Numbered from the stretch's first letter, positions 1 through 64,000 are shown. The stretch: DNA of 64,000 bases from Gammaproteobacteria bacterium (GCA_029881255.1 JAOUMY010000005.1:192479-256478), one strand, 5' to 3'. The notes: generated from the sequence alone by a model not told the origin. Program-made: numbers and translations.

Positions 1-768
1 ATCACTGGGTGAATAGAGTAATAACAAGGGTTGCTTCACTTTATCAATAGCAGAGCGTCGCGCCAGTTTAATCAAACCCATCATGGACAACATCGCCACG
101 CTGGGAAATTCGCAACTCCAGTAGCGTGCCTGCAACGCGTTCTGTGGTTCATATCGAAAGTGTTTGCCAACCAATAGATAGAGTATCAGTTTCCCCCATG
201 GTAGTAACAACAGTTCCGAAGAGCGTTGGTAGAGCCCAAAATTGGGTGAGAGGAATATCAGACGGTGTATGCCCGAACCGTGATGCAAGGCCAACCAGTA
301 GCCCAATGTTGCGCCGGTGGAATTAGCTACGATAATAATCTTTTTGCCCAGACACCGACCAATCACCAGGGCCTCTACACCGTCCTGCAATAAACGGTTG
401 ACTGACATTTCACGCATGGCTTCGGCATCTCGTCCGTGACCGGACAAACGCGCATAAAACAGATTGGCGCCGATAGATTCGGCAAGCTCATCACACAAAG
501 GTGCGACTTCCTGACGCGTGGCAGAAAATCCATGCAAGTAAACTACGCAAAATTCCGTCTGCTGCTTCTGTTCAGGGTCGGCCCACACGATCTTTTTTTC
601 GCATCCAGGGCGTAAATTCGCCACCAGAGCTTCGCTGTCATTGATGTAGCTCTCCACATCGTCGGGGATAGTGGGTGTGGATACATCGGTATCTATACGA
701 ATCCGTGGGCCTAAGGCAAACAGACACAACAACGCTATTGAGATTAGCAAGATGCTAGACATAACCAT
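1..768 (-). CDS. alpha/beta hydrolase, 3' end outside the window
   Basis: The reading frame is open from an ATG at 768 to the left window edge, giving 256 codons without a stop, so the C-terminus is missing. The protein begins with a hydrophobic segment (MVMSSILLISIALLCLFALG) that looks like a signal peptide or membrane anchor, so it probably acts in the periplasm or at the inner membrane. The oxyanion motif VVYLHGFSATRQE, the later LSGHGRD and the nucleophile elbow VANSTGATLG (serine in N-S-T-G-A, a variant of GxSxG) mark the alpha/beta hydrolase fold. Family members are esterases, lipases or thioesterases; the substrate cannot be read. The catalytic Asp and His would lie mainly in the missing part. 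It is transcribed toward the left edge and separated from the small Met-rich gene by a terminator. Confidence 0.8.
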   Translation of the reverse strand, partial: MVMSSILLISIALLCLFALGPRIRIDTDVSTPTIPDDVESYINDSEALVANLRPGCEKKIVWADPEQKQQTEFCVVYLHGFSATRQEVAPLCDELAESIGANLFYARLSGHGRDAEAMREMSVNRLLQDGVEALVIGRCLGKKIIIVANSTGATLGYWLALHHGSGIHRLIFLSPNFGLYQRSSELLLLPWGKLILYLLVGKHFRYEPQNALQARYWSCEFPSVAMLSMMGLIKLARRSAIDKVKQPLLLLYSPSD

Positions 769-830
769 ATACGACAACAGAAAGCGTCAACCATACCGCA
801 AAGGTACACGCGCGCAAAGCCCACACACAT

Positions 831-860
831 AAAAAAACGAGGGCGAACCCTCGTTTTTTT
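831..860. terminator. bidirectional rho-independent terminator
   Basis: A seven-base-pair stem (ACGAGGG with CCCTCGT, loop CGAA) is flanked by seven A residues on one side and seven T residues on the other. It can stop transcription in either direction. It lies just after the stop of the Met-rich gene at 879 (minus strand) and before the hydrolase start at 768. Confidence 0.85.
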
Positions 861-878
861 ATCAGACCGGATTTTCGA

Positions 879-1181
879 TTAGCGGCGACCCATTCCCCGC
901 GCACCCATCATCATTCTAACGCCGTTGCTGTTTACGCCCAGGTTATTGACACTCAGTGTTTGGTTTACGCTGTTAACACTGTTTACGTTATTGCCAAACA
1001 TCCCCATCATGCCAACACTTCTTACTGCGTTTGCCGTGTTATTTGCGTTAACCGTATTATTAGCTAACGCGCCGGTGCCACCTCGCATGCCCATCATGCC
1101 CATCATGCCCGCAGAAGCCGACATGGATACTGACAGACCCAACACCGCTACCATCATAGCAACTGATTTAACGTTCATCAT
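879..1181 (-). CDS. small exported Met/Asn-rich protein
   Basis: A 100-residue protein with a clear signal peptide (residues 1 to about 24, ending SASAG). The mature part is low complexity: Met clusters MMGMMGMRGG, GMMGMFG and MMMGARGMGRR alternate with Asn/Val/Ser stretches such as NNTVNANNTANAV and NNVNSVNSVNQ. I recognise no family. The start is supported by a purine-rich GGGGAGAGAGA directly before the ATG. Met-rich motifs of this kind bind copper(I) in several periplasmic copper proteins, and the next genes upstream encode copper oxidase domains, so a copper-binding role is possible but inferred only from composition and position. It has terminators on both sides, so it is probably a separate transcript. 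An overlapping plus-strand frame at 925-1248 is its antisense shadow. Confidence 0.7.
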   Translation of the reverse strand: MMNVKSVAMMVAVLGLSVSMSASAGMMGMMGMRGGTGALANNTVNANNTANAVRSVGMMGMFGNNVNSVNSVNQTLSVNNLGVNSNGVRMMMGARGMGRR

Positions 1182-1337
1182 TCTCTCTCCCCAAGATTCT
1201 ATTAACTGGTTTAATAATCAGACTGTGTTTTTATACAGCTCTTGTTAAATATTTAGAGGAGATACACACAAAGAAGTTCAAATTGATTGACAATTTAAAA
1301 GAAAAAAAGTAAACGCAAATAAGACTCAATTACACGC

Positions 1338-1374
1338 AAAAAAAAGCGGAGCCCTTTTCAGGGTTCCGCTTTTA
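1338..1374 (-). terminator. terminator of the cupredoxin operon
   Basis: A ten-base-pair stem (AGCGGAGCCC with GGGTTCCGCT, one G-T pair, loop TTTTCA) is followed on the minus strand by a run of T. It lies 33 bases past the stop codon of the multicopper oxidase gene at 1407. Confidence 0.8.
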
Positions 1375-1406
1375 TCACAAAAGAAAAACAAAAGTTACGG
1401 AAAATT

Positions 1407-2627
1407 CTAGGCGGGTGTAATAGACGTAGTCGCTGAGCCCAATATCGATAAGCCCGTGATGTTGTAGTAACTCACTGTTGCTGCCGACGCCGTTGCAGGC
1501 ATGCTAAGAATAACATCGTAACGCTCTCCCGGGCCAACCAGCAAGGTTGTAGTCATCATCGGCGCTACCAACGGCCGGCCATCCGAAGAGACGACTTCGA
1601 ACAGTTGATTGCCAAGGTTTACCATTGCCGGCAGATATCCGGGGTTAACCAGACGTAACAACACACGCTCCCCGGCAGCGGCAGTCAGCACTGTCGCGGG
1701 GTCGGTCAACAGATTGGCTCCGTCTTTGCCATTGATCATGAAATAATTGGGGTGATATCTGGCAGTAAGCGAAGAGCTTTGCGTCTGACTATGCCAAGTG
1801 GTGTCCATGGTGTGAAGATGCCAGACATATTCTTTGCTAAACGTGGGCCCGCCAGTCCACACGGTATTGCGACTACCATCGGCTGGACGTACGATTATCG
1901 TACCCCACATCCCCATTTCCATGTGCAACACCGTATCGACATGACAGTGATACATATAGGTTCCGGCGAAACGCGGGGTGAAATTATAGGTAAAAGGTGA
2001 AGCCCGTGCGGCATCGTTTTGTATTGTTGGGGGCAACATGTTTGGTGGAATAGGCCCACCCATCATGGTGCCGACCACGTAAAACGAAGTGGAAGGCACG
2101 CCATCATTGGCGGTATCCACATCCAGTCCATGCAGGTGTATGGTGTGCGCCATCATAGTCGAGAGTGTCAAAGCCATCGGCGCGCCCTCAAGACACTCCA
2201 CGACCGGTCCCGGCATCAGACGATCGCCATTAAACCCTGCGCCGCCACTGGCAAATGACCATGCCGGTACTACAGCACCATCAGACAAGGTGATACCGCC
2301 GGTCATCATATCGGATACAGTCAGCGTTGCCGCCGATGGCCCAATACTGCTAAACGCACTACCTAACTGCGCCGGATTTTGCGGAGCCACTGCTCCTGTT
2401 CCGGGCGCCGCAGGCGCTCCCGCCGGTGGCGCGGCAGGTGGCGTTGTTGGCGGTGTCGCACCTGGCGGCATACATCCACAACGCGGATCGAGGACTTGTT
2501 CCTGTCCGTTACGAGTATGGGGCATGGTTTCAGAGCAGGCACTAATTAAACCTGACAGTAATCCAAATCCACCAAGCAACTTGCGACGATCAGTATTCAA
2601 CTCTTCTTGTTCGTTGATGTCCTGCAT
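1407..2627 (-). CDS. Tat-exported lipoprotein, multicopper oxidase with type 1 copper site
   Basis: A 406-residue protein. Residues 13-31 carry a twin arginine, a hydrophobic stretch and a lipobox ending LISAC (Cys31), so a Tat-exported lipoprotein is likely. Residues 50-90 are a Pro/Ala-rich linker with a CGC motif. The first cupredoxin domain (about 95-250) has HTIHLHG (His161, 164, 166) and HCHVDTVLHMEMGM (His227, Cys228, His229, His235, Met240). This is a full type 1 copper set plus half of a trinuclear cluster. The second domain (about 260-400) has the cupredoxin sequence pattern (YFMINGKDG, GERVLLRLVN, VGPGERYDVIL), but I see no C-terminal HxH copper ligands. It follows the next cupredoxin gene by 8 bases. 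The missing half of the cluster may be supplied by that neighbour. Oxidase family is clear; substrate (metal ion, nitrite, phenol) is unknown. Confidence 0.88.
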   Translation of the reverse strand: MQDINEQEELNTDRRKLLGGFGLLSGLISACSETMPHTRNGQEQVLDPRCGCMPPGATPPTTPPAAPPAGAPAAPGTGAVAPQNPAQLGSAFSSIGPSAATLTVSDMMTGGITLSDGAVVPAWSFASGGAGFNGDRLMPGPVVECLEGAPMALTLSTMMAHTIHLHGLDVDTANDGVPSTSFYVVGTMMGGPIPPNMLPPTIQNDAARASPFTYNFTPRFAGTYMYHCHVDTVLHMEMGMWGTIIVRPADGSRNTVWTGGPTFSKEYVWHLHTMDTTWHSQTQSSSLTARYHPNYFMINGKDGANLLTDPATVLTAAAGERVLLRLVNPGYLPAMVNLGNQLFEVVSSDGRPLVAPMMTTTLLVGPGERYDVILSMPATASAATVSYYNITGLSILGSATTSITPA

Positions 2628-2635
2628 ACAGACTC

Positions 2636-3574
2636 CTAGGCCGCATTCATAATGATTAAACCACCACCCGCATAAACGCCATTATTGGTGACGCCTGGCA
2701 GGTAGTGAGTATGCAAGGGATACAAACCTGGCTGATTGACATTTAGTATGGCTTCGACGGTTTCGCCGGGCTGTACCATTACCGTATCTTTGTCTCGTAC
2801 AAGTGGTTCCGGTGCCGCGCCACGGGTAATCACACTGACATGATAGCCGTGGAAGTGCATCGGATAATAAATTAGGCCGGTATTGATCAGACGAAAGGCG
2901 ACGTTCTCTCCCATCGCCATTTGAAGCTCAACCTTGGACACGTCTCGGATATAGACACGCCCGTTTACAAAAAAGAAATTGGGCTCGTAATTCTGGATAT
3001 TATAACTGCCGCCTGTGGCGATTGCGGCGTTAAGACGGCTATCCACCTCGCCAAGTATCAAGGTGTGGTCGCGATTATAAGCGACGCCACCCTGGAGATT
3101 CATACTGCCATCGGCGGGCATGACTACCAATCCACCGGCCAGGCCCATCGCGCTACCAACATAACCATTCTGGCCGTCGCGAAAAACATAACTGCCCGGC
3201 GTCGTCGGTGCGGTAAAGGTATAGGTAATGTTTGCGCCCGGCGCGCATGGGGGCGCGTTGTCGATAAGGCCAGGGATGACCAGATTTATGTCTACCGCCA
3301 AAGCGTTAGTAACATTGATAACAACCGTATCGCCGGCCAGTACTCGCAGTACAGTAGACAGCGGCGGCCCAGGGTTGGTGATATCCACCCACTGCCACAT
3401 AGGTATAGTCACCGGCGGATTGAGGCCCGATAACTGGTAATCAACAGGTGATGCGAGCAGATTGAACTCGGCGGTGGCGGCTTCGGCACGGCGAGAAAAA
3501 CCGGCCGTCATACCCGCAAAACTGACGAAGGCCGCTGCCGAGACGCCTGCCTTTATAAACAGACGACGATCCAT
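2636..3574 (-). CDS. Tat-exported two-cupredoxin protein without type 1 copper cysteine
   Basis: A 312-residue protein starting with a typical Tat signal (DRRLFIKAG, hydrophobic core, cleavage near AEA at residue 32). The first cupredoxin-like domain (about 36-155) shows no copper ligands. The second (about 195-312) has PMHFHGYH (His240, 242, 245) and YPLHTHYLP (His288, 290). These are the HxHG and HxH pairs of a trinuclear copper cluster, but the Cys of the HCH motif is replaced by Thr, so there is no type 1 site. It is first in a two-gene operon with the copper oxidase lipoprotein, whose type 1 domain has the complementary ligands. The start follows GTGGGGAA at good spacing. Best reading: a multicopper-oxidase-family subunit that works with its neighbour. 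Confidence 0.85.
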   Translation of the reverse strand: MDRRLFIKAGVSAAAFVSFAGMTAGFSRRAEAATAEFNLLASPVDYQLSGLNPPVTIPMWQWVDITNPGPPLSTVLRVLAGDTVVINVTNALAVDINLVIPGLIDNAPPCAPGANITYTFTAPTTPGSYVFRDGQNGYVGSAMGLAGGLVVMPADGSMNLQGGVAYNRDHTLILGEVDSRLNAAIATGGSYNIQNYEPNFFFVNGRVYIRDVSKVELQMAMGENVAFRLINTGLIYYPMHFHGYHVSVITRGAAPEPLVRDKDTVMVQPGETVEAILNVNQPGLYPLHTHYLPGVTNNGVYAGGGLIIMNAA

Positions 3575-3718
3575 ATTCTATGTTCCCCACGAAATGCTGG
3601 TGTTTTATGTTTATTGAGTAGAGTTTGGGGAGTTATTGTACGCAAGACAACAAGAGAAAACACTTAACTCTTACATGCGGGATAAGGCTTTTTCTGACTC
3701 TCCCAAGCCTGAGACATG

Positions 3719-4849
3719 CTAAAAATAGGCGCTTAACTGCAACTGAAAAATGCTATTGGTAGACATCGGTCCGGCAAAACTGGAATCTTTTGCGCCAAAA
3801 GGTGTGGTGATACTACCGCTGAGCGAAAAATCCTGCATCCAGTCATAGTGTAGTGAAAACAAACCCAAACCACTTTGGTCTTCAAGATTGGCAATGGTGC
3901 CGACAGATGCATTGACTAAGGGATGTAATTCCATGCGCACCGAGGTGGCAAACAGATGCTTACCGATGAGTGTTATGTCACCCTGCTCACGCGCACCTTT
4001 TTCATCATAAAGATATTCGACAAACCCATAGAAATTATGCTCGAACCACACCCAGGAGTAATCTATGTTTGTCACCAGCGCATTGTGTGTTCCGGTAGTA
4101 GCGTTTCGATTCATAACTACATCCAGGCGCCACATCGACTGCTTCACCGGTCGGGCAAAGCCAACGCCGACCACCTCCTCTTCCCGATGTCTGGCAACCA
4201 GGATATCCACATCGGTATCCACGAGTAAGGCGTGATATTTAATCGCGTAAGAAGAGCCGCTAATGTCCCAGCCGGTGTTATCAGCTTCACGGCGGGGAAC
4301 AAACAAACCCTGTGCATCATCGCCATTATCAAACAACCATTCGCTGGATAACATGTCGGTGCCGTTCTTGTAATCCGTATCCAGCGCAACCGGTGAAAAG
4401 GGATTAAACATATCCATTACCTGGAACATCAGACCATGTCCCCAGCTCAGGGCCTGTCTGCCGAATTTTGCTGAAAGCCTTTCGCCGCGATAGTGGAGAA
4501 AAAGACGATCGAGCCGATGCAAAAATAACTGCTTGCCCTGATCACTGACTATCGCTGTTAAATCAAAAAAATTATCGTCAACGGGTTCACCGCCGGGAAA
4601 GTTTTGGTGGACAGAAAAGAAATATAAAAAATCATAATGAACGGCTGCACTGATGCTGGACCAGTCTTTTTGTGTCATCAAACGAATCGGCGCACTGATA
4701 ATGGAATAGGTTTCTCCAGACAATGGCGAGTGCTCGGGGAAGGAGTAGTGCATGACGCGTGTTTTGATCGACGCCTTATTTTCCCATTGGGCGCTAGCCG
4801 ACGTGATGCAGAAAAACAAAAGTACAAAAAGAAAGACTTGTCTCTTCAT
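3719..4849 (-). CDS. predicted outer membrane beta-barrel protein
   Basis: A 376-residue protein with signal peptide (residues 1-20, ITSASAQ) and alternating amphipathic strands ending in QLQLSAYF. A terminal Phe is typical of proteins inserted by the Bam machinery. The stretch GRQALSWGHGLMFQVMDMFNPFSP resembles the conserved plug/strand region of DUF1302-like barrels, but I cannot assign a family firmly. Its start overlaps the stop of the LolD-like ATPase gene by four bases, so it is the last gene of that export cluster and probably forms or assists the outer membrane end of the route. Confidence 0.75.
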   Translation of the reverse strand: MKRQVFLFVLLFFCITSASAQWENKASIKTRVMHYSFPEHSPLSGETYSIISAPIRLMTQKDWSSISAAVHYDFLYFFSVHQNFPGGEPVDDNFFDLTAIVSDQGKQLFLHRLDRLFLHYRGERLSAKFGRQALSWGHGLMFQVMDMFNPFSPVALDTDYKNGTDMLSSEWLFDNGDDAQGLFVPRREADNTGWDISGSSYAIKYHALLVDTDVDILVARHREEEVVGVGFARPVKQSMWRLDVVMNRNATTGTHNALVTNIDYSWVWFEHNFYGFVEYLYDEKGAREQGDITLIGKHLFATSVRMELHPLVNASVGTIANLEDQSGLGLFSLHYDWMQDFSLSGSITTPFGAKDSSFAGPMSTNSIFQLQLSAYF

Positions 4850-5541
4850 CGGCCATTCTGTGCCTGGTTCGAAGCCACTCGCCCATCGTGCAATTTAACC
4901 AGACGCCGCGCACGCTCCATGATCATGGGATCGTGGGTGGAAATGATAAACGTGGTACCGTGCTCCTTGTTCATTTGCAACATCAAATCAAGCAGATTAC
5001 TGGCGGTTACGGAGTCCAGGTTTGCCGTCGGCTCATCCGCGAGCACGATACTTGGTTTTGAAACGATTGCCCGCGCTACCGCGACACGTTGTTGCTGCCC
5101 TCCGGAAAGCTCTGGTGGCTTTCGCGTTTCCAAACCTTCAAGGCCGACTTCCTTGAGAATAGCGTATGACCTTTCCTTACGCTCGTGTTTGTGTATGCCC
5201 TGCATTTGCATTACCATCTCGACGTTTTCCTGCGCCGTCAAAACCGGAATCAGATTATAGGCCTGAAAAACAAAACCGATTTTATGCAGGCGCATATTCG
5301 CGAGCTTTGCCTTTTGCAGCAGATCGACGCGCTCTCCGTCGACGGTGATTTCCCCACTGGTGGGCTTATCCAGGCCTCCGATAACATTAAGCAGGGTTGA
5401 TTTGCCCGACCCGGAGGGCCCGGACATACACACAAAATCTCCACGCTCAATTTCGAGATCTATATCGCTCAGCGCATGTACTTCGATCTCTCCCTGTTTG
5501 AAGACCTTCTTTACATCTCTGCAAATAACAACCTTGTCCAC
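4846..5541 (-). CDS. ABC transporter ATPase, LolD/MacB type
   Basis: A 231-residue ATPase with Walker A GPSGSGKST (about 40-48), Q-loop VFQAYNL, signature LSGGQQQR, Walker B IVLADEPT and H-loop STHD. This sequence type powers FtsX-fold permeases (LolCDE, MacB). It starts with GTG at 5541, two bases after the stop of the upstream permease, with AAGGG eight bases before the start. It overlaps the downstream barrel gene. With the two permeases it should form an asymmetric exporter that moves substrate out of the inner membrane rather than a simple importer. Confidence 0.93.
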   Translation of the reverse strand: MDKVVICRDVKKVFKQGEIEVHALSDIDLEIERGDFVCMSGPSGSGKSTLLNVIGGLDKPTSGEITVDGERVDLLQKAKLANMRLHKIGFVFQAYNLIPVLTAQENVEMVMQMQGIHKHERKERSYAILKEVGLEGLETRKPPELSGGQQQRVAVARAIVSKPSIVLADEPTANLDSVTASNLLDLMLQMNKEHGTTFIISTHDPMIMERARRLVKLHDGRVASNQAQNGR

Positions 5542-5543
5542 GT

Positions 5544-6773
5544 TTACACCCTTGTCAATGCGTCCGCAGGGACGAGTTTAGAGGCGCGCCAGGCGGGATA
5601 CAGCCCAGTCAACATACCGAGAATTATCACTGTGATATTGGCCACCAACAAATCTTTGAAGACAATGATGACCGGAATGATATTCGAAAGATTCATCAAC
5701 TCCATAGAACTGGCAAAGGCCGAAACATCAATACCGTCACCAATAGCCAGTACCGTCAACCAGGACACCAAGTTTCCAAACACCAGGCCTACGAGTAACA
5801 TTAATATGGCTTCAAGCCATACTTGCATCAGAATAAAACGCGGCTTCTGACCCAGCGCCTGAAACAGACCGAATTCGCGCGTGCGCTCGAAAACCGCCAT
5901 CAGTAAGGTATTGACGATACCGAAGGCCATGGCGAGAAACACAATTAAATGCCAGATGACAGCCGAGGAATCGTAGACGCTGACCATCAATTCGAGTAGC
6001 GGCTCTACTTCCATCCAGGACTTGATGTCCAAACCTTCTGCCACGCTCTTATTATCTGCAAGCACCTGATCAACCGTATCGGTGTTGACTACGCGTATAA
6101 CAATTTCCGATACGTCGTTTTCAAGTCCAAGCATTTTCGCCGCAGTATTGCGTCCCAGAAAAACAAAGCCCTTCTCTGACGCCACCAATGGCGCTTTAAA
6201 AATACCGACGACTCGCACACCACGGTCGGCAATTTCATTGTTTTTATCCTGAGACATTAACACCAGACGTTTACCCAGACCGGTTTCCAATTGCTCGGCC
6301 AGGGCTTTGCCGATCACGATACCCTTGTCATCGGGAGACTCAAGAAAGCGCCCTTCGACGATGCTATCCGCAATAAATGAAACCGCTGCTTCCCGCTGCG
6401 GATCTATACCGACAAGACTGACTCCACCTGTATCTCTCTCGCTAACAACGACGGCCGGGAGTCGAATACGATCACTCCATGACTCAATGCGACTATCCTT
6501 CGCGATATGATCCAACAGTTCACTATTTGGTAAAAAACTGTTGGCAATAACCGGATCATCGAGATAAAGCGGGTGATGAATCTGAATGTGTCCAACAAGA
6601 TTATCCGCCGTGTCGTCGACCATTTGTATGATCATGCCGCGCATAAATGCCGCTGTGACGATCATTGCCCAAACGCCAAGCACGATCGCAAAGAGTATAA
6701 GTAGCGTACGGCGTCGGTTGCGCCAGAGATTGCGCCAGGCCAGTGCAAAAATCAGTTGCAGACTATCGGTCAT
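5544..6773 (-). CDS. FtsX-family ABC permease (second of pair)
   Basis: A 409-residue LolC/MacB-type permease. The N-terminus LAWRNLWRNRRRTLLILFAI gives an amphipathic start and the first membrane helix. A large periplasmic domain follows (about 45-265). Three more helices are at about 275-300, 325-345 and 375-395, with the cytoplasmic loop FERTREFGLFQALG between them, as in the FtsX family. Its ATG overlaps the stop of the first permease (ATGA), so the two are translationally coupled. The two permeases are clearly distinct sequences, suggesting a heterodimer as in LolC/LolE. Confidence 0.92.
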   Translation of the reverse strand: MTDSLQLIFALAWRNLWRNRRRTLLILFAIVLGVWAMIVTAAFMRGMIIQMVDDTADNLVGHIQIHHPLYLDDPVIANSFLPNSELLDHIAKDSRIESWSDRIRLPAVVVSERDTGGVSLVGIDPQREAAVSFIADSIVEGRFLESPDDKGIVIGKALAEQLETGLGKRLVLMSQDKNNEIADRGVRVVGIFKAPLVASEKGFVFLGRNTAAKMLGLENDVSEIVIRVVNTDTVDQVLADNKSVAEGLDIKSWMEVEPLLELMVSVYDSSAVIWHLIVFLAMAFGIVNTLLMAVFERTREFGLFQALGQKPRFILMQVWLEAILMLLVGLVFGNLVSWLTVLAIGDGIDVSAFASSMELMNLSNIIPVIIVFKDLLVANITVIILGMLTGLYPAWRASKLVPADALTRV

Positions 6774-8002
6774 ATATGTCGCATCGCCTCCACCGGTTCT
6801 AGCTTCCGTATCTTCAAGGCCGGATAAAGTGCCGCTATCAAGGTGAACACCAGGATGACAAAAGGACCTAATAAAATAGATTCGGCGGACAGCTGTGGCG
6901 TTATGGTTGCCGGCATATTGTATTGCGCAGCCAGTTCCTCCATACCCGCAAAGGTCAGACCGTTGACATAAAAATAGAGATTAATGGCAATCCCAATGCT
7001 GGTACCGATGATGAGCGCAAACACGGTCAACAACATGGCCTCCATCATCACTAGTTTGCCGATATTCAGAGGTTTGAAACCCAGCGCCAGCATGATGCCA
7101 AATTCGCGTGTACGTTCGAGTACCGACATCAGGAAAGTATTCATAATACTAAAGGTGATAATGACGACCAGCACGATGTACATCACCCATCCCGAAGAAT
7201 AATCCAGCTCGATACCTTCTTTTATACCCGGTTGAATTTCATCCCACGTCAATGCCACCAACTGCTGGTCTATCGGTGTAATAAGCTGTTGTAGTTGTTG
7301 ACGTAGTGTCTCGGCATATTCCGCATCCTTGTGATAAATCACAATCGCGTGGGCGTGATCCTCCATGGAAAAGGTGTCCTGAAATGTCTTGATCGGCATT
7401 TGCACCATACTGCGATCAAGGTCGCGCGAACCCGATTCAAAAATTCCGACGATGGGGAGAATATTTGCAGCGATAGAGCCATCGCGCCCGCTGCCCATGA
7501 TGGTGAGTTCGTCTCCGATTTTTACACGGAGATTTTTTGCCAGACTACGCCCTATCACCACTTCCATAGCATCGTCGGCACTCAGATAACTACCTTCCTT
7601 TACCAGGCCGGGAATGATAGAGACGGACGGTTCGAACTTTGTTTCGACACCAACAACCACCGTACCATAGGTTCGCTCTTCCGATGACACCAGGGCAAAA
7701 CCATTTGCTCGTACAGAAACATCCTGTATTCCGGTATGTTTGCGTACGTTTTCTGCCAAGGCCTGAGCACCAGGAATACTGTTACGCATTTTGGCCTCAT
7801 CCAGATAGCCTTCCTTTTGTACCTGCGCCAGCCCCTGATACACGCGCACTGAGCCCGAGATCATCAAATCGTACTGACCAAGCTGAAGACCAATACTGAA
7901 CACCAGCAGAGTTGCACCAAAGCCAATTGCGCACATGGTGAGTATGGTGCGGCGACGATTACGCCAGATGTTGCGCCAGGCAAGTTTGAATATAGAACCC
8001 AT
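6770..8002 (-). CDS. FtsX-family ABC permease (first of pair)
   Basis: A 410-residue protein with the same architecture as its partner: KLAWRNIWRNRRRTILTMCA at the N-terminus, first helix at about 18-40, periplasmic domain to about 270, then three helices and the loop LERTREFGIMLALG. AGGA lies eight bases before the ATG. It begins nine bases after the LolA-like gene and overlaps the next permease by four bases. Known relatives extract lipoproteins (LolCE), export small molecules (MacB) or regulate cell-wall hydrolases (FtsX); the LolA-like neighbour favours a lipid or lipoprotein cargo. Confidence 0.92.
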   Translation of the reverse strand: MGSIFKLAWRNIWRNRRRTILTMCAIGFGATLLVFSIGLQLGQYDLMISGSVRVYQGLAQVQKEGYLDEAKMRNSIPGAQALAENVRKHTGIQDVSVRANGFALVSSEERTYGTVVVGVETKFEPSVSIIPGLVKEGSYLSADDAMEVVIGRSLAKNLRVKIGDELTIMGSGRDGSIAANILPIVGIFESGSRDLDRSMVQMPIKTFQDTFSMEDHAHAIVIYHKDAEYAETLRQQLQQLITPIDQQLVALTWDEIQPGIKEGIELDYSSGWVMYIVLVVIITFSIMNTFLMSVLERTREFGIMLALGFKPLNIGKLVMMEAMLLTVFALIIGTSIGIAINLYFYVNGLTFAGMEELAAQYNMPATITPQLSAESILLGPFVILVFTLIAALYPALKIRKLEPVEAMRHI

Positions 8003-8011
8003 CGGGCCGTC

Positions 8012-8761
8012 CTATCGTGGGTTACGTAAATTTGTAAGCGTAAAGGTGCGCTCGGGAATTCTTATTCCGTAACGCACATTTTTCATGCGTATCTCTGTCC
8101 ATTCGTCAGGTTTATCCACTGACTGCATACGCTGAATCGATGGTACTGTCCTATTGGAAAAAGTCTTTAGCTCCCGGGTGGTCAAGGATTTGATCAGTTT
8201 GCCATCCTGATCGTAAAAGGCATGTTCGAGAATAACATCATCGTCACGAATCTTGACGACTTCCTTGCCCCATACTACTGGCGCATCGTCATGAGGCACG
8301 GACTCAATAATATAGAGATCCTTGCCTTCGTGTTTTTCTGTAGCCACCAAAGTATGTGTGTACTGGTTAATAATATTGTCGGCGCGAGATATATCGTTAT
8401 TTGAAAAGTCTGAACCCATCCAGCTTTGATTGGACATACTCGACGGTATCTTAACAACGCGATTTATTTTGGGTGTGTAACTCCACATATTGTCATTGAG
8501 TAAAAGATTGCCCGCACCGGCGTCTTTTTTCGGCGCGGTGATTCTCACCAATGACTTGTCCAGACCCTGTGTCCAGCCCTTCATACTCATGGATCGCTCC
8601 CAACTGGGACGATGTATTACCATTTCCATTTCTGTGTAAGAAGTCTCGCCACGATACTTGTCAATCGCGTCTTTGATTATTTGTCTTGCGTCTTTTTGCG
8701 CAAAAGCAAAGGGGGTATAAACAAGAAATACACAGATGAAAAAAACACGGGCAAACGTCAT
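8012..8761 (-). CDS. LolA-like 'outer membrane lipoprotein-sorting protein' (PF17131 type)
   Basis: A 249-residue protein with signal peptide (TPFAFAQ, cleavage near residue 22). The body matches the conserved pattern of the LolA-like family annotated as outer membrane lipoprotein-sorting protein: RPSWERSMSMKGWTQG, DKSLVRITAPKKD, NLLLNDNMWSYTPKINRVV and IPSSMSNQSWMGSDFSNND. The LolA/LolB fold has a hydrophobic cup that carries acyl chains. It lies between an exported protein and two FtsX permeases, as expected for a periplasmic carrier that accepts cargo from the transporter. GGGAGATAAC precedes the ATG. The name of the family does not prove that lipoproteins are the cargo. Confidence 0.88.
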   Translation of the reverse strand: MTFARVFFICVFLVYTPFAFAQKDARQIIKDAIDKYRGETSYTEMEMVIHRPSWERSMSMKGWTQGLDKSLVRITAPKKDAGAGNLLLNDNMWSYTPKINRVVKIPSSMSNQSWMGSDFSNNDISRADNIINQYTHTLVATEKHEGKDLYIIESVPHDDAPVVWGKEVVKIRDDDVILEHAFYDQDGKLIKSLTTRELKTFSNRTVPSIQRMQSVDKPDEWTEIRMKNVRYGIRIPERTFTLTNLRNPR

Positions 8762-8775
8762 GTTATCTCCCAGTT

Positions 8776-9864
8776 TTACAGGCCGACGACGGATGTGACT
8801 CCTTCGAGTATCTTACCGAAATCCGCATTCCATTCAAGATAAAAGCGGTAAACGTCTCGTTCATCGGTTTCGTCTTTTTCCCAGGGTAAAGCGGTATTAA
8901 AGACTGAACCGAAAAAGATACGCGAACCATGTTCAAACTTGTAAACAGGGATGTGCGCGCGCAGCTCAAAGCGTTTTGAATGCAAACCTTGAGTTCGACC
9001 CACTAGCAAATCGATGTAGGTTTCGGGATTGAATGCATTGCGGAATCCGCCGTAGAGGCGACTGTTAGCGTGTGCTTCCAACTGACTTTTACTGGTGCCA
9101 TAGGCGAAAATAAAGCCGATATAATCCGACAAGCTACGATCAAGACGCATAACGGAGTGGTAGAACGGAAAGTACAGTTCCGCATTAACCTCGATAGTAT
9201 TTCGCACCTGTCGTGACGCACCACCTTCTAAGTCCTGTTCAGCGGAACTCCCCAACTGCAACGAACCTATCGCGTGCAAGCCATATAATGCTAACCCTTC
9301 CCTGTGAGTAGGCGCTTCCCCATAGCGACGATAGAGGACAAAACCGGCACGAGGAAAACCCTTCTGGAAAATCGTATCAAGACTAACGTACTCGTAACCA
9401 ACGTTGAAAGAGTAATAGTGACGATGGTAGTTTTTTTCAGGGTTGTCGAAGTCCACGTAAAGTGGTTCGATCAAATCCTCATACCCGGAAAAGTTGATGG
9501 CATCTCTCAACAACTCCAACCGATGGCGACTAAGATCAATTCTGTGGAGAAGATCCTGTCGTTCCTTGACATCAAGAATCGGATTATTAACCAGGGCGAT
9601 ATAGTGTTTCAGAGACTCGCCCACATCGCGGCCAAGTGAGCGCAGCGTAATCTTGAGCTCGGTGCGGTAATCATAGCAACGTGGATCGGTATAACAGGCG
9701 AGAACCACATCCACGGAACGGGTTTTTGAAATATTCAGACAGGCGCAACCATATTCCGCGTCCGGCGGTATGATCTCAGCATGCAGGGTATTGACTGAGA
9801 TCAATACGGCAATCACAAGGAACAGATGCCGGTATCCCTTAAAACCCTTTATTTGTTGTCTCAT
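8776..9864 (-). CDS. exported protein of unknown function, possible barrel
   Basis: I choose the ATG at 9864, which opens a proper signal peptide (MRQQIKGFKGYRHLFLVIAV, then LISVNTLHAE). A longer frame from 9918 would run 52 bases into the phospholipase gene. The mature protein has four Cys near its start (CACLN, VVLACYTDPRCYDY), a helical segment to about residue 130, then alternating strands (YYSFNVGYEYVSL, AGFVLYRRYG, TIEVNAELYFPFY, FRFYLEWNADFG-like pattern) that could form a barrel, but the C-terminus (SVVGL) is not the usual aromatic end. I recognise no family. It sits between the phospholipase gene (2-base gap) and the LolA-like carrier (14-base gap), so it probably belongs to the same envelope export operon. 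Confidence 0.7.
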   Translation of the reverse strand: MRQQIKGFKGYRHLFLVIAVLISVNTLHAEIIPPDAEYGCACLNISKTRSVDVVLACYTDPRCYDYRTELKITLRSLGRDVGESLKHYIALVNNPILDVKERQDLLHRIDLSRHRLELLRDAINFSGYEDLIEPLYVDFDNPEKNYHRHYYSFNVGYEYVSLDTIFQKGFPRAGFVLYRRYGEAPTHREGLALYGLHAIGSLQLGSSAEQDLEGGASRQVRNTIEVNAELYFPFYHSVMRLDRSLSDYIGFIFAYGTSKSQLEAHANSRLYGGFRNAFNPETYIDLLVGRTQGLHSKRFELRAHIPVYKFEHGSRIFFGSVFNTALPWEKDETDERDVYRFYLEWNADFGKILEGVTSVVGL

Positions 9865-9866
9865 AT

Positions 9867-11048
9867 TCAATGACGAAACGTCTTGTCCAGTAAGCGATCG
9901 ACCCAACCCCAAAACCATTCTAACACACGCCGATACCAGGCACGACGTATCCAGTCACGCAATAGAATTTCCTGACTGTCGTGCATATCCTGATCCAGCA
10001 TCGCTTGCACCAGTCCAGAAAATTCGTCGCTTTCCACTTCCTGGTTAGCCTCCAGATTCCAACGAAAGTTCCAGCGATCAATATTGCTCGACCCGATAGA
10101 TACCCAACTGTCACACAATATGACTTTCTGATGCAAAAATCGTGGCTGATATTCGAAGATTCTGACCCCGGACTTGAGTAGTCGCGTATAAAAACGGCGA
10201 CCGGCATGACGTACCGCTGGGTGATCGGTATGTCTGCCAGGCAAGAGCAGTCGTACTTCGATGCCGTTTCGCGCTGCTATTTTCAAAGCCCGACGTATTT
10301 TTCGTGATGGTACAAAGTAGGCTGTGCTAATCCATATCTGCCGTTCTGCCTGTCGCACGCGTTTGAGCAGGCTACGCTTGATTTCATGATCACCCAGTGC
10401 ATGAGTGCAGGTGGCACGCCCATTGTCGCCATTGGCATACTCACGCGGTTTCGTTAGCGCATCTTCGACGAATTCGCCATTGCCCGTGAAAGACCACACC
10501 GACGCGAACAGACTCACCCAGTCCTGCACGCATGGCCCCTTGACCTGGATCATGGTTTCTCGCCATTGTCGATGATGTCCGCTTGCGAACGCGTCGGTAA
10601 TTCCCGCGCCGCCCAGAAACGCGGTTTGCTGATCGACTATCATCAATTTTCGATGGTCGCGAAACAGCGATCTGCGCAAATCGCCAAGCTTCACGGGATT
10701 GTAATATGTCATTTGAATGTGTTCATGTTGCAGACGCTGGCGATCGGCTTTATTCAGGCCACGACACCCGAAATCATCCAGCATTAATCTCACGCATATT
10801 CCGCGGTCGGCGGCGTCCACAAAGGCCTTTAGGAAACGGTCCGCGACCTTGCCTGACTCAAACAGATAGATCTCGAACAATAAGCTGCTACGCGCATTCT
10901 TAATTCCATCAAGCATTGCCGCATAAAATTGCTCTGCGTCAATGAGTAATTTGAAGCGATTTCCTTTACGCCAGGGAAATTGATAGTGACGAAGCGGGTG
11001 TTTTTTCATGCCGACAATCCAGGATTGTGACGCCTGTAACCCAGACAT
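9867..11048 (-). CDS. phospholipase D family, cardiolipin synthase-like (ClsB type)
   Basis: A 393-residue protein with two HKD motifs: HRKLMIVD (His132, Lys134, Asp139) and HQKVILCD (His306, Lys308, Asp313), each followed by the usual GG/GS and N/E motif (FLGGAGITD; IGSSNIDRWNFRWNLEAN). There are no N-terminal membrane helices, which fits the soluble ClsB subgroup that joins phosphatidyl groups to make cardiolipin or related lipids at the inner membrane. ATG at 11048 has no clear ribosome site; an ATG at 11009 (MKKHPLRHYQ) is an alternative start. It heads the export cluster and may make or modify the lipid cargo. Confidence 0.88.
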   Translation of the reverse strand: MSGLQASQSWIVGMKKHPLRHYQFPWRKGNRFKLLIDAEQFYAAMLDGIKNARSSLLFEIYLFESGKVADRFLKAFVDAADRGICVRLMLDDFGCRGLNKADRQRLQHEHIQMTYYNPVKLGDLRRSLFRDHRKLMIVDQQTAFLGGAGITDAFASGHHRQWRETMIQVKGPCVQDWVSLFASVWSFTGNGEFVEDALTKPREYANGDNGRATCTHALGDHEIKRSLLKRVRQAERQIWISTAYFVPSRKIRRALKIAARNGIEVRLLLPGRHTDHPAVRHAGRRFYTRLLKSGVRIFEYQPRFLHQKVILCDSWVSIGSSNIDRWNFRWNLEANQEVESDEFSGLVQAMLDQDMHDSQEILLRDWIRRAWYRRVLEWFWGWVDRLLDKTFRH

Positions 11049-11107
11049 TGAATGAAACTATTCGATCAAAACAACAAAGATGCCGATGACCTTAGTCAAA
11101 GCAGACG

Positions 11108-12754
11108 CTAATTCTTACCCGGACGCGCGATAAAGAAAAATGTCGCCCCCAGTACAACGCAAAAAGCCGCTAAAGACGGCAAAACATAATCGGTAGCCGG
11201 CGTTTTCCACAAAAACCATGCCGCAACCACAGACAGTATGCCACACACCATATAATAGGCGCTGCGGTATATTCGTCGAATTTGTCTGCGCAATAGAATT
11301 TGTTGTCGCGCCTGATGCTGTTGCTGCTGATATTGTTCGCGAGACAAGCGCAAGTTGTCATAGAGTAGCGCAGGCATTTCCGGCAATTTCTCCAGCCAGA
11401 ACGGCCATTTTTCGCGTATGGAATTTAATACCGCCTTAGGCCCTATCCGATCGCGCATCCAGTTTTCAAGAAATGGTTTGGCCGTACGCCACAGATCCAG
11501 ATCCTCATTCAACTCGCGGCCAAGACCCTCAATATTGAGTAAGGTCTTTTGCAGTAAAACGAGTTGCGGTTGTACCTCCATATCGAATCGTCGCGCGGTT
11601 TGAAAAAGACGTAGCAACAACTGCCCAAAGGAAATGTCTTTTAGCGGCTTCTCGAATATGGGTTCGCACACCGTGCGTATAGCGGCCTCGAATTCGTCTT
11701 CACGTGTTTCCGGTGGCACCCAACCAGACTTGACATGCAACTCAGCGACACGTCGATAGTCGCGGTTAAAAAAGGCCAGAAAATTTTCCGCAAGATAGCG
11801 TTGATCATCAGGATTCAACGTCCCTACAATGCCGAAGTCGACAGCGATATACTGCCCCTTATCAGACACAAAAATATTGCCGGGATGCATATCTGCATGG
11901 AAAAAGTTGTGTTTGAATACCTGGGTAAAGAAAATTTCCACGCCTCGTTCTGATAGCGAGATCAAATCCACCTTCGCTGCCTTGAGCGCGCTGACGTCGC
12001 TTACAGGAATGCCGTAAATGCGTTCCATTACCATCACATTGGGACGTGATAACTCCCAATAGACTTCGGGGATGTAGAGCAAATCCGATCCTGCAAAATT
12101 GCGCTTAATCTGCGAGGCCGACGCGGCTTCGCGCATTAAATCGAGTTCATCGATGATCGTTTTTTCATATTCGCGAACGACCTCACGCGGGCGCAGGCGA
12201 CGACCGTCTTCCCAATAGCGTTCCGCCAATTCGGCGAGCGTATACAACAGACCAATATCCCGCTCTATAACGGGGCGAATATCGGGACGAACGACCTTGA
12301 CGATGACATCACGGCCATTCTTTAGTGTCGCCGGGTGGACTTGCGCAATCGATGCAGAGGCCAATGGCTTTTCATCGAAGGTTTGAAAAACATTATCGAG
12401 ATTTTCACCGTAGGCAGATTCAATTAAACGACGTGCAAGCTGACCAGAAAACGGTGGCACCTTGTCCTGTAGCCTGGCCAGTTCCTGGGCGATGTCCGGT
12501 GGCAATAAATCGGGACGCGTGGACAGCATCTGTCCAAACTTGATAAATATTGGCCCCAATTCTTCCAAAGCCAGTCGAATGCGTTCGCCGCGGGTACGCG
12601 TGTGTCGACGAAACCAATTCCACGGAAAAACATACGATAAGAAACGTAGCGGCCGAAATAGATGCGTGGCAAAGACAATTTCATCAAGACCGTGACGCAT
12701 CAAGACCCGATTGATATGCATCAAACGTAATAGCTGACGCATTCCCAGGATCAC
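11108..12754 (-). CDS. ubiB: ubiquinone biosynthesis atypical kinase UbiB
   Basis: A 548-residue protein of the ABC1/ADCK/UbiB family. It has the KxGQ motif (FIKFGQ, Lys72-Gln75), the Ala-rich nucleotide loop SASIAQVH, the kinase-like lysine in IVKVVRP, and the catalytic [13 protein letters not shown] and VDFG segments. Two C-terminal membrane helices (about 500-520 and 525-545) anchor it to the inner membrane. UbiB is needed for aerobic ubiquinone synthesis, probably extracting hydrophobic intermediates for the Ubi complex. Start: GTG at 12754 with AGGA seven bases upstream, overlapping the ubiJ stop as GTGA. Confidence 0.97.
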
Positions 12755-13362
12755 GGCTTGTCCTTATTCAATAAACGATTGATGCGTTGCTCCATACGCT
12801 CTGTATCGGCGCGTAATAAATCGATCGCGTGACTGAATTGATCGAGTTCATAGCGCCCGACGATATCACGACGTTCCTCCTGAAAGTATTCTGCGGTGTC
12901 ACGCGCCAAAGATTCAATGGCGGTACTGCCCCAGTCAAAAAGACTGCGCAAAGTGTTTCCAAGCTGGTGCGCAGCCACATCACCTACGCCACGGGAGAGC
13001 AATTCCTCCCAGTCAAAACGAAAATGTTTGAGTATGTTCTGCACCTTCTGGCCGAGCTGGATATCGCCTTCGATCTCCACGTCGCCGCTGAGAAAACGAT
13101 CTCTATCATGGGTCATCGCCGTATGCATCAAGGAAAAAAGACCGCCTCTCAGCCACGCATCGACTTCGCTGTCACATTCACCGGCAATACCAACACCATC
13201 AAGCCCTGGCATGAGATACAACTGTAAATCCAGACCACGTATATCCATGCCGATGACCTTGCCACTCAATGCAACTAACCGATCACGCGCATCCTGATCG
13301 AGTTCCAGCGCTCGATTAAACGCGACCTCGATACTCATCCAAACAGGCTGCGGTAACTTCAT
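12751..13362 (-). CDS. ubiJ: ubiquinone biosynthesis accessory factor UbiJ (SCP2 domain)
   Basis: A 203-residue protein between the ubiE/RDD genes and ubiB. The N-terminal half (about 15-115) has the SCP2 lipid-binding pattern ([38 protein letters not shown]). The C-terminal half is helical with a predicted coiled coil ([20 protein letters not shown]). UbiJ binds ubiquinone intermediates within the soluble Ubi complex. Its ATG overlaps the stop of the RDD gene (ATGA) and its stop overlaps the ubiB start, so the four genes ubiE, RDD, ubiJ and ubiB are tightly coupled. Confidence 0.93.
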
Positions 13363-13859
13363 CGAACTTCCCTGATCAATTGCTGCAAAGGCTTGGTGGA
13401 CTCGTCTTCGCCAAAATGATTGACGTGATATAGCACGACGGTTTTGGCAAGCTTGTCATGGAATCCCTGTCGCTTCTTGTCCCAGATCACCCAAAAAAAT
13501 CCCAGGCCGAGTGGAATTACCGAGAGAAAATAGCCGAGATATCGGATCACGCCTTGAGTGAACCCCACCGGCTTACCCGTACGTTCATCGACAACAACAC
13601 AGTCCAGCAACATCTTGCCAGGTGTGGCCTTAAACTTCATCCACATACCAATGGTAATCACCGCGCTGATGACTTGTTCCATCCACGAACTACCGGAACT
13701 GGCATAGACATCATCTTCGACAAATAATACAGAAACATCGGGCAAACCAAACAACAACACATTAATGACCGCCGATGCTAGAACATACACAAAGGTGTCT
13801 ATCAGGGTTGCACCTGCTCTGCGGGAAAAACTGGCAAACTCCCTGTGCTCCACATCCAT
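13359..13859 (-). CDS. RDD family membrane protein
   Basis: A 166-residue protein with the RDD signature: R-R-A-G-A-T-L-I-D near residue 13, the KATPGKMLLDCVVVDERTGKPV loop (about 83-103), and WDKKRQGFHDKLAKTVVL near the end. Three hydrophobic segments lie at about 20-42, 60-78 and 107-127. RDD proteins are small inner membrane proteins of poorly known, perhaps transport, function. Here it is inserted between ubiE (stop and start overlap as TAATG) and ubiJ (four-base overlap). That is not the usual ubiE-ubiJ-ubiB order and suggests co-expression with quinone synthesis. Confidence 0.9.
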   Translation of the reverse strand: MDVEHREFASFSRRAGATLIDTFVYVLASAVINVLLFGLPDVSVLFVEDDVYASSGSSWMEQVISAVITIGMWMKFKATPGKMLLDCVVVDERTGKPVGFTQGVIRYLGYFLSVIPLGLGFFWVIWDKKRQGFHDKLAKTVVLYHVNHFGEDESTKPLQQLIREVR

Positions 13860-14617
13860 TAAAATTTATAACCCCGATGCATGGCTACGATACCACCGGT
13901 CATGTTCAGATAATCACAGCGATCAAATCCGGCCTTCACCATCATCGCCTTCAGTTCTTCCTGTGGAGGATGTTTGCGTATAGATTCGGCGAGATAACGA
14001 TAACTGTCTTCGTCGTCCGCAACCAGCTTGCCCATTTTTGGCAGAATTTTAAATGAATAAAAATCATAGACAGTTTTTAGCCCAGGTAAGACCGGCTGCG
14101 AAAATTCCAGTACCAGTAATTTCCCGCCCGGTTTCAACACCCGATACATAGACTCAAGCGCCATTTGCTTATCGGTTACATTACGCAGACCAAAGGCAAT
14201 CGTAATGCAATCAAAATAATTATCCGGAAATGGCAGGTGCTGTGCGTCGGCCTGAACATAACGAACGTTTCCGATTATTCCCTTATCGGTTAAACGATCG
14301 CGGCCAACAGACAACATCGAAGCATTGATGTCGCCCAGAACCACCTCTCCGTCTTTTCCAACACGGGGAGACATTTGCGCCGCAAGATCACCCGTGCCGC
14401 CAGCCAGATCAAGTATGCGTTGCCCGGGACGGGCGCGCACAAATTCGATAGCAATCTTCTTCCAGATCCGATGTATGCCAAACGACATGACATCATTCAT
14501 CACATCGTATTTATCCGCCACCGAATGAAATACCTCGGCAACACGAGCAGCTTTTTCTCTTACTGGTACTTCCTTGAAACCAAAATGCGTGGTCTCGTTG
14601 TTATCACTGTGCGCCAT
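13859..14617 (-). CDS. ubiE: ubiquinone/menaquinone methyltransferase UbiE
   Basis: A 252-residue SAM-dependent C-methyltransferase. Family signatures are visible: [38 protein letters not shown], the SAM loop [15 protein letters not shown], and [17 protein letters not shown]. It methylates C2 of the demethoxy-ubiquinol ring (and demethylmenaquinol where present). AGGAG is seven bases before the ATG. It is the first gene of the ubi block; the DUF971 gene ends 10 bases upstream. Confidence 0.97.
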
Positions 14618-14626
14618 GGTTCACTC

Positions 14627-14998
14627 CTAGTGTAAGGATTTGCGCTTGTGCCCTGCCTGTTCCAGGCGATTAAGATAATCGGCCCACAATTCGTCCTGAT
14701 GTTTGCCCAGTCGATAAAGCTCTTCCCAGGAAAAGATACCGGTATCATGACCATCACTAAATGTCGGCTTGATTGCGTAATGCCCTATGGGCTCGATTTT
14801 TTCGATGTTCACATCTTCTTTGGCGAGTTGTAAAACTTCTTCACCCGGACCGTGCCCGCGCACCTCGGCGGAAGGCGAATAGACTCTTAGAAACTCACAG
14901 GTAAATTCAAAATGCGATCCATCATCAAAACGCATTTCGAGTATACGGGATTTTTGATGGAGCTTGATTTCTGTTGGCATTACTTTTTTGTTACTCAT
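14627..14998 (-). CDS. DUF971 family protein
   Basis: About 123 residues from the ATG at 14998, which has GAGG six bases upstream; the frame could extend to 15037 but without a better signal. The sequence TEIKLHQKSRILEMRFDDGSHFEFTCEFLRVYSPSAEVRGHG is typical of DUF971, the small domain related to the N-terminal part of gamma-butyrobetaine hydroxylase. The function is unknown; family members have been linked to iron-sulfur or Hsp-type functions by context. In many gammaproteobacteria this gene follows hslU, as here. Confidence 0.88.
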   Translation of the reverse strand: MSNKKVMPTEIKLHQKSRILEMRFDDGSHFEFTCEFLRVYSPSAEVRGHGPGEEVLQLAKEDVNIEKIEPIGHYAIKPTFSDGHDTGIFSWEELYRLGKHQDELWADYLNRLEQAGHKRKSLH

Positions 14999-15046
14999 GC
15001 CTGTCCTCAATCTAAAGTATGAAAATGAATGCCGCAATACCGGACG

Positions 15047-16381
15047 CTACAAAATATAGCGACTCAGATCTTCGTTGCGGACCAGTGATCCCAAGTGTTC
15101 CTCTACATAATCGCGGGTGATATTGATGGTTTCACCGCTACGATCAGACGCATCATACGATACCGTCTCCAGTAACTTTTCCATCACCGTGTGCAGACGT
15201 CGCGCCCCTATGTTTTCGGTACGTTCATTAACCTCCCAGGCTATCTCGGCAATACGTGCAATACCGTCGGTGCTAAAAGACAAACTCAATCCTTCTGTTT
15301 CCATCAAGGCCTTGTATTGCGTTGTTAGCGAGGCATCGGGTTCGGTGAGTATGCGTACGAAATCTTCAACAGTCAGGGCCTTTAGTTCGACACGTATCGG
15401 TAAACGTCCCTGTAATTCCGGGATCAGGTCCGATGGTTTGGCCAGATGAAACGCGCCCGAGGCAATAAACAAAATATGATCGGTTTTCACCATGCCATAT
15501 TTCGTATTGACGGTACTTCCTTCGACCAGGGGTAGCAAATCCCGTTGCACGCCTTCTCGCGAGACATCGCCGCCGGTTTGTTCCGAGCGTTTGCAAATTT
15601 TGTCCATCTCATCGAGAAATACAATGCCGTGGTTTTCTACTGCATGTAGCGCGGTAGCCTTCAACTCATCTTCGTTGACCATTTTTGCCGCTTCATCATC
15701 GGTAAGGATTTTCATCGCATCCTTAACTTTGAGTTTCTTGGACTTGGTGCGACCGGAAGCCAGATTTTGAAACACGCTTTGCAACTGGCTGGTCATATCT
15801 TCCATGCCCGGTGGCGTCATAATTTCTACGCCAATATTGGGTTCGCGCACATCAACTTCGATTTCTTTTTCGTCGAGCTTGCCCTCACGCAACATCTTAC
15901 GAAATTTCTGGCGTGTACTGGATGCATCGGTTTCGGCCGGCGTATCATCAAAAACACTGCGTCGCGCCGGTGGCAGCAAGGCATCGAGTATGCGTTCCTC
16001 GGCCTGTTCTTCGGCACGGAAACGTACTTTTTGCATTTCCTGTTCACGCGTCATCTTCAGAGCTACATCCATTAGATCACGCACGATGGAATCCACGTCG
16101 CGTCCTACGTATCCCACCTCGGTAAACTTTGTCGCTTCGACTTTGATAAAAGGCGCATTGGCCAATCGCGCCAGTCGACGTGCAATCTCGGTTTTACCAA
16201 CTCCGGTTGGTCCTATCATCAAAATATTTTTCGGCGTAATTTCGTTGCGTAGAGACTCATCCACCTGGGCGCGCCGCCAGCGGTTACGCAGCGCGATAGC
16301 AACAGCGCGTTTGGCGCCACTCTGGCCGATGATGTGTTTGTCCAGTTCCTGGACGATTTCTCTTGGTGTCATGTAGGACAT
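15047..16381 (-). CDS. hslU: HslU, ATPase subunit of the HslUV protease
   Basis: A 444-residue AAA+ unfoldase. Landmarks: [17 protein letters not shown] at the N-terminus, Walker [10 protein letters not shown] (about 58-66), the pore-region [14 protein letters not shown], the I-domain (about 110-245), Walker [12 protein letters not shown], sensor residues in [11 protein letters not shown], and the C-terminal tail ending SRYIL that inserts into HslV. It unfolds substrates for the HslV peptidase. The start may be the ATG at 16381 or the second ATG nine bases on (MTPREIV). hslV ends 24 bases upstream. Confidence 0.98.
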
Positions 16382-16405
16382 AGTCAGTGTACTTTCCGTC
16401 TCAAA

Positions 16406-16948
16406 CTACTTGCAGTTCAATTCTTCGATGGTCAGATTGTGATTGGTATAAATACAGATATCCGCCGCGATATTCAGTCCTTTCTCGACGATATCACGCG
16501 CGCTGAGTTCGGTGTTTTCCATCAGTGCTCTGGCAGCGGACTGGGCAAACGGCCCGCCGGAACCGATAGCAATCAAACCATTTTCAGGTTCAATGACATC
16601 ACCATTACCCGTAATTATCAGTGAGGATTCCGTATCTGCAACAGCGAGCAAGGCCTCTAAACGACGTAGCGCACGGTCTGTACGCCAGTCTTTGGCAAGC
16701 TCCACCGCCGAGCGCACCAGGTTTCCAGAGTGTTTTTCCAGTTTTCCCTCAAAGCGCTCGAACAGGGTAAAGGCGTCTGCAGTTCCACCAGCAAAACCAG
16801 CCAGTACCTTATCGCTATACAGGCGGCGCACCTTGCGCGCATTACCTTTCATCACCGTATTGCCCAGGCTGACCTGCCCATCGCCACCGATAACCACGGT
16901 ATCACCCCGGCGTACGGACAGAATCGTTGTTCCACGGTACTGTTCCAA
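16406..16948 (-). CDS. hslV: HslV, proteasome-like peptidase subunit
   Basis: A 180-residue N-terminal nucleophile hydrolase. The catalytic Thr follows a short propeptide (residues MEQYRG before TTILSVRR), with [31 protein letters not shown] and [17 protein letters not shown] as family landmarks. The start codon is TTG at 16948: GAGGA lies nine bases upstream, and the ATG in the same area (16955) is out of frame. It assembles as a dodecamer capped by HslU. The 162 bases between it and xerC contain its promoter; I do not see a convincing heat-shock (sigma-32) consensus there. Confidence 0.97.
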
Positions 16949-17110
16949 TGCCCATATCCTCTGCAGTTACAAAGGCCTGAATTTTACACGTTTCCGTAGA
17001 TCACGACACCTTCGGTCCGATGTTTGACCTGGTTTTTTTAGTCTTGCAGGGAATGGCTGGAAAGAATTCACATCTTGGCGCAGGGTATACACCAAACCGC
17101 AGAATGGATA

Positions 17111-18013
17111 TTACTTTTTCTTGCGTGCCCGCGGATGGGCCTGATCATAAACCTTGGCCAAATGCTGAAAATCGAGATGGGTATAGATTTGGGTGGTGCT
17201 TAAATTAGCGTGTCCCAGCAGCTCCTGTACTGCACGAATATCGCCGCTGGATTCCAGGAGGTGACTGGCGAAGGAATGACGTAAACGATGTGGGTGTAAT
17301 TGCTCATCCAGCCCCTGTTTGATCGCCCACTCGCGCAGACGCAACTGGATACTGCGTTGGCTGAGACGCCCACCTCGCTGGGACAAAAAAAGTGCCTGCG
17401 TATCATCCACGACCAATTGCGCCCGACTATCCAACCACTGCCTGAGTGCAGTCCGTGCATGGCGACCGATGGGAACGATACGCGTCTTATTGCCCTTGCC
17501 GGTAACGCGCACCATCGCATCGTTGAGATCCACATCACCAAGATCAAGACCAGTCAGTTCTGACAGGCGCAGCCCCGAAGAGTAAAACAGTTCCATAATG
17601 GCAAGATCTCGCACCGATAAGACGTCATCCCCCTCGATGCGCAGCAAGCGCTCCATTTGATCTATGTCGAGCACCGACGGTAAACGTTTTCCGGACTTGG
17701 GCGCCGATACGGGGGCAACCGGATTCGCATCCAGCTGTCCTTCGCGAATCAGATACTGGAAAAAACTGCTAAGGGCTGATAAACGCCGTTGAATACTTCT
17801 TCCGGCGAGTTTATTGCGATGACAGTGGGCGCTATATTGGCGCAAGTGGCTGGCGCGCACCGCCGCCCAGTCGTCTACACTTTGCGCCTGACAATAACTC
17901 AGAAAATCCACGATATCGCGGCGATAGTTGCTAATGGTGTGCGGGGACGAGGATTTCTCCAGCCGCAGATAGCCCAGAAACTGGTCTATCCAACTGGAAG
18001 GCGTTTGTTTCAT
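17111..18013 (-). CDS. xerC: tyrosine recombinase XerC
   Basis: A 300-residue site-specific recombinase. The N-terminal SAM-like domain (about 5-90) binds DNA; the catalytic domain has Arg in SSGLRLSELTGL, His-x-x-Arg in HPHRLRHSFASHLLESSG, and the tyrosine in STTQIYTHLDF. With XerD it resolves chromosome dimers at dif. I take the ATG at 18013 (MKQTPSSWIDQF) because it gives the usual XerC length; a GTG at 18055 would overlap the DUF484 gene. dapF, DUF484 and xerC in this order are the normal gammaproteobacterial arrangement, so it is a housekeeping recombinase and not evidence of a mobile element. Confidence 0.96.
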   Translation of the reverse strand: MKQTPSSWIDQFLGYLRLEKSSSPHTISNYRRDIVDFLSYCQAQSVDDWAAVRASHLRQYSAHCHRNKLAGRSIQRRLSALSSFFQYLIREGQLDANPVAPVSAPKSGKRLPSVLDIDQMERLLRIEGDDVLSVRDLAIMELFYSSGLRLSELTGLDLGDVDLNDAMVRVTGKGNKTRIVPIGRHARTALRQWLDSRAQLVVDDTQALFLSQRGGRLSQRSIQLRLREWAIKQGLDEQLHPHRLRHSFASHLLESSGDIRAVQELLGHANLSTTQIYTHLDFQHLAKVYDQAHPRARKKK

Positions 18014-18017
18014 GGGA

Positions 18018-18713
18018 TTAACGGAAACGCTGTACGACTGCCCCGGCGATTTCACCCAGATACGATAGAAAACTGGTACTGATCCCGGCGCGAAAGCGTT
18101 CCGGATCCACGCTACCTATCACCAGAAATCCCAGACAGTTTTCACCGAGCGGAATAACTGCGGCAGATTTGATTTTATCGCCGTCACTACCGAACATAAA
18201 TTCCAGCTGTTGCAGATTGAAGCGACCGCACACTGGCTTGGCGCGCGCCAAAATGGTTTCAAATAGCGGCAATGCCTCGTGTGTTTCGATGACGAATTCC
18301 GGCGTCGAATTCACCGGGTGTCCATTAAAACTTCCGATCAATCGAATGGAGACTGCGTCTGCCGTAAAATCATGGAGCAAACGTTCTTTCATCACACGCA
18401 TACACTTGCTGAGTGACTGCGACTTAACAATTTCGGCACTCAATTGATTCATGCGTGAAGCCAGTTGGTCGTTTTCCTTGGCAATATCGACCAGCTCCCG
18501 AATACGACCGCGCAAATTGCGATTTTCCTGACGCAACACGCCAACCTGTCGCTCGATGAGAGAAATGGTACCTTTGGCGCCATGGGGTACTTCCAGCTGC
18601 TTGAGTACATCCGGGTGCTTTTCAAAAAAGTCCGGGTGCTTGATCAGATACTCGGCGACGTCCGCCACTTTAATTTCTCTGACCTGATTTCCCTGCTGCT
18701 CTTGTACCGTCAT
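18018..18713 (-). CDS. DUF484 family protein
   Basis: A 231-residue protein starting at the ATG at 18713, with GAGGAG ten bases upstream. The N-terminal part VADVAEYLIKHPDFFEKHPDVL is the DUF484 signature. A coiled coil follows (about 45-95), then a GAF-like domain (about 95-228) with AAVIPLGENCLGFLVIGS and YLGEIAGAVVQR. The function is unknown; the GAF-like fold suggests a sensor or scaffold. It lies between dapF and xerC with a few bases on the xerC side, as in many gammaproteobacteria. Confidence 0.92.
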   Translation of the reverse strand: MTVQEQQGNQVREIKVADVAEYLIKHPDFFEKHPDVLKQLEVPHGAKGTISLIERQVGVLRQENRNLRGRIRELVDIAKENDQLASRMNQLSAEIVKSQSLSKCMRVMKERLLHDFTADAVSIRLIGSFNGHPVNSTPEFVIETHEALPLFETILARAKPVCGRFNLQQLEFMFGSDGDKIKSAAVIPLGENCLGFLVIGSVDPERFRAGISTSFLSYLGEIAGAVVQRFR

Positions 18714-18746
18714 GTAACTGACTCTCCTCAGATAAATATGCGCCAA

Positions 18747-19577
18747 TTATAGCGAAATCGTGCCATTAAACACCCTTTGGGCCGGCCCTGTCATCATTAC
18801 CGGATGCCCCGGTCCCTGCCACTGGATATTCAACTGGCCACCCGGTAAATCGACGACCACTGTCTCGTCCAACAACCCCCAACGCCGCCCCACTGCAACC
18901 GCCGCACACGCGCCGGTGCCACAGGCCAGTGTCTCTCCAGCGCCACGTTCGTAGACACGCAAACGAATATGCCCACGATCCACGACCTGCATAAAACCCG
19001 CGTTGACGCGGCGCGGAAACAAGAAATGGGATTCAATTCGCGGACCAAGTTCTTCAACTGGCGCGGTATCGACATCTTCCACACGATATACCGCGTGTGG
19101 ATTACCCATCGATACGGCGCCAATATCGATTTCGGTATCATCCAGCCCAAGCGTGTAGAAATCGGCCTCTTTTTCTGCCGTAAAGGGAAGCTGCTCAGGC
19201 TGAAACCGCGGTACACCCATATCTACAGTGACCAAATCACCCTCGCCCGCGATTAACACGATGTCGCCGGTATTCGTCTCCACTGGGATGCGCGTCTTCT
19301 CAGTCAGCCCCTCTTCGCGCACAAAGCGGGCGAAACAACGGGCGCCGTTGCCGCACTGTTCGACCTCGCCGCCATCGGCATTGAAAATACGGTAACGAAA
19401 GTCGACGCCGGGATGGCCTGGGGGCTCAACGAGTAAAAGTTGGTCGCAACCAACGCCAAAGTGCCGATCAGCAATCCAGCGGATCTGATCCGGGCTGAGC
19501 TCGACCGCCTGCCGTATCGCATCTATGACAACGAAATCATTGCCTAAGCCGTGCATTTTGACAAAATTCAATTTCAT
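18747..19577 (-). CDS. dapF: diaminopimelate epimerase DapF
   Basis: A 276-residue enzyme that interconverts LL- and meso-diaminopimelate for lysine and peptidoglycan. The ATG at 19577 gives the canonical start [19 protein letters not shown]. The two catalytic cysteines are in [12 protein letters not shown] (the first Cys of QCGNGA) and [13 protein letters not shown] (ACGTGA). Both active-site halves are intact. It is the first gene of the dapF-DUF484-xerC unit and is divergent from hemN. Confidence 0.97.
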
Positions 19578-19630
19578 GCGCGTGAGAATAGGGTGGAAGC
19601 GTAAAAATAGCAACTCAATAGCCACTCAAG

Positions 19631-19653
19631 CCGTAAATCGCTATAATTTACGG
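19631..19653. promoter_or_regulatory. perfect inverted repeat over the hemN -10 box
   Basis: The arms CCGTAAAT and ATTTACGG are perfect complements separated by seven bases, and the spacer together with the second arm contains TATAAT at 19642-19647, a consensus -10 element for hemN on the plus strand. No good -35 is visible. A protein bound here would cover the promoter, so it is a plausible operator, for an unknown regulator. The sequence is not an FNR box. Confidence 0.5.
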
Positions 19654-19687
19654 GTGCTTTTCTAAGCGTTTCAGTCAGGATTATCTC

Positions 19688-21091
19688 ATGCAACAAACCG
19701 TCGTTTTCGATCTCGATCTTATCCGCCGTTATGACAAAGCGGGGCCACGCTATACGTCATATCCGACGGCAGTTCAGTTTCATGAGGGGTTTGGTCCAGA
19801 TGATTATCGCACCTGGTGCGACAAGACCAATGCGCTTAGCCGTGCTTCCGCAAAACCGACTCCCCTATCGCTCTATTTCCATATTCCCTTTTGCGATACC
19901 GTTTGCTTCTACTGTGGATGCAATAAGGTAGTCACCAAACGCCGCGAAAAGGCCTCGCCGTATCTGGAACGGGTACACAAAGAAATCGCGATGCACGCCG
20001 CATTGTTTGACGACAATCGCGTAGTCGAGCAGTTGCATTGGGGTGGTGGTACACCGACGTTTATTTCACATGATGAAATGCGCGAATTAATGCGCGTGAC
20101 GCGTGAACACTTCACACTTTGCGATGATGATACAGGCGAATACTCGATTGAGATCGATCCACGCGAAGTCAGCGAAGAAACCATAGCCTTGTTGCGCGAA
20201 CTCGGATTCAACCGCATGAGTTTTGGCGTGCAAGATGTCGATCCACAAGTGCAAAAAGCCGTCAACCGTATACAACCCAATGAGGTAACGCTGGCGGCCG
20301 TTCAGAACGCACGCAAATATGGTTTCAAATCACTGAGCATTGATTTGATTTACGGCCTACCGTTTCAAAACACCGAACGTTTCGACAAAACTTTGGATTG
20401 GGTGATCAATGTTGCCTCGCCCGATCGTCTGTCTATGTTTAACTATGCGCATCTACCGGAGATGTTCAAACCTCAGCGCCGTATCAACGCCGAGGATTTA
20501 CCATCAGCCAACGAAAAGTTGAACATCCTGCATCATGCCATCAACAAACTTACCGATGCAGGGTATGTGTATATCGGTATGGATCATTTCGCACGGCCCG
20601 ACGATGAATTAGCCGTAGCCCAGCGCGAAGGCAGTCTCTATCGTAACTTTCAGGGCTACTCCACCCATGCGGATTGTGATCTTATCGCAATAGGTAGCAC
20701 ATCCATCGGCAAGGTCGGTAATACGTATAGTCAGAACGTCAAAACATTGGAAGAATATTACGAGCGAATTGATGCCGGCCAACTACCTGTTTATCGTGGC
20801 ATAGAACTTAATGCCGACGACTTGTTACGCCGCGAAGTGATTACCCAATTGATTTGTCACTTCGAACTGCATATGGACCGCATTGAAAAGCAGTTCAACA
20901 TCAACTTCGACGAGTACTTCGCCGTCGAGCTACAGGAAATCACTCAAATGCAAGGTGACGGACTGGTCTCTATCAGTGGACGCTGTATTGAGGTCAAGCC
21001 GGTTGGTCACCTGCTCATACGCAATATTTGCATGGTGTTTGACCGCTACCTGCGCAACAACACGGAGAAACGCTTCTCAAAAGTGATTTAG
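19688..21091 (+). CDS. hemN: oxygen-independent coproporphyrinogen III oxidase HemN
   Basis: A 467-residue radical SAM enzyme that makes protoporphyrinogen IX without oxygen. The N-terminal YDKAGPRYTSYPTAVQF is typical of true HemN. The iron-sulfur/SAM motif is CX3CX2CXC (Cys69, 73, 76, 78 in FCDTVCFYCGCN), followed by the glycine-rich HWGGGTPTF. The C-terminal HemN domain (about 355-460) with HADCDLIAIGSTSIG upstream is complete, which separates it from the HemW-type proteins. AGGA is eight bases before the ATG. It has its own promoter region facing away from dapF. Confidence 0.97.
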   Translation: MQQTVVFDLDLIRRYDKAGPRYTSYPTAVQFHEGFGPDDYRTWCDKTNALSRASAKPTPLSLYFHIPFCDTVCFYCGCNKVVTKRREKASPYLERVHKEIAMHAALFDDNRVVEQLHWGGGTPTFISHDEMRELMRVTREHFTLCDDDTGEYSIEIDPREVSEETIALLRELGFNRMSFGVQDVDPQVQKAVNRIQPNEVTLAAVQNARKYGFKSLSIDLIYGLPFQNTERFDKTLDWVINVASPDRLSMFNYAHLPEMFKPQRRINAEDLPSANEKLNILHHAINKLTDAGYVYIGMDHFARPDDELAVAQREGSLYRNFQGYSTHADCDLIAIGSTSIGKVGNTYSQNVKTLEEYYERIDAGQLPVYRGIELNADDLLRREVITQLICHFELHMDRIEKQFNINFDEYFAVELQEITQMQGDGLVSISGRCIEVKPVGHLLIRNICMVFDRYLRNNTEKRFSKVI

Positions 21092-21141
21092 CCGCTGTCC
21101 GGCCAGTAAACCGTCGCGCATTGGTATAAAATTCTGCTGGC

Positions 21142-22656
21142 TTAGTTTAACGCCACGGACACCAACGAAATGTCATCCCGTTGTCGATGCAGATCGGCCT
21201 CTCGACTGACTTTTTCTTTGATGTAGTCAACGATATCCACTTGTGAGGGAATCTGCGAGATGTCATGCATTAACTGTTCGTCGCTATAGAACTCGCCATT
21301 ACACATCTCGAGTTCCACTATGCCATCGGTATACATCAGAAGTTTTTCATCCTGCCCCATGCGCGTGGTTTCGGGTGAATATTCCGAGTATGACTGGGTT
21401 TGTACGCCCAAGGGTAAATAGCGCGAGGAAAATGAACGACAGAGTTTACTCGCAGGGCTCAACACATGGGCCGATGGCAAACCACAGTTTATCACCTCCA
21501 GCCGACCACTATCCTGTTCAAGTCTCAACAAGATTGCTGCGCAATAGTGACCACGGGGTAATACCTGACGCAATTTGTGATTCAGTTCATGGGCAATATC
21601 TTTTATCCCAAATTGCTTTTCTGTCATACCGATAAAAATCTCCGCGACTACAATGCTTCCCATCGCCGCAGCGACACCATGCCCGGTCATATCGCCGAGT
21701 ATGCCATACAGTATATTTCCTGCCACTTTGCGAAAAAGTTTTACATCGCCACTCACGACACCTGCCGGTTTTTCCCATACACCGATATTGGGCAGCGACT
21801 TTTTATATTCAGAAAAAAGCGCGTCGTAAAGCTCTTTTGTACTCGAAAACTCCAGTTGCGCTTCGCGCTTATATTGTTCCAATTCCTGGTGGTAGTGCAG
21901 AATACGCTTCATTGCTAACAGCTTTGCACGCAATACTTCTTCGTTAACAGGCTTGAAGATAAAATCATCACCACCCTGTTGTATACATTGACTGACTACT
22001 GAAGATTCGTTCAAGGAAGAAAGAAAAATGATAGGCAGGAAACTGTTATCAGACATTTTCTTAATTTCAGAAGCCGCCTCATCACCGCTCATATCGGGCA
22101 TCACAACGTCCATTATTATCATGTCAGGACGACTACTGCGAAAACGTTCTATTGCGGCTCTCCCACAATCAGCACTGACAACATAAGCCCCTAGGCGAAC
22201 AACGATCTGCTGGGTAACTTGTCGAACGTCTTCATCGTCGTCAACTACCATTATGGTTAAACCAGTGAGCAGATTGCGCCAGCGATTTTCCTGACCTGGA
22301 TCAATTTGCTGCGCAACGATAGATTTGGAAAGCACCACAACTTCGACTTCACTCACAGATTTCAATTCGACAATCTTGTGGGTAACCTGATGTTTATCGA
22401 CTTTTTCTGCCTTGGTAACTGCAGGACGAAGAAGCTCAGTCAAGTCACGTGCGACCTTTCCCACGGTATCATAGCCAAATATTCCCGCTGAACCGGCCAA
22501 TGTATGTGAAAGGCGAAACATTTCTTTGATTGCTTCGATACTGGGATTCGCATTCGATGAGAACCACAATGATTCGATTTCGTCTACCTTGGTTGAAATC
22601 TTATCTCCAAATCGTCTGCTAATATGTTTGATCTGTTGTATCGTGTCGGTATCCAT
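21142..22656 (-). CDS. Hpt-REC-SpoIIE signalling phosphatase
   Basis: 504 residues from the ATG at 22656 (GGGGGAG just upstream). Residues 1-110 form a histidine phosphotransfer domain with FRLSHTLAGSAG (His51). Residues about 132-250 are a receiver with VVDDDEDV and phospho-acceptor Asp183 in IIMDVVMPDMSG; the conserved Lys is in FIFKPV. A coiled-coil linker leads to a SpoIIE-type PP2C phosphatase (about 300-504) with VSGDVKLFRKVAG, GILGDMTGHGVAAAM and the terminal QRDDISLVSVAL metal ligands. Receiver-phosphatase proteins usually act on anti-sigma antagonists; a fused Hpt domain is less usual. No partner kinase or anti-sigma antagonist lies nearby. It is a single gene facing hemN. Confidence 0.92.
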   Translation of the reverse strand: MDTDTIQQIKHISRRFGDKISTKVDEIESLWFSSNANPSIEAIKEMFRLSHTLAGSAGIFGYDTVGKVARDLTELLRPAVTKAEKVDKHQVTHKIVELKSVSEVEVVVLSKSIVAQQIDPGQENRWRNLLTGLTIMVVDDDEDVRQVTQQIVVRLGAYVVSADCGRAAIERFRSSRPDMIIMDVVMPDMSGDEAASEIKKMSDNSFLPIIFLSSLNESSVVSQCIQQGGDDFIFKPVNEEVLRAKLLAMKRILHYHQELEQYKREAQLEFSSTKELYDALFSEYKKSLPNIGVWEKPAGVVSGDVKLFRKVAGNILYGILGDMTGHGVAAAMGSIVVAEIFIGMTEKQFGIKDIAHELNHKLRQVLPRGHYCAAILLRLEQDSGRLEVINCGLPSAHVLSPASKLCRSFSSRYLPLGVQTQSYSEYSPETTRMGQDEKLLMYTDGIVELEMCNGEFYSDEQLMHDISQIPSQVDIVDYIKEKVSREADLHRQRDDISLVSVALN

Positions 22657-22784
22657 ATTCTCCCCCAATGTATACTCTTTTTTCCGTGCATCCCCTGATA
22701 CCAAGATCTAAAGAACTTAGTTCGTATTGAAAATATATGTCAGGAGAACAAACTTATGAAAGGAGAAATACGAAAACAATTGTT

Positions 22785-22808
22785 AAAAAGGGTAGTTTTT
22801 ACCCTTTT
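22785..22808 (-). terminator. terminator of the CDF gene
   Basis: AAAAGGGTA and TACCCTTTT form a nine-base-pair hairpin with a five-base loop, A/T-rich at its base, about 55 bases beyond the stop of the cation exporter gene at 22864. It would end minus-strand transcription before the promoter of the Hpt-REC-SpoIIE gene. Confidence 0.6.
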
Positions 22809-22863
22809 AATGCATAGTTGATGAAGACGGTTTTACACTCTAACGCAGAAAGAGTAAGGCAAA

Positions 22864-23799
22864 TCACTGGGGTTGCAAGCGTTGTTTCTGAATTTTTGAT
22901 ACTGGAATTTCAACCACCGAAGTTTCAGGTTGCAAGGTTACGTGATCAATCTCAAATTCATCGTGCAAAAATGACTGCAAGCGACCAAGTACTTCACTCC
23001 AGCTTTCGAAATCACGCACAACTATATGCGCAGAAAGCGCAACTTTTCCGGACGCCAAGGTCCAGATATGAAGATCATGAACTGAAAACACTCCTGCTTG
23101 ACCCGCCAGGCGCTTGCCTACCTGTTCAAAATCAATATGCAGGGGTACGCCTTCCATAATGACATTGGTGACTTCCCGCAATAAATGAAAAGTAGAAATG
23201 AGAATTAAAAGGCAGATGAATATCGACAATAACGGATCAATAATGTTCCATCCAAAATTTACGATAACAACGCCGGAAATCAAGGCTGCTACTGAACCAA
23301 GTAAATCTCCCATAACATGTAATAATGCGCCTCTCACATTCAGCGATTGCTCTCCACGCATTAACATATAAGCAACAAGTATATTCACTATCAAACCGGC
23401 AAAGGCTATCCATATCACCAACATGCCATCGACTTCTGTCGGTTTCTGCAATCTGTCTATTGCCTCGTTTATTATCCCCGCAACTATGGCCAGCATGAAC
23501 AAACCATTTACGAGTGCAGCCAACACTTCCGCTCTTACCATGCCATAACTATGGCGACTGGAAGGGGGGCGACGAGCTATCCATGCAGCAAATGCGGCTA
23601 GACCCAAGGCTGCCGCATCGCTAAACATATGACCTGCGTCACCTAGCAACGCTAGCGAGCCGGAAACCCAACCGCCGATTAATTCTGCAAACGCAAAGAT
23701 GAAGGTAATAGAAAGTGCAGCAACAAGTGTGTTACCTGTTGCCGCATGATGGTGATGATGGTGGTGCCCATGTTCATGGGCGTGATCATGTGTTGTCAT
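22864..23799 (-). CDS. cation diffusion facilitator, zinc-type exporter (CzcD/ZitB-like)
   Basis: A 311-residue inner membrane proton/metal antiporter. The N-terminus is His-rich (seven consecutive His within residues 12-18). Six membrane helices follow; the metal site is shown by GDAGHMFSDA (Asp54, His57, Asp61 region, helix 2) and LHVMGDLLGS (helix 5, HxxxD). The C-terminal cytoplasmic domain (about 220-300) has the usual VHDLHIWTLASGKVALSAHI. The HxxxD pairs indicate zinc or cadmium/cobalt rather than iron or manganese. ppa lies 31 bases upstream on the same strand. Confidence 0.95.
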   Translation of the reverse strand: MTTHDHAHEHGHHHHHHHAATGNTLVAALSITFIFAFAELIGGWVSGSLALLGDAGHMFSDAAALGLAAFAAWIARRPPSSRHSYGMVRAEVLAALVNGLFMLAIVAGIINEAIDRLQKPTEVDGMLVIWIAFAGLIVNILVAYMLMRGEQSLNVRGALLHVMGDLLGSVAALISGVVIVNFGWNIIDPLLSIFICLLILISTFHLLREVTNVIMEGVPLHIDFEQVGKRLAGQAGVFSVHDLHIWTLASGKVALSAHIVVRDFESWSEVLGRLQSFLHDEFEIDHVTLQPETSVVEIPVSKIQKQRLQPQ

Positions 23800-23830
23800 A
23801 GCCCCTCATGGATCTGATCGCAATTGGTGT

Positions 23831-24361
23831 TTATGCTTTGTTATAGGCTTCCACACCTTTCTTGATAACAGCCTTCGCAGCAGCTGCGTCACCCCAGGCT
23901 TCCATTTTTACCCACTTGCCCGGCTCCAAATCCTTGTAGTGCTCAAAAAAGTGTTTAATCCGGTCCAAAAGTAAGGGAGACAAATCACTGCTTTCCGTTA
24001 CATTGTCATATTTGGTGGTTAACTTACCGACCGGTACCGCCAATAACTTTTCATCACGTCCAGATTCATCCACCATGTGTAACACACCGATTGGGCGACA
24101 ACGAATAGCGCAACCGTGGCGTAAAGGTATAGGTGTTACCACAAGTATATCTACTGGATCGCCATCTTCTCCTAAGGTCTGTGGAATGTAACCATAGTTG
24201 CAAGGATAGTGCATCGCAGTACCAACGAACCGGTCAACCCACAGTACGCCAGATTCTTTGTCGATTTCGTATTTGATCGGTTCGCTCAAAGCGGGAATTT
24301 CAATGATGACATTGACGTCGTTTGGAACGTCTTTGCCGGCCGGTATATCGTTGTAGCTCAT
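23831..24361 (-). CDS. ppa: inorganic pyrophosphatase, family I
   Basis: A 176-residue soluble enzyme that hydrolyses pyrophosphate and so drives biosynthetic reactions. Landmarks are [20 protein letters not shown], the active-site [23 protein letters not shown] (metal-binding Asp residues in DGDPVD) and [14 protein letters not shown]. The length is normal for the bacterial hexameric enzyme. The upstream region faces adk, with divergent promoters between them. Confidence 0.97.
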
Positions 24362-24476
24362 GTTTATCTCCTGAAAGCGTATATACGTTTATTATGGGCG
24401 AATAGGCAGGGATTATAACCGAACTTGCCGCGAAACCACACATCCAAAGTCTCATAGGGACATTAGGGAATCCTAT

Positions 24477-24505
24477 TTGACTGATATCCTTCACAAAGGT
24501 AGTTT
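24477..24505 (+). promoter_or_regulatory. sigma-70 promoter for adk
   Basis: TTGACT (24477-24482) and TAGTTT (24500-24505) are 17 bases apart. The -35 matches consensus at five of six positions, the -10 is weak. The start of transcription would be about 40 bases before the adk ATG. Confidence 0.5.
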
Positions 24506-24550
24506 ATCTCCCTTATCTCAATCATCGACCAACGTCAAGGAAAACTATTT

Positions 24551-25201
24551 ATGGTGAGAATTATTTTGTTAGGCGCACCGGGTTCTGGAAAGGGCACTCA
24601 GGCAAAAATGTTAGTCGAAACACTTAACATCCCACAAATTTCTACAGGCGATTTACTTCGAGCAGCAGTAGCGGCCGGAACACCATTAGGATTACAGGCC
24701 AAGGAGATTCTCGAGGCTGGTCAACTGGTATCCGATGAACTCGTGCTCGGTATGATACGCGAGCGCCTGGCTGAGAAAGATGCACAAAAAGGATTTATCC
24801 TGGATGGATTTCCTCGCACCCTGGTTCAAGCCAAAGCGCTGGATCAAATGCTAAGAGATTTGCAGTGGTCTATTGATGGCGCCGTTCTGTTTGATATTGA
24901 TCCAGAGAAAGTCGTAAAACGCATTTCTGGTCGTCGCACCTGCGGTGATTGTGGACAGATGTACAACACCTATTTCTCACCACCAGCCAAGGAAAATTCC
25001 TGCGATAAATGCGGCGGCGCACTCACACACCGTAGCGACGATAACGAAGACACCGTTCGTAAACGCTTGGACGTATACGAGGAACAAACTTCTCCGCTGG
25101 TAGGCTACTACCAGAACCAGGATAAGCTTAAACGCATTATGGCAGAAGGTGACATCAATGATATATTTACTCGCTTGAGCGAAGTAGTTGATGCACTTTA
25201 A
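24551..25201 (+). CDS. adk: adenylate kinase with zinc-type lid
   Basis: A 216-residue AMP/ATP phosphotransferase. P-loop GAPGSGKGT (8-16), AMP-site region STGDLLRAAV, GFILDGFPRT and the arginines of the lid (GRRTC, RSDDNEDTVRKRL). The lid holds four cysteines in two CxxC pairs (131/134 and 151/154), the ligand set of the zinc-containing lid found in Bacillus-type enzymes and in some Gram-negative lineages; the enterobacterial lid lacks it. AAGGA precedes the ATG. hemB follows after 16 bases. Confidence 0.97.
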   Translation: MVRIILLGAPGSGKGTQAKMLVETLNIPQISTGDLLRAAVAAGTPLGLQAKEILEAGQLVSDELVLGMIRERLAEKDAQKGFILDGFPRTLVQAKALDQMLRDLQWSIDGAVLFDIDPEKVVKRISGRRTCGDCGQMYNTYFSPPAKENSCDKCGGALTHRSDDNEDTVRKRLDVYEEQTSPLVGYYQNQDKLKRIMAEGDINDIFTRLSEVVDAL

Positions 25202-25214
25202 AGACAGGATTTGA

Positions 25215-26234
<1,020 letters not shown>

Positions 26235-26342
26235 GTCCCGATTTTTGTTGAATTAAGAGATGTTTAAGCCGTTAGGGCAAAAATAACAAGAATTTTTATA
26301 AAGCCGGAAAACACTAAGCCGGCGTCTCCGGGGGAGATCGAA

Positions 26343-26903
26343 ATGCGTATTAAAAATCTGTTTATCGTTGTGAGTTTGGCGGCAAGCGCAATATTTCAAC
26401 CTGTTTTTGCCGGCGGTTCCGTTGGTGTAATGGATATTCCTCGCGACTATGGTCCGTTCAAGCTAGGTATGAGCGAGGGTGCTTTTATTCGTCTCACCGA
26501 CATTGCTCCCGCTGCCTGTCCCGTTTGCTTACAAAAAGAAACACTGGCCACACTTTCGAGTGAAAAAATTCGAAAGTTTGTGCCTGAACACCGCAATGCT
26601 CAAGGGGTCGATTTCTTTTTCCTCAACGGTGAACTTTATTTGATTTCCCGCACACCAGATACACCGATGCTAAACGTCGTTAAGGACGAATTATCCGGAT
26701 TTTTCGGTGGGAACGGAAAATTGAGTACTCAACCCAATGGTGTTTCAACACTGAAATGGGAAGATGCTACGACCATCGTTACCGTTAGCTTCAATCAGAC
26801 AAATAACGAAGTCTTTTCGGTCAATATAGAGGACTGGAATCTGTCACAGGAAAAGTCCTGGCTAGAATCCCTAATGGTTGAACAGACTGCCGACGTACAT
26901 TAA
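26343..26903 (+). CDS. exported protein of unknown function
   Basis: A 186-residue protein with signal peptide (cleavage near VFAGG, residue 24). The mature part starts with VMDIPRDYGPFKLGMSEGAF, a pattern seen in small periplasmic proteins that describe a 'geometry of residue' start but that I cannot tie to a family. It contains one CPVC-like pair (ACPVCLQ, Cys58 and Cys61 region) that could form a disulfide or bind metal. A strong ribosome site GGGGGAGA lies six bases before the ATG and is itself inside a small hairpin. The DUF1566 gene follows 20 bases later, so the two are probably co-transcribed. Confidence 0.75.
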   Translation: MRIKNLFIVVSLAASAIFQPVFAGGSVGVMDIPRDYGPFKLGMSEGAFIRLTDIAPAACPVCLQKETLATLSSEKIRKFVPEHRNAQGVDFFFLNGELYLISRTPDTPMLNVVKDELSGFFGGNGKLSTQPNGVSTLKWEDATTIVTVSFNQTNNEVFSVNIEDWNLSQEKSWLESLMVEQTADVH

Positions 26904-26923
26904 TTATTCTTTGCGATAGCTCC

Positions 26924-28762
26924 ATGGCTATTCAAATCGCGAGCTTTTCAATTACAAAGACACTGGTTCTTTGCTTGTTATGCATAGCAACTGCGGCCCA
27001 GGCCGCGGTTGTTGACCTTCCCCAGTCCGGACGAAAAGTCGGCCAGACCCGCTACGACGATGGTGCCACGCAAATAGGCCGAAGTTGGCCCGAACCTCGA
27101 TTCACCGATAACGGCGATGGCACACTCACCGACAACTTAACCGGATTAATGTGGCTAAAAGATGTTAGCTGTTCGGATACTATAAAAATCGTTCCTGGCG
27201 GCGCCAGTGGTGATTGGGAAGACGCCTTTCGATTTGTAGACGCTTTAAACGACACCTCCAGAACAGTCCACTGCATGGAATACAGCGCACGATACAGCGA
27301 CTGGCATGTTGCAAATATTGTTGAAATGACATCTCTAATCAACCACGGTATCGACACTCGTCTAAGTCAGCTCGACTGGTTATTACTCCCAGACGTGGCC
27401 TCACACGGCTTTCTGAATACAGGAAAAGTCCACATGCCCGTGTGGACCTCAACCACCGCAGCCGCAAATACCAACAAAGCCTGGATTGTTAACTTGAAAG
27501 GCAGTGAAACGCTGATAGTCGATAAATCTTCTTTCGATAAGGACTATCATATTTTTTCCGCTGTTCGCTTTACCAAAGATTCGATATTACAGTCCAGCGG
27601 ACAGCAGACAAGTTATCGCGTCGGCGACGATGGCGATCTGCAAGTCGGACGCAAACTCGTTGGCGAACGCTATATCGATCAACAAAACGGAACTGTATTG
27701 GACCGTTTAACCGGCCTGCTGTGGTTAAAAAATATAAATTGTATTAATTCGCTGACGTGGGAAGAAGCTCTGAATTACATCGACAGAGAAAATCGTTTTT
27801 CCGCCACTTTCGACGAGTGCCTGGCCACCAATGTTCAAAGCAAGGAATGGCGTATGGCCAATATCATCGAGCTACAAAGTTTGCTCGACTACGGCCGTAG
27901 CCAAGCCCCGCTTGCGGGCGATAACGTTTTCAACGTTGCATCGTATGAAAAAGTCATTAGTTCCACTAGTTCTCACATGGATCCCGAATTTATGGCAATG
28001 GGCTTAAGTCTGAACAATGGCAAAGTCATTCCTAATATCGATAAAAGTGATACCTCGGCATTAATTATGCCCGTAGCAACTGCCGAATTTTATGCGGATA
28101 TTTACCCTCAACCTTTTGCGCTGGAATTCGGAAGCTTTCACATCATAAGCGATATAGGTGACACTAAAACAATTACCTTAACTAACACAGGCAAGATCGG
28201 GCTAGAGATTGGGACTATCGTCATCACAACAAGTAACAGAAATGAATTTGCGCCCGGACGAGATCAGTGCTCTGACCGTATAATAGAAGCCGGCGAAAGC
28301 TGCGCCATCGACATCAACTTTTCACCTCGCTCTGCTGGACTACGTCAAGCGGACATCACCATTCCATCGAACGCTATGGGAATGGAGGCGTTAGTCATCA
28401 AAGTTCAAGGAACTGGGTTGGAAAACGATGTAGCCGGAAATCCTGCCTGCTTTATAGCAACAGCAGCATATGGCAGCCATCTGGCTCCCCAGGTGAAACA
28501 ACTTCGTGAGTTTAGAGATCAGTACTTGATTACTAATACCTTCGGCAAATGGCTGGTAAACGCTTATTACGCTCTTTCTCCTCCAATAGCTCAGTTTATT
28601 CGCCAACACGACAGCGCAAGATTGATTACGCGACAGCTTATCGTGGTAATTACTGAAATCATTCGCCACCCCCTCGCCTATTTCGGCATATTCATGTCGG
28701 TGCTTATGTTATTCTTTATCTACTATTCAATAGCAGATCGAAGAATGACACGACTACAATGA
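26924..28762 (+). CDS. exported protein with two DUF1566 units, Ig-like domain and CFI-box C-terminus
   Basis: A 612-residue protein. A signal peptide ends near AAQAA (residue 28). Two DUF1566 (Lcl C-terminal-like) units follow, about residues 50-220 and 225-390, each with DNGDGTLTDNLTGLMWLKD or QNGTVLDRLTGLLWLKN, a paired Cys and a WRMANIIELQSLLDYG-type motif. Residues about 395-500 form an Ig-like domain of the ASPM/HYDIN kind (TLTNTGKIGLEIGTIVI, GESCAIDINFSP). CFIATAAYGS at 509-518 is the CFI-box, followed by an amphipathic part and a membrane helix (about 587-605) with a basic tail. This layout suggests a surface or periplasmic protein anchored at its C-terminus. Its stop overlaps the methyltransferase start (ATGA). 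Confidence 0.85.
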   Translation: MAIQIASFSITKTLVLCLLCIATAAQAAVVDLPQSGRKVGQTRYDDGATQIGRSWPEPRFTDNGDGTLTDNLTGLMWLKDVSCSDTIKIVPGGASGDWEDAFRFVDALNDTSRTVHCMEYSARYSDWHVANIVEMTSLINHGIDTRLSQLDWLLLPDVASHGFLNTGKVHMPVWTSTTAAANTNKAWIVNLKGSETLIVDKSSFDKDYHIFSAVRFTKDSILQSSGQQTSYRVGDDGDLQVGRKLVGERYIDQQNGTVLDRLTGLLWLKNINCINSLTWEEALNYIDRENRFSATFDECLATNVQSKEWRMANIIELQSLLDYGRSQAPLAGDNVFNVASYEKVISSTSSHMDPEFMAMGLSLNNGKVIPNIDKSDTSALIMPVATAEFYADIYPQPFALEFGSFHIISDIGDTKTITLTNTGKIGLEIGTIVITTSNRNEFAPGRDQCSDRIIEAGESCAIDINFSPRSAGLRQADITIPSNAMGMEALVIKVQGTGLENDVAGNPACFIATAAYGSHLAPQVKQLREFRDQYLITNTFGKWLVNAYYALSPPIAQFIRQHDSARLITRQLIVVITEIIRHPLAYFGIFMSVLMLFFIYYSIADRRMTRLQ

Positions 28763-29349
28763 AGCCCTTTGCCGAATCTTGCGAACAAAATAAACACCCT
28801 ATTCTCACTGTTCTTAAACCCTATCTTTCCCAACGCAAACGAGTTTTAGAGATAGGCTCTGGCACCGGACAACATGCCGTATTTTTTGCCTCTCAATTCC
28901 CACAATTACATTGGCAAACCTCAGATCGACTGGAAAATCATTCTGGTATTCTGATGTGGCTTGAAGAAGCTTCGCTCCAGAATGTGTTACCGCCTCTTGA
29001 TCTTGATGTGTGCTCGCCCTGGCCGGAGATGCCATCATACGATGCAGTTTACAGCGCAAACACCGCGCATATTATGTCGCTGTCCGAAGTTGAATGTATG
29101 TTTGTCGGCGTTGGTAAGTTTTTAGAATCGGGCGGGGTTTTCTTATTATATGGCCCCTTCAACTATAACGGCACCTATACCAGCGATAGTAATGCACGCT
29201 TCGATCTATGGTTAAAATCGCGCGACCACAATAGTGGCATCAAGAATTTCGAGGATTTATGCGTGCTTGCAGATACCGCCGGTATGACGTTCACTCAAGA
29301 TTTTGAAATGCCCGCAAACAATCGTACCCTGGTATGGACTAAAGATTAA
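28759..29349 (+). CDS. DUF938 SAM-dependent methyltransferase
   Basis: A 196-residue class I methyltransferase. It has the DUF938 pattern: FAESCEQNKHPILTVLKPYL, the SAM-binding VLEIGSGTGQHAVFFASQFP, WQTSDRL, AVYSANTAHIMS and LLYGPFNYNGTYTSDSN. The substrate is unknown. It is coupled by a four-base overlap to the DUF1566 protein gene, which is probably an accident of packing rather than a functional link. A terminator follows. Confidence 0.92.
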   Translation: MKPFAESCEQNKHPILTVLKPYLSQRKRVLEIGSGTGQHAVFFASQFPQLHWQTSDRLENHSGILMWLEEASLQNVLPPLDLDVCSPWPEMPSYDAVYSANTAHIMSLSEVECMFVGVGKFLESGGVFLLYGPFNYNGTYTSDSNARFDLWLKSRDHNSGIKNFEDLCVLADTAGMTFTQDFEMPANNRTLVWTKD

Positions 29350-29481
29350 CAATCTGTCCATCAGATTCAAATGCAAGGTGACTAGGCAGGGCAAAACGAA
29401 ATTCCCACGCCATACTTTTATGCCGACCTAGCCCGTTGCCGCCTGGCATTGATCGACTTTTATTATTTGTAAAACCAGAGC

Positions 29482-29518
29482 AAAAAAAAACGGCTATCAA
29501 GGGATAGCCGTTTTCTAG
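29482..29518. terminator. bidirectional terminator between the methyltransferase and moaE
   Basis: CGGCTATC and GATAGCCG form an eight-base-pair stem with loop AAGG, extended by nine A residues on the left and four T residues on the right. It serves convergent transcripts from both sides. Confidence 0.85.
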
Positions 29519-29534
29519 AACTAAAAATACAAAT

Positions 29535-29996
29535 TTATTTGCTAATTCTGGCAGCGGATTCGTCGGCAGTATTTCCAGACACCCAGCGCTCACCTTCAGG
29601 CGTCGCTTCCTTCTTCCAGAAAGGCGCACGATGTTTCAAATCATTGATGATGAAACGACAGGCATCGAATGCCATTGCACGATGTTCTGACCAAACGCCA
29701 ACCAGCACGATTGCTTCCGCAGGCTTAATTAGACCAACACGGTGTAAGACAAAGGCGTCAATTATGTCCCACTCCTTCATGGCATCATTACACACGGCTT
29801 CCAGATGCTTTTCCGTCATACCGGGATAGTGATCAAGATACATCGTCGAGATGCCCTCGATACCTTCGTTGAAATCACGCATGGTACCGACGAAAGAAAC
29901 AGAGCCGCCAATTTTACTCAGTTCCAAATGTTCTTCTTCATAGCGGGACAATTCTTCCCACGGACTGAATACAGCCTCTTGTACAACGACTTTCAC
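29535..29996 (-). CDS. moaE: molybdopterin synthase large subunit MoaE
   Basis: A 153-residue protein from a GTG start at 29996; GGAGGT lies eight bases upstream and spans the end of moaD. Family motifs: VGTMRDFNEG, MYLDHYPGMTEKHLE, VLHRVGLIKPAEAIVLVGVWSEHR, and the active-site KHRAPFWKKEATPEGERWV with the catalytic lysines. MoaE binds precursor Z (cPMP) and takes sulfur from the MoaD thiocarboxylate. It is last in moaA-moaC-moaD-moaE. Confidence 0.96.
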   Translation of the reverse strand: MKVVVQEAVFSPWEELSRYEEEHLELSKIGGSVSFVGTMRDFNEGIEGISTMYLDHYPGMTEKHLEAVCNDAMKEWDIIDAFVLHRVGLIKPAEAIVLVGVWSEHRAMAFDACRFIINDLKHRAPFWKKEATPEGERWVSGNTADESAARISK

Positions 29997-30000
29997 GGGA

Positions 30001-30231
30001 CTAACCTCCAGTGACGGGTGGAAAAAAGGCCACTTCATCGCCCTCTGACAGAGCATGCGCCACGTCAGTGTATTCCATATTCACAGCAATCAGCGTGTTT
30101 TCAGGCATAGCGTTTTTTGATACTAGGCTCCATAAATCCTTAATCGTCGCGCCACCGGTCAATTCCACCACATCGTCGGCCTTACCCATAACATCGCGCA
30201 TATTCGCGAAATATTTTACTGAAATTTTCAT
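30001..30231 (-). CDS. moaD: molybdopterin synthase sulfur carrier MoaD
   Basis: A 76-residue ubiquitin-like protein ending in PPVTGG; the terminal Gly-Gly is the site adenylated and thiocarboxylated by MoeB-type enzymes. Motifs KYFANMRDVMG and LIAVNMEYTDVAHALSEGDEVAFFPPV are typical. moaE starts a few bases beyond its stop, and moaC ends five bases before its start. Confidence 0.95.
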   Translation of the reverse strand: MKISVKYFANMRDVMGKADDVVELTGGATIKDLWSLVSKNAMPENTLIAVNMEYTDVAHALSEGDEVAFFPPVTGG

Positions 30232-30236
30232 CGTTC

Positions 30237-30722
30237 TTACTTCCCCTCACGTACCCAGGTGCCGGACTTTCCGCCGGCTTTCTTATTTAATTGCACGTCA
30301 GTTATTCTCATGCCACGGTCTACCGCCTTACACATATCGTATATAGTCAGCAGGGCTACTTGTACGCCGCACAATGCCTCCATTTCCACACCGGTTTGTC
30401 CGTTACAACGCACTACACATTTGCAATAAACCGAGTTTGTTTCCGGCTCAGGTGTTAAATCTAATTCGACATTCGTGATGAGTAAGGGATGGCAAAGCGG
30501 AACAAGGTCCGAGGTCTTTTTCACGCCCATAATTCCAGCGACACGTGCGATTCCCAGTACGTCGCCTTTTTTATGATCTCCCTCCATGATGCGGCGTAGC
30601 GTGTCTGCTTCCATATAAATTCGACCTTCGGTCACCGCCTCACGTGTAGTGATATGTTTGCTACCCACGTCCACCATATGTGCTTCACCAGAAGCATTGA
30701 AGTGTGTCAGATCATTATGCAT
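30237..30722 (-). CDS. moaC: cyclic pyranopterin monophosphate synthase MoaC
   Basis: A 161-residue protein with the signatures [56 protein letters not shown] and [28 protein letters not shown]. It converts the MoaA product to cPMP. I prefer the ATG at 30722; a GTG nine bases further upstream is possible. A terminator separates it from moaA upstream, so moaCDE probably also has its own promoter in 30723-30800. Confidence 0.95.
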
Positions 30723-30802
30723 AGTCTTCACTCTTTCTGTATTTTACCCGCTTACAGCGGGGTTCATTGATGCGCGGAGCGCATCCAGTTCGTCCATTGA
30801 GG

Positions 30803-30831
30803 AAAAAGGCCCGTAATATACGGGCCTTTTT
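30803..30831 (-). terminator. terminator after moaA
   Basis: A 13-base-pair perfect stem (AAAAAGGCCCGTA with TACGGGCCTTTTT, loop of three) stands between the moaA stop at 30842 and moaC. Because it is symmetric it ends in a T run in both directions. Confidence 0.85.
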
Positions 30832-30841
30832 ATATGAAAGG

Positions 30842-31960
30842 TTAACCGCCGATTTGCGTCATGCTGGTGCGGCCTTCAAACTTGACCACCGATTCGCGCA
30901 TGGCAGAGCGTTTCTTGGCTTCAAAACCGTCTTTTGCTTTTTCACGAAATGCACGGCGGAACATCGCAACGATTTCTTCATCAGTGCAACCGCCACGCAA
31001 GAGTTCCATCAGTGAAAATTCCTGATCAGAATACAGACAGTTGCGTATGCCACCATCTGCCGTCAGTCGAATACGTGAACAGTTGCCGCACAGGCTGCGC
31101 GTGAACGCGGGAATAATCGCAATCTTACCCTTATAACCAGGCACCTGATAAATATGGTGCTCCGTGCGCGTTCCAGAAGCGATCTCAATGTCCGGATAAC
31201 GGTTTTTGAGAAACTTGATCATACTTTCTGCACTCAGAAAATATTCGCCTGTTTCCCATATTTGATTTGCATCAAATGGCATAAATTCTATAAAACGTAC
31301 GGTGATGGTTTTGTCTTTTGTCATTTCGGTGAACACTTCGAGTTCACCATCATTGAAACCGCGCATCACGACGTTATTAACCTTAACTCGTGGAAAGCCT
31401 AGCTTGGACGCCAGTTCGATACTTTCAAGCACCTTGTCTTCACCCGGGCGACGGGTAATATCGTGAAACTTCTGGGGATCTATTGTATCGAGGCTGATGT
31501 TGACACCGGTAAGGCCTGCCTCACGTAGCTGCTTTGCGTATTTAGGAAAGATAATTCCGTTGGTTGTTACATGTACGCCTTTGATGCCGGGCGTATTCGC
31601 CGCACCTGCAACCAGCTTTACAATATCTTTTCGGACCAGGGGCTCACCACCGGTATAGCGAACCTTCTTAACTCCCATTTCGGCCAGTACCCGCACTACA
31701 CGCAGAATCTCATCAGCGGTTAGTATTTGCTCACCATTCTTGAAATCCACGCCTTCTTCGGGCATGCAATAGGTACATCGGAGATTACATTTTTCAGTGA
31801 TGGCTATTCGGACATAGTCAAATGTACGACCGAAAGTGTCCTTGAGTGGTGCATATTTAGTCGTTTGTTGTGTATTACGACCATCAATTGTTGTTATATC
31901 TGTGTCCTTCGTATCACCGAAGTTTGCGTTATTAAACACGTCCACACCCCCAAAACCCAT
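30842..31960 (-). CDS. moaA: GTP 3',8-cyclase MoaA
   Basis: A 372-residue radical SAM enzyme for the first step of molybdopterin synthesis. The N-terminal cluster motif is CNLRCTYC (Cys58, 62, 65); the C-terminal cluster cysteines are in SLCGNCSRIRLTADGGIRNCLY; the protein ends in GG, as required for activity. About 38 residues precede the conserved PLKDTFGRTFDYVRIAITEKC, longer than usual, and the ATG at 31960 has no clear ribosome site; a GTG at 31936 (VFNNAN) is an alternative. The leader upstream is rich in hairpins. Confidence 0.95.
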   Translation of the reverse strand: MGFGGVDVFNNANFGDTKDTDITTIDGRNTQQTTKYAPLKDTFGRTFDYVRIAITEKCNLRCTYCMPEEGVDFKNGEQILTADEILRVVRVLAEMGVKKVRYTGGEPLVRKDIVKLVAGAANTPGIKGVHVTTNGIIFPKYAKQLREAGLTGVNISLDTIDPQKFHDITRRPGEDKVLESIELASKLGFPRVKVNNVVMRGFNDGELEVFTEMTKDKTITVRFIEFMPFDANQIWETGEYFLSAESMIKFLKNRYPDIEIASGTRTEHHIYQVPGYKGKIAIIPAFTRSLCGNCSRIRLTADGGIRNCLYSDQEFSLMELLRGGCTDEEIVAMFRRAFREKAKDGFEAKKRSAMRESVVKFEGRTSMTQIGG

Positions 31961-31975
31961 TAGTTTTATTCGCTT

Positions 31976-32043
31976 AACAGGCTAACCTGTCTTCCCACCT
32001 GTTTATTATCACGTCTGATAATAACAAAGCATTCTTCTATGCT
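31976..32043 (-). promoter_or_regulatory. hairpin-rich leader of moaA
   Basis: Within 68 bases upstream of moaA lie: ACAGG/CCTGT with a four-base loop (31977-31990); a second ACCTGT (31997-32002) that could pair with the same partner; TTATTATC and GATAATAA six bases apart (32003-32024); and AGCAT/ATGCT six bases apart (32028-32043). Two alternative pairings for the first arm make a switch possible, or the 8-base palindrome could be a protein operator. I cannot recognise the known molybdenum-cofactor riboswitch consensus. Confidence 0.4.
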
Positions 32044-32468
32044 ATTAAGCCTACACGATCGTCCCTCGGGATACAAGAAAGCGCGTATTATCGTAGAATT
32101 TAGCCGAGCTTTTCAACTTGTTAGGACAATATCACCTATAAATTTTAATATTGGCTTAGCATATCGAAGTTTCTGCAAAAAACATTTCGTCCGCGAACAA
32201 AGCTATTGGAGCAAAGTCATCTGGAATTAGTTGAAGTTCGCCCCGGTTATCGTTCAATAGGCTAATTTTTAAAGGGTAAATATTATCCACCGGTCGCTAT
32301 TATAAATATAGTTGAGATCGCCCGGCAGTGTGAGGGATGCACGACAGATAAGCACGGTTAAATTTTACAGGCGTTTGATACTAGGCAAGTATGGCTCAAC
32401 ATGTTTCAATCCGCAGATAAATATGTTGAATATTAATAAGTCAGCAAATATCACCATAAAGGAACACT
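32044..32468. other. intergenic region between moaA and the kelch gene
   Basis: No gene is supported here. A 63-codon plus-strand frame (32039-32230) has no ribosome site and no recognisable sequence. The stretch is A/T-rich and must hold the divergent promoters of moaA and the kelch-moeB pair. The kelch ribosome site AAGGAACACT is at its right end. A loose inverted repeat CAACAT ... ATGTTG (about 32399-32435) is present. Confidence 0.5.
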
Positions 32469-33395
32469 ATGTCTGTCAAAAGCGGTAATTGGGAGGTTCT
32501 GCCAGTCATGGCAGAGGCGCGTTCCCACAGCCCTGTCATTCCCTATGAGGGTCGGCTTTACATCTTTGGTGGCGGTGGCCCCGAATTCAAAAGTCTGGAT
32601 TCCGTCGTGTGCCTAGACCCTCAAAAGGGGAAATGGCAAAACCTGCGACATATGCCTACCAAGCGTTCTGGCACCGCCGGATTCGGTATTGCCGACAACA
32701 TGTATGTGGTTGGTGGCGGCTTCAAAAAGCCTGATGGCAATTTCCAGTTTTTGCCCACCACAGAGATTTACGACCCACGTTCCGATGAGTGGTCTCGCGG
32801 CCCCGATATGCACCAGCCCCACGACTACCCGGCGGCGAGTCTTTTAGATGGAAGCATCTATATTCTGGGAGGACATCACCCTGAGGCCTGTCTCGGTGGT
32901 CCAAAAACTGATCCTGGCTTCAGCTTTTGTGAGCGCTGGCGCCCAGGGCAGGCGGACTGGGAGCAGATTGCCGACATGCCTACTCCCCGATTTGCTGCTG
33001 CGGCTGTCAGCCACGAGCAGAAGATATACACAAGCGGAGGGGTAGCCTTTACACCTCAGGGGTTCAACAATTTCGACTTTTTTGAAGTCTATGACCCAAG
33101 GTCAAATCAGTGGCAAGAGGACGCGGATATCAAATTGCCCTGGCCCGCCGCAGGTCACGGTATGTGCCTGACAGATAACAAGATTTTCTTTTTTGGCGGC
33201 TATAGTACCGACAATATTCACAATCGCGCCAGCTATTACGACCTGAGCAGTGGTGAATGGATAGCCTTACCGCCTATGCCCTATCCACGAGCCGCAATGG
33301 GGGTCGCTGTAATGGATAAGGCTATTTACCTGGTCGGCGGATGGGCTGACGATGGCCGCACACCTGTCGACTCAGTTGTCGTATACCACTGGTAA
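32469..33395 (+). CDS. kelch-repeat protein
   Basis: A 308-residue protein with about six kelch repeats, each showing the GG doublet followed by an aromatic residue and Trp: LYIFGGGG, MYVVGGG, IYILGGHH, IYTSGGVAF, IFFFGGYS and IYLVGGWAD. It should form a six-bladed beta-propeller. No signal peptide is seen, so it is probably cytoplasmic. Bacterial kelch proteins include epimerases and binding scaffolds, and no catalytic motif is evident here. moeB follows after 13 bases, so the two are likely co-transcribed; a link to molybdenum cofactor or sulfur transfer is inferred from this only. AGGA is six bases before the ATG. Confidence 0.9.
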   Translation: MSVKSGNWEVLPVMAEARSHSPVIPYEGRLYIFGGGGPEFKSLDSVVCLDPQKGKWQNLRHMPTKRSGTAGFGIADNMYVVGGGFKKPDGNFQFLPTTEIYDPRSDEWSRGPDMHQPHDYPAASLLDGSIYILGGHHPEACLGGPKTDPGFSFCERWRPGQADWEQIADMPTPRFAAAAVSHEQKIYTSGGVAFTPQGFNNFDFFEVYDPRSNQWQEDADIKLPWPAAGHGMCLTDNKIFFFGGYSTDNIHNRASYYDLSSGEWIALPPMPYPRAAMGVAVMDKAIYLVGGWADDGRTPVDSVVVYHW

Positions 33396-33408
33396 TTGAG
33401 GATAGCGG

Positions 33409-34161
33409 ATGGATATGGACAACAGCATGCTCAAACGCTACAGCCGCCATATTATGTTGCCTCAGATGGATTACGAGGGTCAGGAGACCCTGCTTAATTC
33501 ACGCGTACTGATTATGGGCGCCGGTGGCTTGGGTTCGCCCGTTGCTATGTATCTCGCCAGTAGCGGTATAGGCCACATCACGATTTGTGATTTCGATGTG
33601 GTGGAAGAACATAATCTACAAAGACAGATTATGCATGGTGAAGCTGACGTAGGAACCTTGAAGGTTGATTCGGCCAAGCACACTTTGCAATCACTTAATC
33701 GTCACATCCGTGTGGAGACTATTAACCAGAAACTCGAAGGTGATGCATTACGCACTGAGATCGAAAAGGCTGACGTTGTACTCGATACCACTGATAATTT
33801 CACCGCACGCTTCGCCGCAAACAAATATTGCGTAGAAACTAAAACACCCTTGGTATCCGGCTCAGTAATAAGAATGGAAGGGCAGATCTCAACATTTGAT
33901 CCACGACGTGATGACAGCCCCTGCTATCACTGTTTGTATAAAGATACGGGCGACCTCGACGAAACCTGTACATCAAATGGCGTATTGGCACCGGCGGTCG
34001 GTATCGTTGGTGGCATTCAAGCCACCGAAGCAATCAAGGTCTTATGCGGCTTCGGCGAGCCTTTGATTGGGCGTTTATTATTGATGGATGTGTTAACCAT
34101 GGAATGGCGCACGATGAAACTGAAAAAAGACCCCGGCTGTCCTGTTTGTGGCGCAAAATAA
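33409..34161 (+). CDS. moeB: MoeB/ThiF-family adenylyltransferase
   Basis: A 250-residue E1-like enzyme that adenylates the C-terminal Gly of a sulfur carrier, most likely MoaD here. It has SRHIMLPQMDYEGQETL, the nucleotide loop IMGAGGLGSPVA, the arginine finger region HNLQRQ, Asp130 in DTTDNFTAR, a CxxC pair (Cys172/175 in PCYHCLY) and a second CPVC (Cys244/247) that bind zinc, and Cys187 in DETCTSNG. There is no rhodanese domain. A ThiF role in thiamine synthesis is the alternative; the moa neighbourhood favours MoeB. Confidence 0.9.
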   Translation: MDMDNSMLKRYSRHIMLPQMDYEGQETLLNSRVLIMGAGGLGSPVAMYLASSGIGHITICDFDVVEEHNLQRQIMHGEADVGTLKVDSAKHTLQSLNRHIRVETINQKLEGDALRTEIEKADVVLDTTDNFTARFAANKYCVETKTPLVSGSVIRMEGQISTFDPRRDDSPCYHCLYKDTGDLDETCTSNGVLAPAVGIVGGIQATEAIKVLCGFGEPLIGRLLLMDVLTMEWRTMKLKKDPGCPVCGAK

Positions 34162-34220
34162 TTTATTTACACGCCAACACACGCACGAATTAAAACCATT
34201 AGCCGCTATCGTGACGCGAA

Positions 34221-34982
34221 TTAGTCTCGCAGGGATTTGAACGCGGATATCGCCCACATAAGTGTTAAAAAGGTGAATATGCTCATCACCAACAAGCCTT
34301 GTCCAAAGGCTGCATAGTCTGTCTCCGGTGATAGTATTGCGCGTACTGCGCTAGTACCGTATTCCACCGGATTTATTTTGGCGACATATTTAATCCAGGT
34401 CGGCATGAAGTTCTCGGGTACCATTGCGCTAGAGAAAAACATCAATGGTAGCGTCATCATATTACCCATGATGACCAGAGGTTCTTCCCTTTGCAGCATG
34501 ATGGCCAATCCATTGGATATACTTGCAAACGCAACACCCAACAGCAATATCACCAACATCGCCAAGGTGATGTTAATCAAATTAGCACTGGTATCTGCGC
34601 CCAATGCCCAAGCAGCAATTAATACGATAAACGCCTGAACCACCACTTGCACTGCCGAGTGTAGTACACGGCTTAAAACTATGGCGCTTCGCGATACCGG
34701 CGAGACGAGCATTTTATCAACCGTACCCGCACTGATTTCGCGTAGCAGGCTCACGCCAGACCAGGACGATCCGAACAAAACCGTCATGATCAAAACACCT
34801 GGGACAAAGTATGTGATATAGGTTCCGCCGGGGAAGTCTGGCAATTTCGCAAAACTGGCGAACAAAGAGCCAAAAATAAACAGCCACAACAAAGGCTGTA
34901 TCAAAGAGAACAATGACCACAACGGCATACGTCGGGTGATGACCATATATTTGTTAAACAGGTGCCAGGTATCTGCAAGCAT
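34221..34982 (-). CDS. ABC-2 type permease (DrrB-like)
   Basis: A 253-residue inner membrane protein with six predicted helices. The conserved segment LLREISAGTVDKMLVSPVSRSAIVLSRVL and MLQREEPLVIMGNMMTLPLMFFSSAMVP identify the ABC-2 family of daunorubicin-type exporters. It is the second gene after its ATPase, 21 bases apart. The substrate is unknown: relatives export drugs, lipids or polysaccharides. Confidence 0.92.
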   Translation of the reverse strand: MLADTWHLFNKYMVITRRMPLWSLFSLIQPLLWLFIFGSLFASFAKLPDFPGGTYITYFVPGVLIMTVLFGSSWSGVSLLREISAGTVDKMLVSPVSRSAIVLSRVLHSAVQVVVQAFIVLIAAWALGADTSANLINITLAMLVILLLGVAFASISNGLAIMLQREEPLVIMGNMMTLPLMFFSSAMVPENFMPTWIKYVAKINPVEYGTSAVRAILSPETDYAAFGQGLLVMSIFTFLTLMWAISAFKSLRD

Positions 34983-35003
34983 GCAATCTTCTCTCGCTAC
35001 ACG

Positions 35004-36515
35004 TTACTTGGATTTATCTGAGGAATCATTCGACCAATCGCCTTTCTTAGGCCACGGTTGCTCCTCTGTCGATTTGTCATCAGACCATTGTTGGTTCGGC
35101 CACTGTTGATCTTCACCAGACTTGTCTGATAACTGTTTATCAGACCAGGAAGCGTGTTCACCAGCGGCATTTTTGCCCTGCCATTGGCTGGGGTCAGGCC
35201 AGTTTTGCGAATCGTTTTCATTTCTTGTGCTGTTTACCTGAGCAACTCCGTCGTCTTGCCGAGGCCTTGAGGACATCTCTGCACTCTCGGGGCTTGCTTC
35301 ACCAGCTTGCCACTCTCCTTGATTTGGCCACTCCGGAGGCTCGCCCGAATTCTTCGAATTCTGCCATTGCGCTTGTTGGGGCCACTGTTGCTCGCTATCG
35401 TTCGATTCACTTTCCTGACCGATGCCCTGCTGCCACTTCTTCCAATCCTGGCTATTGTCAGCGCTTTCCTCTTCCTCTGCGCTCTGCCACTTTTGCCATT
35501 GCTTGGCCCACTTGCCGCTACCACCGCCTTTTCCAGCCCACTGGTGCCACCACTCTTCGCCGCCTTCTTCTTTGTCCCCCTGCAGACTACTGCCGGTATG
35601 TTTGATAAACACATCGTCGAGGGTTGGACGAGCGAAGCTGATATTTTTAACCGTGATCCCGGCCCCGGTTGCGGCCTGAATTACCTTGGGTATGGCCTCG
35701 GCACCATTAGTGACATATAAATGGTATTTGTCTGATTCCCAGGTGGCGTCTTTTACATAATCGTGTTGGCGCAATTGCCAACTGAAGTTTTGCATCTCGT
35801 CGCTTTCATCGGCAAACTCCATGGATACCACATCGCCCTGTATCGCGGTTTTGAGGGTTTCAGCGGTATCCAGGGCCTTGATTTCGCCTTGATCGATAAT
35901 CGCGACACGAGAGGAAAGCTTGTCTGCTTCATCGAGGTAATGAGTCGTCAACAATATGGTGAGTCCAAGCTCGATATTGAGTTTCTCGATATAACGCCAC
36001 AGGTTTTGACGGCTCTTGGTATCAAGGCCTAGAGTAGGCTCGTCGAGGAAAAGCACCTTGGGACGGTGCATAAGCGCGGTCGCAATATCCAGTTTGCGTC
36101 GCATCCCGCCTGAGTATGCGGATACCAAGGTATCGAGGTGCCTGCTAAGCTCAAAGTATTCGGCCAGTTCTTCGATGCGCGCCTTGATGTCGCGCTTGGT
36201 CATGCGGTACATCTGACCGTGTAGACGCAGATTTTCTCGTCCGGTCAAAAAATAGTCTATCCCGGTATCCTGGGCCACGTATCCAATGGCCTGACGTACC
36301 AGCTCTGGCTCACGATCCACGTCGTGCCCTGCTATAGTGACACTTCCTTCGTCGAAGCCACTCAGTGTCGTCAGTATGCGTATGGTTGTGCTTTTTCCTG
36401 CGCCATTCGGCCCTAACAAGGCGAGTATTTCGCCATCTTTTATTTCCAGATTCAGATTTTTTACCGCCTGCAAACCCGATTCATAGGTTTTGGACAGGCC
36501 TTGAATATTAATCAT
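35004..36515 (-). CDS. DrrA-like ABC ATPase with a 193-residue Trp-rich C-terminal tail
   Basis: A 503-residue protein. Residues 1-310 are a normal DrrA-type ATPase: Walker A GPNGAGKST, Q-loop YVAQD, signature YSGGMRRKLD, Walker B VLFLDEPTLGLD, H-loop TTHYLDEAD and the C-terminal domain ending ARPTLDDVFIKHTGSS. Residues 311-503 are a hydrophilic low-complexity tail with 19 tryptophans, rich in Q, S, E, N, D, P, G and K. It begins GGEEWWHQWAGKGGG, KWAKQWQKWQ, DWKKWQ, and continues as spaced units such as EWPNQGEW, NWPDPSQW and QQWPNQQW. The ATPase family normally ends near residue 310-330, so this is an added domain. The tail is cytoplasmic. Its function is unknown. The same DWKKWQ core occurs in the RND exporter at 41949-44651. 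Confidence 0.92.
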   Translation of the reverse strand: MINIQGLSKTYESGLQAVKNLNLEIKDGEILALLGPNGAGKSTTIRILTTLSGFDEGSVTIAGHDVDREPELVRQAIGYVAQDTGIDYFLTGRENLRLHGQMYRMTKRDIKARIEELAEYFELSRHLDTLVSAYSGGMRRKLDIATALMHRPKVLFLDEPTLGLDTKSRQNLWRYIEKLNIELGLTILLTTHYLDEADKLSSRVAIIDQGEIKALDTAETLKTAIQGDVVSMEFADESDEMQNFSWQLRQHDYVKDATWESDKYHLYVTNGAEAIPKVIQAATGAGITVKNISFARPTLDDVFIKHTGSSLQGDKEEGGEEWWHQWAGKGGGSGKWAKQWQKWQSAEEEESADNSQDWKKWQQGIGQESESNDSEQQWPQQAQWQNSKNSGEPPEWPNQGEWQAGEASPESAEMSSRPRQDDGVAQVNSTRNENDSQNWPDPSQWQGKNAAGEHASWSDKQLSDKSGEDQQWPNQQWSDDKSTEEQPWPKKGDWSNDSSDKSK

Positions 36516-36601
36516 GCACGCTTAACCAATATTTTGACGACTTCGCCATTATACCGCCCGCACTCCAATTGCAAAGTCAATATCCTAACTATCCGAAATA
36601 C

Positions 36602-36616
36602 GGCCAGTTCTTGGCC
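36602..36616. promoter_or_regulatory. short palindrome upstream of the cytochrome promoter
   Basis: GGCCA and TGGCC are separated by five bases and centred 38 bases before the cytochrome -35 box. It could be an activator site. The arms are short, so chance is not excluded. Confidence 0.3.
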
Positions 36617-36646
36617 AAAATACTGTGGTAAAAACTATGTTTGGGT

Positions 36647-36675
36647 TTGACAGGGTTTATCTGCTCCCGTACATT
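36647..36675 (+). promoter_or_regulatory. sigma-70 promoter of the five-heme cytochrome
   Basis: A perfect -35 box TTGACA (36647-36652) is followed after 17 bases by TACATT (36670-36675), a four-of-six match to the -10 box. Transcription would start near 36682, leaving about 60 bases of leader before the gene. Confidence 0.65.
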
Positions 36676-36749
36676 ACCTTGGTTTCGAATCGGCGCAGCT
36701 TTAAGGTTTAATTGCGCCTCGAAAGGAAAAGAAAGAGCAAGTGAGGGGT

Positions 36750-37985
36750 ATGGAAAAGCGTCGTTTTCGGGGAAGCCGACTATGGTCAGGTGTGCTAGGC
36801 GCCACTGCTGCAGGTCTATTCCTTGGGCCAGTCCTGGCGGACGGGTGGAACGCCTCGCGCGCGCCTAACCAGCCTGATGCGACCTACGAAGACAAAAACG
36901 GCAATACGGCGACCAGATGGGGAGGCATTTCCAATACTCGCCATAACCTCACCATGTCCTACTTGCGCGAAGAGGCACAAGGCATCATGGGGCCTTTTCG
37001 AAATAACTACTACGAAGTCTGTGTTTACTGCCATACACCGCATGGGGCCAATGCGACTGCGGCGGCACCACTGTGGAACCGTACCGTCACTCAACGCACC
37101 TACACGCTTTACAACAATGCCAACAGCCTTGCCGGTGGACAAATGTCCCAACCTGGCCCCAATTCTTTGACTTGTCTATCCTGTCACGATGGGGTTACAG
37201 CTATAGATTCGATTATTAATATGCCTACGCAGCTTGGCGGCGCCTATCGAGCGGGTTATAACGTCAACCAACAAAGCGGTGTAGACGAGTTCTGGCTGGA
37301 CAATTGGGGCGCCGACGGAAACAAATTATTTGAGCAAACAGACAAATATGGTGACCCATTACTTGTTTCTCAACCCAACCCAAATCTGAGCGCCGATCGC
37401 CCTTCTAATGGCGCGGGAACTGGACACTATTCTCTAAACGGCTTTGGTGATAATGGCGCCGGTCCCTGTTTAAGCTGTCACTCAGCAAGCCCGTCCGGCG
37501 GCGCTGGAAATGCCCCCAATTTTGAAGCATTTTTGATCGGAAACCAGGCCAGGGCCCAAACTGGCGGCCTTGATAGTGACGGTTTGCTTGCTTTGGGGAC
37601 AATAGGATCAGCCCGCTTCCTGGCCGATGATCACCCCATTGGTGTTCAGTATCCAAAAGAATTTGGACCTGAAGCAGATTATAAAGAACCCGATATTAAA
37701 AAGACGAAGATCGCTTTTTGGGATCTGAACGATAACCAACACGCCGACCCAAATGAAGTACGTCTATATGACACCGGAGAGGGGTATGAAGTGGAGTGTG
37801 GCTCTTGCCACGATCCTCATGGCGTAGCTGCTGAAGTGGCGGTGGCCGGCGACAAAACCGAGACACATTTCATCCCCAGCTTTCTACGTGTTGGAAGAAG
37901 CGTTACCATTGCTAGCACAGACGGAACTGACACGCTAACCGGAAACACGGGAAGTGATTTGTGTCTCACCTGCCACGCCAAATAG
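36750..37985 (+). CDS. exported pentaheme cytochrome c
   Basis: A 411-residue protein from the ATG at 36750 (a GTG nine bases upstream is possible). The signal peptide runs from MEKRRFRGSRLW to about LADG. Five CxxCH haem sites: CVYCH (about 91), CLSCH (about 142), CLSCH (about 240), CGSCH (about 350) and CLTCH (at the C-terminus). CVYCHTPHG and CGSCHDPHG have the CxxCH(T/D)PHG form common in periplasmic multiheme cytochromes. I do not recognise a named family. Haem would be attached by the ccm system in this window. It is convergent with the TPR gene and single. Confidence 0.92.
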   Translation: MEKRRFRGSRLWSGVLGATAAGLFLGPVLADGWNASRAPNQPDATYEDKNGNTATRWGGISNTRHNLTMSYLREEAQGIMGPFRNNYYEVCVYCHTPHGANATAAAPLWNRTVTQRTYTLYNNANSLAGGQMSQPGPNSLTCLSCHDGVTAIDSIINMPTQLGGAYRAGYNVNQQSGVDEFWLDNWGADGNKLFEQTDKYGDPLLVSQPNPNLSADRPSNGAGTGHYSLNGFGDNGAGPCLSCHSASPSGGAGNAPNFEAFLIGNQARAQTGGLDSDGLLALGTIGSARFLADDHPIGVQYPKEFGPEADYKEPDIKKTKIAFWDLNDNQHADPNEVRLYDTGEGYEVECGSCHDPHGVAAEVAVAGDKTETHFIPSFLRVGRSVTIASTDGTDTLTGNTGSDLCLTCHAK

Positions 37986-38162
37986 TCAGTCTCACGCAAT
38001 TCAACTATTGTACGTAAGAAGATTTACCTGAATTGCCAATCACTTTGAATGGGTTGGCGAGTGAGGGCAAAGCAAAAAAGAACGAACATGCGCAATCGAT
38101 ACAGATTGTGTGTTTGTTTGTAACGTTGAAATCGCTTTCTTGAACTTGCGCAGAGAATACCT

Positions 38163-40973
38163 CTAGAAGTTCATATTGAATCCGCCGCTTAGATTAAGCC
38201 TTGTAACATCCCCCAAAGAAGTACTTTGAAACGTCGCCACGGCTTCGCTAGTTGTTTGCAAACCGGTAGGCAATGAAGACAGATTTTTCTGGAACATCGC
38301 TGAAATATAAAAACTCATGTCCTTAAAGAAATTATAATTGATCGTCGCATTCAAGGTGAGATTCAGATTATTTCGTCGCTTCCCTTCTTTTGAAGCAGAA
38401 TCGGGATTTAAATAGCCGATATATTGGGCATTCGCCATTAGCATTCCGTTTACACCAGGAGAAAGCATGCGATTCAAACCAACAGATACGCTATGCCCGT
38501 TATAAACATAGTCCTTAGAATCAAAGGTAACCAGCTGTCCAGCACCAACAACCGGCACATCTAAACCTGTCAATGGATCACGCCTAACTGAAACATTCTC
38601 TTGAATGACTTTGTTATGCCTGTCCGGCGGTATCCAGTTCACAATCAGCTGATAACCAACACTTGCACCAAAGCCTTTTGCCAAGGCTTGATTCAAGTTG
38701 AAACCGACATTACCGGAGTAGGCGAAATACTTGCTCTCCGCATATGTCTGTATATTTCGTAAACTTCCGCTAATACTCAGTCCCGTTGAGATATTTTCCC
38801 CTTCGTATCCCTCTGGTGCCAGCTTAAATGCTGCCGGTAAAAACAACGTACGGACATCGGTGAATTGTAGATTCCAGCTATTACTTAAATCACCCTCAGT
38901 TTCTAATGATGCCTGATTCTGTTGACCATACTGTATGGTGAAGTTTGCGCGAGGAGTTCCTTTAACGATATTGACTAAATAGTTATTATTCAAATAGCTG
39001 ACCTGGGCTATATGAAGCTGTGAAAAACTAGGCTGCCATATGAGTTTATAACTTAAGTCATCCAATAACGATTGTGAATACAGGACGTTCAGTGACATAT
39101 CGGATCGCACTTCGGGAAACGACGATGCATCGTTCATATTTGCATTACTATCCGCCAGAAAGACATAACTATAGTTATTTGAAAAGCCGCTTAATCGACC
39201 TTCCACCAGACTCAAGCGAACCGTCGCCTCATTTACCACCTCAGCTTCAGCACCGTTGAATATAATTTGCTGATATTCTGAGGCGGCCAACTGATCCAAA
39301 CCCAATTGTTCATACAACTTAGCCAACAATAACCGAACGCGCTGATTTCCTGGGCGTGCCTGCAATATTCGATGAAATGCTCCTGCAGACTCCTCAAGAA
39401 GGCCCTTGCTCTGCTGTATAGTGCCAAGATAGAAGAGTGCTTCTATATTATTAGGCTGATCAGCCACTATCTCTGCAAAAACCTTTTGCGCAGCAGAAAG
39501 CTTTTTCTCTGCCCACAATCCTCTTGCCTTTGTGATACGCCATTTACTGGATGCGATCTTTCCTTCTTCACTATCCTTATCGATTTGAATAATGATTTCA
39601 TATTGTTCAGCTGCCTTGCTTAAATCACCGAGTTGTTCATATACATTAGCAAGATTCGCGCGACCGCGAAGATTTTGTGGATCGTGCCTGATTACAGATT
39701 CAAACTCGATCCTAGCCTCCTCGTATTTACTCTGCTTAATATAAATCAACCCACGATTAAAGCTGGCGCGCACATTACCGGAATAATAGTCCAAGGCTTT
39801 TTTATACTCACGCAAACTCTCTTCCACTTTCCCAGCTTGCAATGCTTCATCCGCTACGGATGTGTGAATAAAGTTCATACGCACGCTGGCTTCTTGGGCG
39901 TATCGACCTTTATCTCTATCAATAATATATTGAAACTGTTCTTTTGCTTCACTGAAGCGTTTGATATCGAGATAGAGGTTACCCAAGTTAAGGCGAGCAG
40001 AAAAGTCATCCGGCGTGACCTTCAAAACTGCATTAAATCCTTTTTCAGCTTGCAACACGTTCCCAAGATTCAGATTTGCTAATGCTATGTTGAAAAACGC
40101 CTCCGTTCTTTTTGGGTCGAGATTGACTACTTCCTGAAAAATTTTGACCGCATTGGACCAGTCCTGCCGGCGCAGATACTCTCGTCCATTGATAATTCCG
40201 TATCGGATTTTGGCTTCTAAAGTGATATTAGGATCGGCGTTAATATCGATTATGATCTTAAAATGCCGCATTGCATCATCGGGTCGATTAGAGCGTTCAT
40301 AAATATTACCCAGATTCATATGACCAATAATATGACGAGGCTCGATAGAGACGAGTTTCTTAAACGTTGTTTCCGCTTCTTCAATGCGATTGAGAAATAC
40401 ATAGGTTGCGCCAATGTTCGCAAGTATTATGGGATCTTCTGGATAGTCCAATTGCAAACCGTTGAAAACCAGCAAAGCCGCGCTCATCTCCCCCTTTTTT
40501 GCAAGTGCCTGACCCGTCGCCAATGACAATCGCTTTTCAGCCTCCTTCACGCCACTATCGCGACTACCGGTATCAACCAAGCGTTGGTATTCTTCTAAGG
40601 CCTCGTTCCGCTTGCCTATGCGCTCCAGAAAGGCCCCAAGATTTAGACTGTAATGAGAACTCAAGGGATCTAGCTGGGTAGCTCGTAACAGATTTTTTTG
40701 TGCCCCTTCAGCATCTTTCTTAAAGATAGACAATTGCCCAAGACGAAAATAGGTCTCGGGGTGATTCGGATTCAACACCAAAATTTTATTATAGATTTGC
40801 AAAGCGCTATCAAAATCTTTGAGGTTCATTGCCGCCGCACCTTCCTCCAAGAGGCGCTTAACAGTCTCGTCATCTTCTGCAAACACAGGAAGAGACACGA
40901 GCACACTCATCATCACTAAGAGACGAACTGCCGTGACCATCCTCTGTATAGCGTTGTTAACCGTGTAAGGCAT
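38163..40973 (-). CDS. TPR protein with predicted C-terminal outer membrane barrel
   Basis: 936 residues from the ATG at 40973; a GTG at 41003 is less likely because a normal signal peptide starts at the ATG (MPYTVNNAIQRMVTAVRLL ... PVFAED). Residues about 40-590 are tandem tetratricopeptide repeats (for example LNPNHPETYFRLGQLSIFKKD, NPNHPETY, IEALFYLGTIQQSKG). Residues about 600-936 alternate as beta strands (LSYKLIWQPSFSQLHIA, VGFNLNQ, MSFYISAMFQKN) and end GFNMNF with terminal Phe. This architecture resembles outer membrane export or surface-display proteins that pair periplasmic TPRs with a barrel, as in exopolysaccharide secretion. It is the last gene of the RND cluster. Confidence 0.85.
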   Translation of the reverse strand: MPYTVNNAIQRMVTAVRLLVMMSVLVSLPVFAEDDETVKRLLEEGAAAMNLKDFDSALQIYNKILVLNPNHPETYFRLGQLSIFKKDAEGAQKNLLRATQLDPLSSHYSLNLGAFLERIGKRNEALEEYQRLVDTGSRDSGVKEAEKRLSLATGQALAKKGEMSAALLVFNGLQLDYPEDPIILANIGATYVFLNRIEEAETTFKKLVSIEPRHIIGHMNLGNIYERSNRPDDAMRHFKIIIDINADPNITLEAKIRYGIINGREYLRRQDWSNAVKIFQEVVNLDPKRTEAFFNIALANLNLGNVLQAEKGFNAVLKVTPDDFSARLNLGNLYLDIKRFSEAKEQFQYIIDRDKGRYAQEASVRMNFIHTSVADEALQAGKVEESLREYKKALDYYSGNVRASFNRGLIYIKQSKYEEARIEFESVIRHDPQNLRGRANLANVYEQLGDLSKAAEQYEIIIQIDKDSEEGKIASSKWRITKARGLWAEKKLSAAQKVFAEIVADQPNNIEALFYLGTIQQSKGLLEESAGAFHRILQARPGNQRVRLLLAKLYEQLGLDQLAASEYQQIIFNGAEAEVVNEATVRLSLVEGRLSGFSNNYSYVFLADSNANMNDASSFPEVRSDMSLNVLYSQSLLDDLSYKLIWQPSFSQLHIAQVSYLNNNYLVNIVKGTPRANFTIQYGQQNQASLETEGDLSNSWNLQFTDVRTLFLPAAFKLAPEGYEGENISTGLSISGSLRNIQTYAESKYFAYSGNVGFNLNQALAKGFGASVGYQLIVNWIPPDRHNKVIQENVSVRRDPLTGLDVPVVGAGQLVTFDSKDYVYNGHSVSVGLNRMLSPGVNGMLMANAQYIGYLNPDSASKEGKRRNNLNLTLNATINYNFFKDMSFYISAMFQKNLSSLPTGLQTTSEAVATFQSTSLGDVTRLNLSGGFNMNF

Positions 40974-41031
40974 AGGTACCCGCTTAAAAAATACGGCCTG
41001 CACTCTTTTGACCAGACAAATCGAATTCCAA

Positions 41032-41949
41032 TCAGAATCCGATATTAAACTTCAGCTGCGCGCGCCATCCATCCAACCGAAAAGTTGCAAGTCGCCGATT
41101 AACGCCATCAGGTAGTAAATATTCGATATAGCCGTCTCTATTTACCAACATCGGAGTAGGCGCGGACAACAAGCGGTCACCGTTATTAAAATCATGTTTG
41201 GTTGTGATGCCTTTTAGCGTCGCATTCTTCACGCCAAGAGCATAGGAACCCGACAAACTGATGGAAAACCGATCGGCCAACCTGGCCTCAGCACCTAGGC
41301 CAAACTGCAATAAAAGCAATCCCGTTGCTTGTGTTTCAAAGACTATATTCCGACTGAATCCTGCGGGCGCACCGGAAACGAAAAATATCTTGTGGACATC
41401 TTTGTAATCAATATCAAACAAATCATGTATTGCGGTATCTATATACAGATTAAATCGGCTACTACGCTCGAGAAAGTAGCGTCGCAACCCAACATAATAT
41501 TGGGTATAGGAAAATTTTGCCCTTCGTGAATAGAGTGCTTCATTCTCGGGCTCACCCTGAAGTGGAAAAGTTACATCCAGGTTGGGAGAAAAGGAATTGA
41601 CTTCCCAAATTCCAAAACCGATAACAAAGTCATTTTTCTTCCCAAAATTTCGACGAATTTCCAAGCCGGCTTCCCACCACACAGGAACCGGGTCAAGTGG
41701 ATTCGTAATGTTAAACCCTTTAGGCGGATATGAGGATGCGCCTTCAATATCTTCTGGCAGATCTGTCGTTATTTCCGACTGCCCTACCAGTGGCATTTTA
41801 AATAAGCCATCGTTGAGCGCTTTTAACTGCGGTCCACTGCGCCCCATAGTCGGCGTGAATATCCACCCTGGCTCATCAAGACGCGCATGCGATGACAACG
41901 GCAGAGAAAACAATAGTAAGATATACCAAGGTGTTCTTTTTCTAAACAT
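41032..41949 (-). CDS. predicted outer membrane protein
   Basis: A 305-residue protein with signal peptide (LPLSSHA, residue 22) and strand-rich sequence ending LKFNIGF, with terminal Phe. I recognise no family. Its ATG overlaps the RND stop (TAATG), so translation is coupled to the exporter. The conserved GWIFTPTMGRSGP and FRLDGWRAQLKFNIGF suggest a barrel of about 12 strands, which is an estimate from pattern only. Confidence 0.75.
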   Translation of the reverse strand: MFRKRTPWYILLLFSLPLSSHARLDEPGWIFTPTMGRSGPQLKALNDGLFKMPLVGQSEITTDLPEDIEGASSYPPKGFNITNPLDPVPVWWEAGLEIRRNFGKKNDFVIGFGIWEVNSFSPNLDVTFPLQGEPENEALYSRRAKFSYTQYYVGLRRYFLERSSRFNLYIDTAIHDLFDIDYKDVHKIFFVSGAPAGFSRNIVFETQATGLLLLQFGLGAEARLADRFSISLSGSYALGVKNATLKGITTKHDFNNGDRLLSAPTPMLVNRDGYIEYLLPDGVNRRLATFRLDGWRAQLKFNIGF

Positions 41950-44651
41950 TACGCCCCCCGTTTATCCCCAGGTCTGTAATAAGAAAACAATGCGGGTAGC
42001 ACAACTAACGCTACTAAACAACTCACCAACATATATGCCGTAACGAAATAGCCCAGTTTCACATGTGGAGGAAACTGCGACAGAAATAAGACGGCAAAAC
42101 CGGCGCTAACTACTGTGGCATTAAATACAATTGTTCTGCCTGTGGTACGCAAGGTCGCTGCTGTAGCGTCGATATGATTCAGGCCTTGTTGTCGTTCGCT
42201 AATGTATCGATAAACATAATGCACCGCATAGTCGACACCCACACCGATAGCAATACCCGCTGCCAAGGCCGTTGAGACATCCATCGGAATCGAAAAAAGA
42301 CCCGCAAAACCAGCGACAATCAGCGTAGACAGGGTCACTGGGATAACAACGTACAACCCCGCAATCAAGGAAAGAAAGGCTAGCGCCGCCACCACAAAAA
42401 TCACCAACTTGGAGAATACAATCGCCGAAGTCTGACTTCCGATTAGCAAATCTGCCCAGATATAGGAATTGTTTGCAGAACCAGCATAATTAATACTGAC
42501 TCCGGCACCTTCGAACTCTCTTGCAACATAGGTCTTTACTTCATCGATAATATGTTTCAGATGCTTTGTATAATCAGTCTGTATCGCTATCGTTACCAGA
42601 CCTTGCTTGTAATCGAAGTCCACCACCTGGTCCAATTGATCCGGACGCCCTGAAACAGAAAACAGAAACAGGTATTCAGCGATCAGATCGCGTGACTCCG
42701 GCAACTTGTTGTAAGCCGGATTATCTTCGTGCAGCGACTTGTTCATGTTCTTAAGATAATTCACCACCGACAAGGAATCACCCACATAGGGCAATTCCGC
42801 CACAAAGGTTTGCAAACCTTCAATCCTGCGTAGCAATTCAGGATCTTTAAAAGCATCTTTCTGTTGCGATTCGATAACCACATTAAGAAACACGGTGCCG
42901 GAGAATTTTTCATTCAACTTCTGAGTTGCAACATAGACGTCGCTGTCTTCACGAAAATCACTCAACCAGCTGGAATTGACAAATAGCATTGATGAGCCAA
43001 AACCTGCGACCAATACCAAAACTGCGAGCACGGCGCCCAGAACCGACTTACGCTCATTGACCTGTTCACCGATGCGTATCAACAACCATGAGAGTCGACT
43101 CTGTTCTTCATAAACACGTTGCGCGCGTCGTCTTGCATAGAAATTCGCTACACGTGGTTTCATGAGAGTCAATACCGCGGGTATAAACATAATCGAAATT
43201 AACCAGCTCAGTATGATCCCTATCATCGCAAATACACCGAAAATTCTAAAAGGCGGCATATCAGCAAAGAAAAGGGCCGCGAAACCTATGGCCGTTGTGA
43301 GTGACGTCATGATTAGCGGCGCGCCCAGGCGGCTAACTGCCTCGCTTACAATGAGCCGGCTGTCACGGTGAGGATCCTTCAAGACTGCATCAAAATAGGC
43401 ACTAAGTAAGTGTACTGAATCGCCAATGCCGACGGCTACGAGTATGACTGGCAACATAGTGGAAATCGTATACAAAGGAACATCAAATAACGTCTGTAAC
43501 CCCATAGTCCAGACGATCGCAAAACCCATTACCACAATGGGTAGCAACATTCCTCGACCGGAACGAAACATAACCAGCAACACCAAAGCCATCACGGCCA
43601 CAACCATGGGTATCATGATTTGCATGTCTTCCAGTGCGTAGGTGCCGGAAGAGACTTCGATAACGGGTCGGCCTGCGAGATAAAACGTGTCTTTGATGTC
43701 TTTCGGGGCAGAGACATTTTCTGGTGTTTGCGTAGCAGACGTATCAGACGACAGAGGCCCTGCTTTTTTAATATTCTTCGCTGTTGAGTTGGAAAATTCG
43801 CTGGCAGCCCATTCTTCTTCCTCTTCTTCTTTGGCTTTAGTTGAATTCCACCACTTTAGTTGCTCTTCAGACCACTGTGTTTCACTCGATTTTTCAACAA
43901 CTGGCTTTTCCTCGACGGCCTTGGTCTCAGTTGTTTCACCTTGTTGCTGCTTCCACCACTTGACCTGGTCTTCACTCCACTGACCATCGTCTCCTTTCTT
44001 TTCCTTTTGCCATTTCTTCCAATCCCCGCTGCCATCACCCCAGTTACCACTCCATCCACCGCTATCTTCCCCGGTTTCTGCACCAAGAATGCCTTTCACC
44101 TGCCAATACGTCATCCAGCGATTGACCATGCCCTCTTTTAGCTTGGCGCGCACCATAGCCGCCTTACCATCGGCAGAAACAATGTTACCGACAAACAAGT
44201 CTGCATTGTCGAAAACAAGTTTTTTCAGTGCATCAATTTCCGCTTGAGTCTGCGGCAAACGTTCCATTAAAGGAATCGAACCAATCGTTTTTTCATCGCC
44301 AGTAAATCGTGTAGCCGTTGCAATCGAAGCCACATCACTTGAACGCGTTGCCTGAACGCCAGGAAGAGCAGCCAGTTTTTCCGATAGCCGTTTAATGCGT
44401 GTCAGCGTTTCTATGTTAAATACGGTATCCGGATTTTCAATTCCAATGATGACGGTATCTCGTACACCAAACGCATCGTCAACTTTTTCATCATAGATAA
44501 TCGCTTCATGTCCTTTGGGTAAGTAGACTCGAGCATCAGTCTCCCAACGCAACTTATCTAGCTGGCTTCCAAAGAAAGCAGTAAACACGAGAATAGTAGC
44601 TATCGTAGCTCGTGGAAATTTGACACCTGTAAGATAGAAATTCTTTAGCAT
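41949..44651 (-). CDS. RND-superfamily exporter (MMPL type) with Trp-rich periplasmic insert
   Basis: A 900-residue protein with the two-halves layout of MMPL/RND exporters. Helix 1 is at about 14-30. A periplasmic domain follows to about 345. Helices 2-6 lie within about 345-500, then a second periplasmic domain (about 540-720) and the last five helices. GIGDSVHLLSAYFD and AIGVGVDYAVHYVYR are the conserved proton-relay region helices. Residues about 191-320 are a hydrophilic insert with 11 tryptophans: GGWSGNWGDGSGDWKKWQ, then two related units QWSEDQVKWWKQQ and QWSEEQLKWWNS, and a run of Glu. The insert lies in the periplasm by topology. RND relatives export lipids, hopanoids or hydrophobic compounds. 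AAGG precedes the ATG. Confidence 0.92.
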   Translation of the reverse strand: MLKNFYLTGVKFPRATIATILVFTAFFGSQLDKLRWETDARVYLPKGHEAIIYDEKVDDAFGVRDTVIIGIENPDTVFNIETLTRIKRLSEKLAALPGVQATRSSDVASIATATRFTGDEKTIGSIPLMERLPQTQAEIDALKKLVFDNADLFVGNIVSADGKAAMVRAKLKEGMVNRWMTYWQVKGILGAETGEDSGGWSGNWGDGSGDWKKWQKEKKGDDGQWSEDQVKWWKQQQGETTETKAVEEKPVVEKSSETQWSEEQLKWWNSTKAKEEEEEEWAASEFSNSTAKNIKKAGPLSSDTSATQTPENVSAPKDIKDTFYLAGRPVIEVSSGTYALEDMQIMIPMVVAVMALVLLVMFRSGRGMLLPIVVMGFAIVWTMGLQTLFDVPLYTISTMLPVILVAVGIGDSVHLLSAYFDAVLKDPHRDSRLIVSEAVSRLGAPLIMTSLTTAIGFAALFFADMPPFRIFGVFAMIGIILSWLISIMFIPAVLTLMKPRVANFYARRRAQRVYEEQSRLSWLLIRIGEQVNERKSVLGAVLAVLVLVAGFGSSMLFVNSSWLSDFREDSDVYVATQKLNEKFSGTVFLNVVIESQQKDAFKDPELLRRIEGLQTFVAELPYVGDSLSVVNYLKNMNKSLHEDNPAYNKLPESRDLIAEYLFLFSVSGRPDQLDQVVDFDYKQGLVTIAIQTDYTKHLKHIIDEVKTYVAREFEGAGVSINYAGSANNSYIWADLLIGSQTSAIVFSKLVIFVVAALAFLSLIAGLYVVIPVTLSTLIVAGFAGLFSIPMDVSTALAAGIAIGVGVDYAVHYVYRYISERQQGLNHIDATAATLRTTGRTIVFNATVVSAGFAVLFLSQFPPHVKLGYFVTAYMLVSCLVALVVLPALFSYYRPGDKRGA

Positions 44652-44673
44652 TGTTTACCTTCCCATCGCCTTG

Positions 44674-46143
44674 CTAAAAGTCGTACTTGAATTCGAGAAA
44701 CACTCGTCGATTGTCGCGAAAGTTTCCGAGAAACTGTGCCCGTTGTTCGACATCCGTCAAACCGCCTGGATCAATTGTCGAGAATGCGCGCCCGAACTGT
44801 GTACGATTACCCGTAAATAGATCAAGGCCAAACATCACCTGAAATTGATTTGTCAGATTAAATGTAATCTTTGGTTTGATGTAGTCTTCCTGAAATTCGA
44901 TTAAGCGTATGTAGAGCAACGTAAAGACTGCCGATTGTTTTTGCAGTGGTTTACGTAGAAAGACATTAAATGTGGTATCGAATCGTCTGCTGAGAATGTC
45001 GGGACTGTAGTCCAATATCATCCATTGCGAAATAGAGGGAGAAAAGTCGGCTCCCCAAAGCGAAAAATCGTAGCCGATACCCCAGCGAATGTGGTCACGT
45101 TGAACTTCGCCATCGCTGACTAAAAAACCGTCTTCATAGTGATCTTCGATTGCAAAATATTTCCCCGTCACATATGCAAATTCGGCCTTCAGAATATCTC
45201 CACCAATCTCCCGCGTAGCGGTTAAACCATACATCGTCATTCGGGTGTAGGTGGGAAGAATCGCCAACTCATTACTGGTTTCCACGCTGGTGACATCATC
45301 GATAGAAATAATACGAAATGTTGCAGGATAGTCATCCCACGTATAAAAATAACTCAGCGCCAGGTCTGTCTCGTTTATCCTGGTACTTAGACGTACGCCA
45401 AACTCCGAATACATGGGATCAAAATTGTTCGGTTGCGTCGTGGAAGGTAAAACCTGAAACAACTCCCACTCAGAACCTTTTACCGCGGGTTGGTGAAATT
45501 TCAATTCAGGAATCCACAGTAGTTGCAGACTGGCGTTCTCACCGTAGTAGTCGGCCTTTAAGGTCCAAAGCGGAATGCGATAGTCAAGGAGACCGGGAAG
45601 TATTAGTTCGCGAAAATCCATCGGATTAATTTCATCGACAATACGCATCCCTTCAAGAACGCCCCAGATCACATATTGCTTTCCGATGCGAAGATCGAGA
45701 TTTTTGATGTATAAATCGAGATAGAGTTCGCGCAACTCGGCCCTCTTTTGATCTCTTTCCTGACCAGCAATGATCAATTCAACAAAGGTTAAAACCTCTT
45801 TTTCTTCGCGTACATATCGCGCTGCGATAGTCTCTTCGTCAAACACATCGTACACGCTGTCATAATATCCCCAGCCGGTCGCGACGAATTTGGACCACTT
45901 GCCGATAGAAACTTCATTTTTTAGCTGAAGAATATTTCTGATTTTTGTGTAGATACGCGGTTCGTCAAAACGATAGGCCGTTTCATTTTTAACATAGCCT
46001 CCAAAATCATATTTAATCAGATTATTTTTTTCAGTCGGTACATCAATACTGCTGGGAAACTCAAAGTCGAGATCCAAACCAGGTGTTGCCGCTTCAACAC
46101 CCAGTGAAACAAGATAAAGTAGCAGTACTAATAATCTATGCAT
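44674..46143 (-). CDS. DUF1302-like outer membrane protein
   Basis: A 489-residue protein with signal peptide (SLGVEAATP) and many amphipathic strands, ending RRVFLEFKYDF. The segment IGKQYVIWGVLEGMRIVDEINPMDFRELILPG matches the conserved region of DUF1302-like barrels, which are often encoded beside RND exporters. It overlaps the regulator gene by eight bases and precedes the RND gene by 22 bases. It is a good candidate for the outer membrane channel or receptor of this exporter. Confidence 0.82.
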   Translation of the reverse strand: MHRLLVLLLYLVSLGVEAATPGLDLDFEFPSSIDVPTEKNNLIKYDFGGYVKNETAYRFDEPRIYTKIRNILQLKNEVSIGKWSKFVATGWGYYDSVYDVFDEETIAARYVREEKEVLTFVELIIAGQERDQKRAELRELYLDLYIKNLDLRIGKQYVIWGVLEGMRIVDEINPMDFRELILPGLLDYRIPLWTLKADYYGENASLQLLWIPELKFHQPAVKGSEWELFQVLPSTTQPNNFDPMYSEFGVRLSTRINETDLALSYFYTWDDYPATFRIISIDDVTSVETSNELAILPTYTRMTMYGLTATREIGGDILKAEFAYVTGKYFAIEDHYEDGFLVSDGEVQRDHIRWGIGYDFSLWGADFSPSISQWMILDYSPDILSRRFDTTFNVFLRKPLQKQSAVFTLLYIRLIEFQEDYIKPKITFNLTNQFQVMFGLDLFTGNRTQFGRAFSTIDPGGLTDVEQRAQFLGNFRDNRRVFLEFKYDF

Positions 46144-46591
46144 TGTGACCGTTTACTGCATTCTTCTGGCAACTTTCACAAACAATTGGTGTTTGACTGC
46201 TGGACTGACAAATACCCATTTCAGCTCGCTCGCCAACTTGCATAGGCTCACCACAACTATCACAAGAACAACGGCGATTAAGCACAATAGTCTTCCAGGC
46301 AATCACATCCGCGAACTCGTTTTTAGACTCGACTTGAGGTGTATTCTTTTTGATCAAATCAAGCTTGATGGATGGTTGCTCCTCCAGGAATACATCTTCC
46401 AACACCCGCCTTAACAACAATGAGACGGGGATCCCCAATTCATCAGCCCGTTGTATCACCTTTGTTTTCAAAGCCTTGGGGACGCGAGCACCGAGAAACT
46501 CTTCCTTACGGCGTAGCGCAACTTTCATCGCCTTGTCACGCATCAGATTAGCCTTTTCAGCTGGGTGGAACACTTTGGCGGATTTTTGCAT
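46136..46591 (-). CDS. ribbon-helix-helix regulator with C-terminal cysteine zinc-ribbon
   Basis: A 151-residue protein. Residues about 33-70 match a ribbon-helix-helix DNA-binding fold (EFLGARVPKALKTKVIQRADELGIPVSLLLRRVLEDVF). The C-terminus has six cysteines (108, 110, 113, 128, 138, 141) in RRCSCDSCGEPMQVGERAEMG and IVCESC, a likely zinc-ribbon. AGGAG is six bases before the ATG. It is the first gene of the RND operon and probably represses it. The direct repeat upstream could be its operator. The RHH plus zinc-ribbon fusion is not one I can name. Confidence 0.8.
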   Translation of the reverse strand: MQKSAKVFHPAEKANLMRDKAMKVALRRKEEFLGARVPKALKTKVIQRADELGIPVSLLLRRVLEDVFLEEQPSIKLDLIKKNTPQVESKNEFADVIAWKTIVLNRRCSCDSCGEPMQVGERAEMGICQSSSQTPIVCESCQKNAVNGHNA

Positions 46592-46633
46592 TACATACTC
46601 CTGTTCTTATAGGTTGTTGGACTATTTGGAAAT

Positions 46634-46663
46634 GTTATACAAAGGTAAAACAATGGTTATACA
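46634..46663 (-). promoter_or_regulatory. direct repeat, candidate operator for the RHH regulator
   Basis: GTTATACA occurs twice (46634-46641 and 46656-46663), exactly 22 bases apart, so both copies face the same side of the helix. It lies 43 bases upstream of the regulator start. Ribbon-helix-helix dimers often bind such spaced repeats. Confidence 0.5.
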
Positions 46664-46792
46664 GAGTCAATTTTAGCTACCGACAGTATATCGGAATCAC
46701 CCCCATTAGTGGGCAATTAAATTACTAAGTATCAATTAGTTAGGGTGACTCAAGGGGTGTCGCTGTGAAACGGTTTTGTTATCTGCCAAAAA

Positions 46793-47770
46793 CTAGAAAC
46801 GTACACTGGCGTAACTGGCCAGTTGGCTACTGAATAGTGGGTGTTCGGGCGATGATGTCGCGATCCATTGAAGATTCTCGCGTATTCCAAACGACAATTG
46901 AGGAGAAAAACGATATTCGATGAACGCATAAGTTGAGCGCGCCCCACCGAGTGCCTTGGCGTCATTATTGACACTGCCGAACTCTTTTGCGATCTGATAT
47001 CCCAACCCAGCGCCATAAGAAAATCCATTGGCATTCATTTCGGTCTTTACAACCATATGCAGTGGAATGCGTACCCAGTGAGCACCATCTGGGGTCGCCT
47101 TGCCCGGTAATCCCCAGTTGACACCTGCCTCTAAAAATAACTGGTAGTCAAGCAAACGCGCTACACGATGCCCCAAAACAAAGTATTGTCCGTTTCCGTA
47201 ACTGCTCGACCTGGACATCAATGCCTCAGTGCCGCGACCAAAGCCTATCTGGAAATAATTCTTTGAACTCTTTCCTGGCGAAAAAATGGGAACTGCCTGG
47301 TCTAGGGATTTATATTTCCATATCCAGGATGATACCTGGCTGCTCCGCCTAGATTTACGAGTGTTAACCTCAATGAGATAGTCCCCTTTATCCCAAATCA
47401 TGGTTTCCTGCGTACGCGTATAGGAAAGCACGCCAACACCGCTGGCCAGACCGATGGCAGCGATTGGATTAGGAAGGGCAAGCAGAGCTGTCCCCACTCC
47501 CACAAAAATACTGCCGAATAGATTTCCTCGATTTTGTTTTACTTGCTTAGGTTCACCCCAAGCTGTTGTAAGATTGTCGACAGACAAACCTATTTTTTTG
47601 CTTAAGTTCGTCTTATGAAGTCTCGCGATATCGTGATACTTGCCAACCAGCTGGTCGGTCGCTAGATAGAAATCCTGATCTCTTTCAGGAATAGACATGG
47701 CGCTGGCGCTTATCGAGCATGCCAGCAAGAGCAGTCCTTTGAAGATCATCAAGATTATCGAGCGGCGCAT
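46793..47770 (-). CDS. exported protein with predicted C-terminal barrel
   Basis: A 325-residue protein with signal peptide (ISASAMS). Residues about 25-75 are polar and include TTAWGEPKQVKQ, a pattern common in small periplasmic lipoprotein-like domains of the SmpA/BamE kind; a Gly-rich hydrophobic stretch follows (LFGSIFVGVGTALLALP). The rest, about residues 165-325, alternates strands and ends SYASVRF. I recognise no family. It is convergent with nothing close by: the RHH gene starts 201 bases downstream and the OprB porin is divergent. Confidence 0.65.
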   Translation of the reverse strand: MRRSIILMIFKGLLLLACSISASAMSIPERDQDFYLATDQLVGKYHDIARLHKTNLSKKIGLSVDNLTTAWGEPKQVKQNRGNLFGSIFVGVGTALLALPNPIAAIGLASGVGVLSYTRTQETMIWDKGDYLIEVNTRKSRRSSQVSSWIWKYKSLDQAVPIFSPGKSSKNYFQIGFGRGTEALMSRSSSYGNGQYFVLGHRVARLLDYQLFLEAGVNWGLPGKATPDGAHWVRIPLHMVVKTEMNANGFSYGAGLGYQIAKEFGSVNNDAKALGGARSTYAFIEYRFSPQLSFGIRENLQWIATSSPEHPLFSSQLASYASVRF

Positions 47771-47998
47771 CCAGACTCCAGAGAGTTTTCGAAGAGCTGT
47801 TAAGTCTAGATAATTTCAATTAATACGCCATTAACGCATGCGCGTGAAGACGCCTTCGCCAACGCTTCTATTCATCCACATTTCCCACGTAAAAGGTGAC
47901 TACTTTTATCAAGTAACTGCGTGAATTACTCAAGCATCTCGCTGACACGTCCGATAGCTACAGAAGTTTATCAAGCACTATAAAAAGCGAGAGTTTTA

Positions 47999-49258
47999 AT
48001 GAAAAAGCAAATATCGAAAAAGCGTTTCGTACTTTCAGGCCTGGCGCTTTCACTTGCCATAAGCCTTAGTGCCAACGCCGAATCAATTTGGAGCCAAGAC
48101 AACCTTACTGGCAGTTGGGGAGGAGCGCGCACCAATCTGGAAAACAAGGGATATGGATTCGAATTCGCCTACGTCACCGACGTTATGTCTAACCTCAGTG
48201 GCGGTGCTGCAAAGGGAACTGAGCGACTAGATAATGTTGATCTTGTTTTCAATCTGGATGCCGGCAAAGCATTTGGCATGAACGGCGTAAGCGCTTCGTT
48301 CTACTTTATAGGCAACACCGGTGGCAGCCCAACTGATCATGTCGGTGATATGCAAGGCGTAAGCAATATTGACGCAGACAACACATTTAAATTGTACGAA
48401 GCGTGGATAGAAACAAATTTTCTGGACGATGCTTTGAGCTTTCGTCTAGGCCTTTACGATCTTAATTCTGAATTTGACGTCATGGAAACTGCGGGGCTGT
48501 TTCTCAACTCCTCGCATGGCATAGGCCCGGACTTCGCTCAGTCTGGAGAAAACGGCCCGTCTATCTTTCCAACAACTTCACTTGGTTTCCGTGCGGTGTA
48601 TAAGCTCACGCCAACAATGTATGCTCAAGGCGTGGTACTCGATGGTGTCGCCGGTGACCCAAATAATCCCAATGGCACTCAGGTAAAACTCGGTGCAAAT
48701 GACGGACTGCTGGTCTCAGGGGAAATGGGTTTTGCCACCGATCCTGAAGACAAGGGAACTGCATACACTAAGTTTGCAGTCGGAAGCTGGTACTACACGC
48801 AAAGTATGGCAACGAACTCTCTTGGTTCAGCGATTACGCCTCAAAACAATAGCGGCTACTATGCTGTTGCCGAACGAAAACTGTTTTCCGAATCCGGAAG
48901 CGGCGAACAAGGTCTCTCTGGATTTGCACGCTTCGGCATGGCTAACGACTCATTAAATGCTATCGACTACTACTATAGCGTTGGTTTTGTTTACTCTGGA
49001 CTGATTCCCGGCCGTAACAAGGATCAGTTTGGTTTTGCTGTAGCAAATGCACATACGAGTCAACTCGTATATGACGCATTGTCTGCCTCCAGCTTCAACC
49101 CTTCAGGTCAGGAAACCAATATCGAAGTCACTTACCGTTTGGAACTTACGCCGTGGATGGTCGTTCAGCCCGACCTGCAGTACGTCGTCACGCCTAGCGC
49201 ACGTCAGTCAATTGCCAACGCTCTCGTCGTAGGCTCTCGATTTGAATTGGTATTTTAA
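47999..49258 (+). CDS. OprB-type carbohydrate-selective porin
   Basis: A 419-residue porin. Signal peptide to about SANAE; the mature start [35 protein letters not shown] is the OprB-family signature, and the protein ends SRFELVF with a terminal Phe. [30 protein letters not shown] and [17 protein letters not shown]-like segments are also typical. Substrates of the family include glucose and other sugars. A chemoreceptor gene follows after 23 bases, so the two are probably co-transcribed. The ribosome site is weak. Confidence 0.9.
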
Positions 49259-49281
49259 CTAGCAAAATATATGGAGCAAGA

Positions 49282-51225
49282 ATGAGCAGTTCTCTGAGCA
49301 AGTTCAGTCTGCTCAGCATCAAGGCAAAACTGATTAGCAGTTTTGCCTTTGTTGCTGTTCTCGTCGTTGCCGCCGGTATTTCAGGCTTTGTCGGTACGCA
49401 GCGTTTGTCCAACTCACTTGACTTTGTCACAGGGCCCGCATGGGATGCAGCCGACGGCTCGATGGAAGGAAGCATAGGCACACAGCAAATGATGCTTGCC
49501 GTAGAAAAAATCATCTTACTTTCCTCTAGCCGAAACGCAAATGATCCCGAGATTCTCAAATATAAAAAGCTACTCAAAGAAGGCGAAGTTACCGCAAACG
49601 AATCTATCCAACGCATGATATCGTCTGGTTTAATCCCTGATGATCAAGTCCGGCAGGTCAAATCAGGGCAAGCCAGCTATAACAAAAATATCGAAGAGAT
49701 GATGCGAGCTCATGACGTCTACGCGCAAGCACACCATAATCTTGCGGCTGGTTTTCGTGATTTTCAAAATTTCATGGGGCTAGCCGAGGAGTATGGAGAC
49801 GGGCAAGTCGAAGCCTTACGTCGCCAACCTAATCGCGCTCTCAGTTGGAAAGGCGGACTAGCGGAGAAATGGAGTGCCGCAGATGGCGCTATGGAATCTC
49901 AAATAGCACTCTTACAACGGCAGTACTATTACCAACGCCTGGCGGCATACGAGCCACCGGATGAAATATTACCCAAACTCAGTGACACATTAAAATGGTT
50001 GCAGGAAACCACTGGCGAATTAACAGGACTAAGTGCCTTCCGCGCAACTGTCAACGAAGGGCCACACAAGGGTCAGCGATACAACACTATTATAAAAAAA
50101 TACATGTCGCAGCACGAAACCGAGTTTACTCAGGCTGTTCAGAGTTTCCTGTCATTTAGTGAAGCGAGAAAACGTTATACGGAAGTAGCATCTGAATATT
50201 TAGATCTTTTGGAAACGGTTGAATCTTCTGGCGATGCTGCTGTGGAAAACGAAACCGGTGCAATTGCAACAACGAAGGCCGCAGTCCTTTCTATTTTGCT
50301 AACCGTTGTTGTTGCCAGCGTGGCGCTTTCCGTTGTTCTAGGCTTGCTCATCACCAGAGCGATAGTCCTGCCACTGAATACGGCTGTTGAGGTTGCGAAT
50401 GCCATTGCAGAAGGCGATCTTACCCGTATTATAGAAGTGAATTCCACTGATGAAACCGGCCAAATGTTGAAGTCGATGAGTTTAATGCAGGAACGCTTGT
50501 CAGATATTTTCAAACAAGCCATCGACACGTCAACATCACTCGCGGATGCGGCGGAACAGGTAGCCAGTTCTTCTCAGAACCTGAGCTCTGGTGCCAGTGA
50601 ACAGGCTGCCAGCTTGGAAGAGACAACGGCTAGTTTAGAAGAGATGGGCTCTACTATTGACCAAAACGCGGATAATGCACGTGAAACAGAAGCCATCGCA
50701 ACAACATCTTCTGACCGCGCCGAGGCTAGTGGAAAAGTAGTCATTGAAACTGTCGGCGCCATGCGAGACATCACCGACAAAATCACGATGGTGGAGGACA
50801 TCGCCTACAAGACCAATCTGTTGGCGCTTAACGCGGCCATAGAGGCTGCACGCGCGGGTGAACATGGAAAAGGATTTGCCGTCGTAGCGGATGAGGTTAG
50901 AAAGCTTGCCGAGCGCAGTCAATCAATTGCAGAGGAAATCGGACAACTCTCTCATCAGAGTCTGCGTATCGCTGAAGGTGCAGGGAATTCTATTAGTGAA
51001 CTGGTACCCGACATCAAACGTACTGCGTCATTGGTTCAAGAAATTGCAGCCGCTTCATCGGAACAAGCCAGTGGCATACAACAGGTTAATACTGCGGTCC
51101 GACAACTAGATTCCGTTGCACAGCAGAACTCGGCATCATCAGAGGAGTTAAGCGCTACGGCGGAGGAAATGCAAACTCAGGCTAGTGATCTGAAGAAGCT
51201 AATTGACTACTTCCGAGTGGCTTGA
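49282..51225 (+). CDS. methyl-accepting chemotaxis protein
   Basis: A 647-residue receptor: helix 1 at about 16-38, a helical periplasmic sensor to about 335, helix 2 at about 335-360, a HAMP domain (about 362-415) and the cytoplasmic signalling rod. The hairpin tip is [42 protein letters not shown], near-perfect to the family consensus. The sensor resembles helical 'TarH/4HB or HBM' bundles; no PAS or Cache domain is visible. GGAGC lies before the ATG. Coupling to OprB suggests sensing of a solute that the porin admits. Confidence 0.95.
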
Positions 51226-51236
51226 CAAACACAAGT

Positions 51237-51263
51237 AAAAAAAGCGGCTCTTGCGAGCCGCTT
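51237..51263 (-). terminator. terminator of the lipoprotein gene
   Basis: AAGCGGCTC and GAGCCGCTT form a nine-base-pair stem with loop TTGC; on the minus strand it is followed by seven T residues. It lies five bases past the lipoprotein stop at 51268 and may also attenuate the chemoreceptor transcript. Confidence 0.85.
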
Positions 51264-51267
51264 GCTG

Positions 51268-53127
51268 TTACTCCAGAATGACTCTTACTCGCGTTGCATC
51301 TAATCTCGCAGACTGATCATCATACTGCCCTACCGCACTCAAGCTTCGAATATACGTTGTCTGTTGAGATAGTCTCAGTTCGAGATCCGTTACAAACTCC
51401 TCAAATCGCGTGTGTACTGTACGTGTCTGTCCTTCAACAATCGCCCACAACCCACGTTCTTCATCGACTGGAACTATGTTAGGAGCCGCCGTAGTGTCTA
51501 ACAAATCGGTTCGATTGCCGTTTCTCACAACATGGTGAAATTTACCATTACCAACCATATTCAATGTAATTCCCTGCGCAGAAAATTCAGATATCGCATT
51601 GTCCGATGAAGGAAGCCAGTTACTCACCAAAATCGCCCTAACTTTCGCGACATCGACGACGGATACCGCTTCGAAATCAGCAGGCGCACTAGCAAATGGC
51701 GTTACAAAGCCCCTGACCTTAACTGGTGAACCAGTAGAAATTGATGCAACATCAAGCGCGCCACTATTGATCTCATAGTTCTGTGGATCTGCATCGTTTG
51801 CTGCGTCGATACCGGTTCCCGCGAAATCGAACGCTTCAATTCGACGGTGATTAATGGCTTGTACGTCCATCACCAATGCATAACGACTACTTGTGTTTTC
51901 TACTCTCGTACCATGAACGTCGGTGTAGTGCAACGCAACACGCCCTAGGCTGGCATCAAGTGAAAGTCCCGCTGTACTGCTATCGCCAACTGTTCCTATA
52001 GCCACAATGCGCTGACCAATGGAGATATCATCGATCAAAAAGTCCTCATGTGAACCTTGCTTGTGTACGCGAGTAGTCTCCGCAATTACGACGTCAACCC
52101 TGTCATTGAATACAACGGTACCACCTGCACGTATGAGTGTTGCGCCCTTTACCGTTAAGAGATTGCCAACACGTCCGACTACGCTACCTTGTACAACATC
52201 AAGCTCTCCGCCAGGTACGCTGTTACCCGCCTTAACTTCAGTCGCCATGAATTTGCGTTCTTTTAGATTGAGATCACCTTTGACGACTACAGCAGATAAT
52301 ACCGGAAGCGCATCCAAGGCACTTATTCCTTCCTCACCCGCATAATTTTCGCCATTGATATCGAACGTGGTCGTTGTGGCAACAGAAACTGTCACGCCAC
52401 CAAAGCCGTGGTCTTTGTCGAGCTTGTGATGAAAAGGACGCATGAAAACGTCGAACGTATTGTTAACAACATCGACTTTGTTCAAAACACCACGCAGACG
52501 ATGGGCTTTAGATGTCTGAGGATCCAGATCAGCGATAAGAACGGGTTCGACGGTCAATGCCACGGGTGTACCAGCACTATCATACTCGATGCTATGCGAG
52601 GCCTTTAGATCAAAATCCAGGCTCAAGTGTGCCGGAACGCCCGGAAATATGCGTAAAGGCTTGTCTCGATCGAGATCAACTTTCACCTTCCACTCAGTAA
52701 CAGGATTGTTGCTACTGTCACGTATATCACTAACAAGTACCGCATCTCCGTTGATGTCTTCAACTCGAATTTCCGCATTGCTATAATCCAGTGTCATCGT
52801 GGCGCTGGTGTAATCACCAGAACCAATTCTTGCTGCGGTTACTAATTCCGTCATGTCGACATATTGTGAAAAATCAATACGTGTCTTAACGGGAAGGGTT
52901 TCGACAACCGAACCATCCCGCTTGGTAAGCGTAATGGAATTCACATCGACATCGTAAAGGGAAAAGTCACCTTGGGCATCGGTAATAGCGATATATACTT
53001 CACCTACTTCTTCAGCAATCTTGTTGGAAAAGCGATCTGCCAAATTCAGCTGGCAGCTTGAAAGTATGCCCGCCAGTAGCAGCGCCCCAAACTTCAATAA
53101 TCGTTTTCTTAATGTAACGAACTTCAT
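51268..53127 (-). CDS. lipoprotein with DUF4382-like and repeated DUF5666-like domains
   Basis: A 619-residue lipoprotein (lipobox LLLAGILSSC, Cys25). Residues about 40-210 look like DUF4382 (GEVYIAITDAQGDFSLYDVDVNSITLTKRDG, KTRIDFSQYVDMTELVTAARIGSGDYTS). The rest holds beta-rich repeats with the theme VVKGDLNLKERKFMATEVK, VKVRGFVTPFASAPADFEAV, typical of DUF5666-like units. The cellular role is unknown; probably outer membrane surface or periplasm. AGGAGAG precedes the ATG. The gene is under the same promoter-like element as the ECF sigma operon, so it is a likely member of its regulon. Confidence 0.85.
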   Translation of the reverse strand: MKFVTLRKRLLKFGALLLAGILSSCQLNLADRFSNKIAEEVGEVYIAITDAQGDFSLYDVDVNSITLTKRDGSVVETLPVKTRIDFSQYVDMTELVTAARIGSGDYTSATMTLDYSNAEIRVEDINGDAVLVSDIRDSSNNPVTEWKVKVDLDRDKPLRIFPGVPAHLSLDFDLKASHSIEYDSAGTPVALTVEPVLIADLDPQTSKAHRLRGVLNKVDVVNNTFDVFMRPFHHKLDKDHGFGGVTVSVATTTTFDINGENYAGEEGISALDALPVLSAVVVKGDLNLKERKFMATEVKAGNSVPGGELDVVQGSVVGRVGNLLTVKGATLIRAGGTVVFNDRVDVVIAETTRVHKQGSHEDFLIDDISIGQRIVAIGTVGDSSTAGLSLDASLGRVALHYTDVHGTRVENTSSRYALVMDVQAINHRRIEAFDFAGTGIDAANDADPQNYEINSGALDVASISTGSPVKVRGFVTPFASAPADFEAVSVVDVAKVRAILVSNWLPSSDNAISEFSAQGITLNMVGNGKFHHVVRNGNRTDLLDTTAAPNIVPVDEERGLWAIVEGQTRTVHTRFEEFVTDLELRLSQQTTYIRSLSAVGQYDDQSARLDATRVRVILE

Positions 53128-53198
53128 AGCACTCTCCTATGGATTTATTTAATTCTTGCGCGTTTAATCAACCAGATTATTCAGCGCTACAAACAGGA

Positions 53199-53229
53199 CA
53201 ACGTGGAGAGTTGGGATCGGTTGACAAGA
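53199..53229 (-). promoter_or_regulatory. ECF-type promoter of the lipoprotein gene
   Basis: On the minus strand TCTTGTCAACC, then 15 bases, then CGTTG (53229 to 53199), 72 bases before the lipoprotein ATG. The arrangement of an AAC-containing -35 and a CGT-containing -10 at this spacing is that of extracytoplasmic-function sigma factor promoters. The same element stands before the ECF sigma gene at 55835-55865. Confidence 0.65.
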
Positions 53230-53245
53230 AATTTGAAATTTTTCG

Positions 53246-54115
53246 TTACCAGGAAAAACTACTTGAAACACCCATGAATTCTACTGAGGAGTCAGACGCT
53301 CGATCGTACTGCATACCTCCACTCAATTCGACATCAAAGTGTTTGTTTAGATACCATATTAGACCGAGTGTAGAGGCGTATTGGAGTTCCTGACCAATGG
53401 CCGAAACAGTCCTGGCGACATTGATTCGAAAGACGAAAGGCAAAATTTCGTATTCGCAAAAAATACTATTCGACCTTTGAATAAGACCTGAGGATAGTGA
53501 ACTCGCTTTATAGGATAGCCACTGCATAACTCTATCTGGGTCAATGACCGACAAATCACGACTATAGCGTTCTTCTTGCCAATGGGCGCCAACATTCACT
53601 AGAAACGACGTATAGTATGTCCAACTCAAATCAATTCCCATACCATATAGTTCTAACTTTTTAATACTGGGATCTTGCCACCTAACGAGAGCCTTAGTCG
53701 CTACAGAAATGCCTTTCAAGGAGGATCGCAGAGACAATTGCCAATTATCACTGTTATAGCTCAGGCTCCCGCGCAAATGCCGTGTAATCAAGGCTTCGGT
53801 GTTACCCCAACTTCCAAATTCCAAACCACTAACTAAAGGCTGGACTGGGTCGCTACTATAGCCGGTAAAAAAACTTTGCGTATTGACAAACGTTGGCGAA
53901 GAATTCTTAGTTCGCCCGGCGCCTACAAAAAAGCGATAGTCATAGGGTAGGGCCAGCTCGACATAGATCTGACTGTCTTTGGTATTTCCCGAATCGACAT
54001 TGATAAAGAGTGACGCAAAAGAAACTGGCTCTGGTGCCAATTCAGCCTCTGCATCCTGCGCCAATGCTGTAGTTCCCGCCAATACCAGCAACAGCCCTAA
54101 AATTATTGCTAACAC
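53246..54115 (-). CDS. predicted outer membrane protein of the ECF sigma cluster
   Basis: A 289-residue protein with signal peptide (VLAGTTALAQ) and a strand-rich body. The C-terminal residue is Trp (SSSFSW), which is acceptable as the aromatic end of a barrel. I recognise no family. It starts with GTG seven bases after the DUF3106 stop, so it is the last gene of the sigma operon and a candidate for the envelope function that this sigma factor guards. Confidence 0.7.
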   Translation of the reverse strand: MLAIILGLLLVLAGTTALAQDAEAELAPEPVSFASLFINVDSGNTKDSQIYVELALPYDYRFFVGAGRTKNSSPTFVNTQSFFTGYSSDPVQPLVSGLEFGSWGNTEALITRHLRGSLSYNSDNWQLSLRSSLKGISVATKALVRWQDPSIKKLELYGMGIDLSWTYYTSFLVNVGAHWQEERYSRDLSVIDPDRVMQWLSYKASSLSSGLIQRSNSIFCEYEILPFVFRINVARTVSAIGQELQYASTLGLIWYLNKHFDVELSGGMQYDRASDSSVEFMGVSSSFSW

Positions 54116-54121
54116 AACAAA

Positions 54122-54613
54122 CTATCTTTGCCTGTTCAGCATAGGACGTCGTTGTCTGGGACTAGACTGGCGCAAACGCTGTCGTATTTGTTGCCGCTGT
54201 GCCGGAGTCATGGATTGCCATTTTTGTCGAAGTTGTTGTCGCTTGCTTTCTGGTAATGTCTGAAACCACTTCGACCGCCGCTGTATTGACTGTTGCTTTT
54301 CGGCTGGCATATTCTTATATAACCTAAAACGTTCTCTTAATACTTGGCGTTCTGTCGGCGACATTTCCTGCCATTGTTGAAAACGCTGCTTAAATACCCT
54401 CTTCTGATCGCCATCCATTTTCTGCCATTGTTCTACACCTCTAATCAATCGTTGTTGTTTTTCTGCGGGGTATTGATTCCACTGTTCTTTTGCCGCACTC
54501 AACATTTTCTGGTGCGCAGGCGACAATGCCTCCCAAGGCGTGACGGTATCTTCCGCCAACAAAGGGAAACTCAAACAGATCAAAATTAGCAGGTTCACGA
54601 TTCGATTATTCAT
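54122..54613 (-). CDS. DUF3106 protein
   Basis: A 163-residue protein from the ATG at 54613; AGGA is eight bases upstream and the ATG overlaps the previous gene's last codons. A signal peptide (LLILICLSFPLLAED) precedes repeated helical units rich in Q, R, W and K: EQWNQYPAEKQQRLI, VEQWQKMDGDQKRV, FQQWQEMSPTERQVLRERF, KWQSMTPAQRQQIRQRL. This Trp/Gln repeat is characteristic of DUF3106. These Trp repeats are unlike the transporter inserts elsewhere in the window. The family is regularly found beside an ECF sigma and a DUF3619 gene. Confidence 0.88.
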   Translation of the reverse strand: MNNRIVNLLILICLSFPLLAEDTVTPWEALSPAHQKMLSAAKEQWNQYPAEKQQRLIRGVEQWQKMDGDQKRVFKQRFQQWQEMSPTERQVLRERFRLYKNMPAEKQQSIQRRSKWFQTLPESKRQQLRQKWQSMTPAQRQQIRQRLRQSSPRQRRPMLNRQR

Positions 54614-54833
54614 CACGTTTTTCCTGTTCTGCAAACTCCGAAAACTGATCGTCTTTAACATCGAGTAAGGCGAAAGGATCAACCACAGTTTGCTGGTCGC
54701 CAGTATCCCAGCTACCAATAAATTCCAGAAACGCAAGATCAGGCGCATCCTGATCGTCGTTTGCAGCGACGGGTATAAGCACTAGACTTATACAAATCCC
54801 CATTAACCAGTACCTAACCGGAATTGGCTTCAT
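54606..54833 (-). CDS. small exported protein of the ECF sigma cluster
   Basis: A 75-residue protein from the ATG at 54833, with a signal peptide (MKPIPVRYWLMGICISLVLI, then PVAAN). The mature part is acidic, with DAPDLAFLEFIGSWDT and TVVDPFALLDV. I know this layout as an unnamed companion of sigma/DUF3619/DUF3106 clusters; it has no assigned function. It starts inside the DUF3619 gene and its end overlaps DUF3106 by eight bases. Confidence 0.75.
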   Translation of the reverse strand: MKPIPVRYWLMGICISLVLIPVAANDDQDAPDLAFLEFIGSWDTGDQQTVVDPFALLDVKDDQFSEFAEQEKRDE

Positions 54834-55203
54834 CTTCCAGCCACTCATAGAATTCCAGCTCACTGTAGAATTCCAGATTTTCATGGCTACTGAGCAATTC
54901 CATATCTTCGAGCACACCTGGCTCTACCTGACTGATCCATGTACTGTTGTTCCAGACATTCCAGGTCAAAATGGCCACTACTGCGACGGCCGCCGTTGAG
55001 GCTGGTATTGCCCAGGGATGATTGCTGCTCAAGGCCATGATGTTTTGCCAAACAGCTACCGGCGTTGATTTGCCAGCTTGATTAAGCACTGCCTGACGAC
55101 GCTGATTCAAATCAGACAGGGTTTCGCCATCGAGTCCGTCCGCCTTTTCATCAAGTTGTCGTTTGACCCTGCGCAACAACTCATCTTCATCATCATGTTT
55201 CAT
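54814..55203 (-). CDS. DUF3619 membrane protein, candidate anti-sigma factor
   Basis: 129 residues from the ATG at 55203, which overlaps the sigma gene stop (ATGA). An N-terminal helical cytoplasmic part (MKHDDEDELLRRVKRQLDEKA ... LNQRRQAVLNQA) is followed by one membrane helix (about 63-84, NHPWAIPASTAAVAVVAILTW) and an acidic periplasmic end. This one-helix topology directly behind an ECF sigma gene is what a membrane anti-sigma factor would have, but no conserved zinc motif (HxxxCxxC) is present. Confidence 0.82.
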   Translation of the reverse strand: MKHDDEDELLRRVKRQLDEKADGLDGETLSDLNQRRQAVLNQAGKSTPVAVWQNIMALSSNHPWAIPASTAAVAVVAILTWNVWNNSTWISQVEPGVLEDMELLSSHENLEFYSELEFYEWLEDEANSG

Positions 55204-55802
55204 GGCCAATACCCTTCCAGTTTTTCACGCACGGTATGTATGGCGCGGGAATAATGGGTTTTAACGCTGCCTGCCGAGCATCCCATAGCCTCAGCTGTCT
55301 GTTGCACATCCAAACCTTCCCAAGCTCTCAATAGAAACGCCTGTTGTTGGCGTAACGGTAGCTCGTGCAAGACCTCATCCAGTCGCGACAATGCCTGGCT
55401 ATTGAATACGGTTCTACCCGGTTCGAAGCGAACGTCTTCAATTTCAAGCGACGGTTCCGGCTGATTGTCTTCATCTCGCGACCGACCAAACCAGCTGCCA
55501 AACCATTGTTCGACTTTACGCTTGCGGTGCCAATCGGTAATTCGATGCTGCAAGATGCGATGGAAAAGAGGCGCCCATTCTTCGTTTGGTCTTTGCGCGT
55601 AGTTGCGTGCCAGTCGCAACATCGCATCCTGCACAAGATCCAACGCATCCTCACGATTATAGGTAGCAATATAGGCCATGCGGTAGGCACGTCTTTCCAC
55701 GCCCTGAAAAAATATATTCAGCGCATTCCTGATATTTACTGTCTGAGCGCCGTCCCGGCCTTCCCCTTCCATGAGGTCGTAAGATACCGTTACTAACTGC
55801 AT
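55200..55802 (-). CDS. ECF-type sigma-70 family factor
   Basis: A 200-residue sigma factor from the ATG at 55802 (AGGA ten bases upstream). Region 2 includes EDALDLVQDAMLRLARNY (the core-binding and -10 recognition segment) and region 4 includes ELPLRQQQAFLLRAWEGLDVQQTAEAMGCSAGSVKTHYSRAIHTVREKL, an HTH. A charged linker lies between. It heads an operon of DUF3619, a small exported protein, DUF3106 and a barrel. The promoter element upstream suggests it activates its own operon. Confidence 0.95.
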   Translation of the reverse strand: MQLVTVSYDLMEGEGRDGAQTVNIRNALNIFFQGVERRAYRMAYIATYNREDALDLVQDAMLRLARNYAQRPNEEWAPLFHRILQHRITDWHRKRKVEQWFGSWFGRSRDEDNQPEPSLEIEDVRFEPGRTVFNSQALSRLDEVLHELPLRQQQAFLLRAWEGLDVQQTAEAMGCSAGSVKTHYSRAIHTVREKLEGYWP

Positions 55803-55834
55803 TTTGCGAATTCCTGTGACCACCTTAATGATAG

Positions 55835-55865
55835 CAACGGGCGAGCAGGGATTTGGTTGACAAGA
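55835..55865 (-). promoter_or_regulatory. ECF-type promoter of the sigma operon
   Basis: On the minus strand TCTTGTCAACC, then 15 bases, then CGTTG (55865 to 55835), 33 bases before the sigma ATG. The element is identical in spacing and nearly identical in sequence to the one before the lipoprotein gene, including an A/T-rich AAAAATTT tract just upstream of the -35 in both. Confidence 0.68.
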
Positions 55866-55913
55866 TTTGGAAATTTTTAGTGGGAAAAGCTAACTATTGT
55901 CCGGAGACCATAA

Positions 55914-55948
55914 CCGACCCGGACGGGCCAGTCGCCGTTCCGGATCGG
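55914..55948 (-). repeat. imperfect inverted repeat after the small peptide gene
   Basis: CCGACCCGGACGG and CCGTTCCGGATCGG pair with one mismatch and one bulge around an eight-base loop, in the span between the peptide stop (55973) and the sigma promoter. No T run follows, so it may be a weak terminator or an RNA-stabilising stem. Confidence 0.4.
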
Positions 55949-55972
55949 CTATGTTGTGCCGCTCAGGCAATC

Positions 55973-56086
55973 TTAGTGAATGGCGATATCAGTCAACGCA
56001 TTCAAGATAGTTGGCGCCAGATACATCACCGGCAGTATCATGGCAAAGGCTAAAAGAAAAAGGGCGGCTTTTACATTGTCACTCAT
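55973..56086 (-). CDS. 37-residue single-helix membrane peptide
   Basis: An ATG at 56086 with AGGT eight bases upstream opens a 37-codon frame ending in TAA. The peptide begins MSDNVKAALFLLAFAMILPV, is mostly hydrophobic (one transmembrane helix, about residues 6-31), and ends ALTDIAIH. No family is recognised. It lies alone between the ccmI terminator and the sigma operon, outside the sigma promoter. Hydrophobic pattern, start signal and stop support a real gene; function is unknown. Confidence 0.6.
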   Translation of the reverse strand: MSDNVKAALFLLAFAMILPVMYLAPTILNALTDIAIH

Positions 56087-56407
56087 GACGTTTACCTCAT
56101 AGGGGTTATTAATAAAACTGTCCGATCCTTCGGATAAGCAGAAGTATTAATCTTTCTGTCCTTGGCTATATAAGCCTTTTCTAAACTTCTTATCGCAATT
56201 ATAGGATTGATCCAAGCAACTTCCCAATCAGATGATTTGATTGATCGAGTATTTCGTTCAGAAAATTGAATTGAGGGGACAAATTATCGAAGCGCTTGTT
56301 TTTAAACGATTGGGAAATTAGCAAACGATTTACTCAGTTAAACACAAGCTGAACAAGCGATAAGCTTTGATTATTGGGGCAATTGAAGAGGCAAAATTGT
56401 TCTTAGA
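56087..56407. other. A/T-rich intergenic region between the small peptide and the ccm terminator
   Basis: I see no gene here. It should contain the promoter of the 37-residue peptide, for which no convincing boxes are visible. A tiny hairpin (ATCC TTC GGAT, near 56135) is the only structure noticed. Confidence 0.45.
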
Positions 56408-56443
56408 AAATTAAATAAAGGGCGTGACGAAACGCCACGCCCT
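56408..56443 (-). terminator. terminator of the ccm operon
   Basis: AGGGCGTG and CACGCCCT form an eight-base-pair stem with a nine-base loop seven bases beyond the ccmI stop at 56450, followed on the minus strand by a T-rich tract. Confidence 0.75.
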
Positions 56444-56449
56444 GTGTCC

Positions 56450-57757
56450 TTATCTGACTTCGGAATTGATAATAACGCTAATTCCAGAGCTGGAATTGAC
56501 GCGTATTTCATCGCTAAAGCCTTCGAGATCCCCGGGTTGCGACATGGCATTACCCGTCTTCGAGATACGTGCTCCAACGATTACGCGACCAAACCCTGAT
56601 AGCTTCATACTCGGGTTCATCGCAAGCGAATCGTCTAGTTTAAACTTGAACGGAAGATCTTTTACTTGTTTGCGAACGATAGCCAACGGCATACGTGGCC
56701 CGTCAGCAGCGCGGGCAAATATAAAAACGGTGTCATCAGCACTGGCCTTACTGGCGATGGCGCCACCCAGCATGACAGTTCCATTTACTTCTTTAATTCC
56801 ACCACCTGCAGCCGCCACTGAATTCCCGCTCGCAACTCCACCCTGTTGCATCATCGGCGGTGTCATCATACTGGGCGGAGCAGAGGGAGCCATGCCAAGA
56901 CGGGAACGGACCTCGTCAATATTCGCAGCTATCTGCTGTGCCTCGTTCGATCCTGGAGGCAACACCTTAATCAATCGCTCCCAAAACCCCAGCGCGGATT
57001 TAAAGTCACCTTGCTGGTATGCCGCAGTACCAATTAACCACAAGCCCTGCACATGATTCGGATCAAGCTCAATCGCCTTCTCCAGCAAACTAATGGCCTT
57101 AGGCGTGATCTGACGACCGGATGCCATTGCAACGGTATCAGCGTAAGCCGCCAATGCATCGGGGACCTTGTCACCACCCATTTGCATCAACTTTTCGAAA
57201 ACATCGGCAGCCTCTTTGAAGCGTTTCTGGAATTTATACGAACGCGCCAGCATAAACCAACCCTCCGGGTCATTTGGCTCCTGTTCCAGACGCTGCTCCA
57301 GCTGTGCAATCATATTGTTAATAGTCTGCTGCTGGTGTTCTGCGGTATTTACCTCGGGTTCGGCACTGTCGGGATCTAGTCCGCGTGCTCCCGCTCCCCA
57401 GGTGCCATAGAGGATAATGGCCAAGACAGGAACCACGGCTATCAGTGCCATGGCAGACATTTTGGCCGATGTAGGCGTAACCGCTTCTGCTGTTTCGTCA
57501 CCTTCTTCGAGACGCTTCATGTCTTCAAGGAAGTTGCGTTCGATATCCGCCTTGGCGCTATCGTATTGCTCCTGGCTGATGACCTCGTTTTTCAGGTCAT
57601 TTTCCAACTCTTCAAACTGATCCTTATAAACATTGACCGTTAAATCTTTACGATCGACAAGTTTTGAATCTTGCGGACGCTTTTTCAATAAAGGTGGCAA
57701 TAGGAATGCTAACGCAATAGCGATAAAGACTACCGCGATAAACCAGAAAGCTATCAT
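56450..57757 (-). CDS. ccmI: cytochrome c biogenesis protein CcmI (TPR)
   Basis: A 435-residue inner membrane protein. Helix 1 at about 3-22, a cytoplasmic segment with DRKDLTVNVYKDQFEELENDLKN, helix 2 at about 100-118, then periplasmic TPRs (about 150-280: EQEPNDPEGWFMLARSYKFQ, ELDPNHVQGLWLIGTAAYQQGDF). The C-terminal domain (about 325-430) is the CcmI-type beta domain of gammaproteobacteria (VNGTVMLGGAIASK, FVFARAADGPRMPLAI-like pattern). It presents apocytochrome c to the CcmFH haem lyase. It is the last gene of the operon. Confidence 0.94.
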   Translation of the reverse strand: MIAFWFIAVVFIAIALAFLLPPLLKKRPQDSKLVDRKDLTVNVYKDQFEELENDLKNEVISQEQYDSAKADIERNFLEDMKRLEEGDETAEAVTPTSAKMSAMALIAVVPVLAIILYGTWGAGARGLDPDSAEPEVNTAEHQQQTINNMIAQLEQRLEQEPNDPEGWFMLARSYKFQKRFKEAADVFEKLMQMGGDKVPDALAAYADTVAMASGRQITPKAISLLEKAIELDPNHVQGLWLIGTAAYQQGDFKSALGFWERLIKVLPPGSNEAQQIAANIDEVRSRLGMAPSAPPSMMTPPMMQQGGVASGNSVAAAGGGIKEVNGTVMLGGAIASKASADDTVFIFARAADGPRMPLAIVRKQVKDLPFKFKLDDSLAMNPSMKLSGFGRVIVGARISKTGNAMSQPGDLEGFSDEIRVNSSSGISVIINSEVR

Positions 57758-57775
57758 GTGCTAATCTTCCCCGTC

Positions 57776-58231
57776 TTATTTCTTGAGTAGTTCTTCGACG
57801 CGCGCTGTATCTTCCGCGCTGAGCGGCACATCATCAGCCGCCACCAGACGGCGCTTACGCAATTGAACAAACAGCATGGTCACGCCAATGATGAGTAGAA
57901 TAAAAGGACCAATCCAGAGGAACATCGTGGATGACTTGAAGGCTGGTTTATAGCGGATAAAGTCACCATAACGTGCGACCATATAGTCAACGATTTCATT
58001 ATCTGTTTTACCCTGCTTCATCTGCTCGCGCACGACACGCTTCAGGTCGTCAGCAAGTCCAGCTTTGGAATCGTATATAGTCTGGTTCTGACACTTCTGA
58101 CAACGCAGTTCAGAGGTAAGCGCCTTATAGCGTTCCTCGTCGATTGCAGAATCAAGTAAAGGCACAGCGTCCTTAGCAAAAACCGGCAGGGCCAACAGAC
58201 CTAGCAGGATGGCTACAACGGCACTCTTCAT
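57776..58231 (-). CDS. ccmH: cytochrome c maturation protein CcmH
   Basis: A 151-residue protein with signal peptide and one C-terminal membrane helix (about 103-122). The redox motif is LRCQKCQN (Cys44, Cys47), and VDYMVARYGDFIRYKPAFK is also typical. It reduces apocytochrome cysteines together with CcmG. It overlaps ccmG by four bases. Confidence 0.95.
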   Translation of the reverse strand: MKSAVVAILLGLLALPVFAKDAVPLLDSAIDEERYKALTSELRCQKCQNQTIYDSKAGLADDLKRVVREQMKQGKTDNEIVDYMVARYGDFIRYKPAFKSSTMFLWIGPFILLIIGVTMLFVQLRKRRLVAADDVPLSAEDTARVEELLKK

Positions 58232-58752
58232 CCTTCCAGCTCCTTAATCTTGGGCTTCAAAATTGTCTCCCAATCCTGACGGGAAACAGGACCGACATGT
58301 TTGTAACGAATCACACCTTCTTTATCGATAAGAAAGGTTTCGGGAACACCGTATACACCGTAGTCGATTCCCACATTACCGGCCATGTCAGAGACACTAA
58401 GCATGTAGGGATCACCAAGCTGACGCAACCAGGTCATGGCATCGTTTGGTTTGTCTTTATAGTTCAAGCCTATCATCGGCACTTCACCCTTGCGGGCTAT
58501 TTCCATAAACAGAGGGTGCTCGGAACGACAGGCACCACACCAGGAGGCCCATACATTTAGCAGCCACACCTTGCCTTTCATTTCCTCATTGGCGAATTGC
58601 ATGTCGGCCTTGTGCAATTGGGGAAGATTAAATGCCGGTGCGGGTTTATCGAGCAAGGCAGACGGGAGTATCTGCGGGTCTTTGCCGAGACCAATATAGA
58701 AGACCACGACCAGGCCAACAAAAACTAGCAATGGCGCGATAAATCGTAACAT
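58228..58752 (-). CDS. ccmG: thiol:disulfide oxidoreductase CcmG (DsbE)
   Basis: A 174-residue thioredoxin-like protein with an N-terminal membrane anchor (about 4-21). The active site is WCGAC (Cys72, Cys75) in LLNVWASWCGACRSEHP; the conserved GVYGVPETFLIDKEG cis-proline region is present. It supplies reductant for haem attachment. The GA dipeptide between the cysteines differs from the usual EP/PT of CcmG. Its ATG overlaps the ccmF stop. Confidence 0.94.
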   Translation of the reverse strand: MLRFIAPLLVFVGLVVVFYIGLGKDPQILPSALLDKPAPAFNLPQLHKADMQFANEEMKGKVWLLNVWASWCGACRSEHPLFMEIARKGEVPMIGLNYKDKPNDAMTWLRQLGDPYMLSVSDMAGNVGIDYGVYGVPETFLIDKEGVIRYKHVGPVSRQDWETILKPKIKELEG

Positions 58753-60755
58753 CAGGCATTGACCTCCGCAGTTTTGACTTTTGCTCCCGCTTTAATTTTT
58801 GCGTTTTCAGCTTCCTCTTTTTCCTTACGCGAAACAAGACGGTAACGTTTGTCACTGATCGCCAGGATTCCGCCTAGTCCCATCAACGCACAACCACCCC
58901 AGATCCAATCAACAAAGGGCTTTTCATAGACACGGACACTCCATGCACCGCGGGAAATCGGTTCGCCAAGCGAGACATATAGATCGCGAACCAATCCGGT
59001 GTCGATCGCCGCTTCCGTCATCACCTGTTGCTGCACGTTATAAAAACGTTTTTCCGGATGCATCACTGTGACCTGAGCGTTGTCACGAAAGACAGTTACA
59101 ACACCACGTTCAGCAACGTAATTAGGCCCCTTCACCTGGGAAACACCGTCAAAACGGAAGAGATAGGCACCGACTTCCACGGTGTCACCTATATCCATAC
59201 GTACGTCTTTTTCTTCCTGGTAACCGTTGACCAGGGTAACGCCGATAATGAAAATACCGATACCAGTATGTGCTAATTGCATCCCGTAATAACTACGTGA
59301 CATCTTACCTAGTGCCGCACCAGCCTTGATGCGTTGCTTGTGTCGCGTCACGATGCTGGTGACAACGGTACTGAAAATCCACATTGCCAGCAATATTCCG
59401 AGACTCACGCCCCACGACCAATGCCCCATCATAAAGGGTACGATAGCTGCCGTAACAATACTCACCGCACCCGCATATTTCAGGCGCAGCATAACTTCAC
59501 CCAACGATGCCTTTTTCCAACGTACGAAAGGCCCGATACCCAGAAGGAAAATCAGCGGTGTCATCAGTGGTACAAAGACCGCATTGAAATAGGGAGGTCC
59601 AACTGAAATCTTACCCTTGCCCATTACGTCTAGTAACAGTGGGTATAAAGTGCCGAGCAGCACTGCGCCACAGGCCACTACCAGCAATACGTTATTACTT
59701 AACAAAAAAGTTTCACGAGATACCAGCGAGAACTTACCACCAATGCCAACCGACGGTGCACGCCAGGCGTACAAGGCGAGTGAACCACCGATAACAATCG
59801 CCAGGAAGACTAAAATAGCGATACCGCGATCCGGATCGGACGCGAACGAGTGTACAGATGTCAGTACGCCTGAACGAACCAGGAAAGTACCAAGGAGACT
59901 GAGAGAAAAGGCGAATATCGCTAGTAATACCGTCCAGTTCTTAAAACTGCCACGTTTTTCAGTTACCGCAAGCGAGTGCAATAAAGCGGTTCCAACCAAC
60001 CAAGGCATAAACGAAGCGTTCTCAACCGGGTCCCAAAACCACCAGCCGCCCCAGCCGAGTTCATAGTAGGCCCACCAGGAACCAAGGGCGATACCCAGGG
60101 TGAGAAACACCCAGGCAATTGTTGTCCAGGGACGAGACCAACGCGCCCATGTCGCGTCCATCTTGCCACTCATCAGGGCGGCAATCGCGAAAGCAAAGGC
60201 CACAGAGAAACCTACATATCCCATGTATAGCAACGGCGGATGTATCGCCAGTCCGGGATCCTGCAATAGCGGATTCAGATCGCGTCCGTCCATTGCAGAG
60301 GGCAATACACGTTCGAAAGGATTCGAGGTAATCAGCGTAAACAGCATGAAACCAATCGCGACAAAACCCAGTACGCCGATAACGCGCGCAACCATGTCCA
60401 CGGGCAACTTACGACTGAACACGGATACCGCCAGACCCCAACCAGAAAGCATCAGTATCCACAGTAACATTGAGCCTTCGTGGCCGCCCCAGACTGCCGA
60501 AACGCGGTACAACAAGGGCAACTGAGAATTGGAATGATTGGTGGCATAGAGCACGGAGAAGTCATGATTGACGAATACAGACACCAGACAGCCAAAGGCA
60601 ATCGCTACAAATACGAACTGCCCCTGTGCCGCAGGACGGGCAACTGCCATCAGGGATTTGTTACCGGTTTGCGCGCCCCAGATGGGAAGTACGGTTTGTG
60701 CTATCGCAATGACTAGCGCCATTATTAATGCAAAATGACCTAACTCCGGAACCAT
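58752..60755 (-). CDS. ccmF: cytochrome c haem lyase subunit CcmF
   Basis: A 667-residue polytopic membrane protein. The haem-handling domain has SAVWGGHEGSMLLW and the WWD motif GWGGWWFWDPVENASFMPWL; conserved histidines are in LAIHPPLLYMGYVG and LLHSLAVTEKRG. The family has about 11-15 helices, which fits the hydrophobicity here. Length is normal. It joins haem from CcmE to apocytochrome. Starts overlap: ATG with the ccmE stop. Confidence 0.97.
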   Translation of the reverse strand: MVPELGHFALIMALVIAIAQTVLPIWGAQTGNKSLMAVARPAAQGQFVFVAIAFGCLVSVFVNHDFSVLYATNHSNSQLPLLYRVSAVWGGHEGSMLLWILMLSGWGLAVSVFSRKLPVDMVARVIGVLGFVAIGFMLFTLITSNPFERVLPSAMDGRDLNPLLQDPGLAIHPPLLYMGYVGFSVAFAFAIAALMSGKMDATWARWSRPWTTIAWVFLTLGIALGSWWAYYELGWGGWWFWDPVENASFMPWLVGTALLHSLAVTEKRGSFKNWTVLLAIFAFSLSLLGTFLVRSGVLTSVHSFASDPDRGIAILVFLAIVIGGSLALYAWRAPSVGIGGKFSLVSRETFLLSNNVLLVVACGAVLLGTLYPLLLDVMGKGKISVGPPYFNAVFVPLMTPLIFLLGIGPFVRWKKASLGEVMLRLKYAGAVSIVTAAIVPFMMGHWSWGVSLGILLAMWIFSTVVTSIVTRHKQRIKAGAALGKMSRSYYGMQLAHTGIGIFIIGVTLVNGYQEEKDVRMDIGDTVEVGAYLFRFDGVSQVKGPNYVAERGVVTVFRDNAQVTVMHPEKRFYNVQQQVMTEAAIDTGLVRDLYVSLGEPISRGAWSVRVYEKPFVDWIWGGCALMGLGGILAISDKRYRLVSRKEKEEAENAKIKAGAKVKTAEVNA

Positions 60756-61234
60756 TACAAAGCACCTCCATTAGGCATTTCGCTTTGTCCTAATTGTTGT
60801 TTGTTCATGTTCTTTCCTTTCTCCAGAGCCTCAGCTACTTCAGGCGGCATGTATTCTTCATCGTGTTTAGCCAGTACTTCGCTGGCAGAAAACAAACCGG
60901 TGGATTTATCGAGCTGGCCCTGCGCCACTACACCCTGACCCTCGCGGAAGAGATCAGGGAGGATGCCTTTGTATGTAACGCGGATACGCTGGTGGTTGTC
61001 AGTCACCCAGAAATACGTCGTCAGACCATCATCTTCTCGCTCAAGTGTTCCTTTCTCAACCATGCCACCAAGACGGAAGTCTCTCTCTACGGGCACCTTG
61101 CCCGCAAGCACATCCGAGGGGCTGAAAAAGAACACCATATTGCTGTTGAATACGTTTAGCAGCAACGCTGTGACGATACCAAGTGCGGCGATCCCACCTG
61201 CGACAAATGCCAGTCGTTTGTGTCTAGGTTTCAT
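60755..61234 (-). CDS. ccmE: haem chaperone CcmE
   Basis: A 159-residue periplasmic haem carrier anchored by one N-terminal helix (about 9-27). The haem-binding His is in LAKHDEEYMP (His124, with Tyr128 as HxxxY). YFFFSPSDVL-like VFFFSPSDVLAGK and RLGGMVEKGTLERE are family landmarks. Confidence 0.96.
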   Translation of the reverse strand: MKPRHKRLAFVAGGIAALGIVTALLLNVFNSNMVFFFSPSDVLAGKVPVERDFRLGGMVEKGTLEREDDGLTTYFWVTDNHQRIRVTYKGILPDLFREGQGVVAQGQLDKSTGLFSASEVLAKHDEEYMPPEVAEALEKGKNMNKQQLGQSEMPNGGAL

Positions 61235-61241
61235 TTACATC

Positions 61242-61400
61242 TCACTCTTTGTTCATGCGCGCCATTCGCGCCAGACGCCGGGTCAAACTCTTCTTGTTTC
61301 GGACCAGGAGAACAATCTCTATAGCAAGCAGACCAAAAGCAGCCCCGTAAGACCACCATACGTAGAAGGCGTGTTTACCCATATCCAGGAATTCAGGCAT
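61242..61400 (-). CDS. ccmD: small membrane protein CcmD
   Basis: A 52-residue frame directly after the ccmC stop (ATG at 61400, TGA at 61242). MPEFLDMGKHAFYVWWSYGA is the typical CcmD start, followed by the single helix (about 13-34) and a basic tail RNKKSLTRRLARMARMNKE. It bridges CcmC and CcmE so that the haem-CcmE complex can be released. It completes the ccm set. Confidence 0.93.
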   Translation of the reverse strand: MPEFLDMGKHAFYVWWSYGAAFGLLAIEIVLLVRNKKSLTRRLARMARMNKE

Positions 61401-62150
61401 TTATTTTCTCTCCGCAACCAGATCCACTACCCAGGCAGCGTGGCGCTCACGTTCCAGAATAATATTCCTGACCCTGGCCAAAGCTATGGCGATGGTATAC
61501 ATCCAAAATGAAAAGGCCATGATAAACATCGCCGCCTTCATTGATGGCGCCATGGTCACACCCGTAGTTGTTACAGACATCCCCTGGTGCAAGGTGTTCC
61601 ACCATTTTACGGAAAAATAGATGATGGGCAGGTTCACGATTCCCACTATCGCCACCAGGGCACTCGCCTTGGACGCCTTTTGTGGGTCATCAATCGCAGC
61701 CTGCAGAGCGATAAAGCCTAAATAGAGAAAAAGTAAGATTAAATAAGAGGTTATACGTGCATCCCAGACCCAATAGGTACCCCAGGTGGGCTTACCCCAG
61801 AACGAGCCTGTCCACAAGGCGATTACCGTGAACAGTGCGCCCGTTGGAGCCAGGGCGGTGGCCATCATGTTCGACAAACGGGTGTTCCAGATCAGACCGA
61901 TGGCCGCATAGGCACACATCACTATATAGATAAACATCGACATCCACGCCGCACCGACATGGATAAACAGGATGCGATAGGAGTTACCTTGTTGGTAATC
62001 GGGGGGTGCAACCGCAAATGAGATATACAGACCAATAGCACAGCTGATCGCTGCCAGCCCGGCGAACCACGGCATGAGCTTACCCGCAACCGGGTAAAAT
62101 ACCTTGGGCGATGATAATTGAAGCCAAAAAGCTTTAGTAAACAATTGCAT
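61401..62150 (-). CDS. ccmC: haem exporter/chaperone CcmC
   Basis: A 249-residue inner membrane protein with six helices. The tryptophan-rich haem motif is WGKPTWGTYWVWDARITSYLI, with conserved FIHVGAAWMSMFIY and YFSVKWWNTLHQG segments holding the axial His residues. It loads haem onto CcmE. Confidence 0.96.
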   Translation of the reverse strand: MQLFTKAFWLQLSSPKVFYPVAGKLMPWFAGLAAISCAIGLYISFAVAPPDYQQGNSYRILFIHVGAAWMSMFIYIVMCAYAAIGLIWNTRLSNMMATALAPTGALFTVIALWTGSFWGKPTWGTYWVWDARITSYLILLFLYLGFIALQAAIDDPQKASKASALVAIVGIVNLPIIYFSVKWWNTLHQGMSVTTTGVTMAPSMKAAMFIMAFSFWMYTIAIALARVRNIILERERHAAWVVDLVAERK

Positions 62151-62160
62151 AGAAAAACCG

Positions 62161-62826
62161 TTATTCCAGCGAAATACGCAGGGCCAGGGCCGCAGCCAGC
62201 GGCGCTAACAACATCGCCAGGATCAAAAAGATCCCCAACAGGGAAAAATGGGCCTCTACGCCGAGGCCTCCCCGGAACGATTCAACCGCGCCGGAGCCAA
62301 AAATCAGCACAGGAATATACAGGGGTAAGACCAAAAGTGAAAGCAAAACTCCCCCGCCCCGCACGCCCAGCGTCAAAGCTGCACCCACTGAACCGATCAG
62401 GCTCAGCACTGGTGTTCCCACCAGCAAAGTAAGGGTAAGTATTTGAATTGTATCCCCATCCATCCCCAGCTGCATGCCGAGCAAGGGGGATATTATGACT
62501 AATGGCAGACCAGAAACCAACCAGTGCGCGAGGATTTTGCTGAACACCAACAGCGACAAGGGTTGGGCCGCCATCAGCATCTGCTCGAGCGTGCCATCAT
62601 CAAAGTCTTCGGCGAACATGCGTGTAAGAGACAGCATCGAGGCCAATAGCGCGGCTACCCACAGGATACCTGGGGCAATCTCACGCAAGGTATTGATTTC
62701 CGGACCAAGTCCTAGCGGAAACAGAGTCACGACAATGACAAAGAAGAACAAGGTGGTCAGCACCTCGGCCTTGCGCCGCATTGCCAGGGTCAGGTCGCGC
62801 CACAGTAAGGCGCGTATGCCGCCCAT
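62161..62826 (-). CDS. ccmB: ABC permease CcmB
   Basis: A 221-residue protein with six helices and the family pattern ALLWRDLTLAMRRKAEVLTTLFFFVIVV, LRE-IAPGILWVAALLASMLSLTRMFAEDFDDGTLEQM. It partners CcmA and CcmC in releasing holo-CcmE. Its ATG overlaps the ccmA stop (TAATG). Confidence 0.96.
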   Translation of the reverse strand: MGGIRALLWRDLTLAMRRKAEVLTTLFFFVIVVTLFPLGLGPEINTLREIAPGILWVAALLASMLSLTRMFAEDFDDGTLEQMLMAAQPLSLLVFSKILAHWLVSGLPLVIISPLLGMQLGMDGDTIQILTLTLLVGTPVLSLIGSVGAALTLGVRGGGVLLSLLVLPLYIPVLIFGSGAVESFRGGLGVEAHFSLLGIFLILAMLLAPLAAALALRISLE

Positions 62827-63461
62827 TAATGCATCCCTCCACCACGACCATCCATGGACAACTCACGTTGAGTGCCCGATGAGACCTGGAAATCCTGGTG
62901 GGTGGTGATGATGATCATGCCGTTTTTATCAAGATGGGCCGCCAGTATATCCTGCAACTGGGCCACGGCCTTCACGTCCAGCGCAGTAAAAGGCTCGTCG
63001 AGTATCCATAATTTGGCCTTACTCACCAGCAAGCGTGACAGAGCTACTCGACGCTGCTGCCCCTGGGAAAGAACTTTTACCGGCAGATCTTCTCTACCCT
63101 TGAGGCCAATTTCAGCGAGGGCATCCCATGCCTCGTCTTCACTGATTGGATGTCCTGCCAGACTGGAACTAACGCGCAGATTTTCCACCGCTGTCATATC
63201 TGCCTTGGTACCCAGTTTGTGACCGAGATAAAGCAGGTCTTTATTGTATTCCTCGCCGAGTTTTTTAACGTTCTCGCCATTCCAGCGAATCTCGCCCTCG
63301 GCGGGTACCATCAAGCCGCATAGAATGCGCAACAAGGATGTCTTACCGCTACCGTTTTCGCCACGCACATAAAGCATCTCCCGTTCATTAACAGAGAAAC
63401 TCAAATCACGAAACAACATCCGGTCGCCGCGTATACATTGCAGCTGCGCGGTTTCTAGCAT
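62826..63461 (-). CDS. ccmA: ABC ATPase CcmA
   Basis: A 211-residue ATPase: Walker A GENGSGKTS (about 34-42), YLGHKLGTKADMTAVENL, signature LSQGQQRRVALSR, Walker B LWILDEPFTALD and H-loop TTHQDF. It is the first gene of the ccm operon and ends in overlap with ccmB. A multiheme cytochrome gene ends 77 bases upstream on the same strand. Confidence 0.96.
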   Translation of the reverse strand: MLETAQLQCIRGDRMLFRDLSFSVNEREMLYVRGENGSGKTSLLRILCGLMVPAEGEIRWNGENVKKLGEEYNKDLLYLGHKLGTKADMTAVENLRVSSSLAGHPISEDEAWDALAEIGLKGREDLPVKVLSQGQQRRVALSRLLVSKAKLWILDEPFTALDVKAVAQLQDILAAHLDKNGMIIITTHQDFQVSSGTQRELSMDGRGGGMH

Positions 63462-63538
63462 TGCATAGTCCCGAAAGTTCTAGAAAGAATAATAGGCAGA
63501 ATTAAGTCTAGGTTTACCTACTTTTCAAAGTTGGTAGA

Positions 63539-64000
63539 TCAGAGAATATTGTGGCAACCGGAACTAGCACAATTATCACTCGCTCCAGACCCGCTTCGCA
63601 CCCATTGACCACTTGCCTTAAAATCATCGACACTCAGTGTCGAATTTGGGAAATTGTAAAAGGCGTCTTGAGCGGCATCAACAACGCCAATATTAACCAA
63701 TAATGCCTTATTCTTCGCTCCATGAGGCACCTTCACATGGCAAAGAGAACATTCATACGCCTGATTCCCAGGAGCCCCAAGACTGAGATTCAAATCTGGT
63801 TTTGTGGCGTGCGCAATATGCAAATTCTGCCAATAGGCACTATCTGCAGGAACATTAGTCTTACAATCAGTGCTAACCGCGCAACTAAATCCGCTTGATT
63901 TCAATGAACCAAGGGCAGTTGCTGGATTTGCATACTGATCGTACTCATGACAGCTAAAACACAAATCATTGGGCGTCGCTGTACCTGTGTTTTGATTCCA
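63539..64000 (-). CDS. multiheme cytochrome c, 5' end outside the window
   Basis: The frame is open from the right edge to a stop at 63539 (154 codons shown). Haem sites are CFSCHEYDQ and CSLCHVKVPHG, plus CASSGCH near the end, a CX4CH form; SCAVSTDC is a Cys pair without the following His. The protein continues upstream, so the haem count is a minimum. CxxCH(..)PHG is shared with the other cytochrome in this window, suggesting related families. It would be matured by the adjacent ccm operon. Confidence 0.88.
   Translation of the reverse strand, partial: WNQNTGTATPNDLCFSCHEYDQYANPATALGSLKSSGFSCAVSTDCKTNVPADSAYWQNLHIAHATKPDLNLSLGAPGNQAYECSLCHVKVPHGAKNKALLVNIGVVDAAQDAFYNFPNSTLSVDDFKASGQWVRSGSGASDNCASSGCHNIL

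Follow-up and report, generated by a model that had tools for sequence, protein, structure and literature searches.

Tryptophan-rich arms with common short motifs in an RND exporter and a co-inherited ABC ATPase of Gammaproteobacteria

In the AmeABCD system of Castellaniella defragrans, the HAE3-type RND protein AmeD is encoded with the DUF1302 outer-membrane protein AmeA, and a role in envelope export was proposed (PMC6394551). In periplasmic domain 2 of MmpL5, an outward-reaching coiled-coil insert of 196 aa is required for efflux (PMC12501195). During cellulose export, BcsB, part of the inner-membrane complex, holds the N-terminal TPR region of the outer-membrane barrel protein BcsC (PMC11379886), and Trp-acidic peptides bind to the concave groove of the TPR domains in kinesin light chain (PMC6214655). 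We analysed a 64,000-nucleotide stretch of a Gammaproteobacteria bacterium (GCA_029881255.1, JAOUMY010000005.1:192479-256478; hereafter the window) in which an RND exporter gene and an ABC ATPase gene about 7 kb from it each encode a long Trp-rich segment (Table 1). A preliminary description of this DNA had proposed that the two segments are copies of a mobile module shared by two unrelated envelope transporters.

The RND protein matched Pfam MMPL in two stretches corresponding to its two halves (1.1e-42), and its 12-TM fold with two periplasmic porter domains (Pfam, AF2, Foldseek) places it in the HAE3/MMPL group of the RND superfamily. It scored below the curated NCBIfam cut-offs for both HAE3 (TIGR00921; 1.3e-68, 231.8 bits, cut-off 351.9) and HpnN (TIGR03480; 5.8e-28, 97.4 bits, cut-off 751.85), and by these models it is a relative of the two groups rather than a canonical member. 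Its AF2 model matched MmpL4/5 most closely in the PDB, with MmpL3, NPC1 and HpnN further down (Foldseek). The model, built from a shallow alignment of five sequences, has pLDDT < 50 at residues 195-318 (43698-44069) and the RND fold elsewhere. The Trp-rich segment around these residues (191-320), which we call the RND arm, lies in periplasmic loop 1, between a helix of the porter domain and the strand leading into TM2. As the preliminary description had claimed, it holds 11 Trp, the word DWKKWQ and two QWSE(D/E)Q(V/L)KWW units, and the loop, bracketed by TM1 (13-29) and TM2 (from 328) in the AF2 model, is predicted by homology to be periplasmic. The arm is polar and net acidic, with 29 acidic residues to 18 Lys.

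Table 1. Features of the window, with coordinates counted from its first nucleotide
Feature	Coordinates	Strand	Basis
ABC-2 type permease that partners the ATPase	34221..34982	-	Pfam ABC2_membrane 7.1e-32
DrrA-type ABC ATPase, 503 aa	35004..36515	-	NCBIfam drrA 4.8e-100, residues 9-308
C-terminal Trp-rich tail of the ATPase (193 residues, 311-503), 19 Trp	35007..35585	-	Sequence, orthologs
DWKKWQ motif of the ABC tail (within DWKKWQQG)	35430..35447	-	Sequence
Opening stretch of the ABC tail, near-invariant among orthologs, EEWWHQWAGKGGGSGKWAKQWQ	35493..35558	-	Ortholog comparison
TPR solenoid and predicted outer-membrane barrel protein, 946 aa	38163..41003	-	Pfam TPR, AF2
Predicted outer-membrane protein, 305 aa, no family, C-terminal Phe	41032..41949	-	Conserved beside RND
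RND exporter (MMPL/HAE3-like), 900 aa, 12-TM fold	41949..44651	-	Pfam MMPL, HAE3 model, AF2/Foldseek
Trp-rich RND insert, residues 191-320, 11 Trp	43692..44081	-	Sequence, AF2, orthologs
QWSEEQLKWW, unit 2 of the RND insert	43848..43877	-	Sequence
QWSEDQVKWW, unit 1 of the RND insert	43953..43982	-	Sequence
DWKKWQ motif of the RND insert	44007..44024	-	Sequence
DUF1302 outer-membrane protein	44674..46143	-	Pfam DUF1302 2.7e-15
Small CopG-like protein with Cys-rich C-terminus; its gene opens the conserved cluster	46136..46591	-	Pfam CopG_antitoxin 0.0096, below cut-off

The ABC ATPase is of the DrrA type, scoring 334.7 bits against the drrA model (cut-off 312.45) and encoded next to an ABC-2 permease. 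Its Trp-rich tail follows the cytoplasmic ATPase domain and is, by homology, predicted to be cytoplasmic, as had been proposed. Judged by its composition the tail is probably disordered, and it too is polar and net acidic (38 acidic residues to 19 Lys and Arg). The ABC tails begin with a 22-residue stretch matching the near-invariant (D/E)EWWxxWAGKGGGxKWxKxW, after which they diverge.

The usual gene order in carriers is CopG-like, DUF1302, RND, 305-aa outer-membrane protein and TPR-barrel, then ABC permease and ATPase, with the CopG-like gene kept in most clusters. A TPR gene was found near the RND gene in 28 of the 29 neighbourhoods from other genomes, the remaining contig being too short. 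It directly follows the 305-aa gene in all except genome G313, in which it stands on the other side of DUF1302. An AF2 model of the TPR-barrel protein, made with a shallow alignment of three sequences, has 31 helices at residues 45-603 and strands at 633-944, the barrel part at lower confidence. Foldseek matched this protein only with TPR parts of other proteins.

The window also departs from its relatives in arrangement. Within 33409-41003, the permease, ATPase and cytochrome genes form a block that is reversed with respect to the RND cluster; the prevailing order among family relatives is TPR-barrel(+), ABC permease(-), ABC ATPase(-), cytochrome(+), moeB(-). The cytochrome is a multiheme c-type protein with CXXCH motifs (36741-37985). 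Family members whose neighbourhood is intact have it next to the ABC gene, and it was not seen in the clusters of other families. Genes of the cytochrome c maturation type, among them a 672-aa frame with WGGWWFWDPVEN, occupy 56453-62829; such genes adjoin the RND cluster in several relatives, and here they lie about 10 kb off with OprB, a chemoreceptor and other genes between. With these genes nearby we considered heme handling by the Trp-rich arms, and dropped it because neither arm has more than a very few His or Cys residues.

The RND orthologs of other genomes, 29 in nine families of Gammaproteobacteria and 52-62% identical over matched parts, all carried a Trp-rich insert at the identical point, between a helix ending in ..YFQIKGI and the strand FYLAGRPVIE. 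With this genome included, the inserts ranged from 44 to 318 aa and from 4 to 20 Trp, and Trp made up 7.5% of the inserts vs 1.1% of the remainder of the protein. Relatives at about 28-37% identity, including those from other classes of the phylum, had no insert, the helix running straight into the strand; 14 loci from other classes and the relatives L019 and L047 had 0-1 Trp per 50 residues ahead of the conserved GxP. The term "inserted" was therefore apt insofar as these relatives lack the segment, but the insert is old, defining a subfamily and confined to it in the sample examined. The named relatives that carry it are uncultured Gammaproteobacteria.

The ABC tail was equally constant. All 28 orthologs from other genomes with an intact end were Trp-rich there, and the 29 tails that include this genome's measured 95-337 aa with 9-33 Trp (9.1% Trp).

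We searched 369 genomes spread over the class, taking RND orthologs at E <= 3e-201, well separated from a paralog of 35% identity at about 1e-107, and ABC orthologs at E <= 5.4e-126. Of these genomes 23 had both the RND and the ABC ortholog, 345 had neither, and one (G315) had only the ABC gene. In G315 (L136, G315:C139; 91% complete) we found an RND paralog and no RND gene with the Trp insert, which may reflect an assembly gap. Most carriers have the two genes as neighbours; in f37, f75 and G313 the ABC pair is present on a contig separate from the RND gene. To call the transporters unrelated, as had been done, thus misses that they occur together even when unlinked. Gene trees of the RND and ABC cores recovered nearly all families, so both genes are inherited vertically and common descent explains much of the co-occurrence; the 23 cases amount to far fewer than 23 independent events, since carriers may share the pair by ancestry.

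Both arms change quickly in sequence, through substitutions and the expansion of short units, and are constrained all the same, with Trp kept. In aligned relatives Trp was retained at 90% of positions vs 59% for other residues in the RND arm and 67% in the ABC arm; with Trp unweighted in the alignment the figures were 69 vs 58 (RND) and 81 vs 66 (ABC). In pairs for which it could be computed, arm dN/dS was about 0.06-0.27, generally somewhat above the cores and well under 1. Neutral expansion of low-complexity sequence that is merely tolerated in loops would account for the fast change in length and sequence and for the short internal repeats. We consider it highly improbable, given the preferential retention of Trp, the dN/dS below 0.3, the presence of an arm in every ortholog and the lack of any other such segment in the third of the genome that we scanned.

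Two loci have long arms with repeats. The 318-residue insert of L087 (G002; RND open frame 4604-7885) alternates W(x)GNxWV and F(x)GNxWV repeats, with Phe in place of the first Trp in some units. The ABC tail of L148/L151 (G092:C41:14528-15403) is 337 residues long, and its 33 Trp stand in tandem W[ST]xEE..W units; just downstream of it lie more such units and two stops, which suggests recent repeat expansion and decay.

The scan of this genome for Trp-rich segments covered six frames and 4682 open segments over 1.66 Mb. Hydrophilic segments with at least 6 Trp per 50 residues were the RND insert and the ABC tail only; the next best had 5 Trp per 50 residues and resembled ordinary folded proteins. 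A genome-wide habit of Trp-rich segments was thereby ruled out over the 1.66 Mb. A search of the 369 genomes for a third protein with WxGNxWV or W[ST]PEEM units gave no convincing case, with queries insensitive enough to miss known W[ST]xEE carriers in f22. One unit-like match, in contig C4 of G000 (519-aa frame, DDWQSTWTEEQQQQWQQ), is solitary and sits in a folded-looking protein, and we took it as chance. Regular Trp spacing is also seen in a protein at 54356-54535 of the window (QWNQYPAEKQQRLIRGVEQWQKM), which has an apparent likeness to DUF3106-type repeats.

Across lineages the RND and ABC arms draw on a common vocabulary: [DNE]W[KRQ][KRQ]W[QS], W[ST]xEE..W, WxGNxWVxxDGxxK and WP. We counted motifs in 30 RND inserts and 21 ABC tails and took expectations from shuffles of each arm's own composition. 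The pattern [DNE]W[KRQH][KRQH]W[QS] occurred 6 times vs 0.01 expected in the inserts and 11 times vs 0.10 in the tails, and WP 28 vs 10 and 36 vs 16 times, respectively. WP..W was enriched in both sets, and W-x-W was avoided in both (1 vs 14 expected in the inserts, 0 vs 20 in the tails). Units of the form W[ST].E.. or W[ST]xEE..W, like QWSEDQVKWW in the window's RND arm, recur in ABC tails from f22, from f81 and from G004/G011.

Counted over related sequences, the two pools had 23 6-mers in common vs 3.0 expected from shuffles with Trp fixed (the largest of 200 gave 10), 9 7-mers vs 0.26 and 4 8-mers vs 0.04; with G313 left out, the 6-mers were 14 vs 2.9. The best match pairs WQGNEWVNADGTPK of the RND protein of G006 (family f1) with WQGNEWVNPDGTQK of the ABC tail of G313 (family f71), 14-residue units whose best pair is identical except for two residues. 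Trp residues are spaced at +5/+6 in the RND inserts and at +8 in the ABC tails, and the arms are therefore not one identical repeat. The segments are alike beyond chance, and this holds over many genomes.

Common physics could also produce this likeness. In sticker-and-spacer self-association, Trp residues would stick to one another, each arm would cluster its transporter into patches on its own side of the membrane, and the vocabulary would need no specific partner. The spacers are suitably polar (rich in Gly, Gln, Ser, Asn and charge, with aromatic residues), Trp counts differ greatly between orthologs (4-33), and the constraint on length is loose. Physics alone does not demand WxGNxWVxxDGxxK or W[ST]xEE..WW, and the arms have words of up to 8 residues in common beyond composition and Trp positions; the conserved 22-residue start of the ABC tail suggests a defined contact. 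We regard such self-association as a real but clearly less probable alternative to docking on partner proteins.

The word DWKKWQ, which had drawn attention to the pair, is present in the ABC tail as described. Its DNA pattern, GAYTGGAARAARTGGCAR, matched exactly twice in the genome (4.97 Mb), in the RND and ABC genes, and its reversed control did not match at all. A 6-residue word common to this RND/ABC pair arose in 0.7% of composition shuffles, whether or not Trp was held in place, a figure to be read with the caveat that the word was chosen after looking. The preliminary description had stressed near-identical DNA. The two copies are indeed identical at 16 of 18 bases, but this is uninformative because Trp has a single codon and the match follows from the identical residues; at the four residues with a choice of codon (D, K, K, Q), the codon is identical at two. 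The comparison of synonymous codons that had been suggested thus gave no sign of copying in this genome.

Exchange of a module between the RND and ABC genes by recombination, recent or past, would place the same units in both genes and in different lineages, as observed. The G006/G313 units are its strongest case: their codons matched at 45% vs 35% predicted by codon usage, a small excess over non-independent units. That match spans different families, though, in each of which the genes are vertically inherited. Sharing of Trp-containing words between RND and ABC arms was no higher within genomes than between them (permutation p = 0.30); the non-Trp background was slightly closer within genomes (p = 0.001), as genome-wide composition bias would give. 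DWKKWQ itself occurs already in the RND ortholog of G008 and the ABC orthologs of G009 and G190. We rejected a recent copy on three counts (orthologs, permutation test, codons), and exchange at any time seems unlikely. Each segment keeps to its own site in every ortholog examined, and the host genes are inherited by family; the proposal of a shared mobile module was not supported. These sequences agree better with the same words having been gained several times independently, or with exchange that was rare and ancient, than with recent mobility.

The reading that we favour, and hold tentatively, is that the two arms are old and separately maintained, and that each presents common short Trp motifs on polar spacers for multivalent docking, the RND arm to a TPR solenoid. 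Trp side chains would plug into grooves of partner proteins. The RND insert is the sole long periplasmic extension of the pump, and the TPR gene is close to the RND gene; in view of this and of the BcsB-BcsC and kinesin light chain precedents, we propose that the arm hooks the TPR-barrel protein, whose gene is the second one downstream, by its periplasmic TPR solenoid. Such a hook would tether the inner-membrane pump to an outer-membrane exit, and something might then be exported via the TPR-barrel protein. TPR grooves bind many types of peptide, and adjacency of the RND and TPR genes is no proof of contact.

With one arm on either side of the membrane, no one partner could serve both, and here any single-partner account is at its weakest; under multivalent docking the ABC arm would bind a separate cytoplasmic partner. 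Self-association or membrane contact would each serve both sides, the former working equally in either compartment. Trp prefers membrane interfaces, and the arms may dip Trp into the inner-membrane surface, the RND arm from the periplasm and the ABC arm from the cytoplasm, so that one vocabulary would serve the two sides of one membrane. We think this improbable: the arms are polar and net acidic, unlike cationic Trp-rich peptides that bind membranes, and their Trp spacings are not those of a single amphipathic helix.

If docking is correct, the arms may spell one Trp-motif code for two co-inherited exporters, read by separate periplasmic and cytoplasmic receptors, with the same words having evolved repeatedly in unrelated proteins; this is a doubtful extension, and we offer it as speculation. 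A Trp-based code of short motifs for envelope assembly has no description in bacteria that we know of. To our knowledge, the linkage of HAE3-type RND pumps to the outer membrane is also mostly unknown, and a subfamily-defining periplasmic arm encoded beside a TPR-barrel gene is a concrete, testable candidate for it. From the same vocabulary in the ABC arm one would expect a further binding site in the cytoplasm, and the paired arms would make the two exporters one co-inherited set. Our search of the literature gave no match for a Trp-rich or disordered arm in an RND or ABC transporter, which is weak evidence of absence.

As docking signals built from disordered, repeated Trp motifs, the arms resemble the Trp-acidic ligands of kinesin light chain and the GW (AGO-hook) proteins, in which repeated Trp motifs serve as docking signals. 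The likeness is one of principle only, as those arms are eukaryotic and have no homology to the bacterial ones. The TPR-barrel protein is like BcsC and PgaA in having a TPR solenoid followed by a C-terminal barrel (AF2), although it scored far below the models of both (PgaA 48.4 bits, cut-off 366.65; BcsC 51.4 bits, cut-off 858) and, unlike in those systems, no sugar-polymer synthase was noticed beside its gene. As in AmeABCD, an HAE3-type RND protein is encoded with a DUF1302 outer-membrane protein. Here, however, DUF1302 and RND are followed by the 305-aa outer-membrane protein and the TPR-barrel protein and are co-inherited with an ABC exporter, and the scanned RND neighbours gave no Pfam match to the periplasmic partners AmeB and AmeC; the part of the AmeABCD description available mentions no Trp-rich insert (PMC6394551). 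The hopanoid transporter HpnN (PDB 5khn) belongs to the HAE3 family and has a similar fold, but the RND protein lies far under its curated cut-off (97 vs 752 bits). MmpL4 and MmpL5 provide the closest solved fold and likewise bear a long insert in the periplasmic domain. In MmpL5 that insert is a folded coiled coil in domain 2, whereas the RND arm is Trp-rich, predicted to be disordered and placed in periplasmic domain 1, and the disordered Trp hook that we propose would differ both from the coiled-coil insert of MmpL5 and from the folded adaptor of AcrAB-TolC.
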